Origin: a virus
Virus record (IMG/VR): IMGVR_UViG_3300017635_000002
Span: 1-41,007 of that record
DNA: 41,007 nucleotides
Reading direction: 5' to 3' (one strand)
The notes beneath the pieces were generated by a model. That model did no database searches. It had not been told where the DNA came from and saw only the letters and a program-made list of their open reading frames with translations. The position numbers and the translations under genes are program-made. Below are positions 1-41,007 of this stretch, one piece after another; the first letter of the stretch is position 1; each line of letters opens with the position of its first letter.

Positions 1-114
1 CGCAACCGTTGCCAAGCCGGAAACATCACTCGCCGTAATCGCTAGCAAAGTCTTCGCACTCGCAGCAGTCAATTCCTCCACATCTCCACTGCCAGCAGTT
101 GTTCGGCCAAGCAA
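1..114. repeat. Terminal overlap, left copy
   Basis: These 114 bases are identical to the last 114 bases of the window. The copy lies inside the tail-fibre gene, and the reading frame continues correctly when the two copies are merged. This shows that the molecule is circular, or circularly permuted, and was linearised at an arbitrary point. The overlap is most simply an assembly artefact rather than a biological terminal repeat. Confidence 0.9.
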
Positions 115-1287
115 TCTAGCTGTTGTCATATTCTGCATTTTGGCGTAAGTCACAACATCATTATCGATTGTCCAGACAGTGCCTGAACCCGATACTGTTA
201 TATCGCCTTTATCACCATCAGAAACTCCACCAGTAGCAGGAGTAGCCCATGTGCCATCCCCGCGCCAGAAAGTAGTCCCACTAGCGCCTGTGCCACTATT
301 TAGCCTCGCCACTGCCAGATTACCTGACAGATCAGCAGCGCTTCCAGAAGTAGCCACTGTGGCAAGTCCTGAAACATCACTCGCGCTGATAGCCAGTAAC
401 GTCTTCACCCCACTCGCAGTCAACTCCTCGACCGAGCCACTTCCCGCTGTCGTCCGCCCCAGTATCCGACTTGTTGCGATATTCTGCACTTTTGCAAAGC
501 TAACAACCGTATTATCGATCGTCCAAACTGTCCCCCCGCTCGAGACAGTTATATCCCCATAATCTCCATCAGCGACACCTCCACCCCCTCCTGGAGGTGC
601 AGCCCATACCCCATCTGCTCTTAAAAAGTTAGTCGTTCCCCCGCCCGACGCCGGAACCAATCCCTTCAACGCGCTGGTAAACAAGTCCAACAACGTCGTG
701 GCTTGCGTTCCTGTTAATTCCTCGACATTCCCTGTCGATGCTGTGACTCGCCCAAGCAACCTAGCCGTCGCGATCTGCGCGACCTTGGCCAGAGTTACCA
801 CATTATTCCCTATCGTCCCAGCAGCCGTTACATTGCCTGTCCCGTTAAAGCTAGGGCTGGTATAGGTCAAATCACCTGTTATTGATATAGTGCGACCTGT
901 GGCTAGCTGCGTGGCGGAAACAGCCGTGCCTGCAATATCGAGCTTTCCCGTATCTAGCCCATTCAACGCCGCCTGAACGTCAGTCGCGGAAATCCCTCCA
1001 GCAGGCACATTGCCTATTTGATCAGCCGTTGTCGGGTTATTGCCCAGCCAAGTCCAGACACTTCCATCACTATAGTAACTACCTGCATTCTTCCGATTGA
1101 TCAGATACACCCCAGTGCTGGTAAGCACCCACCACTTTTCCCCCGTCGCTGACGAAGCCGCTGGCAAATCTGCAAAGGTATTAACCGTAACAGAGTCTTT
1201 CCCCGTATACAGTTCCGTGAAGTTGTCGTTGATCTTCCCTCTGACAACAGCACCACTCTCACCATTGTTAATTACTTGCTTTGCCAT
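1..1287 (-). CDS. Tail fibre 2, N-terminal part (gene crosses the window junction)
   Basis: This segment encodes residues 1-429 of a protein that continues at the right end of the window; the whole gene has 691 codons plus stop. The protein starts MAKQVINNGESGAVVRGKIN, a typical N-terminus of phage fibres that attach to a tail. From about residue 170 it contains repeating modules with the signatures LGRTTAGSG, VEELTA, ADLSGNLAVARLNSGTG and TTFWRGDGTWATP, which are common in phage and prophage fibre proteins. The start codon ATG at 1287 overlaps the stop of the preceding 41-aa gene by one base. The protein probably forms a trimeric fibre for host recognition; the receptor cannot be told from the sequence. 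It is the last gene of the leftward structural arm. Confidence 0.85.
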   Translation of the reverse strand, partial: MAKQVINNGESGAVVRGKINDNFTELYTGKDSVTVNTFADLPAASSATGEKWWVLTSTGVYLINRKNAGSYYSDGSVWTWLGNNPTTADQIGNVPAGGISATDVQAALNGLDTGKLDIAGTAVSATQLATGRTISITGDLTYTSPSFNGTGNVTAAGTIGNNVVTLAKVAQIATARLLGRVTASTGNVEELTGTQATTLLDLFTSALKGLVPASGGGTTNFLRADGVWAAPPGGGGGVADGDYGDITVSSGGTVWTIDNTVVSFAKVQNIATSRILGRTTAGSGSVEELTASGVKTLLAISASDVSGLATVATSGSAADLSGNLAVARLNSGTGASGTTFWRGDGTWATPATGGVSDGDKGDITVSGSGTVWTIDNDVVTYAKMQNMTTARLLGRTTAGSGDVEELTAASAKTLLAITASDVSGLATVA

Positions 1288-1412
1288 CAATCAATCCAAA
1301 CTGCGGTATCTTCCCAAACTCCGGCATCATCCCAAAAGCCGGTTAGCAGTATCCAGTTGCTAACCGGCGGAGAGCCTCCATCTGGCTGTTCAATCCAAAG
1401 TAGTAGTATCAC
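1287..1412 (-). CDS. Small tail-associated protein, 41 aa
   Basis: GTG at 1412 directly follows the TAA stop of the 91-aa gene, and the TGA stop overlaps the tail-fibre ATG by one base. The frame encodes a 41-residue Trp/Asp-rich protein with the pattern GFWDDAGVWED and ending AVWID. Similar Trp-Asp stretches occur in small proteins next to phage tail genes. There is no strong ribosome binding site, so expression would depend on translational coupling with the gene before it. I assign no biochemical function. It could be non-coding, but the exact fit between two stop/start junctions argues for a gene. Confidence 0.55.
   Translation of the reverse strand: MILLLWIEQPDGGSPPVSNWILLTGFWDDAGVWEDTAVWID
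1338..1368. other. Perfect hairpin inside the 41-aa gene
   Basis: An 11-bp perfect inverted repeat (GCCGGTTAGCA and its complement) flanks a 9-base loop. It lies within the 41-aa reading frame just upstream of the tail-fibre start. It has no T-run, so it is more likely an mRNA structure affecting fibre translation or stability than a terminator. Confidence 0.5.
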
Positions 1413-1688
1413 TTACATCGGGTTCCATACAATCGTTCCGCGAGCGCCGCCGCCCAGTGCCACATACGCTCCAGTCGGCATAGCATACGGAGTCGGGTGA
1501 TAAGCACCTGCCGTTACAGGCAAGGTATCCAACACGATCGCACCACTAGCACTTTCCCGTCGAATGGTCAGAGTCCCAGCAACCGCGCAGCTGAAACCTC
1601 CAAGCGAACAAGCTCCAGCTGACACTACTTGTGCAGCATCCACTCCTAAAGCTAGTGGAGTGTAACTCTCCATTGCATACATTGGCAT
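1413..1688 (-). CDS. Small structural protein, 91 aa
   Basis: The protein is rich in Ala, Gly, Val and Thr, has no membrane segment or signal peptide, and looks like an all-beta virion protein. It sits between the spanins and tail fibre 2, after a promoter-like sequence at 1727-1755, so it may be transcribed separately with the fibre. ATG at 1688 is preceded by AAAGGA at a good distance. A head or tail decoration role, or a fibre accessory role, fits the position. I do not recognise a named family. Confidence 0.7.
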   Translation of the reverse strand: MPMYAMESYTPLALGVDAAQVVSAGACSLGGFSCAVAGTLTIRRESASGAIVLDTLPVTAGAYHPTPYAMPTGAYVALGGGARGTIVWNPM

Positions 1689-1719
1689 TGGCTTAATCCT
1701 TTCTATCTGTTTAATTCGA

Positions 1720-1747
1720 TGCGGGTTATTAAATCAAAACCAGCACC
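1720..1747 (-). promoter_or_regulatory. 28-bp dyad element, copy a
   Basis: On the minus strand this reads GGTGCTGGTT, eight variable bases, then ATAACCCGCA. It is one of six copies, all intergenic (see also 14653, 21397, 22109, 25362 and 31308). The half sites TGCKGGTT and AACCCGCA are nearly inverted copies of each other. This copy overlaps the -10 region of a candidate promoter (TTGAAA at 1755-1750, 17-base spacer, TTAATA at 1732-1727) upstream of the 91-aa gene. It is likely an operator or part of a phage-specific promoter. Confidence 0.6.
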
Positions 1748-1755
1748 CGTTTCAA
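1727..1755 (-). promoter_or_regulatory. Candidate promoter for the fibre-2 unit
   Basis: Minus-strand TTGAAA, a 17-base spacer and TTAATA lie about 40 bases upstream of the start at 1688. The promoter would allow the 91-aa, 41-aa and tail-fibre genes to be transcribed independently of the long structural operon. The -10 hexamer is imperfect, and it is shared with the 28-bp dyad element. Confidence 0.4.
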
Positions 1756-1756
1756 A

Positions 1757-2020
1757 TTACTGCCTGTCGAAAAATTCTTTGATCGCAAGAACCTTTGATC
1801 TACAATCTGCTCCAGACTCGCGTAAGTCAATCAGAAACTGCGCGAGTTTGTCGTCGCCTTCCACATCAGCCTCGGTGATCAGCGGAGCAAATGGTTCGTC
1901 CTTGCAAACCATCCACTCACTTGGCGGTTTTATCACTTCCACTCTGCTGCTTCCGCAGGCGGTCAAGAACACGGCGGGTATTAGCCCCGACAGTATCGCC
2001 ACTTTTAGTCTCGATCTCAT
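1757..2020 (-). CDS. Rz1: o-spanin lipoprotein (Rz1-like)
   Basis: The 87-residue protein begins MRSRLKVAILSGLIPAVFLT and continues directly into ACGSS, a signal peptide ending in the lipobox LTAC, so Cys22 would be lipidated and anchored in the outer membrane. The frame stays open upstream to 2161, but ATG at 2020 has an excellent GAGGAG seven bases before it and places the signal peptide at the N-terminus. The gene starts inside the Rz-like gene in a different frame and extends beyond its end. This is the overlapping spanin arrangement of Gram-negative phages. With Rz it would fuse inner and outer membranes during lysis. The mature part is acidic and contains two further Cys residues. Confidence 0.85.
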   Translation of the reverse strand: MRSRLKVAILSGLIPAVFLTACGSSRVEVIKPPSEWMVCKDEPFAPLITEADVEGDDKLAQFLIDLRESGADCRSKVLAIKEFFDRQ

Positions 2021-2267
2021 TTCTAAGCTCCTCATTCTGCTTGATAATTCCGGCGTCTCGAGTTTCCTTCTTCGCCGCTGCGGTTTCGCTTGCGCGTCGA
2101 GCAGCACTTTGGATTTCCGCCGAAACCTTGTTATACTCACTTTCCACTTGTTTCCGGCCATCGGTGCAACCCTTCATATACATCGCCGGAAGCAGAACAG
2201 CCAAGGCAATCAACCAGTATTTGAAGGTAGTGATAAACCCTAAAGCTTTATCCAGCATCTTCCTCAT
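1917..2267 (-). CDS. Rz: i-spanin (Rz-like)
   Basis: The 116-aa protein has one N-terminal membrane segment at residues 17-31 (YWLIALAVLLPAMYM) followed by a charged helical region of about 80 residues with coiled-coil character. That is the topology of inner-membrane spanins. It overlaps the upstream holin by 20 bases and contains the start of the lipoprotein gene in another frame. Function follows from topology and context; spanin sequences are poorly conserved. Its predicted partner is the lipoprotein at 1757-2020. Confidence 0.8.
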   Translation of the reverse strand: MRKMLDKALGFITTFKYWLIALAVLLPAMYMKGCTDGRKQVESEYNKVSAEIQSAARRASETAAAKKETRDAGIIKQNEELRNEIETKSGDTVGANTRRVLDRLRKQQSGSDKTAK

Positions 2268-2493
2268 CCTTCTTCTTCAACGACACAAGACGACTTGTCG
2301 TCGCGGCGGAAAACACAAACAGCCCGATCAAAATCGAAGCTACTATCCGCAACGGACCTTCAGGCAATAGGTTCAGAAGTTTCTCCGCCTCATTCGGATT
2401 AGCTGCAAAATAAGCCGCTAGCACCCCAGCCACAGCTGCAAGTTGCACCGAACCGAGTTTGTAAAACTTTCCTGCTTCATCAATCAATCTCAT
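2248..2493 (-). CDS. Holin-like membrane protein
   Basis: The protein (81 aa) has two hydrophobic segments (VQLAAVAGVLAAYFAA and IVASILIGLFVFSA) separated by a short charged loop, and a charged C-terminus KKKDEEDAG. It lies between endolysin and spanins, the usual holin position, and would make the inner-membrane lesion that frees the endolysin. ATG at 2493 has AAAGGA six bases upstream. An in-frame GTG at 2511, which overlaps the endolysin stop as GTGA, would add the Lys-containing peptide MKKGFV. Both starts may be used. Confidence 0.7.
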   Translation of the reverse strand: MRLIDEAGKFYKLGSVQLAAVAGVLAAYFAANPNEAEKLLNLLPEGPLRIVASILIGLFVFSAATTSRLVSLKKKDEEDAG

Positions 2494-2507
2494 AACAAAT
2501 CCTTTCT

Positions 2508-3041
2508 TCACTTCGCCATATCCAATGCAATCTCTCTAACCCCATCAACTTTCTTCGGATTGCGGCCTTCCACCCGCGCTGTCCACCCGCGGCCGAAGGT
2601 TAAAAATGTCGGAAGACGCCGGAGAAAACTCATCCGCCAATCGCACAGAGTATTAATCGTTTTTGGCACATCATAGATCGCACCAAGTGTCATTGCTCCA
2701 ATAATCCCGTCCTGCTTCACACCGACAATTCCCTGCAAATACTTCACAGCACGAACTACGCCAGAGTTAACCGCAAAGTCAAACATCGCATAGTCCAAGC
2801 CACTCGGCAACAAGTCCCCTTTCACCGCGTCCCAATACTGCAATTTATAAATCGCCTGCAACTCCCCCTCTTCCAAAAACATCACAGACTGAGCGCTACG
2901 ACCATGAGCACGACGGAAGTTATTATAAACCCGTTGAGTCACTCCTCGATTAGTCGCACCTCCTGGGTCTTTCGGATGATCGACATACCCACCCTCATGC
3001 TCTAAGACCAGTTCCAGCGACTCTTTATAATTCATCTTCAT
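2508..3041 (-). CDS. Endolysin, glycoside hydrolase family 108
   Basis: This 177-aa enzyme would cleave the glycan strands of peptidoglycan. The N-terminus carries HEGGY (residues 15-19) followed by DPGGATNRGVT, the hallmark of GH108 N-acetylmuramidases, with Glu16 the expected catalytic acid. The C-terminal half matches the predicted peptidoglycan-binding domain that follows GH108 in phage lysins (FDFAVNSG, LQGIVGVKQDG). There is no signal peptide, so release depends on the holin. The length is normal for the family. It is the first gene of a compact lysis cassette with holin and spanins downstream. Confidence 0.9.
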   Translation of the reverse strand: MKMNYKESLELVLEHEGGYVDHPKDPGGATNRGVTQRVYNNFRRAHGRSAQSVMFLEEGELQAIYKLQYWDAVKGDLLPSGLDYAMFDFAVNSGVVRAVKYLQGIVGVKQDGIIGAMTLGAIYDVPKTINTLCDWRMSFLRRLPTFLTFGRGWTARVEGRNPKKVDGVREIALDMAK

Positions 3042-3052
3042 CTTCCGACTCC

Positions 3053-3331
3053 TTAAAAAATATACTTAACCGCGACAGCGATAGCGGAGGTAATCAGCAA
3101 CCCGCAAGTAGCATAGATAACTTTTACAGCTTTTTCTATCCCAGTCTTTTCGCCCTTTTCAATATGAGCAGCTTTTTCAAGCTCCCCCACTCTAGCCTCA
3201 ATCTGAGCTTGTTTAGCCATATCACTTCGACGATCTTCCCGAAGATGCTCCAAACCCTGAGTGAGTAAATCCAACTTGCCTTCCATTCGTGCTAATGCCA
3301 CTTCTATTAAAGTTTGGTCCGAGCTCATCAT
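3053..3331 (-). CDS. Coiled-coil membrane protein, XhlA/holin-like
   Basis: The 92-aa protein has an N-terminal charged helical region with heptad-like spacing (residues 8-65) and one C-terminal membrane segment (YATCGLLITSAIAVAVKYIF). This topology resembles hemolysin XhlA-type and accessory holin proteins, which often sit next to endolysins. It lies directly upstream of the endolysin, 11 bases away. A holin or antiholin role is likely but not proven, because a better two-segment holin candidate lies on the other side of the endolysin. Confidence 0.65.
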   Translation of the reverse strand: MMSSDQTLIEVALARMEGKLDLLTQGLEHLREDRRSDMAKQAQIEARVGELEKAAHIEKGEKTGIEKAVKVIYATCGLLITSAIAVAVKYIF

Positions 3332-3339
3332 AATTCCCC

Positions 3340-3750
3340 TTAAAATACTTCAGCTGTGAAGGTGATAGTTGCTGAGTCTTGTATCACACCATCTGAAGTC
3401 AGTCTAATATCCAATGTTGCACTTACAGTGTCTACTCCAATCGTCGTGCGAGTAACTGTCCAGACTCGGTTGGTAGAAAGTGCAAACCACGAACCAGCAG
3501 CGGGGCCAGAGGTAAAAGACCCAGATATCATCGTCATTCGGGCTTCAAACAGTCCGGTGTTAGCGGGTATGTCGAGCCAATTCGGCGGTGACTCATTCGT
3601 GCTGGTTACAGTAGCATTGCTGTTCAGGGCAAAGGTTGCCGTCGCATCCGCAGGGTCGATTGCGGAGTTATTCGGGCTTTGATTGCTGATCGAGACTGTG
3701 CCGAAGGGATTTCCGGCAGAGGCTATCATTGCCATTTGCATACCGGACAT
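3340..3750 (-). CDS. Small beta-rich structural protein, 136 aa
   Basis: The sequence is rich in Ser, Thr and Asn with alternating hydrophobic residues, suggesting an immunoglobulin-like or fibre-associated beta domain. It has no membrane segment. Its ATG overlaps the stop of tail fibre 1 by one base (TAATG), so it is translated with the fibre and may decorate it or the tail. I recognise no family. Confidence 0.6.
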   Translation of the reverse strand: MSGMQMAMIASAGNPFGTVSISNQSPNNSAIDPADATATFALNSNATVTSTNESPPNWLDIPANTGLFEARMTMISGSFTSGPAAGSWFALSTNRVWTVTRTTIGVDTVSATLDIRLTSDGVIQDSATITFTAEVF

Positions 3751-5330
3751 TATGTTACTCCCGAACCCTGTATAATAGCTTCTGTGGTGGAGTTATACCA
3801 CACTGTTGCGAAACCTCTTGCAGCAAGTGTTCTGTTGCCGGTTGTCGCAGTTCCACCAAGGCGTAGGGTCAGACCCGCACCTTGGGTGATTGTAACTGCT
3901 GCGGCGGAGTCATTGTAGATCGAATAAGTGCTGCCAGCCGCAGGTCCGGTGTTTAAAGTCAAACCGGCGGAAATCGCATTACACTTACCACGATCGATGC
4001 CCCCAGTAACTCGTGGAATATCACGATAGCCGATTTCAAGACTACCATACTGCGCAGTTCCAGAGAAATTCGGAGACGCAATCGGCGCATAGGCATTGGC
4101 TGTCAACTGACTTTGCACAAACGCAGTCGTCGCGATCTGAGTTGTGTTCGTGCCATTCGCAGCGGTTGGAGCAGCGGGTGTTCCTGTAAAGGTCGGACTT
4201 GCCAGCGTAGCCAGCTGGTTACCCGCACTCACACTTCCGACAAAAACATTGCCGAGCACCCGAAGGTTCGTAGACGAAAAACGAGCAACTTCCGAACCAC
4301 TCTGACTTACAGAAACCTGACTGCCGCCGACGGTTAAAGGCTGGTAGGAACCTCCACCAGTCTGGTCAACACCTTCAATCGCGGAGTCAGCTGTAGTTGT
4401 CTGGAAGCGTATAGCTTTCGAGACGCCGGAGATCAGAGCATGAGTTGTGTCAGATGAACCTCTTACATCGAGTCGGAAGTTAGGCAAACCTCCTATGCCT
4501 AAAAAGCCTCCATTACTAATAGCCATTACCAAAGAGCCGCCAGTATACCACTCGTGACGGCCTGTGAAAGCTCCACTAGGGCCGTATTGGAAGTTATTAG
4601 CCCCTGTCAGAGTCAGCATCAATAAAGTGCTACCACCACTATTTCTCCACCCGATCGAGCGGCCATTATCAGTTACAAACTCCCCACCTGCTAGATCAAG
4701 CTTACCGGCAGGATTGCTATTCCCAATACCCACATTCCCTGCATCAGTAAGGTATATAGTATCAGCACCTCCAGAGCGAAGCACAACCGGACCGCCGATA
4801 TTGTCAATATCTCCGACATAGACGACATTTGACGAGCCGGTTCCGATAAGTCTGCCCACAGTGCCGGAAGAGTTTTTCGCCCCTAAATAGACGTCGTTGT
4901 TAAGAGTTGGTTGTCCAGCGAAAGTAGAAGCTCCAGCTACTGCCAGAGTTCCATTAAGCGTAGTATTGCCAGTGGCAGTTAAGGTGCTGCTAAGGGTAAC
5001 AGCACCTGTTACACCTAAAGTCCCGCCAATTGTCGCATTGGTTGTTACGTTTATGGTTGAACCGAAAGTCACAGCCCCGCTTAAAGTCACCGCACCACTG
5101 AAGGTAGCAGTTACTGCTCCAAGGTTTGCGACGTTGGTAAGGTTCTGAGCATTCCAACTGATCGGACCTGTGGGTCCAGCTTGCCCATCACGAGTCAGGC
5201 ACAGACTAAGCCCCGAGGCTATGTCATTGATCACAGTGTTGTAGTAAGCCGCTGTGATCACATTGCCCGCAATAGCAGGGAAGTTCGGCGGACTCGGTGG
5301 TGAGTAAGTTCCAGAACCATTAAACGGCAT
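3750..5330 (-). CDS. Tail fibre 1
   Basis: The 526-aa protein has the low-complexity, Gly/Thr/Ala-rich look of a trimeric fibre. The N-terminal part contains repeated short beta units (TLSGAVT, TIGGTLGVTG, TLNGTLAVAG). The middle has head-domain-like signatures also found before S74 chaperones (GNVGIGNSNPAGKLDL). Near the C-terminus is LASPTFTGTPAAPTA, a repeat common in phage tail fibres. No S74 chaperone domain follows here. It lies after the ejection-protein genes with a one-base overlap. It differs entirely in sequence from tail fibre 2, so the virion probably carries two kinds of fibre or spike. Confidence 0.85.
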   Translation of the reverse strand: MPFNGSGTYSPPSPPNFPAIAGNVITAAYYNTVINDIASGLSLCLTRDGQAGPTGPISWNAQNLTNVANLGAVTATFSGAVTLSGAVTFGSTINVTTNATIGGTLGVTGAVTLSSTLTATGNTTLNGTLAVAGASTFAGQPTLNNDVYLGAKNSSGTVGRLIGTGSSNVVYVGDIDNIGGPVVLRSGGADTIYLTDAGNVGIGNSNPAGKLDLAGGEFVTDNGRSIGWRNSGGSTLLMLTLTGANNFQYGPSGAFTGRHEWYTGGSLVMAISNGGFLGIGGLPNFRLDVRGSSDTTHALISGVSKAIRFQTTTADSAIEGVDQTGGGSYQPLTVGGSQVSVSQSGSEVARFSSTNLRVLGNVFVGSVSAGNQLATLASPTFTGTPAAPTAANGTNTTQIATTAFVQSQLTANAYAPIASPNFSGTAQYGSLEIGYRDIPRVTGGIDRGKCNAISAGLTLNTGPAAGSTYSIYNDSAAAVTITQGAGLTLRLGGTATTGNRTLAARGFATVWYNSTTEAIIQGSGVT

Positions 5331-7675
5331 TAGTTATCTCCATTATCTTGCGAGGCCTCTTCCATAAGTCTCGCAAATTCGATCATGTCAGGGTCTTGTG
5401 ATTTGCGGGCTTCTTGAGCCAGCAGGTTGATCGCAGTTGGCAGAGCGGAAGGTGAGATATTGCTATTCGCTGCCATCCACTTCACTGTCTTCGGATTGGT
5501 CATATACTTCGCAAGAGCGGCCGACCCCATAGTTGTTGTGGCAAGCCCTGCCAAGACCGAGAACAAAGCCGTTGCGGAGTCTCCGCCGGATTGCGAAAGT
5601 CCTCCAAGTCCTGAGACCAGACCAGTTGTAGCATACAATGGCGCTTGAATGCCAAGAGTCCCATCCCGACCACTGGCTTTCATACCGAAGTCTTTCTCCG
5701 ACTTTAGCACAGTCTTAGCAGCGGAGTTCAGTTTGTCCAGCTGCTTTCGCACCTCTGGCGTAAACATGATCTCCTTCGCCTCATCGCTGAGGTTCCGGTA
5801 GTTACCAAACAACTGACCAAGATTCGTTTCATCAGGGTCGGTTTTACTCCCAGTCTTAGCTGCCTTGGCCAGCCAAGCGGAAGTCAGGGCATCCCTAGCC
5901 CCCTGATCGAGGTTGTTATACACTGCCGAAATAATAGTCGGACCTTCATTCGCACCAGCAAAGGCAGCACGATAGACCTTCTCCGGACCACCATTTTTAT
6001 CCAGAACCGAGCGAAGTGCTGACACTTCCCTGTGATAATCAACTTCCCATTTATTCCATTCGTTGAAAGCCTGTTCAGCATCAACACCTTGGTCTTTGAT
6101 AAAGGCTTTGATATCCTCTGCAATACCACCGAATAACCTGCGTTGATCGGCTTGCGAAACGTTCTGTGCGCCAAACACTGAGTTATCCATCTGCGCGCCG
6201 AGGCGGGTTTTGAGTTTCCGCACGGCTTCGAATGGCAAAGCTTCCTTCGCCACCATCGGGTCCACACCGTCAGCCAGCTGCTTCCGCAGGTTCGCAGCAA
6301 GGTCTTTTTTCAAATCCTTACCCAGTTCTTGGAAAGCTGGCAAATCGGGATTGAATATCTTGTTCTGGCTAAGGTTCTTCGCACCGGGGTCGATGAAGGT
6401 TAGTTCGTCGATAATACTTGTAAGGTTCGGCATCTCAACCCCTGAGCGTGGGCTGACTTCATCCGCCAGTCTTTGCCCAAAAGCCGTCCGAGTGTTGCTA
6501 ATAGCTTTCTTCCCAGAGTTATTCCACGTATCTTCGATCAGATTACCAAGTTCTGCATTCGACATTTGCACTGGCTGACCAGTGGCTGCGTCTATGGGTG
6601 CAAGGGAGTCCGCAACTTTCTGATTAGCGCCGATTATAGCTTCTTCCTGCTTAGCCAGTTTGTTCTTAATAATCGGACTAGAGCTGAACAACTGGGCTAA
6701 GAAAGCTTCGGTAGCTTGTGTCTTGCCCCCGCCAGTCAGCTGGCCGAGTGTAGGAGTTTCGCCGGCTGTTGCGAAGTTATCCATCGTCGCTGCCATAGTG
6801 TCTTTGTCAACACCGCGAGTAAATGCCTGCTTCAACATCGCAGAATTAGCACTCGGTATCTGCCCAGCAAGTATCGCCGCGATCAGCTGCTCGCCTTGGC
6901 TACCCCCTTCTTCCCGAACAGTCCCAGCAGCCAAGCCACCAGTGCCACCACCGATAAGTTGAGCGACAGGGGCGGCTGCAAATTTCTCCGCAGCGGTTTT
7001 ATAGCCCAGTCTGCCAAGAGCTTTACCCCCAGCCATTACCGCGCCTGAACCGCTCATGCCAGAGATAATATCCGACATAATCCGCTCGTTACGAGACTGC
7101 GGACGTTTAGCTCCTGCCGCATCCATGATCTGCCCAACAACATCTCCATCCCCACCATAAGGCATCAGGCTTGTCATCAAGTTCAGCGGCAAAGCCGGCA
7201 ATGCAGTAGCACCTTGCACACCTGCTCGAAGTCCCATACCGAAATTGCCTCCGAGTATTCCCGGACCTTCGACCTTTGGAGGTTCCTGACTAGGGCGACC
7301 CTGAGCAGCCTCCGCCGCAGCAGCCATTGATTGCATTTGCGCAAGCTGCTGGGGATTGACCATATCAGCGTTACCCTCAGCAACCATAGCATTAGCTGCA
7401 CTGAAGGGTGTGCGGTTCAGTCGAAGCTGACCAGTCTTAGCCGCGATCTGCGTAGCATCATTCAGCGGGGGTGCTTCATCCGCTGGAGTTTCAGTCGCCT
7501 GACCCTTGGCCTTCTTCCACTGGAACCAGTTTTCATAATCCTGATCAGACACTTCATTGTCGAGGAAGTTTGCCTTTTCCTCGTCGGTTTGAAAGCCTGC
7601 AAGCAGTTCCTCAATCCCTTCTGGCGGAAGAGACATCTTATTCGCAACTGGCGGGAGTTTATCAGCTTCACGCAT
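5330..7675 (-). CDS. Large internal virion / DNA ejection protein, 781 aa
   Basis: This is the largest leftward protein. It is mostly helical, with Ala/Gly-rich hydrophobic stretches around residues 150-270 and 670-720 that could insert in membranes. It lies where short-tailed phages encode proteins ejected into the host with the DNA. I see no lytic transglycosylase motif. The C-terminus is acidic. Starts and stops overlap its neighbours by one base on both sides, so it is made in step with them. Assignment rests on size, composition and gene order, not on a recognised domain. Confidence 0.65.
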   Translation of the reverse strand: MREADKLPPVANKMSLPPEGIEELLAGFQTDEEKANFLDNEVSDQDYENWFQWKKAKGQATETPADEAPPLNDATQIAAKTGQLRLNRTPFSAANAMVAEGNADMVNPQQLAQMQSMAAAAEAAQGRPSQEPPKVEGPGILGGNFGMGLRAGVQGATALPALPLNLMTSLMPYGGDGDVVGQIMDAAGAKRPQSRNERIMSDIISGMSGSGAVMAGGKALGRLGYKTAAEKFAAAPVAQLIGGGTGGLAAGTVREEGGSQGEQLIAAILAGQIPSANSAMLKQAFTRGVDKDTMAATMDNFATAGETPTLGQLTGGGKTQATEAFLAQLFSSSPIIKNKLAKQEEAIIGANQKVADSLAPIDAATGQPVQMSNAELGNLIEDTWNNSGKKAISNTRTAFGQRLADEVSPRSGVEMPNLTSIIDELTFIDPGAKNLSQNKIFNPDLPAFQELGKDLKKDLAANLRKQLADGVDPMVAKEALPFEAVRKLKTRLGAQMDNSVFGAQNVSQADQRRLFGGIAEDIKAFIKDQGVDAEQAFNEWNKWEVDYHREVSALRSVLDKNGGPEKVYRAAFAGANEGPTIISAVYNNLDQGARDALTSAWLAKAAKTGSKTDPDETNLGQLFGNYRNLSDEAKEIMFTPEVRKQLDKLNSAAKTVLKSEKDFGMKASGRDGTLGIQAPLYATTGLVSGLGGLSQSGGDSATALFSVLAGLATTTMGSAALAKYMTNPKTVKWMAANSNISPSALPTAINLLAQEARKSQDPDMIEFARLMEEASQDNGDN

Positions 7676-9009
7676 TAGAACAATCCTGCTTCTTTAGCAC
7701 GCTCAGAACGGGACTTAGGTTTGGGAGGTAACTTCGAAGTGGTCGCACCTTTCGGCGGCAAACCTCTCCGCGCAACTGGAGCAGCTTTAGCCTTCGGCTT
7801 ATACCCACGACGATAAGCCTCTGGCAGTTCAAAAGACGGGATAAAGCTGCTAGCACCTTCCAATCCTCTCGTTGCATCAAGTTGGTCATTGTGCTGGTTG
7901 ATCATCGACCTTGCCGACTGCTCCGACGCATCGACAATGGCCAAGATTTCCACATCCGTCAGGCTGTCGATATCGCCACCATCAGCAGCTTGCAGCAATC
8001 GAGTTTCCATATCCGAAATAGCACCAGAACCGGCGAGCTTCTTTCGAGCTTGCAGAACCATTGTTTGCAAAGCCTGATCGACGATCTTGCGCTGTTCAAC
8101 TCCACCCTTGTTCGTCCCTGTGATCTTCTGAACCCAGTTAATAGGTCCGCTGAGTGGTCCGGTATTCGCCTTGCCGGTTTTCAAAGCTTGGCGAATTCTC
8201 TGCGCAGCAGTCAAAGTTCCGATAGCCCCGATAGCAGCTTCCTTCGTTCCGGAAAGCATTTTAACTGCCTCTTCTGCGAATTGCTTGCCAGTGTGGACAG
8301 TGACTTGTGAATTAGGAGCACCAGCAGCAGCGACTTTAACCTTCGCGTCAAGGGCTTCCTTATTCACCATCGGCTTGCCGTCAGGTCCAAGGATAACCGA
8401 GTCCGTCAGGTTCTGTGGCAAGATAGTCCCATCCGGCTTCCGTTGCAATGCAACAGCAACTCCATTCACATTCGTCATGACTGGTGGAAGTCCAAAACCC
8501 CCAGCAGCCGGGCGGATATCACCAGCCTTGTTAACCTGCACAGTTGTAGGCTTGCCGTCAGGTCCGAGCATCTCAACCGGAGCAGCAAACTCCTGCTTAT
8601 TCGTCAGACCGGTTACTAAAGCCTTTTCATACGGGTCAAGGCGTTCCTTCAACCACGGGTTGCCACCATACTTCTGCACCAAGGTCTGGGGGTCAGCCCC
8701 AGCCTGAACATCCGCTTCAAATGCCTGATTGGCCTGAGCGACTTCAGCCTTAATCTTTTCCGCGATACTAGCTTCTTCCTTATCCGCGTCTTTCTGTATC
8801 GACTTCCCTGCCCATGTTTGCGCAAGGCTCCCCAGCACCTGAGCCCAAGACCGGACGTTGTTTCCCGGACCTGCAAGCCCCTGCTGCATCAACGCCTCGC
8901 CGATCTGACGCTTACGACGGACGCTCGACTGCAACCCTTCATACCCTGTCGGGATGTAAGGTGTTTGGCCTCTATTAGCCAATAATGGATTGGGCTTCTC
9001 GTAAGCCAT
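7675..9009 (-). CDS. Internal virion / ejection protein, 444 aa
   Basis: A helical, Gln/Ala/Lys-rich protein with a basic, Pro-rich C-terminal tail (residues about 405-444, with many Lys and Arg). It has no signal peptide or clear membrane segment. It sits between the S74-tailed helical protein and the 781-aa ejection-type protein with one-base overlaps to both. The basic tail could contact DNA. A role as a component of the ejected protein set is inferred from order; I do not recognise a family. Confidence 0.6.
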   Translation of the reverse strand: MAYEKPNPLLANRGQTPYIPTGYEGLQSSVRRKRQIGEALMQQGLAGPGNNVRSWAQVLGSLAQTWAGKSIQKDADKEEASIAEKIKAEVAQANQAFEADVQAGADPQTLVQKYGGNPWLKERLDPYEKALVTGLTNKQEFAAPVEMLGPDGKPTTVQVNKAGDIRPAAGGFGLPPVMTNVNGVAVALQRKPDGTILPQNLTDSVILGPDGKPMVNKEALDAKVKVAAAGAPNSQVTVHTGKQFAEEAVKMLSGTKEAAIGAIGTLTAAQRIRQALKTGKANTGPLSGPINWVQKITGTNKGGVEQRKIVDQALQTMVLQARKKLAGSGAISDMETRLLQAADGGDIDSLTDVEILAIVDASEQSARSMINQHNDQLDATRGLEGASSFIPSFELPEAYRRGYKPKAKAAPVARRGLPPKGATTSKLPPKPKSRSERAKEAGLF

Positions 9010-10490
9010 TAACCGACCTTTCCATAATCAACCATGACATAACCACTTGGATGCGGAACAACGGCTTCTGGGAAGAGTTTCACAACTTCATCAGCCATGT
9101 AACCGATCTCCTGAACTGCTGACCAGAGGTAGTTGAAGGCGTAAACCCCAAGACCATTAGTCTTTGTCCACAGCTTCCGGATATTCGTTTTCAATCTACG
9201 ATCGGAGAACTTCGTGATCGCCGCTCCTCCCAACTGAGCAAGTCCACCAGTCAATGCGCTGAAATTCGCCATCTTCTGTTCATAAGCATCCATCGCAGCT
9301 TGATACTGGTCATTCGCAGCAGCATAAACCGGAGCAGCTTGAACCTGCGCACCTGTCGAGACATTACCGAACTGAGGCATACTCGTCTGGTTCCCGCTCC
9401 GAAGCGCATTCAGCATATTCAGCGGCTGGTTCTTCAAATAATCCGCTTCTTGCAAAGCCTGTGCGCGAGCTTGGTTTTGGAATTGGCTGCTTGCCAGACC
9501 TTGGTTGAACGTAGACTCTCGAGCTTGGTTTGCGGCTTGCAGCTGCTGTAATTTTTGAGCAAAATCCTGTGCCGCCGCTTCGTTGCCAAAAGCCGCAGTC
9601 GCAGCGTTCTGCCCGAACCGTTGAGCTTGTTGATCATTCGTAAGCCCAGCAATCGCCATGTCCTGCCCGAACTTTGTATTCTGCGCAGTGTTGAACAAAT
9701 CGCCTTGAGCCATGGCTTCGCTAACACCTTGATTACGAAGGTTCATAGCGTTCTGGAACTGGCGTTGCTGTTCTTGAGTCCCTGCCAATATCGACTGCAT
9801 AAAGGCATCATTGTCGTTCTGGCCTAGGATTTCTTGTTCACGATTGTAGGCTTCCGAACCCATGTTTAAGCCTTGATTAGCCAGAACAGTCTCGCGAGAT
9901 TTGCGCTGGCGGTCTAACTCCGGCCGCATACGAGACATGAGTGCTTCTGTCACCCGATCGCGGTCAGTCACAAAGTCATCAAACGTCGGCGCTCTTGAAG
10001 CGCCGGAGAAATCATAACGATTTTGAAGATTGGCGTTGTTAACTTTACCAGCCATTGGGCCAGCATCTGCGATCGAGCCGTTAATGGGCATACCGCCGGT
10101 AAGATTTCCGTCCATGTTTTGGACTTGTGGGGCTTCTCGCAAGCCTGGCAGCGTTGAAGCATCAATCGGGCTTTGCGACGCCTGATCTACATACCCAATC
10201 CCTCGCTGAGCAAGGTCATTCAGAGCGGCGGAAATCGCATTGTTCTGGTTATAAAGTCGCTGCTGTTCGGGGCTTAGCGTAGTAGTCGCTGTAGTCCGAG
10301 GGATAACAGTCCCATCCGGAAGTGTATTCCCATTCGCATAATCATACGAGAAGGTCAGGCTACCATCCGGCCCGACTTGGTTCGGTTGATTAAGATAATT
10401 CGTCGCAAGAGCCGAGTTTAAGTTCGCCTCTCCCTGAGCTGCGGCTGCGGCTGCGTAATCAGGTGCTTTGGGTGCTTTGGGTTTGCCCAC
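9009..10490 (-). CDS. Helical virion protein with C-terminal S74 chaperone domain
   Basis: Residues 1-425 of this 493-aa protein are Gln/Asn/Ala-rich and predicted helical, with many NQG and QAQ repeats. From residue 427 the sequence FSDRRLKTNI begins a peptidase S74 intramolecular chaperone domain; Ser429-Asp430 are the expected self-cleavage residues, and GYMADEV and VDYGKV are typical later motifs. S74 domains usually trimerise beta fibres and then cut themselves off, so its place on a helical, ejection-like protein is unusual. The start is GTG at 10490 with GAGGAA upstream; it overlaps the GNAT-like gene by 32 bases. Confidence 0.75.
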   Translation of the reverse strand: MGKPKAPKAPDYAAAAAAQGEANLNSALATNYLNQPNQVGPDGSLTFSYDYANGNTLPDGTVIPRTTATTTLSPEQQRLYNQNNAISAALNDLAQRGIGYVDQASQSPIDASTLPGLREAPQVQNMDGNLTGGMPINGSIADAGPMAGKVNNANLQNRYDFSGASRAPTFDDFVTDRDRVTEALMSRMRPELDRQRKSRETVLANQGLNMGSEAYNREQEILGQNDNDAFMQSILAGTQEQQRQFQNAMNLRNQGVSEAMAQGDLFNTAQNTKFGQDMAIAGLTNDQQAQRFGQNAATAAFGNEAAAQDFAQKLQQLQAANQARESTFNQGLASSQFQNQARAQALQEADYLKNQPLNMLNALRSGNQTSMPQFGNVSTGAQVQAAPVYAAANDQYQAAMDAYEQKMANFSALTGGLAQLGGAAITKFSDRRLKTNIRKLWTKTNGLGVYAFNYLWSAVQEIGYMADEVVKLFPEAVVPHPSGYVMVDYGKVG

Positions 10491-10920
10491 GATATCTATT
10501 CCTCAAATCTAGCCATTTGCAATCTGATTTACTAAGAGTGTAAATCAGCAAATCCCCTTTCGGGCTGGCGTCTTTGAGGGTAGCCTCGAGACTGAAACCG
10601 ATATGTTCGATAAACCTTCGACTATCGGCATTGTCGCTTTCAACCGGCGACATGATCTTGTTAACTTTTAACTCTTCAAACGGGTAGTGGAACACATACC
10701 ACAGGAACTCCCTGTTAAGCCATGTTCTACCTTCACCCGCACAATGAAGCATGATTGAAGCCCCGTTGCATCCTTCGTAATAAACCGCTGCGATCGGTGC
10801 GTCAAGCACTGTGTCGTAAAGTCCGATAGTATGACCTTTGCCGAGTATCCAGTGACCTTGGACTTTATCCATCAACCACGGGCCAAATACTCCATCATGG
10901 CCAGTGACGACGATCTTCAC
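10459..10920 (-). CDS. GNAT-like acetyltransferase fold protein
   Basis: The 153-aa protein carries ESDNADSRRFIEHIGF followed by a beta-rich segment, the usual end of a GNAT fold (Asn/Asp-Ala-pair helix, then xxGF). The acetyl-CoA-binding Q/RxxGxG/A loop is not obvious. Proteins of this kind are found among virion genes of several short-tailed phages, near the connector. It could be a structural relative rather than an active enzyme. It overlaps the propeller gene by 4 bases and the S74 gene by 32. Confidence 0.65.
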   Translation of the reverse strand: MKIVVTGHDGVFGPWLMDKVQGHWILGKGHTIGLYDTVLDAPIAAVYYEGCNGASIMLHCAGEGRTWLNREFLWYVFHYPFEELKVNKIMSPVESDNADSRRFIEHIGFSLEATLKDASPKGDLLIYTLSKSDCKWLDLRNRYRGQTQSTQST

Positions 10921-12503
10921 AAGATACCTGCTGGCCTAACTGCGAAGTCGGTAGAGGTCCACGAAAATCTCGCAGCAGATGTGGTGAGTTGTAGGCGCAA
11001 GGAATACAGATACCCAAGTTCATTCGGAACAGTCAACCATTTACTTTCAGTCGCGGTTAATTCACCTGACCAAACAGCAGTATCCCACAGACTTGTATCC
11101 CAGAGACTTTCGTCCGCAGGGGCTAAGAAGGTGTTTTGGGTGTAGGCTTCATTTGTCTTATAATCAGCATCGAGGCTGAAAGATAAAGTCGCTGTCCCCT
11201 GCACTGCTACATTTGGGCGAGCAAGGCTGACGTTTTTCTGCCCGCCTCGGCCAAGTGTATTATACGCCTGTGCGATCTGGCCGGTGATGGAGGTTCCGGA
11301 GTCACTGAGACCAGACCAGACCTTGTAAACCTTGGTCGCACCAGCCCCGTAGAGTTCTCCGCCAAATACGGTAAAACACCTCATATTCCAGCCGACGAAC
11401 CGACACCATGCCTTGGTGATGTTGTTCATGACATACTGGTAGGAGATGGTATCTGCTGAGATCGGGACGTTGACGATAAGGGCATTGGCATCGGGATAGA
11501 CAGCTGCTTCCCAACCAGCGACTGAACCATAGGTTGAAGTAGCAGCTAAGAAAGCGCCGTCGATCTTGAAGCTAATAGCCTGTGATCGATCGATCGTGGC
11601 GGAAAGCAGTTGCTTCGATAACGGAAAACAACCTTGCTTTGACAGATACAACAAGTCGCCACCATAGCGGGTGAAACACCGTTTGCCAATCGGCTCACCA
11701 ACATAATAAACACCAACCAGTGCCCAAGTTGCTGTAGCTGTGGGGTCTGTGCCTTGGTAGATTGCCAATTCGCCTTGTGAACTAACTACGGCGAAAAGAT
11801 CATCCACGCCTTTGCCGCCGTCGATCGTCCAACTCGCAGCTGCGATAACCCTACCACCACGAGCAAACAACGGACCGACTGGGAACCGTGTAGCAGCTCC
11901 GCCAATCGCATCTACATCGAGATACCAAAGGTCCATCGAACTGGTTTGCGTGAACCACAGTCTTCGTTTATGCACACAGACTGTTTCCAAAGTGCTTGTC
12001 GTAACCCCAGTAATCGCTGGAGTCGAAGCACCATCAACATTCACCCAAGTCGTGCCGTTGTAGTTCTTTAGCTTATCAACCCCATTAACTGCGATCAGAT
12101 AAGCCCCAGCGGTGTTGATAAAGCTGACGGAACTCCAATCCCCGTTCGTCGAAGTCGTAACCGCAGCACCAGCAGCCCCAGCACTCGTCGCGTCATAAAT
12201 CCCCGTATCCGTCGAGACGAAAAGATTACCCCCAACAGGTTTATTATAAGGCAAAAACGCCCTTGCATTCGAGGGCAACGCAGTCAGCCAGTCGCTCGAC
12301 CCCGGCCTTAGACTAACATCAGAAGTGCCTGGGAAGAAGTTATCCATCACCACCGCGTCAGTCGCTGACATAGCAGCAAGCGAGTCTCTCGCGTTCCAAC
12401 CCCCTACAGGAGCAGGAATAGTAACAGTGCCAGCAATAGCTTCATTTTGCGGAAAGGGCTTGAACCCCGATCGCTGGGATGGTCCGCGTCTCGGCCCACG
12501 CAT
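10917..12503 (-). CDS. P22 gp10-like propeller / tail stabilisation protein
   Basis: The 528-aa protein has repeated Trp/Tyr-rich beta units (WDTSLWDTAVW, YGAGATKVYKVW, LWFTQTSSMDLWYLD) consistent with a beta-propeller. Order and size match the P22 gp10 type of packaged-DNA stabilisation protein, which joins the adaptor to the tail. The N-terminus is basic (MRGPRRGPSQRSG). ATG at 12503 overlaps the TGA of the adaptor gene. The next gene overlaps by four bases. I am confident in the class and less so in the precise role. Confidence 0.75.
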   Translation of the reverse strand: MRGPRRGPSQRSGFKPFPQNEAIAGTVTIPAPVGGWNARDSLAAMSATDAVVMDNFFPGTSDVSLRPGSSDWLTALPSNARAFLPYNKPVGGNLFVSTDTGIYDATSAGAAGAAVTTSTNGDWSSVSFINTAGAYLIAVNGVDKLKNYNGTTWVNVDGASTPAITGVTTSTLETVCVHKRRLWFTQTSSMDLWYLDVDAIGGAATRFPVGPLFARGGRVIAAASWTIDGGKGVDDLFAVVSSQGELAIYQGTDPTATATWALVGVYYVGEPIGKRCFTRYGGDLLYLSKQGCFPLSKQLLSATIDRSQAISFKIDGAFLAATSTYGSVAGWEAAVYPDANALIVNVPISADTISYQYVMNNITKAWCRFVGWNMRCFTVFGGELYGAGATKVYKVWSGLSDSGTSITGQIAQAYNTLGRGGQKNVSLARPNVAVQGTATLSFSLDADYKTNEAYTQNTFLAPADESLWDTSLWDTAVWSGELTATESKWLTVPNELGYLYSLRLQLTTSAARFSWTSTDFAVRPAGIL

Positions 12504-13222
12504 CAGACGTTCCAGTTACCAGAAGGGACAAATATCCCCGGCTTGATATCTGGCAGACAAGTCCGTGATATGTCATAGGCGCGAGGGACTTTGTTCCGAG
12601 ATACGTGATTGTTGAGAAGAGAGTAGAACTTCTCCTCATCGGCTTGATACGGCAAGCCCTTGATCTGCTTCCAGCGAAAAGCCAGACCCTTCCGCAGGAT
12701 TTTCTCCGGCAGGATGAAGCTATCATCATCAGCTGTAAACCGGGGTTTATAAGTCACTCCATCCGCAGCTAAGATCGCCCATGAACTTGCGTATTCAAAA
12801 TACACATTACTGAAGGGGGTGGAGGGGATGGGATTGATGAGTATCTCATCCCCTCGAAGTCTGAATTTGTAGAAAGGTCCAGGGTTGGGAATGGCTTTAA
12901 CCTGTTGCCATTCTGTCTCCGTCAAAGGCCCATACAACGCCCGCATCAGTGTCCGATCAAAGAATGTCTCCGGATACGCCCACATGAAGCCATCGACGCT
13001 TGCTAAGTCCTGTATCTTCCCCTGACTTTCCGTCGCAGCCATCGTGAAATTGCCTTCTCGGGTAATCCCTTGAAACTTCGACTCGTCAGTGATTTCCTCA
13101 ACCAGTTCTTGACAAATGCCAAGCAGCTGCTGACTCATCGTGTCAGTGCCACCGATGACTGAAGTTGGAATATTCAGTGCATGGATACGGCAGTGATCTT
13201 GGATAATAGCCAACAGCGTCAT
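12503..13222 (-). CDS. Head-tail adaptor (P22 gp4 / T7 gp11 type)
   Basis: The 239-aa protein has an N-terminal helical segment with QELVEEITDES followed by beta-rich parts including YEFRLRGDEI-like KFRLRGDEILINPIPS, the signature of podovirus adaptor proteins that bind below the portal. It precedes the propeller gene and follows the HhH/coiled-coil gene, matching short-tailed phage order. ATG at 13222; the stop overlaps the next start (TGATG). Confidence 0.75.
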   Translation of the reverse strand: MTLLAIIQDHCRIHALNIPTSVIGGTDTMSQQLLGICQELVEEITDESKFQGITREGNFTMAATESQGKIQDLASVDGFMWAYPETFFDRTLMRALYGPLTETEWQQVKAIPNPGPFYKFRLRGDEILINPIPSTPFSNVYFEYASSWAILAADGVTYKPRFTADDDSFILPEKILRKGLAFRWKQIKGLPYQADEEKFYSLLNNHVSRNKVPRAYDISRTCLPDIKPGIFVPSGNWNV

Positions 13223-13224
13223 GA

Positions 13225-13824
13225 TTAAGCCTTTTCTTTTTCCTTCGCAGCGATGAGGTCAGCTTGCAACTTCTCATTCGCCTTTGAAAGTGTTTCGACC
13301 GATTTGGTCAGAGTGTCGACTTGCTTCCGCAAGCTGTCGAGTTCTTCAGCCGCCTTGCCAGTGCCGTCAGCGGTGTCGAGCCAAGCTTTGGCCTTTTCCT
13401 TCAAAGCTCGCGCTCCCATGCCGATTGCAGTCAGAGTCGACTCATTGGCTTCTGCCAAGTCTTCCAGCGTCCGCACATTGGCGTCGAGGATGGCTTTCGC
13501 CTGCGAAGGACTGATCGCTGGCCAGCCCATTACCGGCGTGCCTTCCTCCGGCATCTCGCGGGTCTCGACCCAAGTCCGATATTTCCGAGTATAGCCTTCA
13601 AGCCATTCTCCTGGGATGCGTTCCTGTTTAACGCCTTCTTCCAGACCGGCGAGCCATTCCTCAGCGATCTTTTCAATCCGGTCTTTCGAACCGCTTGGAG
13701 TCACGATCGCGTAATTCACATCTTTGCCGACGTAGCGACCTGCTGCAATGGTGGCCTCACGATCTTCAACCGTGCGGGTCTCGAACATTACATAAGGGGG
13801 TCTTGCTTTTTCATCCATCTTCAA
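13225..13824 (-). CDS. Helix-hairpin-helix plus coiled-coil protein, 199 aa
   Basis: Residues about 108-142 (AILDANVRTLEDLAEANEST, then IGMGARALKEKA) resemble a helix-hairpin-helix DNA-binding motif. Residues 155-199 form a Lys/Glu-rich coiled coil. It sits in the head gene block between decoration-like and adaptor proteins and is probably a virion or assembly protein that could touch DNA. The gene is separated from the decoration gene by a strong hairpin. No family name recognised. Confidence 0.6.
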   Translation of the reverse strand: MKMDEKARPPYVMFETRTVEDREATIAAGRYVGKDVNYAIVTPSGSKDRIEKIAEEWLAGLEEGVKQERIPGEWLEGYTRKYRTWVETREMPEEGTPVMGWPAISPSQAKAILDANVRTLEDLAEANESTLTAIGMGARALKEKAKAWLDTADGTGKAAEELDSLRKQVDTLTKSVETLSKANEKLQADLIAAKEKEKA

Positions 13825-13848
13825 ATCCTTTCAGGGCGGAAAGTAGGG

Positions 13849-13886
13849 GATATGGGGGAGGGAGAGTAGGAAACCTCCCCCATATC
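13849..13886 (-). terminator. Strong hairpin below the capsid genes
   Basis: A perfect 13-bp inverted repeat (GATATGGGGGAGG and its complement) with a 12-base loop lies between the decoration-like gene and the HhH gene. On the minus strand no T-run follows, so it is not a classical intrinsic terminator. It may mark mRNA processing or partial attenuation that keeps capsid and decoration expression above that of the connector genes. Confidence 0.5.
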
Positions 13887-13898
13887 TGTTGACATCGC

Positions 13899-14627
13899 TT
13901 AGGTGATAGCACCCTGCGCGAATGGCCGGTTCAAGTGCGCTACGTTGTAGAACACTGTCGCGTTGTTGTAAGTGCCGGTCACTGTGCCGTTAACAGCCGC
14001 TGTGGTAGCGTTGTTCAAGGTGATCAGTGTGCCGTCAGGAGAAATCTCCGTAACAACGGTTGAGGCTGCAATACCAGTGCCGCTCAGATAGATGCCGGTA
14101 AACCAGCCATCGGAGTTGGTGACACAAAGTTGAGTCGAACCGGAGTTTGCGACCGAGTTCGTCTTCGCAACGGTAGCAGATGCAGCCACCATGATACGAG
14201 CGTTCAGGACCTGCTTACCAGCGGAGTTTGCACCACCCTGACCAGCAGCAGCGATACCGAAGGTGGTATCAGCAGCGACCGATGCTTGGCAGTTGACAGG
14301 AACAACCCCACCAACGCAAATCCAGCCGAATTGACCGCTTGTCATGGAAGTCATTGCGACCCCAAGCATACGACCAAGGTTGGCAGTGTTCGGAACTTCC
14401 GTAGCGTTGAACGCATAGGCAGAGCCAGACACAACTGGAGTCAGAACGACAAGTCCAAACTGGCGGATCGAACCGTTTGCTCGGACATAGACGAACTCCC
14501 CTGCACCCCAGTAATTGTCAACTGCTTTGACCAGAAGGCCGGGCTGCTGACGAGCAGTGGTGTCGGGAAGGTTGAACGGCGAGACTTGCTGAAAGCCTAC
14601 AATACCGTCGATTACTGAATAAGGCAT
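13899..14627 (-). CDS. Capsid decoration-like protein, 242 aa
   Basis: The protein is Ala/Thr/Val/Gly-rich and predicted all-beta. It has a C-terminal part (residues about 170-225) with DGTLITLNNATTAAV, a sequence style seen in head-decoration and fibre domains. It directly follows the major capsid gene in transcription order. It has the compact composition of head decoration or head-fibre proteins. ATG at 14627 is preceded by AGAAAGGA. The 28-bp dyad element lies just upstream. Confidence 0.65.
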   Translation of the reverse strand: MPYSVIDGIVGFQQVSPFNLPDTTARQQPGLLVKAVDNYWGAGEFVYVRANGSIRQFGLVVLTPVVSGSAYAFNATEVPNTANLGRMLGVAMTSMTSGQFGWICVGGVVPVNCQASVAADTTFGIAAAGQGGANSAGKQVLNARIMVAASATVAKTNSVANSGSTQLCVTNSDGWFTGIYLSGTGIAASTVVTEISPDGTLITLNNATTAAVNGTVTGTYNNATVFYNVAHLNRPFAQGAIT

Positions 14628-14652
14628 TTTCTTTCCTTTCTATGAAAACCGG

Positions 14653-14680
14653 TGCGGGTTATTTTTCAATAACCAGAACC
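14653..14680 (-). promoter_or_regulatory. 28-bp dyad element, copy b
   Basis: On the minus strand it reads GGTTCTGGTT, eight variable bases, then ATAACCCGCA. It fills the short gap between the capsid stop and the decoration-like gene start, 26 bases upstream of the latter. It also forms a small stem (GGTTATT, GAAA loop, AATAACC) on the leftward transcript. A clear -35 box is not visible here, so an operator or RNA-level role is as likely as promoter function. Confidence 0.55.
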
Positions 14681-14682
14681 AA

Positions 14683-15657
14683 TTATGCCTTGGCCACGCC
14701 GTTAAGGCGACGGTTGGTGATGCACAGGTTGCCCATCCAAAGCACCGGAATAACCGTTGCGTCTTGGTTGTAGGGCTTCATGTCCTCTTGGATTTCCAGA
14801 TCGGCGTCCTTGTGAACGACCATTTCAAGGTAATCGGTATTGAGGAAATACATGTGCGCGGAGGGGATGCCTGATCCACCATCGAAGACCACATCAGCGC
14901 TCTTATACTTCAACGAGGTGAAGCCGCCATTGGCAGTATCATCGTTGGTATAACGCTTCAGGCTGACCTGTGCAGACTCGTAGAAGCTGAACCAGTCATT
15001 CGACGCAACGATTAAGTCAGGCTTATCGTCACCACGAACTTGGTTCAACCACAGAGGCAGCATGATACCGGACTCGATCGTGGTAGCCGAGACGGTAATA
15101 GCACCACCGCCTTGCAAAGGCGCAGCAGCGGACTGAACAGCGTTCTGCCAGAAGGGCCATGCACTCGAGTCGATACCACCGACAGAGCCGGTTCCGGTAT
15201 CAGCGACCAGAGCTTGGAGACCGTTGATCTGGTTCGGCAAAGTTCCGTCCGAATACAGGTCGTAGGAGAAGTTGTTCTTGAACGTCCGCATTGCGTTCTT
15301 GATGCGAGCCTTCGCCAGCGACAAGATTTTGTTCGAACCGGAGTTGATACGGAGTTCCAGACCCGAAGCGACAACGTTCAGAGCGATCTGACGCCATTGA
15401 AACTCAGCTGCGGTGATAACATCGCTCTGCTGAATGTTCAGAACATCATAGCCAGAATAGCGCTGATAAGTTCCGTTCGAGTTGTAATCCAGAGGAGTCG
15501 TGATGGTTAAACCACCGTCTTCCTTGCGAGTGTTCCCCTTGCGCATCATGTAAGCATAAAGCGCGTTGTTGCGGGTAATGTTGTCCTTCACGTCTTTCGA
15601 GTGGTTCCGGAAAGTGGTGGAAACCAGCTCGGTGAAGGTTGCACTAGGACTTGCCAT
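14683..15657 (-). CDS. Major capsid protein
   Basis: This 324-aa protein follows the scaffold gene and has the features of an HK97-fold coat protein of the kind found in short-tailed phages. It has an N-terminal helical arm (TFRNHSKDVKDNITRNNALY), then LTITTPLDYNSNGTYQRYSG for the E-loop/P-domain region. Later comes the spine-helix region with NNFSYDLYSDGT, and a C-terminal beta part ending LWMGNLCITNRRLNG. There is no N-terminal protease-processing signal that I can identify, and a separate scaffold exists. It forms the icosahedral shell. Confidence 0.85.
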   Translation of the reverse strand: MASPSATFTELVSTTFRNHSKDVKDNITRNNALYAYMMRKGNTRKEDGGLTITTPLDYNSNGTYQRYSGYDVLNIQQSDVITAAEFQWRQIALNVVASGLELRINSGSNKILSLAKARIKNAMRTFKNNFSYDLYSDGTLPNQINGLQALVADTGTGSVGGIDSSAWPFWQNAVQSAAAPLQGGGAITVSATTIESGIMLPLWLNQVRGDDKPDLIVASNDWFSFYESAQVSLKRYTNDDTANGGFTSLKYKSADVVFDGGSGIPSAHMYFLNTDYLEMVVHKDADLEIQEDMKPYNQDATVIPVLWMGNLCITNRRLNGVAKA

Positions 15658-15679
15658 AATTAAACCTTTCTAAAAATGA

Positions 15680-16768
15680 TTACCCTCGAGCCTCAATAGC
15701 TGCGAGAGTGGCTTCGAGCGTGTCGTCCATCGTTCCGACCGGAACCGTTCCGTTCGCGGACTTGGGAATGGCATTCACATTTGGAGCTTTCAACTTGGCT
15801 TTCTTGTCTTCGCGGGTTTTCTCCTGCTCCTGTGCAGAGGTTATCTTTTCAGCTGTAAGCCGATCGATCTCCTTCTGACGGGTAATAGGATTGGCGTAGA
15901 CTGCCTTATCGTAGGCTTCTTCAAGGGTTTTACAAACCCCGGATTTGAGGAAGGTCGCTATGTCTTCACTAACTTCCTCGAAATATGGATGGGCAGGGTC
16001 GGAAGCGAATGCTTCGACTTGTTGGGCGAATTGGTTGCGGACTTGGGCTTGTTTATCCGCGTGAATAGTGGTTACGCCGGTTTCGAGTTCGGCGATCTTG
16101 GCTTTTAAAGCTTCGATCTCAGGATTAACCGCTGGGATGGAGGATAGCCGCTGTTGGACTTGGTCAATATCAATCCCATAATGAGCCATGAGATTAGTCG
16201 CAACGGTGAGCTTTTGTTCTGGTGTCCCGCGACTGAGGAGGTAGTGGTTCGCAGCGAAGTTGCCGAACATCTCCACTGGGTCGATTTGTTCAGCTTCCAA
16301 GATCGGCTTGAACTCAGCTATAACACCCTCATACCGATCGCCGATTTCTGCGCGGGATTTATACTGTTCAAGCCCCGCGAAAATATCCTGCTCGCGTTTC
16401 ATGATCTCGGCTTTGACCGCTGGGTCTATGCCTTGCCACTTCGCAGCAGCTTCTTTCGACCATGTAGAAGGTGCAGCAGGGGCTTCCGTTCCAGCTTCTG
16501 CACCTTCTACCGGAGACTGTTGATCACCTCCTTCCGCAGCTTTTGTCGTATCGGTTTGGGGAGTCGCGCCTTCATTCCCCGTCGGCACTAAGTCCGAAGT
16601 CGCAGACTCCCCGTCCGGAGGGGTTGAACCTTCGGCATCGTTCCCTTGCCCAAAAAGGTCTGAAGCTATATCTGCCACACCAGCAGAAATGTCCAACTCA
16701 TCCGAATCATGGGTAATGACGGAGTTTGGTTCTACGTCAATAATAGTGTCGCTTGCTGAGATATTCAT
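15680..16768 (-). CDS. Scaffolding protein
   Basis: The 362-aa protein is acidic, with a disordered Gly/Glu/Thr/Pro-rich N-terminal half (residues 40-105) and a helical C-terminal half containing a coiled coil (EIEALKAKIAELETG) and a basic patch (KKAKLKAPN). It lies directly before the major capsid gene and after the zinc-ribbon protein, the canonical scaffold position. It would guide procapsid assembly and leave before maturation. ATG at 16768 overlaps the preceding stop by four bases. Confidence 0.8.
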   Translation of the reverse strand: MNISASDTIIDVEPNSVITHDSDELDISAGVADIASDLFGQGNDAEGSTPPDGESATSDLVPTGNEGATPQTDTTKAAEGGDQQSPVEGAEAGTEAPAAPSTWSKEAAAKWQGIDPAVKAEIMKREQDIFAGLEQYKSRAEIGDRYEGVIAEFKPILEAEQIDPVEMFGNFAANHYLLSRGTPEQKLTVATNLMAHYGIDIDQVQQRLSSIPAVNPEIEALKAKIAELETGVTTIHADKQAQVRNQFAQQVEAFASDPAHPYFEEVSEDIATFLKSGVCKTLEEAYDKAVYANPITRQKEIDRLTAEKITSAQEQEKTREDKKAKLKAPNVNAIPKSANGTVPVGTMDDTLEATLAAIEARG

Positions 16769-17178
16769 AGGGCACTCCGTTGATAGCCGAGATCAGCCCC
16801 TGCGGCAAGCTCTGTCGCCAGTGCTTCCTTCTTTGCCGATGGCAGGGACTCAAACTCTTTTTCCACTGTTTGGTCTAACCTTTTTTCAAACTCTGCGTCG
16901 GCGTTGGCCTTTGCCTTTTTTGCCGCTTCCGTCTCGCCGGTCTCGTAAACCCTACAACCGTGTTTTGCAAGGTTGTTAGCGTGTTGGGCTTTTGAACCAA
17001 TCCACTCTCCAGTTATGGGGCAATCGTATCCGACGTTCTCGACGGAGAACCTAACCGGACTAATAACGCGGGTTGCGGCGGAACCACAAGCACAATTTTG
17101 TGAGTTGTGAAACTCTGCTAGAGGGACCATGAGTTCGAACTTATGACCCTGCTCGCATTTGAAGTCATATAAGGGCAT
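16765..17178 (-). CDS. FmdB-like zinc-ribbon protein
   Basis: The 137-aa protein begins MPLYDFKCEQGHKFE and later has CACGS, matching the start of FmdB-family zinc ribbons (PxYxFxC...GHxFE...CxCG). Zinc ligands would be Cys8, Cys29 and Cys31 with a His or Asp completing the site. The C-terminal half is a charged helix. It is encoded between portal and scaffold in several short-tailed phages, but its role is unknown. ATG overlaps the portal stop by one base. Confidence 0.75.
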   Translation of the reverse strand: MPLYDFKCEQGHKFELMVPLAEFHNSQNCACGSAATRVISPVRFSVENVGYDCPITGEWIGSKAQHANNLAKHGCRVYETGETEAAKKAKANADAEFEKRLDQTVEKEFESLPSAKKEALATELAAGADLGYQRSAL

Positions 17179-19235
17179 TAGCTAGCGTCCTCCTTTTCTT
17201 TACCTTCGGTTTTCGACTCAGAGGCTTCGTGTTGGGCTTTGATCTGAGCCATTTTCATGTTATGCTGGGCTTGTTGGGCTTGAAGTTTAAACGACAGCGC
17301 GGCTTTTTGAAGCTGTAGTTCGGCTTGTTTGATCGCGAACTCTTCCTTCCGAAGTTGAGCCTCCATCTGCATTTCTTCTTTCTTGATCTGGAGTTCAAGC
17401 TGCATTTTCTCGACTTCCATAGCACCTTTAGCTTGGTCGATCTTGCCTTGCTCTTGCATTTGCGCGAGCTTCTGCTGTTCGGCGGGGTCGGGTTTTTCTT
17501 CCGGTGGTTCGGGTGCCTTCATGGCTTGAAGTGCATCCTCGAGTTGTGGGCCGAAAGTATAACGACGGGAGACTGACAGCAGCATTTCCTTCGCAATGTC
17601 GAAGGGCAGAACTCCCTTCTCGATCAGCGGCGCAACACCATTCAAGAACTGTGATACTGCGTTCAGCAACTCGGCGATATCTTGCTTGTCCTGTGCAGCT
17701 TCTGCATCGATTGTGGAGTTGGTTTCAATATCGATCTTGTAGGACCGCAGTTTGTCATCACGGAGAAGCTTCAGCACAACTTCCCATGAAGGAGCTTCCA
17801 TCGCCTTTTGCACTTCTGGTGGAGGTGGTTCTGTCGGCTCGGTTTGCGCCTGATTGAAAGCGTCTTGTATCTTCTTTTTGTCTGCCTCAAACATCAACGG
17901 CAAGCCTGTCATGGCTGCGATGGTCTTGTCGTCGAAGGATGTAACCGCGATCTCAAGCATGATGGCGAGGCAGTCGCGGACATACCTCTGGACTTCTTTC
18001 TGCATCTTTTTCAACCGCAAAGAACCCCACTGGTTTTTGATGTTCTGAGCCGTTGCGGTTTCGGATGCGACAGAGGCTCCGCGCAAAATGTCCGAAATCC
18101 CTGTGATCTCGTAAATCACCTGCTTAATCCGCTCGCGATCTGCGAATAAGTTTTGCGCGGTGGTTGACAATTCCTGAAGCGGCATGAACCACAGCATCTT
18201 ATCGATCGAGGCGTTGTCCGGCATCGAAGCCATGTTTTCGACTGGGGTGAAGGTATTGTCCTCCGCCTCTAGGACCTTTTCAATACCCTCAACCGCGGAG
18301 TTATACATCCCGCGGACTTTCATTGCTTGGATAATAGCCTTCAACCGCCGAGTGATTTCATTCAATTCCCGAGCTTGTGACTTATACTGCTCATACAACG
18401 GAGTCGGCAGCAATGTCGTGATCTTCCGCATTAGGTTAAGCGGCTTTGGCACAGGGAAGAAGTTTGTCAGATCGAAGGGGTCTTCGGTATAGCGGAGAAT
18501 ACCATGCGGGTAGATCGCAGAGATGAAGAACATCGACTTCGTGTTCTTGTCCCAGATTTCATACACTTTAGCCAGTTTTACGCCGGCAGTTTGCTCGCGA
18601 GTTTCGGTCTTATCCCCGCTCTCGTCAGCCTCTTCCGCGAGGTTTTTGAAGTCAATACCGGAGATAGGATTTCCGTCTGCGTCCTTGAAGTTCTTCCGAA
18701 CCTCTGCCTCGGTCATATCCCATTCAAAGCCGATCCATGGAACCTTTTTCCAAGTCCGCGCATAACCGTGGAAGAATTTGTCCCAGCGGACTCCTTCGGC
18801 GTAAACACCTTCCCCATAGCCTGAGCCTTCGGAATATTTGAAGCGATTGAGTCCGCGATTGGTGACGATCACGTCGAGGACGGAGGACTGCATCCCCTCG
18901 TCGAAGGTATCGCAGTCGGCTGACTCGGCCTCGAGAAGATATTTCAACAATCGGGTGGAAACCTCGGCCGCAACCTTAGCCACAGGGTCTGGGTCTTTGT
19001 ATTTCCGAGTAACGATTGGGATAGGCTTCGCGTTGTAAAGAGCTGGTTGCAGCACTTCCACATTTGAGTATAGGATATTGAATGGCACCTGTTCTGGGTG
19101 CTTGGCCTCGTAAATATCCACACTCTCCTGACCGAGTTTACGATAGGTCTTTTCGCGGCGTAAAGCATCGGAGATTTCCGCCATCCACTTCTTGTGAAAG
19201 TCCTTGCCCTTCTCCGTCCCGTTCTCTTCAAGCAT
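17178..19235 (-). CDS. Portal protein
   Basis: The 685-aa protein is encoded directly after the large terminase and has the size of P22-like portals. The N-terminal 450 residues form the portal body (LYSNVEVLQPALYNAKPIP, then FEWDMTEAEVRKNF and GISDILRGASVAS). From about residue 590 it becomes a very long Gln/Glu/Lys-rich coiled coil (MEVEKMQLELQIKKEEMQME), comparable to the barrel extension of P22-like portals. It would form the dodecameric DNA channel and packaging motor seat. Confidence 0.9.
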   Translation of the reverse strand: MLEENGTEKGKDFHKKWMAEISDALRREKTYRKLGQESVDIYEAKHPEQVPFNILYSNVEVLQPALYNAKPIPIVTRKYKDPDPVAKVAAEVSTRLLKYLLEAESADCDTFDEGMQSSVLDVIVTNRGLNRFKYSEGSGYGEGVYAEGVRWDKFFHGYARTWKKVPWIGFEWDMTEAEVRKNFKDADGNPISGIDFKNLAEEADESGDKTETREQTAGVKLAKVYEIWDKNTKSMFFISAIYPHGILRYTEDPFDLTNFFPVPKPLNLMRKITTLLPTPLYEQYKSQARELNEITRRLKAIIQAMKVRGMYNSAVEGIEKVLEAEDNTFTPVENMASMPDNASIDKMLWFMPLQELSTTAQNLFADRERIKQVIYEITGISDILRGASVASETATAQNIKNQWGSLRLKKMQKEVQRYVRDCLAIMLEIAVTSFDDKTIAAMTGLPLMFEADKKKIQDAFNQAQTEPTEPPPPEVQKAMEAPSWEVVLKLLRDDKLRSYKIDIETNSTIDAEAAQDKQDIAELLNAVSQFLNGVAPLIEKGVLPFDIAKEMLLSVSRRYTFGPQLEDALQAMKAPEPPEEKPDPAEQQKLAQMQEQGKIDQAKGAMEVEKMQLELQIKKEEMQMEAQLRKEEFAIKQAELQLQKAALSFKLQAQQAQHNMKMAQIKAQHEASESKTEGKEKEDAS

Positions 19236-20691
19236 TTTGCATTTCCCTTAATATCCGTTTGTGTTTGGTCCGCTCGACCAGTTGATTGATCGTCATTTCT
19301 GCCGGAAGTAGTGGTAATGTCAAGCCCTTTGGCGGAACGAGCATTGCAGGTTTCCATGGGCGAGACATGCAAGCGTAACGTAGTTCATCTGCTGCGTGGT
19401 CTTCGGCATCGGTGTCGAGGTCTTCGGGGTTTTTCTCTTCGTGTTGGAGGGTGGGCAAAGTCCGGATGGTATCTTCACACTGATCGGAGAAATACAGCAT
19501 CGGGACTCCGTCAATACCGACTAGACGTTGGCGAATAGCTTCCCATCCGGGTTGCCGTTTGTTATCTGCTCTGCGCCATTTGCACTTCGCCATGCTTTCG
19601 GCGATCGAAGGTCCGCCGTTTCTGATGAAAATCGAAGGGTCAGCGACTGCATAGCGGATGCGCTCGTTTTCCTCCCATTTTAGGATTTCGTCTTGGACCT
19701 CCGGAGCAGTCATTTTTAAGCCGATGTTGGGAGCTTTAGCTCCATACCATTCGCGGTATTTGTAGATAGCCCCGTGAGGGAGGGGATTTTCGCGGGGCCA
19801 AAGACCGTCACAAATTGCATACCAACCGACGGAAAAGGGGCGATATGATCCCCAGTCAAAGGCGCGGAACCTGATCGTCTGCGGAGTAATGGTGTTGATG
19901 ATGTTATGTGGCTTGACATGGAGGTTCTCATCCCATTCGTCGAAGAAAGCTCCGTCTACAATGTCCCAGTTACCGTCAAGCCATGCTTGGACGAGCTGCT
20001 CCGAACCGGCTTGTCTTAGCCTCAGAACATAAGTCGGGTCATTGCGTATGAGTAGGACATTGTCACCGAGTTTGGAGGGTATGAAAACCCGCTCGAGTTT
20101 AACCAGCTGTTTAACACCATTTACTTCGATCTCGCACTCTTCTGCAATGATCTTGTATCCGGTCTTGCACGGATCGATGTAACGCTTTTTTACCCAGTTG
20201 TGACCGGGACCTCCTGGGTTGCCGGTAAGTCGCATCCCAACAGGGACGCCGGAGCCTGAACGAAGGGTGGCGCGTAACTTGTCAATAGGGCTGGATGATG
20301 GAAAGTTGGTGACCTCTTCCACATACACTCGAGTATAGTTATGGCCTTGGTATTCTTCCGCATCCGAGTCTCGTTCGAGGTAGACGAACTTAAGTCGCGC
20401 ACCATTGGCCATCCGCCATTCGGCTTTTTGTTCATTGTATTTGCCTCCAAGTTTTGGGAATATCTGCTTTGTCCGTGCGATTACTTCCGCTAGCTGCTTG
20501 AATTTGCGCCGGACGAAAATTCCGACCGCAGCTTCGCCATAAGTCGCGGAATGTTGCAGCCAATCCCCGATAGAACTCTCAGTCTTTCCCCCGCCTCGAG
20601 CTCCGCCGTAGAATACCTCGAAAATCGGGCACTCCAACAGCGCGGTTTGAGGCCCCGGTTGAGGCGACCAGATGACAGTTTGATCAGTCAC
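19228..20691 (-). CDS. terL: Terminase large subunit
   Basis: The 487-aa enzyme packages DNA. It has an ATPase Walker A GGARGGGKT (residues 29-37), Walker B VYVEE (122-126) and coupling motif LTGNPGG (154-160). A C-terminal RNase H-like nuclease follows with acidic residues in AFDWGS (Asp278), VADPS (Asp350) and EDHAADELRYA (around 429-439). The length is normal. The start is GTG at 20691, overlapping the stop of the small subunit by eight bases. The family subtype, and hence whether packaging is headful, cannot be told by eye. Confidence 0.95.
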   Translation of the reverse strand: MTDQTVIWSPQPGPQTALLECPIFEVFYGGARGGGKTESSIGDWLQHSATYGEAAVGIFVRRKFKQLAEVIARTKQIFPKLGGKYNEQKAEWRMANGARLKFVYLERDSDAEEYQGHNYTRVYVEEVTNFPSSSPIDKLRATLRSGSGVPVGMRLTGNPGGPGHNWVKKRYIDPCKTGYKIIAEECEIEVNGVKQLVKLERVFIPSKLGDNVLLIRNDPTYVLRLRQAGSEQLVQAWLDGNWDIVDGAFFDEWDENLHVKPHNIINTITPQTIRFRAFDWGSYRPFSVGWYAICDGLWPRENPLPHGAIYKYREWYGAKAPNIGLKMTAPEVQDEILKWEENERIRYAVADPSIFIRNGGPSIAESMAKCKWRRADNKRQPGWEAIRQRLVGIDGVPMLYFSDQCEDTIRTLPTLQHEEKNPEDLDTDAEDHAADELRYACMSRPWKPAMLVPPKGLTLPLLPAEMTINQLVERTKHKRILREMQNA

Positions 20692-21307
20692 TCGAATCTT
20701 CCACCGTTTTCATGCTTTCGGGCTGGGTCAAAGGATCACGAGTTGTGGTGGAAGTAAAGGCCTGATGCTCAATCGTCACACCTTTTCCGTCTCCGCCATG
20801 AGATTTCGCCCAGTCAGTGGAGTTTAAAGCTTTCGGAGGTAGTTCAACAACGAAGTTATTCTGGATATTATTCTGTTGCCCGACTTTCGCCCCGAAACCC
20901 ATAGCTTTTAGTGAGATATCCACCGCTTTCAGTGCCACATCGACGTTTTGAGTCGCTGCTAATTTTTCCGCGATCACGTCAAGTGCCTGAGTCGCCACAC
21001 CTTGAAGTCGATTTTCAATCGTCTCTACTAGAAATGGATCAGTGAGTTCCTCCCGCCGGCGTGCAAGCGCCCCTTGAAACGCATCGGAGCCATATATCCG
21101 CGAAATCCACGGAACACTCACCCCAAACCTCGCAGCGAGTTCGTTCTGCTTGATATTCGGCTCCGCGATAATCACGTCAATCATAGCCTCATGACTATAC
21201 CGGACTTTATTTATCCGCGCCTTCTCATTTTCCTGCGAATATCCCTTTGCCGTCGCAATCCCCTGATACCGCGGATTGTTCAGATCGTAAGGTCCTAGAC
21301 TCGTCAT
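20684..21307 (-). CDS. terS: Terminase small subunit
   Basis: The frame is open back to 21505, but ATG at 21307 has GGAG eight bases upstream and yields a 207-aa protein beginning MTSLGPYDLNNP. An N-terminal helix-turn-helix (NELAARFGVSVPWISRI) would bind the packaging site. A helical oligomerisation region follows, and the C-terminus is Thr/Ser-rich. It directly precedes the large subunit. It is the first gene of the leftward structural arm. The pac or cos sequence is not identified. Confidence 0.85.
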   Translation of the reverse strand: MTSLGPYDLNNPRYQGIATAKGYSQENEKARINKVRYSHEAMIDVIIAEPNIKQNELAARFGVSVPWISRIYGSDAFQGALARRREELTDPFLVETIENRLQGVATQALDVIAEKLAATQNVDVALKAVDISLKAMGFGAKVGQQNNIQNNFVVELPPKALNSTDWAKSHGGDGKGVTIEHQAFTSTTTRDPLTQPESMKTVEDSSD

Positions 21308-21396
21308 ACCATCAACTCCATTTCCCGCCCCTAATAACCGCCATTCCCTAGTCCCGTCAAGCCTCATCAGTCGAGCGATCAAAAGCCCCAATCTAA

Positions 21397-21424
21397 TGCT
21401 CGTTATCCCCCGCAAACCCGCACC
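21397..21424 (-). promoter_or_regulatory. 28-bp dyad element, copy f
   Basis: On the minus strand it reads GGTGCGGGTT, eight variable bases, then ATAACGAGCA. The left half and central AT are conserved, and the right half has two changes. It lies 90 bases upstream of the small terminase start, so it may control the main structural operon. Confidence 0.5.
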
Positions 21425-21825
21425 GGATTCAATGCCGCTTTTTAGGATTTTCAGCATCACAATCGATCGAGTGAATGCACGTCCGCTTAGCATGCCCATA
21501 AACACCCCGGATACACACCCCCGCCTCCGACTTGACCCACCCCCCTGTCAAGATACCGAGTGGTGCTATGTGGCTGGCGGCTTTAACCTATTAGGTTATG
21601 GGAAGGCTGGCGAATGGGTGGAGATAGATAGTCGCGCTATGGCGCATAGGCTGGGGAGTTGGCAGTGCGTCGAGTGATCGATCGACTCGCTAGGCGGGGG
21701 ACTCATGGGATGGGTGAAACCGAGGATCATTGCGGGGGGTGGGGATGGAGTCGGTGTCATTGGCTGGAGTGGCGGGATTGTGGGGATTGTCCCCGTTGTA
21801 AAAATTTTTTTTGAAGGAGATAGGT

Positions 21826-21879
21826 ATGCCACAACCACAATCTACCCCCCGTAATAGCAATGGGGTAAATATGGACTAG
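21826..21879 (+). CDS. Possible 17-aa leader peptide
   Basis: ATG at 21826 is preceded by GAAGGAGATAGGT, a very strong ribosome binding site. The frame encodes MPQPQSTPRNSNGVNMD and stops at TAG. A small G-rich hairpin (GGGGA, TTG, TCCCC) and a run of eight T lie just upstream. The context is otherwise non-coding. It may be a leader peptide or a chance Shine-Dalgarno match. No clear promoter is visible. Confidence 0.3.
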   Translation: MPQPQSTPRNSNGVNMD

Positions 21880-22108
21880 GACACAAGGCAGGGAGCCACC
21901 CCCTGTAATGATACTAGGTTCTAGCGTTCCCATCCGACTACCCGTCAGGGGGATAGATCGATCAGGCAGCAGCAGGCGGGGCTAGGGGTTAGGGGGCAGG
22001 TCAAATATGCCGTGAAACGCCGTGAAACAGGGGCAGGAATGACGAAACCAAAAATCAGCTACATAGGTAGCTAAAATCAGATAGGCGATCAAAACAGGGC
22101 GGGAATAT

Positions 22109-22136
22109 GCTGCTGGTTATGGGGGTATAACCCGCA
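22109..22136 (+). promoter_or_regulatory. 28-bp dyad element, copy c
   Basis: Reads GCTGCTGGTT, eight variable bases, then ATAACCCGCA. It lies immediately beyond the leftward terminator at 22138-22168, in the non-coding stretch. No -35 box is evident. The dyad is more extended here because GGTTAT and ATAACC are exact inverted copies. Confidence 0.55.
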
Positions 22137-22137
22137 C

Positions 22138-22168
22138 AAGAAAAAACCCCTAGTGGTTAGGCTAGGGG
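22138..22168 (-). terminator. Intrinsic terminator of the short leftward unit
   Basis: The minus strand has stem CCCCTAG/CTAGGGG with an 8-base loop followed by six T residues. It lies 30 bases after the stop of the 57-aa gene and would stop early leftward transcription before it reaches the terminase promoter region. Confidence 0.75.
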
Positions 22169-22197
22169 CTTGGTTAGGGGGTTAGGGTTGCGCGGGG

Positions 22198-22371
22198 TTA
22201 GTTGTAATGACTAACTGGCAGTATCCAACTAACAGGCTCGTCTAAATAGCCTGTTCCAATGCAATGCCGAGGGTCAGCACTGTCTGTAACCTCAACAGTC
22301 ATTGAGTCACCACAGATAGTAGCGTTAACGGCATTGGCTAGGCAGTATTCCTGCAATTCAAATAGTGTCAT
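22198..22371 (-). CDS. Small protein of the leftward early unit, 57 aa
   Basis: ATG at 22371 is preceded by GGAGG nine bases upstream. The frame encodes a 57-residue acidic protein starting MTLFELQEYCLANAVNATIC and containing three Cys residues. It is bracketed by two intrinsic terminators, so it may receive only read-through from the 177-aa gene. No family or function recognised. The strong ribosome binding site and tight fit between terminators support coding. Confidence 0.65.
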   Translation of the reverse strand: MTLFELQEYCLANAVNATICGDSMTVEVTDSADPRHCIGTGYLDEPVSWILPVSHYN

Positions 22372-22384
22372 GATATAAAACCTC

Positions 22385-22429
22385 CAAAAACAACGAAAAT
22401 CGGGCGAGTCGTTAGTGACTCGCCCGATT
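22385..22429 (-). terminator. Strong intrinsic terminator after the 177-aa gene
   Basis: A 13-bp perfect stem (AATCGGGCGAGTC and its complement, 22398-22410 with 22417-22429) with a 6-base loop is followed on the minus strand by the T-rich stretch TTTTCGTTGTTTTT. It lies between the 177-aa and 57-aa genes, so it should reduce expression of the latter. A further T-run on the plus side (22441-22446) may give weak activity in the other direction. Confidence 0.8.
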
Positions 22430-22459
22430 GTTAGGCTAATTTTTTAAGGCTGTCAAATT

Positions 22460-22993
22460 TTAAAGCCCCAGATCAGATAGCAAGCTGTCAGTATCGACAG
22501 TTTTGGCAGGGGTTTTCGCCGCCTTCAGCGTTTCGATAATCGCGGCGATATCCGCGACGTTACGCAATGCCAATTGTTCAGCGCGAGTCTTGCTGTCATA
22601 CACAGCGCGGATAGCTTCCGGCGTGGGGACGGGTTTTTTCGCCGCCTTCGCCCGATCAGCGACCCACTGGCTAAATGCGCGGAAGATAACACCCGCAACA
22701 GGTCCGGCGCCTTCACCCCGCGACTGTTTCCATTCACCGTCGATCAGACGATCAGCTACGGCTTTCATCGCGTGGTATTTGTCGGAAGGAGTTGAGTCTT
22801 TCCCCAGCGCAGCAGCATCGGAGATTTTTTGCACTAGGCCATGATACATTGCGCGCTCGGTTATTTCATCGGCGAGCTTCGATGTATCGACTGTGATTTT
22901 CGCGTCGCTACCGTCATCCATTGCGCCGACAATTGTGAACGCGATGACTGACGAGTCGATTGCGACAGATACTACAGAATTTTTACGTGCCAT
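22460..22993 (-). CDS. Early protein P1, 177 aa, with LLSDLGL tail
   Basis: The frame is open to 23092, but ATG at 22993 has AGGA eight bases upstream and gives a protein starting MARKNSVVSVAIDSS. The C-terminal two thirds are clearly related to the 190-aa protein encoded at 24628-25200 on the opposite strand. Shared features are HGxxQK, GEW, AG-F/V-AG, TPExI, SKT/TKT with AE-x-x-ALR, and the tail TVDTDSLLSDLGL. The N-terminal beta-rich third differs. I know of no assigned function. Its own promoter, a strong terminator right after it, and the early divergent location suggest abundant early expression, perhaps for a DNA-binding or regulatory protein. Confidence 0.8.
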   Translation of the reverse strand: MARKNSVVSVAIDSSVIAFTIVGAMDDGSDAKITVDTSKLADEITERAMYHGLVQKISDAAALGKDSTPSDKYHAMKAVADRLIDGEWKQSRGEGAGPVAGVIFRAFSQWVADRAKAAKKPVPTPEAIRAVYDSKTRAEQLALRNVADIAAIIETLKAAKTPAKTVDTDSLLSDLGL

Positions 22994-23015
22994 GATATTT
23001 TTCCTACTCATTACA

Positions 23016-23067
23016 TTGCGACTCGGCGGGATTGCGTCGTCGCTGTCATTACAATACCGAGTCGCAA
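23016..23067. repeat. 11-bp inverted repeat at the P1 promoter
   Basis: TTGCGACTCGG at 23016-23026 and its exact complement at 23057-23067 are 30 bases apart. The right arm lies between the -35 and -10 boxes of the leftward promoter candidate and the left arm in the leader, so the arrangement looks like a paired operator rather than an mRNA hairpin. A second, shorter dyad (CAATAC/GTATTG) overlaps the same promoter. Confidence 0.6.
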
Positions 23068-23078
23068 CAGTATTGCAA
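23051..23078 (-). promoter_or_regulatory. Candidate leftward early promoter
   Basis: Minus-strand TTGCAA, a 16-base spacer and TATTGT would start transcription about 50 bases upstream of the 177-aa gene. Each hexamer matches the sigma-70 consensus in four of six positions. Two inverted repeats overlap it. Confidence 0.45.
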
Positions 23079-23104
23079 GCCCCTAAATGCACATAGTCAT
23101 ATAG

Positions 23105-23166
23105 GTGTGATTTTCGCCGGTAGATCGGTCACAGATTAACCGTGCGTAGCGCGGCGAAAATCACAC
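23105..23166. repeat. 15-bp perfect inverted repeat
   Basis: GTGTGATTTTCGCCG at 23105-23119 and its exact complement at 23152-23166 flank a 32-base centre. The centre has a smaller CGGT/ACCG pair. It lies upstream of both divergent promoters, has no T-run, and could form a cruciform. It may be an origin element or an operator for divergent control. Confidence 0.65.
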
Positions 23167-23480
23167 TCTCTGCACCCCATAAAACCTATCGATCAGCCTA
23201 CAGATCGAAGCCTCGAACCAATCACCATAGCATCACTACGATTAACCAAGCTGCTGACTAATTGTCAGCCTCTAACCCCCGATTAGATCGATCAATAAGC
23301 TTTCGATCAATTTCCCAAAGCCTGCATAATAGGCAAATCGACTCGGAAATGGGATTGGAAATTGGCTTAGACCAAAAACCCATTTTCGGCATTTAAAGAG
23401 CGCGCGTATGCGTGATGCGCGTGCGCGGGTAGCGAGATCGATCGGATTAGTCAACTATGTTTTATCCCTTAAACCTCGCA

Positions 23481-23509
23481 TTGACTACAACCGATCTGCA
23501 TGGCATAAA
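23481..23509 (+). promoter_or_regulatory. Candidate rightward early promoter
   Basis: TTGACT, a 17-base spacer and CATAAA lie about 45 bases upstream of the first rightward gene. The match to sigma-70 consensus is good (five and four of six) with ideal spacing. Confidence 0.6.
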
Positions 23510-23555
23510 TTTTAACGGTGGGCTGGTCCACTAACTTCAAAAGGACGATATTACT

Positions 23556-23729
23556 ATGGTAAGACGAAAAGCAGAACCCGAAGCAGCGTTTGCGCCTTGG
23601 GAACCGAACCCATCCGACCCTGATGACTCGATCAAGGAAGCGGCATATCACCGCTCGATCGTGGAGGAGATGTATCCTGAGTCGATCGGGGCTGAACCTG
23701 TCGAAGGTGAAGAAACCGAAGTCGAATAA
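23556..23729 (+). CDS. First rightward early protein, 57 aa, acidic
   Basis: ATG at 23556 has AAGGA ten bases upstream. The protein has a short basic N-terminus (MVRRKAEPE) and an otherwise strongly acidic sequence ending GEETEVE. Its size, charge and position as the first gene after the early promoter are those of phage proteins that bind host enzymes or mimic DNA, but this is inference. No family recognised. A hairpin follows it. Confidence 0.7.
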   Translation: MVRRKAEPEAAFAPWEPNPSDPDDSIKEAAYHRSIVEEMYPESIGAEPVEGEETEVE

Positions 23730-23735
23730 CAACCT

Positions 23736-23761
23736 CGGGGACAGGGCGAAAACCTTGTCCC
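23736..23761 (+). other. Hairpin between early genes
   Basis: GGGGACA and TGTCCCC pair around a short A-rich loop. No T-run follows, so this is probably an mRNA processing or stability structure rather than a terminator. Confidence 0.5.
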
Positions 23762-23785
23762 CATCTAATCTGGAAGCCCAATCCA

Positions 23786-24202
23786 ATGTCCAAAGACCTA
23801 CCTAGAGAAAAGCGCATCTACCTCGCCATATGGCGAAAAGTCTGGCGGGAACAACTCGATCAGTTGGTTATCAAGATGCCATCCTACAACGTCGCAATGT
23901 CTGTACGAATGGCGATGTATCGCACAGTCCGGCCTTATCGCGAAGGTGCATTGTTCGATAATGAACTCAAACTATCATCAGAGAAATATGTTCTGAGTCT
24001 CCAGAGAACCCCACCCGCGATCGTCGTGACACTTCGCCAGACTGCTGAGGTCGCGGAAGATGTTTTCGCCAGCCTAGGCTTCGACGAAGAGGACCTCATG
24101 TCGGAAGAGGAACTCATGGCTATGCGAATAGCGGAGAATGTTTCGGATGAGGTCTCCGCACCCCCGACTGGCGAAAACCCCTTCTTCACTCGGGAGGATT
24201 AA
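23786..24202 (+). CDS. Early protein of unknown function, 138 aa
   Basis: The N-terminal half is basic and helical with aromatic residues (REKRIYLAIWRKVWREQ). The C-terminal half is acidic (EEDLMSEEELMAMRIAENV). The polarity suggests a protein-protein adaptor or a small regulator, but there is no recognisable domain. It lies second in the rightward early unit, three bases before the next gene. No strong ribosome binding site precedes its ATG. Confidence 0.65.
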   Translation: MSKDLPREKRIYLAIWRKVWREQLDQLVIKMPSYNVAMSVRMAMYRTVRPYREGALFDNELKLSSEKYVLSLQRTPPAIVVTLRQTAEVAEDVFASLGFDEEDLMSEEELMAMRIAENVSDEVSAPPTGENPFFTRED

Positions 24203-24205
24203 CCC

Positions 24206-24541
24206 ATGACATGGGATTACAAGCCACCACCAAATTTCTCCAAATCAATCTCATCGATCTTGTCCAACACCCTCGAACAACCCGACATGGTTCTTCATAT
24301 CTACTTCCGAACCGAGTCCGAAACTCGATCGTTCGCTGAAAAGTTCCGCCACTTCCGCTGGTGTGTTCGCAAAGTCCCCGATCGGGCTGGGCATTTCTAT
24401 CCCTTAGAAATGCAATATGACTATCGAACGAAGGTAATGTTTTCGCCGCAATCCGGCCATTATCTGCGTATAACCGCGATTGAGAACAGATTAGGCTATC
24501 TAATGGCGCTAAATCCATGGATTATGTCCCTAGCCTCATAA
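24206..24541 (+). CDS. Early protein of unknown function, 111 aa
   Basis: ATG at 24206 follows the previous stop by three bases, and GGAGG lies ten bases upstream inside the preceding gene. The protein is mildly basic and rich in aromatic residues (HFRWCVRKVPDRAGHFYP, YDYRTKVMF) with no signal peptide. I recognise no family. It closes the first rightward unit; a new promoter candidate follows. Confidence 0.65.
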   Translation: MTWDYKPPPNFSKSISSILSNTLEQPDMVLHIYFRTESETRSFAEKFRHFRWCVRKVPDRAGHFYPLEMQYDYRTKVMFSPQSGHYLRITAIENRLGYLMALNPWIMSLAS

Positions 24542-24547
24542 ACCCCA

Positions 24548-24576
24548 TTGACGGCGATCAATCTCCATGACATTGT
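24548..24576 (+). promoter_or_regulatory. Candidate promoter for the P2 gene
   Basis: TTGACG, a 17-base spacer and CATTGT precede the 190-aa gene by about 50 bases. With the tandem terminators that follow that gene, this makes P2 a possible single-gene unit. Confidence 0.5.
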
Positions 24577-24627
24577 TAATCGTGGATTGCAAATCCCGCC
24601 TACTTAAACCTAGAAGGAATTACCATC

Positions 24628-25200
24628 ATGGCTGAAGCCGCAGTAAAAACCCCCGTCACCCTTGCCGACGGTCGCGTCGTAGAATTTGGCGCAAAGCAGA
24701 AGTTGCAGAAGAACTCCACAATCGAAGGCGATACCGTCACCACCGAATTGATCTTCCGCAATGGCGAAGTCCGCACCTTCACTCCTCCGGCATCACTCAT
24801 CGCCCGCTTCGTCGCACATGGCGTTGAACAGAAGCTCGGCGATTGCATCGCAGGAGAAACCGACCCTGACGATCAGGTTCTCGCAGTCGAAGACCTCATC
24901 GCCCGCCTTACCGCTGGTGAATGGAATGTAGGTCGGTCAAGTGCCGGTTCGTTCGCTGGGACTTCCATCCTCGCTCGTGCCCTCGTCGAAGTGTCTGGCA
25001 AGACGCCGGAAGAAATCAAGGCCTATCTGTCTACCAAGACTCAGGCGGAAAAGATCGCACTTCGTGGTTCGAACCAACTCAAAGCCGTTATTCAGCGCAT
25101 GGAAGCTGAAAAGCAGTCGAAGACGAAATCGACGGTGGATACCGATAGCTTGCTCGGTGAACTGGGCCTCGACGCACCGACCAAGAAGTCGAAGGACTAA
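24628..25200 (+). CDS. Early protein P2, 190 aa, paralogue of P1
   Basis: ATG at 24628 has AGAAGGAA upstream. The N-terminal 55 residues are beta-rich (LADGRVVEFGAKQKLQKNS, then ELIFRNGEVRTFT). The rest aligns with P1: AHGVEQKLGD, TAGEW, GSFAGT, GKTPEEIKAYLSTKTQAEKI and TVDTDSLLGELGL. A charged extension DAPTKKSKD follows the tail. I recall similar unnamed proteins in other environmental phages but no assigned function. It has its own promoter and very strong termination, as expected for an abundant protein such as a nucleic-acid-binding or host-takeover factor. Confidence 0.8.
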   Translation: MAEAAVKTPVTLADGRVVEFGAKQKLQKNSTIEGDTVTTELIFRNGEVRTFTPPASLIARFVAHGVEQKLGDCIAGETDPDDQVLAVEDLIARLTAGEWNVGRSSAGSFAGTSILARALVEVSGKTPEEIKAYLSTKTQAEKIALRGSNQLKAVIQRMEAEKQSKTKSTVDTDSLLGELGLDAPTKKSKD

Positions 25201-25244
25201 CCCTTCCCCAACAGCTAGGTGGGTCGCATAGGAAGCCTAGCTTA

Positions 25245-25278
25245 AAAACCGCAGGTTGCTCCTACTTCCTGCGGTTTT
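25245..25278 (+). terminator. First of tandem terminators after P2
   Basis: An 11-bp stem AAAACCGCAGG/CCTGCGGTTTT with a 12-base loop. The ascending arm ends in TTTT, and the descending A-run makes it potentially bidirectional. A weaker AGCTAGG/CCTAGCT hairpin lies just upstream at 25213-25242. Confidence 0.8.
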
Positions 25279-25279
25279 C

Positions 25280-25327
25280 ACCCCCGACAAGATCGCCTCC
25301 CTCCCGCGATCGAGTCGGGGGTTTTTT
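25280..25327 (+). terminator. Second tandem terminator after P2
   Basis: ACCCCCGAC (25280-25288) pairs with GTCGGGGGT (25314-25322), with an inner GATCGC/GCGATC extension. A run of T at 25322-25327 follows. This is a classical strong intrinsic terminator and isolates P2 from the small-gene cluster. Confidence 0.85.
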
Positions 25328-25351
25328 ATCGAGTGGAGCTTGCGATACGAT

Positions 25352-25380
25352 TTGACAATCCGGTGCGGTTTTGCTATGGA
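25352..25380 (+). promoter_or_regulatory. Strong promoter of the small-gene cluster
   Basis: TTGACA, a 17-base spacer and TATGGA give the best sigma-70 match in the window. It lies right after the tandem terminators and about 50 bases upstream of the first gene of the cluster. The spacer and -10 box are covered by dyad element copy d, so this promoter is probably regulated by whatever binds that element. Confidence 0.75.
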
Positions 25381-25389
25381 TAACCCGCA
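25362..25389 (+). promoter_or_regulatory. 28-bp dyad element, copy d
   Basis: Reads GGTGCGGTTT, eight variable bases, then ATAACCCGCA. The left half lies between the -35 and -10 boxes and the right half at the expected transcription start. This geometry is that of a repressor operator. Confidence 0.65.
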
Positions 25390-25431
25390 GCAGTTTCACT
25401 GTCGCAAACACTTGAATAGTAGGAGACTTCA

Positions 25432-25632
25432 ATGCCAAGGGCAATCACCCTCATCATAGCGGAAGTAGTGCAGTTAAACCCTGATCTATCTCCTCTTGCG
25501 GCTGAGCATCTTGTTCAGATCAAGCAACCAACCGATCGCTTTCACATCCGGTCGTTCTTATACAACGCTAAATCTTGGCGCGGGTTCGCAGCACGGAGGA
25601 TTAAAGCAGAACTTAGGGAGTATTTGAAATGA
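25432..25632 (+). CDS. Small protein, 66 aa
   Basis: ATG at 25432 with GGAG upstream. The protein is basic in its C-terminal half (FAARRIKAELREYLK) with a hydrophobic N-terminal helix that is too short to be a confident membrane segment. First gene of the small-gene cluster; its stop overlaps the next ATG. No family recognised. Confidence 0.65.
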   Translation: MPRAITLIIAEVVQLNPDLSPLAAEHLVQIKQPTDRFHIRSFLYNAKSWRGFAARRIKAELREYLK

Positions 25633-25832
25633 CAGACGCAAGAGTTACAATCCAAACCAAGAAGTTCGAAGACCTATCAACCGATCGTGCAGCAGACTTC
25701 ATGGAAAAGACGATGAAGGACCATCCTGATATGAACTTCCTAATGACCATCGCGCTTCTACTCGCATGGAAACAAGGCTGGGAAGCCTGCATGAAGGAAG
25801 CCACAACCTACGGTGTGGAGAAAACAGCATGA
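25629..25832 (+). CDS. Small protein, 67 aa
   Basis: ATG at 25629 overlaps the previous stop as ATGA. The sequence is helical with a possible amphipathic segment (MNFLMTIALLLAWKQGWEAC) and ends TYGVEKTA. Possibly membrane-associated. It is translationally coupled on both sides. No family recognised. Confidence 0.65.
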   Translation: MTDARVTIQTKKFEDLSTDRAADFMEKTMKDHPDMNFLMTIALLLAWKQGWEACMKEATTYGVEKTA

Positions 25833-26341
25833 CCGACAACTTCGACATATTTGCAGAACTCGACGCGGAAATCGCACAAGCCACCGCCAAGCCCAAACTC
25901 GAAAAGGACCGCAAGGCTTTGATGGCGAAACTCCGCGACAATCGCTTATCTCGCGAAGCCGCAGCAAATATCCGAAACGAGCTTTCCGCCGTTGATCAGA
26001 TGCTGGACTCCATCATCTGGACTCCCATGTCAGCCGTTGCCTTCTTCGTCCAGCAAGACTGCGATGCTTGCGGTTCCACCCACAAGGTATTCCTCCAACA
26101 CATGGAGAAGCAATCCACTGGAACCCACAACCCAACCACTCGCTACAAGCGTGTGCGCCGACCGAACCCTGATCTCCCTTGCGAAGTCGTGGTCCAACAA
26201 TCCACCACTCACATTTGCGCCGATTGTTGCGAGGATTTCGGCTTCTCTTTCCCATCCGCGGAAATCAAGTTCGTCTCAACCGAGGCGCCGTTTGCCATTT
26301 CCCCAACTTATGAACAGGATGATCTTTATGCCGAGAGCTAA
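25829..26341 (+). CDS. Zinc-ribbon protein, 170 aa
   Basis: ATG at 25829 overlaps the previous TGA as ATGA; this start gives MTDNFDIFAELDAE. The N-terminal 60 residues are helical. Two CxxC pairs (Cys78/Cys81 in CDACGS and Cys130/Cys133 in CADCC), about 50 residues apart, suggest one zinc-binding module. Function unknown; nucleic-acid or protein binding is likely. It overlaps the next gene by 14 bases. Confidence 0.75.
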   Translation: MTDNFDIFAELDAEIAQATAKPKLEKDRKALMAKLRDNRLSREAAANIRNELSAVDQMLDSIIWTPMSAVAFFVQQDCDACGSTHKVFLQHMEKQSTGTHNPTTRYKRVRRPNPDLPCEVVVQQSTTHICADCCEDFGFSFPSAEIKFVSTEAPFAISPTYEQDDLYAES

Positions 26342-26516
26342 GAAAATCGATCGACCGCAGCACGTCTCGGTCCGACTCCCAACCTCCATCGTGGCGAAGC
26401 TCGAAATCGAGCTATTCTCCGACCTCATCGGCGCAGTGCCTCACGGCGCGAAGTCGGAACTGATCGAAAAACTCATCCGCGAGTGGCTGGTGAATGAGCG
26501 GGGTGTGTCATGTTAA
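26328..26516 (+). CDS. Ribbon-helix-helix-like DNA-binding protein, 62 aa
   Basis: ATG at 26328 has AGGA eight bases upstream. After a basic start (MPRAKKIDRPQ), the sequence HVSVRLPTSIVAKLEIEL resembles the beta strand and first helix of a CopG/Arc ribbon-helix-helix repressor. AKSELIEKLIREWLVN then follows as the second helix. It is the only clear small transcription-factor candidate in the early region, so it might recognise one of the repeated dyad elements. That link is inference. Confidence 0.6.
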   Translation: MPRAKKIDRPQHVSVRLPTSIVAKLEIELFSDLIGAVPHGAKSELIEKLIREWLVNERGVSC

Positions 26517-26614
26517 AAGAATGGCATATGCTTGTATTCATCGCCTTTGGTATGGCAGTGCTTACCTTCGGCGTGATCGGGATAGCTATAGCAACAAGGA
26601 TACCATCATGCTGA
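26510..26614 (+). CDS. Small membrane protein, 34 aa
   Basis: ATG at 26510 overlaps the end of the preceding gene by seven bases, and its stop overlaps the next start. The product MLKEWHMLVFIAFGMAVLTF continues into GVIGIAIAT, a single membrane helix. The ribosome binding site is weak, so coupling is likely. Coding is supported by the fit to both neighbours. Confidence 0.5.
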   Translation: MLKEWHMLVFIAFGMAVLTFGVIGIAIATRIPSC

Positions 26615-26865
26615 CACATTCGATACAAGTCGATAAATATCGTTCAGGCAATCTGAAGTTATTGTTCGAAGGAACTGGCGATGGCTGGGCGGTTGGTAAG
26701 ATCGCTGAATTTTTCCTCGACTACGGAGTGGTTGATCAGGTCTTGGCCTTAAAACCAAACGAACGGCATTGCTTCGGTATTTACGAAGATGTTGACGAGT
26801 CCTACGAAGTCACCATCACTCGTATATCTTATTCCGCACAGGAGCTAACCAATGCAGGAAACTAA
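26608..26865 (+). CDS. Small protein, 85 aa
   Basis: ATG at 26608 has AAGGA seven bases upstream, so it is preferred to an upstream in-frame start at 26494. The protein is acidic with beta/alpha character (KLLFEGTGDGWAVGKIAEFF, then FGIYEDVDESYEVTITRI). No family recognised. It overlaps the next gene by 14 bases. Confidence 0.65.
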   Translation: MLTHSIQVDKYRSGNLKLLFEGTGDGWAVGKIAEFFLDYGVVDQVLALKPNERHCFGIYEDVDESYEVTITRISYSAQELTNAGN

Positions 26866-27118
26866 GATCATCCCCCAGCGCCGATCTCACGGCCGGAAGT
26901 GGGTCCAGTGCGAGCCACATCAAGCCCAGCGCTTCTGCCTATGTAAGGGTATCCGCATCCTTCAAGTCTACCCAACCATGGAAGCCGCGAAGAAGAACCT
27001 CGCATCGAACTCCCACAAACCGATCAAGCCAATGACCGTCGGTGAGCGATACAAACCCGACTGGCGTGGGACTTATGCTAAGTCACTAACTCAAGACGAA
27101 TACAGGAGACTGACATGA
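26852..27118 (+). CDS. Basic protein, 88 aa
   Basis: ATG at 26852 is preceded by AGGAG. The protein is strongly basic (QRRSHGRKWVQ, AAKKNLASNSHKPIKP) with Cys at CEPH and FCLCKG; these could form a small metal site. A nucleic-acid-binding role is plausible. Stop and next start overlap (ATGA). Confidence 0.6.
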   Translation: MQETKIIPQRRSHGRKWVQCEPHQAQRFCLCKGIRILQVYPTMEAAKKNLASNSHKPIKPMTVGERYKPDWRGTYAKSLTQDEYRRLT

Positions 27119-27285
27119 AAATCACACTCACCACCGATCGCAAAGTCACCAAGATCGAGGGTTCCGACTTCTCGATCACACTGAATGGCAAGACCAATGC
27201 GGAGTATTCGAAGATACTATCCGCCCTCGGCGTTGAACTGATCTGGAAAGACCCCGAAATTCTGGAGGCTATGACAAAGTCATGA
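27115..27285 (+). CDS. Small protein, 56 aa
   Basis: Coupled start ATG at 27115 (ATGA with the previous stop) and a good AGGAG nearby. The product begins MKITLTTDRKVTKIEGSDFS and looks like a compact beta/alpha domain. It overlaps the next start by four bases. Function unknown. Confidence 0.6.
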   Translation: MKITLTTDRKVTKIEGSDFSITLNGKTNAEYSKILSALGVELIWKDPEILEAMTKS

Positions 27286-27380
27286 TCAAGCGCATCTACA
27301 CCTACAACGAAGTCGGTCATGCGACTCCACTCGCATGGTGGAAGTATCCCTTCATCTGGATTTGGGAGTTACGGAAATGA
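27282..27380 (+). CDS. Small Trp-rich protein, 32 aa
   Basis: ATG at 27282 overlaps the preceding stop, and the stop TGA overlaps the next ATG. The product MIKRIYTYNEVGHATPLAWW continues into KYPFIWIWELRK and is rich in Trp and Tyr, so it may lie at a membrane surface. Supported only by the exact coupling on both sides. Confidence 0.45.
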   Translation: MIKRIYTYNEVGHATPLAWWKYPFIWIWELRK

Positions 27381-27655
27381 AAACACTCGCTATTCTATTG
27401 GCTTTACAAGCCACAACCCTACCCTCAACTGTCGAGCGCGCAGCCTACATCTACGGTCGGTGTTATGCTTATCTATCACCTTCAGATAAGACCATCATCA
27501 ACACACAGCTGCAATCGAAAGGTGAACTTGTTCGGCTGTTCAACCTCGGTATTACCGAGACCAAGCGCAATCCGATCTCGCGGAACACTTGCATCTCGAA
27601 TATCGAGGCGGTTAGGTTGCAGCTGGAGACTTTCTTCCCGCGGAAGGGGAATTAA
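27377..27655 (+). CDS. Possible exported early protein, 92 aa
   Basis: ATG at 27377 overlaps the previous stop (ATGA). The N-terminus MKTLAILLALQATTLPSTVE has a short hydrophobic core after one Lys, consistent with a signal peptide. Two Cys residues in the remainder (GRCYAY and NTCISN) could form a disulphide in the periplasm. An exported early product could act in superinfection exclusion, which is inference. The hydrophobic core is short, so a cytoplasmic fate is possible. Confidence 0.6.
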   Translation: MKTLAILLALQATTLPSTVERAAYIYGRCYAYLSPSDKTIINTQLQSKGELVRLFNLGITETKRNPISRNTCISNIEAVRLQLETFFPRKGN

Positions 27656-27656
27656 A

Positions 27657-27698
27657 ATGCCTAACACCCTTATATTGAAAGGAATGGAAGATGGATAA
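27657..27698 (+). CDS. Possible 13-aa coupling peptide
   Basis: ATG at 27657 follows GGGGA at a good distance, encodes MPNTLILKGMEDG and ends inside the start region of the 102-aa gene. It may only serve to deliver ribosomes to that gene, or be chance. Confidence 0.25.
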   Translation: MPNTLILKGMEDG

Positions 27699-27999
27699 AC
27701 AATCCACTAACCTTTTGAACGCAAGGCAAGAGGTTGAGCATCTGCGCAAAGTCATAACAATTGCATACCGCGAATTGCGGGAATTGGCTTCTATTGGCGG
27801 CGACGGTTCAGATGGGAACCTATGGCAGAAGCATCATGAGATCGCCGATAAGTTGTTCAGCGACAGTCGCTATATGTATCAGCACGATATGCGGCAATGG
27901 GTTCCGCTGGCGGACTTTGCTGAACTACTAAAGCGGACAAGGCGGTTGGAAACTGAAGTCATTTTGCTTCGTCCCCTTCAAGCAAAGGAACCATCATGA
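27691..27999 (+). CDS. Helical protein, 102 aa
   Basis: ATG at 27691 with AAAGGAATGGAAG upstream. The protein has helical heptad-like stretches (ARQEVEHLRKVITIAYRELR at the start and KRTRRLETEVILLRPLQ at the end) around a His/Trp/Tyr-rich middle. No catalytic motif seen. It overlaps the next small gene by four bases. Confidence 0.65.
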   Translation: MDKQSTNLLNARQEVEHLRKVITIAYRELRELASIGGDGSDGNLWQKHHEIADKLFSDSRYMYQHDMRQWVPLADFAELLKRTRRLETEVILLRPLQAKEPS

Positions 28000-28067
28000 C
28001 CCTCATAACCAGACTAGAGCAAGCAGAGGCGGTCATAGCAAGTTTGAAGGCTGCGGGACATGAGTGA
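27996..28067 (+). CDS. Small helical peptide, 23 aa
   Basis: ATG at 27996 overlaps the previous stop and has AAAGGA six bases upstream. The product MTLITRLEQAEAVIASLKAA ends GHE and would be one amphipathic helix. Its stop overlaps the next ATG region by eight bases. The strong ribosome binding site supports translation. Confidence 0.45.
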   Translation: MTLITRLEQAEAVIASLKAAGHE

Positions 28068-28248
28068 GACACCTAATCTGCGCTGGTTTGAGCAATTCAG
28101 CAGTTGCAGAATTTGCGGCAAGCGGTCTGACGGAATTTTACGAGGCAGCACGAACGAAAGCTATGGGCCGCACTGCAACAAGTGCGCCAACAAGCGGCTA
28201 ACGGCAAGTGAGAAAGTCCGCAAATCATTGGAGAACAGCCATGACTGA
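28060..28248 (+). CDS. Zinc-finger protein, 62 aa
   Basis: Four Cys residues in CRIC (16, 19) and CNKC (39, 42) form a classic CxxC-x19-CxxC zinc ribbon, followed by a basic helix (KRLTASEKVRKSL). The start is ATG at 28060, overlapping the previous gene. Probably binds nucleic acid or a host protein. Confidence 0.7.
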   Translation: MSETPNLRWFEQFSSCRICGKRSDGILRGSTNESYGPHCNKCANKRLTASEKVRKSLENSHD

Positions 28249-28519
28249 CCCCCACCAGATAGCGAAAGGGCTGACACCCTTGCAGGCTGATGCACTTGAG
28301 CGATGCTGTGCACGAGGCTCCACCCGATGCAACGACGGAGGGCTAGTCGATGACTTGCTTTCCGGCCTCTGCACTAGCCCCGACCGGACGATACTCAATG
28401 GCTGGCTGGTCAAATGGGCGATGAACCCGACAAGCCGAGAGGATGGCTATATCAGTCGTTACACGCCAACCGACCTCGGCCAAGCAGTCCGCGCAATTAT
28501 CGAAAGGGATAGTAAGTGA
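28241..28519 (+). CDS. Small protein, 92 aa
   Basis: ATG at 28241 overlaps the preceding gene by eight bases. The protein has a helical N-terminus with paired Cys (LERCCARGSTRC), and its overall pattern (HQIAKGLTPLQADAL, then YTPTDLGQAVRAII) resembles a small winged-helix-like domain. This is tentative. The stop overlaps the next GTG start as GTGA. Confidence 0.6.
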   Translation: MTDPHQIAKGLTPLQADALERCCARGSTRCNDGGLVDDLLSGLCTSPDRTILNGWLVKWAMNPTSREDGYISRYTPTDLGQAVRAIIERDSK

Positions 28520-28770
28520 GCATCGACAAAAAGGTAGCTGAATTGCTCGGCATGGGGAACGACCCCAAACTTGTCCGAAGCATGGCAGACGCGGCAGCAC
28601 AGATGGTTTCCGGCGCGACCTATAAGCACCGCGACTATAACCAGCCCGCGATATTTGAAGGGACAATATCAGACGGCCTTATGGCTTCCATGCGCTTTGT
28701 GGGCGGCGTTCAATTTGCAGCCGACCCGCGCAAGTTGACGCCTATTGAGGAGCATAGCGATGGGAAGTGA
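28516..28770 (+). CDS. Small protein, 84 aa
   Basis: GTG start at 28516 overlaps the previous TGA. The product is Ala/Met/Gly-rich with no recognisable motif (ADAAAQMVSGATYKHRDYN). It overlaps the next gene by 11 bases. Coding is supported by tight coupling. Confidence 0.55.
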   Translation: MSIDKKVAELLGMGNDPKLVRSMADAAAQMVSGATYKHRDYNQPAIFEGTISDGLMASMRFVGGVQFAADPRKLTPIEEHSDGK

Positions 28771-28951
28771 GAGAGAGCAGACGAAGCCAAGCGAGTTGCT
28801 GGATGCAATCGGTGAATTGGCAATGGCCATTAAGCCGCATTTTCTTGAAAACAATCAGCGCGAGAAGATCGCTAAGGCCCTACACGTATTGGTGGACCAC
28901 ATCATTGCCGCAAGCGGCGACCACTTAACCACAGAAAGGACTGACAAATGA
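28760..28951 (+). CDS. Small helical protein, 63 aa
   Basis: ATG at 28760 has GAGGAG seven bases upstream, preferred to the in-frame upstream start at 28745. The product is helical (SELLDAIGELAMAIKPHF, IAKALHVLVDHIIAA) and ends TTERTDK, encoded by the repeated initiation cassette described at 28934. Function unknown. Confidence 0.6.
   Translation: MGSEREQTKPSELLDAIGELAMAIKPHFLENNQREKIAKALHVLVDHIIAASGDHLTTERTDK
28934..28947 (+). repeat. Repeated translation-initiation cassette, copy 1
   Basis: GAAAGGACTGACAA stands directly before the ATG at 28948 and is repeated at 29176-29189 and 29315-29328 before two other starts. Copies 1 and 2 share 19 bases. The cassette supplies the ribosome binding site of one gene and the last codons (ERTD) of the previous one. 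Confidence 0.8.
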
Positions 28952-29196
28952 AAATTGACCGCAGCAAAGAATGGTGGCTTGAGCGGATTAAGGATGAAGG
29001 CGACTATGAAATTGGCGCTGGCGTCCCTGACAAACTGCCTTGGCAATGGCCACAGTGGGCGCTTGAAATACGTGCCCTGTTCGCATGGACTTGGCGTATT
29101 GGGCTTATCAAACGCACAACCGCCTTCCGTTGGGAGATGGACCGCTTATTAGGCGTAACAACTCGACGCGCCACAGAAAGGACTGACAATGGGTAA
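28948..29196 (+). CDS. Trp-rich protein, 82 aa
   Basis: ATG at 28948 follows the repeated GAAAGGACTGACAA cassette and overlaps the previous stop. The protein has many Trp residues (KEWWLERI, PWQWPQWAL, FAWTWRIG) and ends TERTDNG. A membrane-surface or protein-binding role is possible. No family recognised. Confidence 0.6.
   Translation: MKIDRSKEWWLERIKDEGDYEIGAGVPDKLPWQWPQWALEIRALFAWTWRIGLIKRTTAFRWEMDRLLGVTTRRATERTDNG
29176..29189 (+). repeat. Repeated translation-initiation cassette, copy 2
   Basis: Second copy of GAAAGGACTGACAA; its last base is the first base of the ATG at 29189. The preceding bases CCACA are also shared with copy 1. Confidence 0.8.
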
Positions 29197-29347
29197 AAGC
29201 ATCTTCTGCCTAATCCGGCACAAGTGGGGGCCTTACAACAATATGGGCCGCTCTCTTGCAGAGGTATTTGCGGGCAATCGGCTTGCGCGTTCATGCCAGC
29301 GTTGCGGCAAGATTGAAAGGACTGACAATGGAGGCCAGCATGAGTGA
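29189..29347 (+). CDS. Small Cys-containing protein, 52 aa
   Basis: ATG at 29189 is provided by the repeated cassette. The product starts MGKSIFCLIRHKWGPYNN and contains CQRCGK near the C-terminus, a zinc-knuckle-like pair, with Cys7 and His11 as possible further ligands. It ends IERTDNGGQHE, again encoded by the cassette. Function unknown. Confidence 0.55.
   Translation: MGKSIFCLIRHKWGPYNNMGRSLAEVFAGNRLARSCQRCGKIERTDNGGQHE
29315..29328 (+). repeat. Repeated translation-initiation cassette, copy 3
   Basis: Third copy of GAAAGGACTGACAA before the ATG at 29328. Outside the 14-mer it differs from the other two. Confidence 0.8.
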
Positions 29348-29426
29348 TGTGGTCGCAATTCTTGCCTTGTTTGTGGCCGCTTATGCAATCGCATCGATAA
29401 TCACTATGATCAAAGAGGGGTTTTAA
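29328..29426 (+). CDS. Small membrane protein, 32 aa
   Basis: ATG at 29328 follows the third cassette; an internal ATG at 29340 has GGAGG five bases before it and may be the true start. Either gives a single membrane helix (VVAILALFVAAYAIASIITM) with a short charged tail. It is the last clear gene of the cluster; a 7-codon frame at 29430-29453 follows. Confidence 0.5.
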   Translation: MEASMSDVVAILALFVAAYAIASIITMIKEGF

Positions 29427-29462
29427 CCAATGACCAAAGACGACTCCGCTTAAAATCCCCTA

Positions 29463-29491
29463 TTGACACAACATTAATTCCAGAGTAAACC
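29463..29491 (+). promoter_or_regulatory. Candidate promoter of the replication block
   Basis: TTGACA, a 17-base spacer and TAAACC precede the helicase start by about 45 bases. The -35 box is perfect and the -10 box is weak. No dyad element copy is present here, which may set its timing apart. Confidence 0.55.
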
Positions 29492-29537
29492 AACCCTCCA
29501 CCTACCGGCGAAAGCCATTACCTGAAAAGGAAGCCCA

Positions 29538-30869
29538 ATGACTGAAGAAGTTATCACTACCGAAACACCGGAGCCAGTAAAGTTCGCTCCCACACCCGAT
29601 CAGCAAGAAGCCTTGGACCTGATGACGGAGTGGCTTTTCACCGGCTACGACACCAGCCCGAAATTCTCCCACCCATCCCCCTACTTCCTCCTCAAAGGCT
29701 ACGCTGGAACCGGCAAGACCTTCTGCATACAGGAGCTCGTCAATGCCGGAACATTCAAACCCTCCGAAATCTGTTTCACGGCCCCTACAAATAAAGCCGT
29801 TAAAGTTCTGCGAAACTATTTGGATGAAGCTTCCTTGCAGGACTGCGCGACCAAAACCATCTACTCTCTGCTCGGCCTGTCCCTTCAAGCCAATGGGGAA
29901 GTAAAGGAACTCCAGAAACCCGAAGAACCCGTCGATCTATCCCGCTACAAGGTCATAGTCGTCGACGAAGCCTCGATGATCAATCGCTTCCTCATGGACG
30001 CTATTCACGACGCTTTCTCCGACTGGTCTGTCCCATTCATCTTCATGGGCGACCCCGCACAGCTACCTCCTGTAGGTGAAATATCCTCCCCTGTTTGGAA
30101 GATTGAAAACGGCTACACCCTCACCAAAGTCCTGCGGTATGGTAATTCGATGCTTGACTTGGCCACCGCAATCCGCAACGTCGTGGATAATCCTTTCCCG
30201 TCGATCAAGATCGTCACCAATCCCCCTGTGCATCGAGTCACAAAGCCCGAATGGCTTGATCAGATCGAAGCGAACCTCGAACTCTTCAAATCCGATGAAG
30301 CGAAAATCATAACATGGCGGAATGTCAAGGTCGATGAATACAACACCTACATCCGAAACCTGATCTTCGGTCGTGCTGAAGCCAAGGCGGAAAAATGGCT
30401 ACCGACTGACAAGATCGTCGCGACCTCCCGCGTGACTGATCTCGACAAGAACGTCATCCTCCAAACCGATGAAACCGCAGAAGTCCTGCAAGTCACCGAG
30501 GGCTTCCATCCGATGTATCACGAGTTTGATATATTCAATATCCTTGCACTGGACGAGCGAGATCGAAAGATCACCCTCCGTGTTCTGACCGACACAGGTG
30601 CGTTCAAGCTCTCCAACCGCCTGAACGAATTATCAATGGAAGCCAAGGGCGGCAAACGCTACAAATGGAGAGAGTTCTGGGAGTTGAAAGAAGCCTTCGC
30701 GGAAATCCGACATTCCTATGCCATTACTTCTCACCGATCGCAAGGCTCATCCTACCGCAAGGTTTTCGTCGACCTCGAGGACCTGATGTTGAACCGGAAC
30801 AAGGCCGAGGCGTTTCGATCGTTGTATGTCTCTTGCACCCGCCAGCGGGAAGAGCTGTGGATAACATGA
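29538..30869 (+). CDS. SF1B DNA helicase (RecD/Dda-like)
   Basis: The 443-aa protein has Walker A GYAGTGKT (54-61), motif Ia TAPTNKA (81-87), motif II VVDEAS (141-146) and motif III GDPAQLPP (171-178). The C-terminal motifs are TSHRSQGSSY and VSCTRQREEL at the very end, as in UvrD_C_2 domains. It matches the Dda/RecD2 group of 5'-3' helicases in size and motif order. It would remodel replication forks or assist origin opening and recombination. ATG at 29538 has AAAGGA upstream. The stop overlaps the next ATG (ATGA). Confidence 0.9.
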   Translation: MTEEVITTETPEPVKFAPTPDQQEALDLMTEWLFTGYDTSPKFSHPSPYFLLKGYAGTGKTFCIQELVNAGTFKPSEICFTAPTNKAVKVLRNYLDEASLQDCATKTIYSLLGLSLQANGEVKELQKPEEPVDLSRYKVIVVDEASMINRFLMDAIHDAFSDWSVPFIFMGDPAQLPPVGEISSPVWKIENGYTLTKVLRYGNSMLDLATAIRNVVDNPFPSIKIVTNPPVHRVTKPEWLDQIEANLELFKSDEAKIITWRNVKVDEYNTYIRNLIFGRAEAKAEKWLPTDKIVATSRVTDLDKNVILQTDETAEVLQVTEGFHPMYHEFDIFNILALDERDRKITLRVLTDTGAFKLSNRLNELSMEAKGGKRYKWREFWELKEAFAEIRHSYAITSHRSQGSSYRKVFVDLEDLMLNRNKAEAFRSLYVSCTRQREELWIT

Positions 30870-31285
30870 TACAGGAAACTGAAAGTCCGATAACCTCATG
30901 GAGAAGCATGATGCAAAGATGCTTAAATCCTAACCATGTTTACTTTGAAAATTATGGAGGTCGTGGAATAACAATAGACCCATCTTGGGAGTCTTATGCT
31001 AACTTTCGCGCAGATATGGGCAGGAGGCCGAAAGGCTTTACCTTAGAACGCATTGACAACTCTAAAGGCTATTCAAAAGAAAACTGCAAATGGGCTACAC
31101 CTTCTGAACAGCAAAGAAACAGAAGACAGCTTAAAAATAATACTTCAGGCGTTACAGGAGTTTCGTGGGATAAAGCCAGACAAAGGTGGATGGCCCATGG
31201 AACAGTGGATGGAATTAAAATGGTTCTTTACCGAGGCCCAAGTAAAGAGGCTGCGATAGAGGCTAGAAAAAGTATTGAAGCTTAA
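30866..31285 (+). CDS. HNH/AP2 homing-endonuclease-like protein, 139 aa
   Basis: The frame is open further upstream, but ATG at 30866 overlaps the helicase stop as ATGA. The protein has WRSMMQRCLNPNH at the start, then LERIDNSKGYSKENCKWAT and EQQRNRR, typical of small phage HNH-type endonucleases. A C-terminal AP2-like DNA-binding part follows (GVTGVSWDKARQRW, with MVLYRG). The DNA is visibly richer in A and T than its neighbours, suggesting transfer as a mobile gene. A free-standing homing endonuclease is the likely role; activity is not proven. Confidence 0.75.
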   Translation: MIQETESPITSWRSMMQRCLNPNHVYFENYGGRGITIDPSWESYANFRADMGRRPKGFTLERIDNSKGYSKENCKWATPSEQQRNRRQLKNNTSGVTGVSWDKARQRWMAHGTVDGIKMVLYRGPSKEAAIEARKSIEA

Positions 31286-31293
31286 CATCACAG

Positions 31294-31322
31294 TTGACTA
31301 ATTCCCGCACCCGTTATAAAAT
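31294..31322 (+). promoter_or_regulatory. Candidate promoter after the HNH gene
   Basis: TTGACT, a 17-base spacer and TAAAAT, about 30 bases upstream of the 65-aa gene. Dyad element copy e covers the -10 box, and CCCGCACC occurs on both sides of it (31304-31311 and 31328-31335). Confidence 0.65.
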
Positions 31323-31335
31323 CAAAACCCGCACC
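31308..31335. promoter_or_regulatory. 28-bp dyad element, copy e
   Basis: On the minus strand it reads GGTGCGGGTT, eight variable bases, then ATAACGGGTG. On the plus strand the right end is AACCCGCACC. It resembles copy a closely in the first 23 positions (21 identical). Because it is nearly symmetric its orientation is ambiguous. Confidence 0.6.
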
Positions 31336-31351
31336 AGAAAAGGACCACTTT

Positions 31352-31549
31352 ATGTCCGTATCACTTGAAATGCAACAGAAGGTCGCCGACTGGCGAACTC
31401 GTGCCCGTGACGGCACACTAACACTCGATGAAATGAAGGAAGCCATTACCTTCCTCCGTGCTGAACGGCAAGCCATGCCACCGGCGAAGTCCCGCACAGC
31501 CAAGCCCAAGGTCAATGCTGATGATCTGCTGTCGGAGTTGGGGCTGTGA
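31352..31549 (+). CDS. Small protein P3, 65 aa, with LLSELGL tail
   Basis: ATG at 31352 has AAAAGGA upstream. The helical N-terminal part (MQQKVADWRTRARDGTLTLD, then EMKEAITFLRAERQ) resembles short phage proteins I have seen next to replication genes. A basic linker leads to the C-terminus NADDLLSELGL, matching the tail of P1 and P2. This suggests a common partner or docking site. It lies immediately upstream of the nuclease region. Function unknown. Confidence 0.7.
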   Translation: MSVSLEMQQKVADWRTRARDGTLTLDEMKEAITFLRAERQAMPPAKSRTAKPKVNADDLLSELGL

Positions 31550-32079
31550 TACTGGAAGGTCCGCATGGACAGCTATTCGATCTCAATGATATAGTAGACA
31601 GACAACTCTTACTAGATCTTATGAACCAACACTTACAAGTAGGAAAAACCTCATGCCCGAAATCATCCCCTTCCCTCACGCCATCGACTCCACCACCCTC
31701 GCCGCTTTCCGAAGCTGCCCGCAAAAAGCCTTCCGAACCTACTTCCAACACTACAAACCCCTCGGCGAGTCAGTCCATCTCGTGGCTGGAAAAGCATTTG
31801 CGGAAGGTATCGAGCATGCCCGACGTGCTTACTATGAGCAAGAACGAACTCCTGACGATAGTATTGCTATCGGACTTAAGGCTCTTATCGAGTCTTATGG
31901 AGATTTCGAGTGCCCGCCCGAGTCTGCAAAATCGCTGGAACGCACAGCTGGCGCTCTCGAGTTTTATTTCCAATCTTATCCACTGGGCGTCGACTCTGCC
32001 ATTCCAATCTCCTTCCCTGACGGGCGGAGCGGAATTGAATTTTCATTTGCACAACCTCTGCCGATTAATCATCCGATAA
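31546..32079 (+). CDS. Possible overlapping reading frame, 177 codons
   Basis: GTG at 31546 overlaps the P3 stop (GTGA). The first 36 codons lie between genes and read like protein (MILEGPHGQLFDLNDIVDRQ, then LLLDLMNQHLQVGK). The frame continues for 426 bases across the nuclease gene, where it becomes Ser/Pro-rich as expected for a shadow frame. Either a real out-of-frame gene exists or only a short peptide with an accidental extension. Confidence 0.3.
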   Translation: MILEGPHGQLFDLNDIVDRQLLLDLMNQHLQVGKTSCPKSSPSLTPSTPPPSPLSEAARKKPSEPTSNTTNPSASQSISWLEKHLRKVSSMPDVLTMSKNELLTIVLLSDLRLLSSLMEISSARPSLQNRWNAQLALSSFISNLIHWASTLPFQSPSLTGGAELNFHLHNLCRLIIR

Positions 32080-32627
32080 CCGGCGATCCACTTCTATACA
32101 CCGGACGTGCGGATATGATCGCGCACTTTGCTGGAGGAGTCTACATCTATGACGAAAAGACTACATCGCAGCTTGGTGCCTCTTGGGGCAAACAGTGGGA
32201 AATGCGAAGCCAGTTTACTGGCTATTGTTGGGCTGCCCGAGAATTCGGATACAACCCTTCTGGAGTTATTGTGCGTGGCGTTAGTATTCTTAAAACAAAA
32301 TACGACACTCTCGAAGTCCCAACTTATCGAAGCGATTACGAGATCGATCGATGGCTGGTACAAGTCTGCGAAGACCTCGAACGCATGATGTGGTCTTGGA
32401 AGCGCGGGTATTGGGACTACAATCTCGATCACTCATGTGCAGAGTATGGAGGCTGCTCACTATTACAAGTCTGCAAGTCCCCGTCCCCCGATCAGTGGCT
32501 GGATACCTACTTCGAACGCCGAGTCTGGGACCCACTCCACCGCCGTGAGGTATCATGGCAGGAGTATCTGGAGTCCCGCAAGGACGATATCGCCATGACT
32601 GAAGCTTGGCTTTCCGCCAATGTCTAA
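31653..32627 (+). CDS. Cas4/RecB-like PD-(D/E)xK nuclease
   Basis: The 324-aa protein has the N-terminal Cys of FRSCPQKAF (Cys22) and catalytic residues in GRADM (Asp154) and YDEKT (Asp167, Lys169). A downstream QFTGYCWAA Gln motif follows. Three C-terminal Cys residues spaced C-x5-C-x5-C (262, 268, 274) complete the four Cys of an iron-sulphur cluster, as in the Cas4/AddB group. It would process DNA ends during recombination and replication. ATG at 31653 has AGGA eight bases upstream. It lies just before a RecA-like ATPase, a common phage pairing. Confidence 0.85.
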   Translation: MPEIIPFPHAIDSTTLAAFRSCPQKAFRTYFQHYKPLGESVHLVAGKAFAEGIEHARRAYYEQERTPDDSIAIGLKALIESYGDFECPPESAKSLERTAGALEFYFQSYPLGVDSAIPISFPDGRSGIEFSFAQPLPINHPITGDPLLYTGRADMIAHFAGGVYIYDEKTTSQLGASWGKQWEMRSQFTGYCWAAREFGYNPSGVIVRGVSILKTKYDTLEVPTYRSDYEIDRWLVQVCEDLERMMWSWKRGYWDYNLDHSCAEYGGCSLLQVCKSPSPDQWLDTYFERRVWDPLHRREVSWQEYLESRKDDIAMTEAWLSANV

Positions 32628-33063
32628 CATAACCGCAATCTACTTTCACGAGGATGATTACCTCGGCTACGAGGACCTGACCCTGCCCACTGGTCAGTCC
32701 TTCGCCGGTTATTCTAAATCATTCTTCTGCGAGTCTTGCGGTCGCGTGTATGGTCGCCGAGTGATCGTTGTCCTTGGTCAGAAGCAACCATACACCACTT
32801 GGGGAGGCCTGTGCAAGAATTGCTCACCCGTCGGCGGAGAGTGGCATGGAGCCTATTCTCATTCCATACCGGGAGGTCTCCCCTTTTTCTATTCGTATAA
32901 AAACCCACCAGAAGGCGCTATTCGCCATCAACTAGAAATGGAACTACTTACCTATGCCCGACGCAATCCAACTGAACCCACCCTTCACCCTTCCCGGAGT
33001 CAATGTCCTTCTAATGGGACCATCGGGGACCGGCAAGACTCACTCCATCGGCACGCTTGTTGA
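32620..33063 (+). CDS. Zinc-ribbon protein, 147 aa
   Basis: ATG at 32620 overlaps the nuclease stop by eight bases. Cys37/Cys40 (CESCG) and Cys65/Cys68 (CKNCS) form a zinc ribbon. A Gly/Pro/Tyr-rich region follows. The gene overlaps the ATPase by 110 bases, so its last 36 codons (Ser/Pro/Arg-rich) share DNA with the ATPase N-terminus. A partner protein for the recombination enzymes is plausible. Confidence 0.65.
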   Translation: MSNITAIYFHEDDYLGYEDLTLPTGQSFAGYSKSFFCESCGRVYGRRVIVVLGQKQPYTTWGGLCKNCSPVGGEWHGAYSHSIPGGLPFFYSYKNPPEGAIRHQLEMELLTYARRNPTEPTLHPSRSQCPSNGTIGDRQDSLHRHAC

Positions 33064-33844
33064 CCTCGGTGTCGAAGTATTCTACCTCGCGCTGGAAAGC
33101 GGCTTCGAGTCTCTCGCGGGGTATTGGACCGACCGAGGTTTACCCATTCCATCGAATCTCCATTGGCATCGACTTGAAGCCCCAACCGCAGGCTTCGACC
33201 AACTCATCGCCAATGCCAAGAACATCAACACCCTCAACCTCGACGCCCTTGCTAAAATGTCGGACCCAAACAAATCCAAGCACAACCAATTCATCAAACT
33301 CCTCGAAGCCCTGAACAACTTCCCTGACGACAGAACTGGAGAAAAATATGGACCCGTTAACGAGTGGGATGCTAGTCGATTTCTTGTTGTCGATGGCGCT
33401 ACTGGTATCTCTGATTGCGCCATGTCGCTTGTTGTTGGAGGCAAGGCAGTCCGCAATCAATCCGACTGGGGGATTGCCCAAGACCAGATACTCAAAATTA
33501 TCCGTATGCTCTGCGATAATTGCCGTTGCCATTTTGTCCTACTCGCTCATGTGGAGCGTGAGACTGATGCTGTTCTCGGTGGAGTGAAGTTGATGGTTTC
33601 GACACTGGGGAAAGCCCTTGCGCCGAAGTTCCCTGCAATGTTCTCCGACGCGATCTTAACCGTCCGAAATGGGGAGAAGTGGTATTGGGACACGGCTAGT
33701 CCGATGGCTGATGTTAAGACCCGCAACCTTCCGATCAAGTCAGACAACGCGCCAGATTTCCGCCTGATTGTATCCAAATGGGTGAAGCGGAATGATGCAG
33801 GTCCGCCTGCTGAAGCCCAAGCAGCAAATGAAGAAGGGAATTAA
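32954..33844 (+). CDS. RecA-like ATPase (Sak4/AAA_24 type)
   Basis: The 296-aa protein has Walker A GPSGTGKT (22-29) and a Walker B strand RFLVVDGAT (142-150). It also has CHFVLLAHVERE with a sensor-like position. Size and motifs match the Sak4 group of phage single-strand annealing or RecA-core ATPases. It is encoded next to a Cas4-like nuclease and before an SSB-like gene, forming a probable recombination module. A role in DNA packaging is less likely because of its location. Confidence 0.8.
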   Translation: MPDAIQLNPPFTLPGVNVLLMGPSGTGKTHSIGTLVDLGVEVFYLALESGFESLAGYWTDRGLPIPSNLHWHRLEAPTAGFDQLIANAKNINTLNLDALAKMSDPNKSKHNQFIKLLEALNNFPDDRTGEKYGPVNEWDASRFLVVDGATGISDCAMSLVVGGKAVRNQSDWGIAQDQILKIIRMLCDNCRCHFVLLAHVERETDAVLGGVKLMVSTLGKALAPKFPAMFSDAILTVRNGEKWYWDTASPMADVKTRNLPIKSDNAPDFRLIVSKWVKRNDAGPPAEAQAANEEGN

Positions 33845-33846
33845 TT

Positions 33847-34164
33847 ATGAGAGATGAAGCTCCTGAATGGGCGTTACCGCCTAAACCTACCAACACGATA
33901 GCTGGTAGCACTACGCTCGGTAAAGCGCCTGGCCAGAACGACCTTCTCGATGATCGGCTTAACTATATTGAGGACCTGACCTCCCGCACCGATACTTTAA
34001 CTCGAAGGTTCTCTTTCCTAGCCCAACGGTTAGGTGCTTATCTTCCAGAAGACGAAGTCGTCACAGGCGACTCAGACGTTCTACGCCGTGACCTCAAGTC
34101 TTATCTCGATCGTCTATCCATGAGTTTGCATAAGCTAGAAGCTATTTCAAACTCTCTCCAATAA
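33847..34164 (+). CDS. Coiled-coil protein, 105 aa
   Basis: Starts three bases after the ATPase stop, with AGGGAATTA upstream. The N-terminal 30 residues are Pro/Gly-rich, and the rest is helical with heptads (YIEDLTSRTDTLTRRFSFLA, DLKSYLDRLSMSLHKLEAIS). It could be a small oligomeric partner for the ATPase. No family recognised. Confidence 0.65.
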   Translation: MRDEAPEWALPPKPTNTIAGSTTLGKAPGQNDLLDDRLNYIEDLTSRTDTLTRRFSFLAQRLGAYLPEDEVVTGDSDVLRRDLKSYLDRLSMSLHKLEAISNSLQ

Positions 34165-34234
34165 CCCCTCGCAGGGGGCCGATGGGTTATACTACCTCCG
34201 TCCCCATTTTTCACTGTAACAGAAAGCAACTACT

Positions 34235-34684
34235 ATGTCATTTGATCCAAACACATTCTTGAACCAAACATTCGACGAGTCCAACGACACCAAGATCACT
34301 CCATGCCCAGTCGGGGAATACCTCGCAGTCGCAGACAAGGTTGACGTGAAACCTTGGGCTTCTCGCGATGGTTCCTCATCCGGCCTGAAAGTCGAAATCC
34401 TGTGGGATATCCAAGACGAAAACGTCAAGGCACTCCTCGGTCGCGACTCGGTTAAAGTCCCGCAGCAACAAATGCTGGACCTTACCGAGACCGGCCAGTT
34501 GGACTTCGGCAAAGGCAAAAACGTCGGCCTCGGTCGTATTCGTGAAGCCCTGGACCTCAACACTCCGGGCGAGCCATTCGCGATCTCGATGTTCCAAGGT
34601 CGTATGGCAACCGTGAAGGTATCGCATCGCATCAATGGTGAAGATATCTATCACGAAGTCAAGGGCCTTACCAAGCCCGCATAA
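34235..34684 (+). CDS. Candidate single-stranded DNA-binding protein, 149 aa
   Basis: The protein is beta-rich with an OB-fold-like pattern (GLKVEILWDIQDENVK, RMATVKVSHRI) and resembles proteins encoded after Sak4-type ATPases in other phages (DUF669-like). It lacks an acidic C-terminal tail, ending KGLTKPA. It is followed by an intrinsic terminator, suggesting high expression, as expected for an SSB. Assignment is from context and composition. Confidence 0.55.
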   Translation: MSFDPNTFLNQTFDESNDTKITPCPVGEYLAVADKVDVKPWASRDGSSSGLKVEILWDIQDENVKALLGRDSVKVPQQQMLDLTETGQLDFGKGKNVGLGRIREALDLNTPGEPFAISMFQGRMATVKVSHRINGEDIYHEVKGLTKPA

Positions 34685-34705
34685 CCGGCTTCTAGCCATC
34701 AAACT

Positions 34706-34741
34706 GGCGGGAAGGACCCTACACCTTCCCGCCACATTTTT
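34706..34741 (+). terminator. Intrinsic terminator after the SSB-like gene
   Basis: A perfect 10-bp stem GGCGGGAAGG/CCTTCCCGCC with an 8-base loop is followed by ACATTTTT. It separates the SSB-like gene from the methyltransferase gene and would reduce transcription of the polymerase block unless read through. Confidence 0.85.
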
Positions 34742-34756
34742 ATAAGAAAGGCAGTC

Positions 34757-36112
34757 ATGACTCACTCCACCCACATTGACAATATCATCATCTCCGACAA
34801 CCGACAGAGACAGGAGTTCGAAGCGGAAAGCCTTGTAGACCTAGCCAATTCGATTGCGGAGATAGGATTGCTTCACGCCCCTGTCATGCGTGAAACGTCG
34901 CTGGGGCTGGTTCTAGTGGCTGGTGAGCGACGTTTGCGCGCTATGGGTGATCTATGGGCAATGGGGACAGCTATACGCCACAACGGCACGGTATACCCGC
35001 CCTATCATGCCCCCTATGTCACATTAGGCGAACTGGACGACTTAGCCGCTGAAGAAGCCGAACTGGACGAGAACCTCAAGCGCCGTGACCTAACATGGCA
35101 GGAGCGATCTGCCGCCATCGCCCGACTCCATGCCTTGCGCTTGAAACAAGCCGATAAAATCGGAGCCATCCACACGATCGCAGACACGGCGAAAGAACTC
35201 CGTCCAGAATTCGAGGGCAAAGCGTCGAATGAATTTGGTGACTTCCACAACAAGGTCCGGACAGATGTTATCCTCTCCGATCACCTTTCCAACCCAGAGG
35301 TGGCTAAGGCGAAAACCGCCAAGGACGCGATGAAGATACTCAAGAAACAAGAGGACCAGAGGAAAAATGCAGAACTTGCCGAACGGGTGGGACGTAACTT
35401 TAACAGCTCTGTTCATCAACTCCACCATACAGATTGCATCGATTGGCTCACAAAGTGTCCAGATAATACCTTTGATGTTATATGCACAGACCCTCCCTAT
35501 GGTATGGGTGCAGAGAGCTTTGGGGATGGAGCTGGCACTATGGGTAACGCCGAGCACCATTACGACGACACTAAAACGTCATGGCAAGCTCTGATGATCG
35601 ATCTCTGCCCTCTGCTGTTCCGAGTGGCGAAACCGCAATCACATCTTTATATGTTCTGTGATATCGACAACTTCCACGAACTGAAATCATTGCTACAGAA
35701 AGCCGGTTGGTATGTATTTAGAACTCCTCTTATCAACTACAAACCCCGCAGCGGTCGGATACCTTTACCTGAGCATGGCCCCAAACGCCAATGGGAGATG
35801 TGCCTTTACGCTATTAAGGGGAGAAAACCAGTCACTGGAGTGTATAGTGATGTCATATCAACCGTCCTTGAGGAGAACCTCACTCATGGGGCCCAGAAGC
35901 CCGTGGAGTTATATGTCGATCTGCTCAAACGATCGGTAAGACCGGGTGATGTTGTCCTTGATGCATTCGCCGGAACCGGAACTATCTTCCCCGCAGCCCA
36001 TCAACTCAAGTGCAAGGCAGTCGGGCTAGAGCAATCCGCCGAGTATTACGGCATCGCTGTTCAACGCCTGAACGCGCTTGACGAAGCGCCAGAATTGCTG
36101 AGCGTGTCATGA
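34757..36112 (+). CDS. ParB-like domain fused to DNA methyltransferase
   Basis: The 451-aa protein has an N-terminal ParB/Sulfiredoxin-like domain (IIISDNRQRQEF, GERRLRAM; residues about 8-150). A methyltransferase follows with DPPY (245-248) and FAGTGT (404-409). DPPY before FxGxG with a target-recognition region between is the beta-class order of N6-adenine or N4-cytosine enzymes. HGAQKPVEL (378-386) is the usual motif before the AdoMet loop. It probably modifies phage DNA against host restriction; the target sequence is unknown. ATG at 34757 has AAAGG upstream. Confidence 0.85.
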   Translation: MTHSTHIDNIIISDNRQRQEFEAESLVDLANSIAEIGLLHAPVMRETSLGLVLVAGERRLRAMGDLWAMGTAIRHNGTVYPPYHAPYVTLGELDDLAAEEAELDENLKRRDLTWQERSAAIARLHALRLKQADKIGAIHTIADTAKELRPEFEGKASNEFGDFHNKVRTDVILSDHLSNPEVAKAKTAKDAMKILKKQEDQRKNAELAERVGRNFNSSVHQLHHTDCIDWLTKCPDNTFDVICTDPPYGMGAESFGDGAGTMGNAEHHYDDTKTSWQALMIDLCPLLFRVAKPQSHLYMFCDIDNFHELKSLLQKAGWYVFRTPLINYKPRSGRIPLPEHGPKRQWEMCLYAIKGRKPVTGVYSDVISTVLEENLTHGAQKPVELYVDLLKRSVRPGDVVLDAFAGTGTIFPAAHQLKCKAVGLEQSAEYYGIAVQRLNALDEAPELLSVS

Positions 36113-36522
36113 GTCTGTCTGCAATCAGAAAAGCCATCATCGAGGACATGGAAGAGTCTGGCGTCCCTTTAACCGAATTCGACCCAGACTTCGCAGCCAA
36201 GATGGTTCGTGCCATGATGGTAAGTTACTTCAAATATGGGAGAGTAGCAGATGCCTATCCCTTGAAGTTCGATGCTATTTCAGACATTCGAGCAAGGGCA
36301 AAGAAATACCGCGAGACCGGTAACAAGCACTATCTCGTAGATGTCGCAAACTTCGCGATGATCGAAGCCATGCATCCAGCTCCAGAACGCAATGCCGCAT
36401 GGCTCGGTAACGACGCTGCTGACAGTCCTGGAAGGACCACAGCGTCGGGGCATAGACTCGTGCAAGAAACCAATGACGGAACACGCATCATGGGCGAAAC
36501 CATCTTACACAAGGAAGACTAA
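36109..36522 (+). CDS. Phage protein, 137 aa, possible NTP-pyrophosphatase-like
   Basis: The protein contains FKYGRVADAYPLKFDAI, then KKYRETGNKHYLVDVANFAM and IEAMHP, then DSPGRT. I have seen this pattern in phage proteins of unknown function; the helical core with DVANF recalls all-alpha NTP pyrophosphatases (MazG-like), but catalytic Glu clusters are not convincing. It sits between methyltransferase and polymerase, overlapping the former by four bases. Nucleotide metabolism is a guess from context. Confidence 0.6.
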   Translation: MSLSAIRKAIIEDMEESGVPLTEFDPDFAAKMVRAMMVSYFKYGRVADAYPLKFDAISDIRARAKKYRETGNKHYLVDVANFAMIEAMHPAPERNAAWLGNDAADSPGRTTASGHRLVQETNDGTRIMGETILHKED

Positions 36523-38886
36523 GTGATACAACCATCCGGACCGAGCAATGCTCGTATCATGATTGTGCAAGGCGCACCGACTTGGGAGGACCTACGACTA
36601 GGTTCTCCTTTCCAAGGCTCATCAGGGAGAGAATTAGCGAAGATATTAGTAGAAGCCGGTTCAAACAAGATGCACTGTTTCCTGACTTCCTTCATCCGAG
36701 GTCAGGTTCGGTCCAATTCGATCTCGACGCAAGTCGCGCAGAAGAAAGCCGATGTTACGCCGGAGCATTCTCCCTTCCACGAAAAGATGGTTCTACCCGC
36801 TTTCCTCGAAGGCATCGATGCTCTCAACCGAGATATCGACCTCGTTAAACCTAAAGTCGTCGTGGTCTTCGACAACGAAACCCTCTACGCCTTAACAGGC
36901 AAGTGGGGGGTTAAGTCTTGGCGATCGTCTGTCCTCGAATACACCACTCCTTCCGGTCATACTTGCGTGGTCATGACGACTTACTCCATCTCCTACATTC
37001 AAGCCGTCTACAAAGAACGATCGATCGTGGTGAACGACTTCCGCAAGATCGTATCCATATCCCAGCTGGACAAGCTCCCCAAATCTCCTGATTATAAGTT
37101 CATAGTCCGACCTTCCTTCGGCATGGCTGCATCGACTCTGCAAATGCTCTTGAAAAAGGTTGAAGCAGGTCCTACCAAGCTCTCCGTCGATATCGAAACA
37201 CGTGGCGGGCATACCGCTTGCACTGGCATAGCATGGTCAACAACCGAAGCAATCTGCATCCCGCATATCGTAGTCGAGTCGAAACTCCATTACTGGCTAC
37301 TCGAGGAAGAAGCCTTCCTCATGCACTTGATGTATCGACTATTAACTCACCCCAATGCCGAAGTCATCGGTCAGAACTTCATCTACGACGCACAATACTT
37401 CTACCGCCATTTCCACTTCATCCCACGACTGAAGCGTGATACTATGATCGCGCAACATTCCATGTTCTCTAATCAGCCAAAGGGGCTAGACTACTTAGCC
37501 TCCATCCACTGTGAACACCACGTCTATTGGAAAGACGAGTCCAAAAACTGGGACGCGAAGGTCGGCGAAGATCAACTCTGGACCTACAACTGCAAAGACT
37601 GCGTGATCACCTACGAAGTCGATGACTCTCAACAAGCCGCTATGGAGAAAATTCTACCATCTTGGCCAGAGTTTCGCGAGGTCCACGACTTCCAACAATC
37701 CCTATTCTACCCCGTTCTCCAAACCATGATAAGAGGTCTCCGTGTCGATAACTCCTCCAAATCCTCGCTGTCGGATAAGCTCGCTACTGCAATCGCGGAA
37801 CGGAATGCTGAACTTGAGCATATCATTGGATACCCGATCAATATCCGATCTCCCAAACAGATGCAGGATTTATTCTACCGCCAGCTTAATCAAACACCTA
37901 TCAAAAAACGTGGGGGAGGGATAACGACAGATGACCAAGCACTTACCAAACTCGGTAATCGTGAGCCGTTACTACTGCCAATTACCAAGCGAATTTCTGA
38001 TCTTCGAAGTCTCAATGTCTTTCGATCAACATTCCTCGAAGCTCCTGTGGACATTGACGACAGAATGCGTTGCAGCTTCAACATCGCAGGGACCGACACC
38101 TACCGTTTTTCAAGTTCCGAAAACGCCTTCGGCTCTGGAATGAACCTTCAAAACGTGCCATCTGGTGACTCCGATCTTCCCAACATCCGCGAGTTATTCC
38201 TCGCCGACGAAGGCATGGAGTTCTTCGATATCGATCTTGACTCAGCCGACCTACGCATCGTAGTGTGGGAGTCTGATTGCACTGAGATGAAGGCCATGTT
38301 TGCGGAAGGCCTGAAGCCCTATGTAGAAGTTGCTAAGGAATACTACCGTGACCCAACGATCGACAAGCACCACCCGTCCTACAAACTCTTCAAAGCCTTA
38401 TGCCACGGAACCAATTACTTGGGGACCCCCTCCGGCCTATCAGGGCGTATCGGACTCGTCACACATGAAGTCGAACGTATCCAGAAGTGGTATTATGGCA
38501 AATTCCCGCAAATCAAAGTCTGGCAAGACGATATCATCCATCAAGTCAACACACGACGCTTTATCCAAAATGTCTTCGGGTATCGCATCCACTTCTTCGA
38601 TCGAATTGAGGGGACGATATACAATCAAGCTGTGGCATGGATTCCTCAGTCAACCGTGGCGTGCCTTATCAACCGAGGCTATTATAATATCCATACCAAA
38701 GAACCAACCATCGAAGTTCTGCTTCAAGTTCATGACTCCCTTGCAGGGCAATACCCAATTGGACAAAGAGATATATGTAGATCAAAAATACTTGCTCACT
38801 GTGCTGTCGAACTACCTTACGAACAACCAATAATCATTCCAGTTGGAGTGAAAACATCGACAGTATCTTGGGGGGCTTGTGGCTAA
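36523..38886 (+). CDS. UDG-like / family A DNA polymerase fusion
   Basis: The 787-aa protein starts at GTG 36523, preceded by AAGGA. Residues 1-175 resemble a family 4-type uracil-DNA glycosylase (MIVQGAPTWEDLRLGSPFQG) but lack its His-Pro motif (TTYSISYIQ instead). Residues 218-375 are a DEDDy 3'-5' exonuclease with DIE (223-225), NFIYD (285-289) and YNCKD (355-359). The polymerase domain has motif A DIDLDSADLRIV, motif B YKLFKALCHGTNYLG and motif C QVHDS (735-739). It is the replicative polymerase. A similar domain fusion is known from phage SPO1. Confidence 0.9.
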   Translation: MIQPSGPSNARIMIVQGAPTWEDLRLGSPFQGSSGRELAKILVEAGSNKMHCFLTSFIRGQVRSNSISTQVAQKKADVTPEHSPFHEKMVLPAFLEGIDALNRDIDLVKPKVVVVFDNETLYALTGKWGVKSWRSSVLEYTTPSGHTCVVMTTYSISYIQAVYKERSIVVNDFRKIVSISQLDKLPKSPDYKFIVRPSFGMAASTLQMLLKKVEAGPTKLSVDIETRGGHTACTGIAWSTTEAICIPHIVVESKLHYWLLEEEAFLMHLMYRLLTHPNAEVIGQNFIYDAQYFYRHFHFIPRLKRDTMIAQHSMFSNQPKGLDYLASIHCEHHVYWKDESKNWDAKVGEDQLWTYNCKDCVITYEVDDSQQAAMEKILPSWPEFREVHDFQQSLFYPVLQTMIRGLRVDNSSKSSLSDKLATAIAERNAELEHIIGYPINIRSPKQMQDLFYRQLNQTPIKKRGGGITTDDQALTKLGNREPLLLPITKRISDLRSLNVFRSTFLEAPVDIDDRMRCSFNIAGTDTYRFSSSENAFGSGMNLQNVPSGDSDLPNIRELFLADEGMEFFDIDLDSADLRIVVWESDCTEMKAMFAEGLKPYVEVAKEYYRDPTIDKHHPSYKLFKALCHGTNYLGTPSGLSGRIGLVTHEVERIQKWYYGKFPQIKVWQDDIIHQVNTRRFIQNVFGYRIHFFDRIEGTIYNQAVAWIPQSTVACLINRGYYNIHTKEPTIEVLLQVHDSLAGQYPIGQRDICRSKILAHCAVELPYEQPIIIPVGVKTSTVSWGACG

Positions 38887-40108
38887 ACGACATTTCAGTA
38901 ACTGGATACAGGCTTATCTCGACTACGCCGAGTATTCAGAAGCACCAAAACATATGCACTTTTGGACGGCTGTTTCAACAATGGCCGGAGCTTTGCGCCG
39001 TAAAGTCTGGCTGGATATGGCATACTTTAAATGGCATCCGAACTTCTACATCATTCTAGTAGCTCCGCCAGGGATTGTGTCCAAGTCCACGACAGCGGGT
39101 ATTGGTATGCAGCTTTTGAAAAAGGTTCCTGACATTAAGTTCGGGCCTGACGTTGTGACATGGCAAGCATTGGTTACTGGTTTTGCCGAGTCCACCATGA
39201 CCTTTGAATACCAAGGCAAATTCAATACCATGTCTGCTATGACGATTGAGTCTTCCGAGTTTGGAAACCTGCTCAACCCACAAGACAAGGAAATGGTCGA
39301 TCTACTCGTCGCCCTGTGGGATGGCAAGCCAGGGGCTTTTGAAAAGAAAACCAAGGGTTCCGGCAACGACGTCGTAGAGAATCCTTGGATTAATCTCATA
39401 GCTTGCACGACTCCTGCGTGGATTGCAGGGAATTTCCCAGAGTATATGATCGGCGGTGGGTTCACATCCAGATGTGTCTTTGTCTACGCGGATAAGAAGG
39501 CGAAGTATGTAGCTTATCCTGGCCGTCATGTTCCAAAGAACCTCGCGGAAACTGCACAGAAGCTGATCGAGGACCTGACGCAAATTTCCCAACTAACCGG
39601 CGAATATCACCTTACAGAACAAGCCGTCGCATGGGGTGAAGCATGGTATGCCAAGCACTATGCAGAGAAGCACATCGGACTGGACGACGACCGCTTCGGA
39701 GGATACCTCGCCCGCAAGCAAACTCACATCCACAAACTAGCCATGATACTCGCAGCTGCTGAGTCGGATAAACTCATCATAACCCCTGAGCACCTCGCCC
39801 TAGCTAACACAATGGTGACTGATCTCGAACCTGATATGCAGTTCGTGTTCTCGAAGATCGGCAAGACCGAGGACAGTCTTTATATCGAGCGCTTGATCTG
39901 GTATGTCCACAAACGCCAAGGTTGCCCATGGACAGAGGCCTATCGCTTCGTCCACACCCACTTCCCGAAAATATCCGATTTCGAAGCAGTTATTACCGGA
40001 GCCATTCGCGCAGGTTATCTCATCCTGCAACAACAAGGCTCCGTTATGATGCTATTGCCAGGACCAAATACTCCCGATGGTCTGGATACTGAAGGTAAAG
40101 GGCCTTAA
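38879..40108 (+). CDS. DUF3987-type replicative helicase/ATPase
   Basis: GTG at 38879 overlaps the polymerase stop by eight bases. The 409-aa protein has an unusual P-loop VAPPGIVSKSTT (61-72), an acidic strand MTIESSEFG, and GGGFTSRCVFVYAD with a likely arginine finger. It resembles DUF3987 proteins that replace DnaB-like helicases in some phages. A winged-helix-like end follows (residues 350-400). No separate primase was found, so priming may rest on this protein, a host primase or RNA polymerase. It ends in TTAA shared with the convergent fibre gene. Confidence 0.75.
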   Translation: MAKRHFSNWIQAYLDYAEYSEAPKHMHFWTAVSTMAGALRRKVWLDMAYFKWHPNFYIILVAPPGIVSKSTTAGIGMQLLKKVPDIKFGPDVVTWQALVTGFAESTMTFEYQGKFNTMSAMTIESSEFGNLLNPQDKEMVDLLVALWDGKPGAFEKKTKGSGNDVVENPWINLIACTTPAWIAGNFPEYMIGGGFTSRCVFVYADKKAKYVAYPGRHVPKNLAETAQKLIEDLTQISQLTGEYHLTEQAVAWGEAWYAKHYAEKHIGLDDDRFGGYLARKQTHIHKLAMILAAAESDKLIITPEHLALANTMVTDLEPDMQFVFSKIGKTEDSLYIERLIWYVHKRQGCPWTEAYRFVHTHFPKISDFEAVITGAIRAGYLILQQQGSVMMLLPGPNTPDGLDTEGKGP

Positions 40109-41007
40109 GACCAGTTCCCAACAGTGTTCTCACTAGCCTCACCGATCTTTTCAATAATGAAGTGGCTGCCGGCTTTCATACTAGCCGCAGAAGCTGTTAC
40201 CAAGGTAATCGAAGGTATAATCGTCCCTGCCGTGTCGATGCGGAATACACCTTGGATACTTGCTCTCATACCAGTTCCGGTGCCAGCCAAGACCACGTTG
40301 GCACCTGATTGCTGAGTTACTGAACCAACACCACTTATCGCCAAAACCGCGTTCGGTTGTGTGGAGTTATCCAGACCATAGCTGTCATAGGCAAAGTCAG
40401 CACAGACCGCCGTGCCAGCTCCAATAGGATCGAAGCCCGCGCTCCCGGAAGTCGCTGACATACCTGTGATGAAGAAGAAAGTTTTGAACCTATAAAACCC
40501 TGTGGGAAGTGTTAAAGTCCCATTAGTGCTTTGATTAAACATCTTCTGCTCAGTAGCGACGTTGGATAAGGCATAGTCAGCGTTCTGGTAAAGATAATTC
40601 ACTAGTGGCACTGAAACAGCATTTGCACCAGAGTCAGTGGCCGACCTTATAACCCCATCATCATTCACTGTCGCAGCGGAGTTCTGTATGATCTTCCCTG
40701 TCGTGCTGTCATATCTCGCAATCGCGTTGTCAGTCGAACTTCCAGGTCCGGTAACATCACCAGAACCGCCACCTCCACTCGGTGTAGCCCAAGTCCCGTC
40801 ACCTCGCCAAAACGTCGTGCTGCTTGCGCCGGTTCCGCTGTTCAATCTCGCGACTGCTAGGTTTCCGCTAAGATCGGCCGCCGACCCTGTAGCCGCAACC
40901 GTTGCCAAGCCGGAAACATCACTCGCCGTAATCGCTAGCAAAGTCTTCGCACTCGCAGCAGTCAATTCCTCCACATCTCCACTGCCAGCAGTTGTTCGGC
41001 CAAGCAA
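40105..41007 (-). CDS. Tail fibre 2, C-terminal part (continues at window start)
   Basis: This encodes residues 392-691 of the tail fibre, in frame with the segment at 1-1287 after the circle is closed. It carries the last repeat module (WRGDGTWATP) followed by a Gly/Ser linker. After that comes a non-repetitive C-terminal domain of about 180 residues rich in aromatic and small residues, with no detectable chaperone or enzyme motif. That domain is the likely receptor-binding head. Its stop codon TAA overlaps the TAA of the convergent helicase gene in a shared TTAA, with no terminator hairpin between them. Confidence 0.85.
   Translation of the reverse strand: MLGRTTAGSGDVEELTAASAKTLLAITASDVSGLATVAATGSAADLSGNLAVARLNSGTGASSTTFWRGDGTWATPSGGGGSGDVTGPGSSTDNAIARYDSTTGKIIQNSAATVNDDGVIRSATDSGANAVSVPLVNYLYQNADYALSNVATEQKMFNQSTNGTLTLPTGFYRFKTFFFITGMSATSGSAGFDPIGAGTAVCADFAYDSYGLDNSTQPNAVLAISGVGSVTQQSGANVVLAGTGTGMRASIQGVFRIDTAGTIIPSITLVTASAASMKAGSHFIIEKIGEASENTVGNWS
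40894..41007. repeat. Terminal overlap, right copy
   Basis: This is the right-hand copy of the exact 114-base overlap. Removing one copy gives a 40,893-bp circle. Because it sits inside a protein-coding repeat of the tail fibre, a chance protein repeat must be considered. However, the other repeats of that protein are strongly diverged at the DNA level, whereas this pair is identical, so the circular overlap is the better explanation. Confidence 0.9.

What the first reader, a model, noticed from the sequence alone, without database searches (positions are those of the whole stretch)
22460..31549. Two divergent paralogues and a third small protein share a C-terminal LL(S/G)(D/E)LGL tail
The 177-aa protein on the minus strand and the 190-aa protein on the plus strand align over most of their length (HGxxQK, GEW, TPExI, AE-x-x-ALR). 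They end in TVDTDSLLSDLGL and TVDTDSLLGELGL. The unrelated 65-aa protein at 31352-31549 ends NADDLLSELGL. Conservation of the tail across different folds suggests a short docking motif for a common partner, by analogy with SSB tails or sliding-clamp peptides. Both paralogues have their own promoters and strong terminators, so they are likely abundant early proteins.
Basis: partly seen in the sequence, partly recalled or inferred. Interest (0 to 1): 0.68.

Follow-up and report, generated by a model that had tools for sequence, protein, structure and literature searches.

The report
Shared docking tail on phage proteins
A group of little-known phages puts the same short acidic, leucine-rich tail on the end of several otherwise unrelated proteins of its DNA-replication gene set, which most likely works as a common plug that docks them all onto one still unidentified partner.

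Summary
A1 (22460-22993, minus, 177 aa) and B (31352-31549, 65 aa) end exactly in the motif. In A2 (24628-25200, 190 aa) nine residues follow it (DAPTKKSKD). A1 and A2 are 32% identical paralogues. B is unrelated to them once the tail is removed.

About 70 A and 72 B homologues show the tail, [VI]-[DN]-x-[DE]-x-L-L-x-[DE]-[LF], conserved behind a variable linker. A matrix trained on A tails alone scores 57 of 72 B C-termini at 12 bits or more, against 8 of 10,180 other reading frames. A blind tail-plus-stop scan of 2.9 million viral contigs gave ten true C-terminal hits; all ten were A or B. The three tails vary together within a phage. The tail also ends a SprT-like protease and a cysteine-rich protein in two relatives.

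A1, A2 and B travel with a replication/recombination module (PolA, Sak4, PD-DEXK nuclease, a 149-aa protein, ParB-methyltransferase), even where capsid genes differ. No sliding clamp or SSB was detected in the window. Best reading: a portable docking motif for one unidentified hub, built like T4 clamp-binding tails but with another sequence. Promoters unsupported; terminators supported.

The parts
22460..22993 (-). A1: 177-aa paralogue (in-frame GTG start possible at 23092)
   Evidence: orthologues
22463..22501 (-). tail of A1: TVDTDSLLSDLGL, strictly C-terminal
   Evidence: sequence
24628..25200 (+). A2: 190-aa paralogue; predicted N-terminal beta domain plus helical domain plus short tail helix (172-178)
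   Evidence: AlphaFold2 mean pLDDT 89
25132..25170 (+). tail of A2: TVDTDSLLGELGL, followed by 9 residues DAPTKKSKD before the stop
   Evidence: sequence
31352..31549 (+). B: 65-aa predicted helical hairpin plus linker plus tail, between the Dda-like helicase region and the PD-(D/E)XK nuclease
31511..31546 (+). tail of B: VNADDLLSELGL, strictly C-terminal
   Evidence: sequence
22398..22429 (-). intrinsic terminator after A1 (13-bp perfect stem)
25280..25328 (+). inverted repeat (17-nt arms, 88%) followed by T run after A2, terminator-like
31653..32627 (+). PD-(D/E)XK nuclease; in all 29 records with the tailed proteins; candidate hub
32954..33844 (+). Sak4-like recombinase; in all 29 records; candidate hub
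34235..34684 (+). 149-aa conserved protein, possibly DUF669/SSB-like (weak, 2 of 26 members); candidate hub
34757..36112 (+). ParB-N domain fused to an N6/N4 DNA methyltransferase; candidate hub
36523..38886 (+). family A DNA polymerase with N-terminal UDG-like and 3'-5' exonuclease domains; candidate hub
38879..40108 (+). DUF3987/primase-like protein of the module; not found in G017, which keeps tail-like C-termini

Best explanation
The tail is a portable short linear docking motif, an acidic amphipathic segment [VI]-[DN]-x-[DE]-x-L-L-x-[DE]-[LF] on a flexible linker. It tethers A1, A2, B, and in some phages other proteins, to one common hub of the phage's replication/recombination module. 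Shown here: the motif is real, conserved on unrelated proteins, specific to this module and co-varying within genomes. Inferred: that it binds a protein, that all carriers share one partner, and that the partner is phage-encoded. Present in every record that covers that part of the genome, and so the leading hub candidates: PolA, Sak4, PD-DEXK nuclease, the 149-aa protein and the ParB-methyltransferase. The architecture (globular domain, variable linker, hydrophobic-acidic C-terminal peptide on several different proteins) works like the T4 gp43/gp55/gp33 sliding-clamp tails and, more loosely, the T7 helicase tail.
For: Tail in nearly all of about 70 A and 72 B homologues, information content mostly 3.2-4.3 bits at the leucines and key acidic positions against about 1-2.5 bits in most of the linker. 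A-only matrix finds B tails: 57/72 against 8/10,180 other ORFs. No A-B homology outside the tail. Codons differ where residues agree, e.g. window A1/A2 8 shared residues but 3 shared codons, A1/B 7 and 1, A2/B 7 and 1, so this is selection on protein and not recent DNA copying. Blind DNA scan of IMG/VR with tail + 2 codons + stop: all 10 hits with a true stop are A (8) or B (2). Within-genome tail similarity exceeds permutation: A1-A2 0/5000, A1-B 24/5000, A2-B 52/5000; examples L027 LLADFG in all three, G017 VLAKFGF/VLAKLGV/LLAKFSL, Mel-JY34 LLEMFK/LLAKFA/VLDLFK. Two further unrelated carriers: SprT-like protein L060:4797-5306 ending VIDTDALLSQL and cysteine-rich protein L037:5595-6164 ending LDADEMLSELLEGL. 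Association with the replication module and not with the virion module. AlphaFold2 places a separate short helix at the tail in both A2 and B. [quoted passage not shown] PMC7892883). T7 helicase acidic tail binds the polymerase (PMC8472574).
Against: No partner identified and no binding shown. In one subgroup (L011, L016, L038, L053, L054 and relatives) A2 reads KVDADAELANI or similar, losing the first leucine, and where A1 was found there it has no tail, while B keeps it, so the tails can uncouple. The permutation test is not corrected for phylogeny. No sliding clamp or SSB homologue was detected in the window to serve as the textbook hub.
Confidence: 0.6

Rival explanations
1. Self-assembly: the tails plug into the body of A1/A2 themselves, so that A1, A2 and B form one complex and the hub is the A fold.
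For: A is in every near-complete module-bearing genome of this size, nearly always as a pair. The tail helix of A2 is modelled with pLDDT about 76-82 rather than as disordered. A1-A2 tails co-vary most strongly.
Against: The 75-kb contig G010 holds the module and B with an intact tail but no detectable A; it carries two PolA-like genes and may be a chimera, so this is weak. The SprT-like carrier would also have to join such a complex.
Confidence: 0.17
2. The hub is a host protein (for example DnaN or RNA polymerase) that the carriers jointly hijack.
For: Host hubs that read C-terminal peptides are common in bacteria (general knowledge). The last residues xLGL resemble those of the E. coli Pol IV clamp peptide QLVLGL (from memory, a lead only).
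Against: The Q that defines the beta-clamp motif is absent from the tails; only Mel-JY34 B has a nearby Q. A host hub would be expected to be used by phages of many kinds, yet the motif scan returned only this module. Co-variation within single phages is easier with a phage-encoded or narrowly host-specific partner.
Confidence: 0.17
3. The tail is a C-terminal degradation or stability signal rather than a docking site.
For: Short, hydrophobic and near the C-terminus in several proteins.
Against: In A2 the motif is followed by up to about 20 further residues, which a C-degron would not be expected to tolerate; acidic positions are conserved along with the leucines.
Confidence: 0.04
4. A virion-targeting signal, packaging the carriers into the capsid.
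For: Phages can use short terminal peptides for capsid targeting (general knowledge; no tool result supports it here).
Against: The tail persists in phages whose capsid, portal and terminase genes are not detectably similar to the window's, including Mel-JY34, G017, G018 and G020, and on B in G009, G011 and G024.
Confidence: 0.02
5. Common descent by module shuffling without a docking role: a C-terminal segment copied between genes and drifting.
For: A and B both place the tail behind a similar helix ([LM]K.[AV]I..[LM].AE[KR]; one search aligns 13 residues there).
Against: Drift would not hold the motif fixed behind a linker that changes in length and sequence, nor change three genes in parallel. 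Origin by shuffling is compatible with docking and may well be how the SprT-like protein got its tail.
Confidence: 0.05

Closest known systems
T4 sliding-clamp-binding motifs of gp43, gp55 and gp33 (PMC2988020, PMC7892883)
   Different: No sliding clamp (PF00712, PF02916) found in the window. The polymerase here is family A and carries no tail. The consensus differs, and no T4 counterpart of the carriers A and B was detected.
T7 gp4 helicase acidic C-terminal tail docking on gp5 (PMC8472574)
   Same: Family A polymerase phage; acidic C-terminal tail that tethers replication proteins together.
   Different: The T7 tail is described as highly negatively charged and binds positive patches; here the most conserved residues are leucines. 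Carriers are not known to be homologous.
Bacterial beta-clamp-binding motif (QL[SD]LF / QLxLxL, from general knowledge)
   Same: Short leucine-rich peptide shared by unrelated replication proteins.
   Different: The Q is missing from the tails.
SSB C-terminal tip (DDDIPF-like, from general knowledge)
   Same: Acidic tail at the C-terminus serving several partners.
   Different: One SSB serves many partners; here many proteins carry the tail. No IPF tip, and no SSB homologue found in the window.
SPRTN PIP box recruiting a SprT-type protease to PCNA (from general knowledge; papers located but not read)
   Same: In L060 a SprT-like protein carries the tail, which parallels recruitment of a SprT protease to the replication machinery.
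   Different: Different motif; only one phage lineage seen with it; SprT-like score slightly below the Pfam cut-off.

Membership tests
T4-type sliding-clamp-binding motif | short hydrophobic-acidic C-terminal peptide behind a variable linker on several different proteins | tested here: met
T4-type sliding-clamp-binding motif | a phage sliding clamp as partner | tested here: not met
   no PF00712 or PF02916 match in the window at E<=1; a very divergent clamp is not excluded
T4-type sliding-clamp-binding motif | the replicative polymerase carries the same tail | tested here: not met
   PolA C-termini end in SWG.C and score negative against the tail matrix
Bacterial beta-clamp-binding motif | glutamine at the first position of QLxLF or QLxLxL | tested here: not met
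   tail lists and column counts; no Q at the corresponding position
SSB C-terminal tail | OB-fold SSB with DxIPF-type tip | tested here: not met
   no SSB PF00436 match in the window; tails end in LGL, LEGL, LE, LF and similar
T7 gp4-type acidic tail | binding to positive patches of the phage family A polymerase | not testable with these tools
   PolA is present in every record that covers that region; binding needs co-folding or an experiment
Known protein families for A1/A2 | match to Pfam, PHROG or a solved structure | tested here: not met
   no Pfam family for A2; only PHROG 28928 (unknown function, 6 of 60 members, best E 5e-6); no PDB match with E<=0.001 by fold
H-NS N-terminal domain (for B) | sequence match to the H-NS dimerisation helices | tested here: inconclusive
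   profile match to H-NS chains at E=0.0037 over 54 residues, but no H-NS family among the 25 Pfam families listed for the 53 members
SprT-like protease (L060 carrier) | SprT-like HMM match with HExxH | tested here: inconclusive
   PF10263 E=6.4e-5, 23.2 bits against cut-off 25.6; HEFAHH visible in the sequence

The most novel reading that the evidence does not exclude
Phages with family A polymerases and no recognisable clamp use their own docking code: a portable tail that recruits an open set of clients (A1, A2, B, a SprT-like protease, a cysteine-rich protein) to an unrecognised hub among their conserved replication/recombination proteins, a clamp-like tool-belt without a clamp.
Probability: 0.35. 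Interest if true: 0.75.

Novelty: new variant of a known kind. Interest (0 to 1): 0.58.

Why it matters
Families A and B have essentially no annotation, yet they accompany the replication module of a widespread phage group, including a Microcystis phage. A motif that marks clients of one hub gives a direct handle on how this replisome is put together and a way to find further clients by reading C-termini. It also makes a testable case of convergent organisation with T4 and T7: a docking peptide shared by unrelated proteins, in phages where the usual hub, a sliding clamp, was not detected.

Tried and rejected
Chance resemblance: rejected. A and B as homologues: not supported without the tail. 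Recent gene conversion between the tails: not supported, codons differ (two rows of that output, L026 A1 and L025 A1, show codons that do not match the residues, so the script read the wrong DNA there, and they were ignored). Virion targeting: rejected because the tail outlives replacement of the virion module. Dda helicase as hub: disfavoured because it is missing from several tail-bearing records. DUF3987 as hub: disfavoured because G017 lacks it. Tail on core proteins: PolA, Sak4, nuclease, methyltransferase, 149-aa, DUF3987 and Dda do not carry it. Fold of A2: no informative PDB match; in the viral library only three unnamed viral entries at E<=0.001, one of them 47% identical. The 149-aa protein: only a weak DUF669 hint. 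Homologues of B in bacterial genomes: none confirmed. Annotated phages: only MW202489 and Mel-JY34 are convincing relatives. Relatives of the L060 SprT-like protein: only itself found. A second tail pattern with the stop directly after the motif: no hits. Further possible carriers, such as the HTH protein L011:2538-3098 ending NNANELLKELSS and L061:1957-2373, are too weak to claim. The paper searches for this module and for this kind of motif returned nothing.
Full report
WHAT WAS CHECKED. The window is a virus record of its own, 41,007 bases with a 114-bp direct repeat at its ends. A1 (177 aa, minus) ends TVDTDSLLSDLGL and B (65 aa) ends VNADDLLSELGL. A2 (190 aa) carries TVDTDSLLGELGL followed by DAPTKKSKD, so its tail is nine residues from the end. 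A1 and A2 are paralogues, 32% identical.

RELATIVES. Scans of viral contigs and phage records gave 72 distinct B homologues and about 70 distinct A homologues. Two are annotated records: MW202489 (environmental phage, Manatee Spring) and Microcystis phage Mel-JY34, where all three proteins are 'hypothetical protein'. Genomes of the group typically carry two A paralogues: 28 of 30 searched records had at least one and nearly all of those had two, with one B each.

THE TAIL IS CONSERVED AND SHARED. In nearly all members the C-terminal region reads [VI]-[DN]-x-[DE]-x-L-L-x-[DE]-[LF]. Column information is mostly 3.2-4.3 bits at the two leucines, the last hydrophobic residue and the key acidic positions, and about 1-2.5 bits in most of the linker before it. 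A matrix trained only on A tails recognises 57 of 72 B tails at 12 bits or more, against 8 of 10,180 other ORFs in the same loci and 10 of 7,200 shuffled B C-termini. Without the tail, A and B profiles do not match (probability 0.6%). The tails of one genome agree in residues more than in codons.

AN INDEPENDENT TEST. A DNA pattern holding nothing but the tail consensus, two free codons and a stop was run over 2.9 million viral contigs. It hit 13 places. Three end in TGG, which the degenerate stop symbol also allows, and are not C-termini. The other ten are all true C-termini and all belong to A (8) or B (2). One B (L177) ends PVDTDALLGELGL, the A2 consensus. The tail is therefore a marker of this gene set.

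CO-VARIATION. Within genomes the tails resemble each other more than permuted pairs do: A1-A2 0 of 5,000 permutations reach the observed value, A1-B 24, A2-B 52 (no correction for phylogeny). Striking cases are L027 with LLADFG in all three, G017 with VLAKFGF, VLAKLGV and LLAKFSL, and Mel-JY34 with LLEMFK, LLAKFA and VLDLFK. Against this, in one subgroup A2 reads VDADAELANI or similar and A1, where found, has no tail, while B keeps a standard tail.

OTHER CARRIERS. Scoring all other ORFs left two clear outliers: a SprT-like protein (L060:4797-5306, 24.7 bits, ending VIDTDALLSQL) and a cysteine-rich protein (L037:5595-6164, 22.3 bits, ending LDADEMLSELLEGL); shuffled controls gave 5.2 ORFs above 10 bits where 15 were seen, so hits near 10 bits are not evidence. 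Tails have thus been gained by proteins of other kinds.

WHAT TRAVELS WITH IT. In 29 records compared, PD-DEXK nuclease and Sak4 are in all 29; PolA, ParB-methyltransferase and the 149-aa protein are in 28, the exception being a 21.6-kb fragment. DUF3987 is missing from G017, whose early region was read, and from fragments. Dda is undetectable in many, and so are capsid, portal and terminase genes like the window's, including in the near-complete Mel-JY34, G009, G011, G018 and G024. The tail belongs to the replication/recombination module, not to the virion, and neither Dda nor probably DUF3987 is the hub.

STRUCTURE. AlphaFold2 with 60 homologues models A2 as an N-terminal beta domain (residues 8-51), helices to 166 and a separate tail helix 172-178 (mean pLDDT 89, pTM 0.62). 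Foldseek found no PDB match at E<=0.001 and in the viral library three unnamed entries at that level. B is modelled with lower confidence as two helices, a low-confidence linker and a tail helix 56-62 (mean pLDDT 71). B's hairpin resembles the H-NS N-terminus in sequence (E=0.0037), a lead only.

HOW IT MOST LIKELY WORKS. A flexible linker presents a short acidic, leucine-rich helix that fits a groove on one hub protein of the module; A1, A2 and B compete for or jointly occupy that hub and are thereby held at sites of phage DNA synthesis or recombination. The motif, its sharing, its specificity and its association with the module are shown. The binding, the single hub, its phage origin and the effect are inferred. 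T4 is the closest working model: its DNA polymerase, gp55 and gp33 share hydrophobic-acidic C-termini that bind the clamp gp45 and can be interchanged, with a highly divergent linker in gp55 (PMC2988020; PMC7892883). Membership in that system is not claimed: no clamp was found in the window and the polymerase has no tail. Beta-clamp and SSB-tail membership also fail on their defining residues.

VERDICT ON THE FINDING. Its claim that A2 ends in the motif is wrong by nine residues and its promoter claim is unsupported. Its docking idea is the best explanation, with an unknown partner.

Noticed in passing
window 22513-24447: GGCGAAAA occurs 13 times in the window (about 2 expected, 0 of 100 shuffles reach 13) and 9 of these lie in 1.9 kb around A1 and the divergent early region, with a perfect 15-bp inverted repeat GTGTGATTTTCGCCG/CGGCGAAAATCACAC at 23105-23166; no such cluster in relatives. 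Iterons or operator sites are possible.
   Followed up: partly
window 23786-24202: The 138-aa protein family has its own conserved C-terminal tail, roughly [NT]P[FY][FY]xR (window NPFFTRED, MW202489 NPYYTRGD), a second possible docking peptide in the same early region.
   Followed up: no
window 25766-26341: The 191-aa cysteine-containing protein has a conserved Y.Q[ED]D end in the window's subgroup; a similar-looking protein in L037 carries the LL tail instead (homology judged by eye).
   Followed up: no
window 36523-38886: Family A DNA polymerase fused to an N-terminal uracil-DNA-glycosylase-like domain.
   Followed up: no
window 34757-36112: ParB N-terminal domain fused to an N6/N4 DNA methyltransferase, conserved through the group.
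   Followed up: no
window 30665-31285: 206-aa ORF between the Dda helicase and B whose sequence looks like an HNH/AP2-type homing endonuclease (by eye, not tested).
   Followed up: no
L189-L192 (G010, 75 kb): Contig with the replication module and B but no detectable A and a second PolA-like gene; recombinant phage or chimeric assembly.
   Followed up: partly
L003:4118-4513: 131-aa ORF ending VDNIPF, an SSB-like tip, without a Pfam SSB match.
   Followed up: no
L019 (MW202489) 39992-40171: Annotated as class D beta-lactamase OXA-58 although only about 60 aa long; probably a spurious annotation.
   Followed up: no
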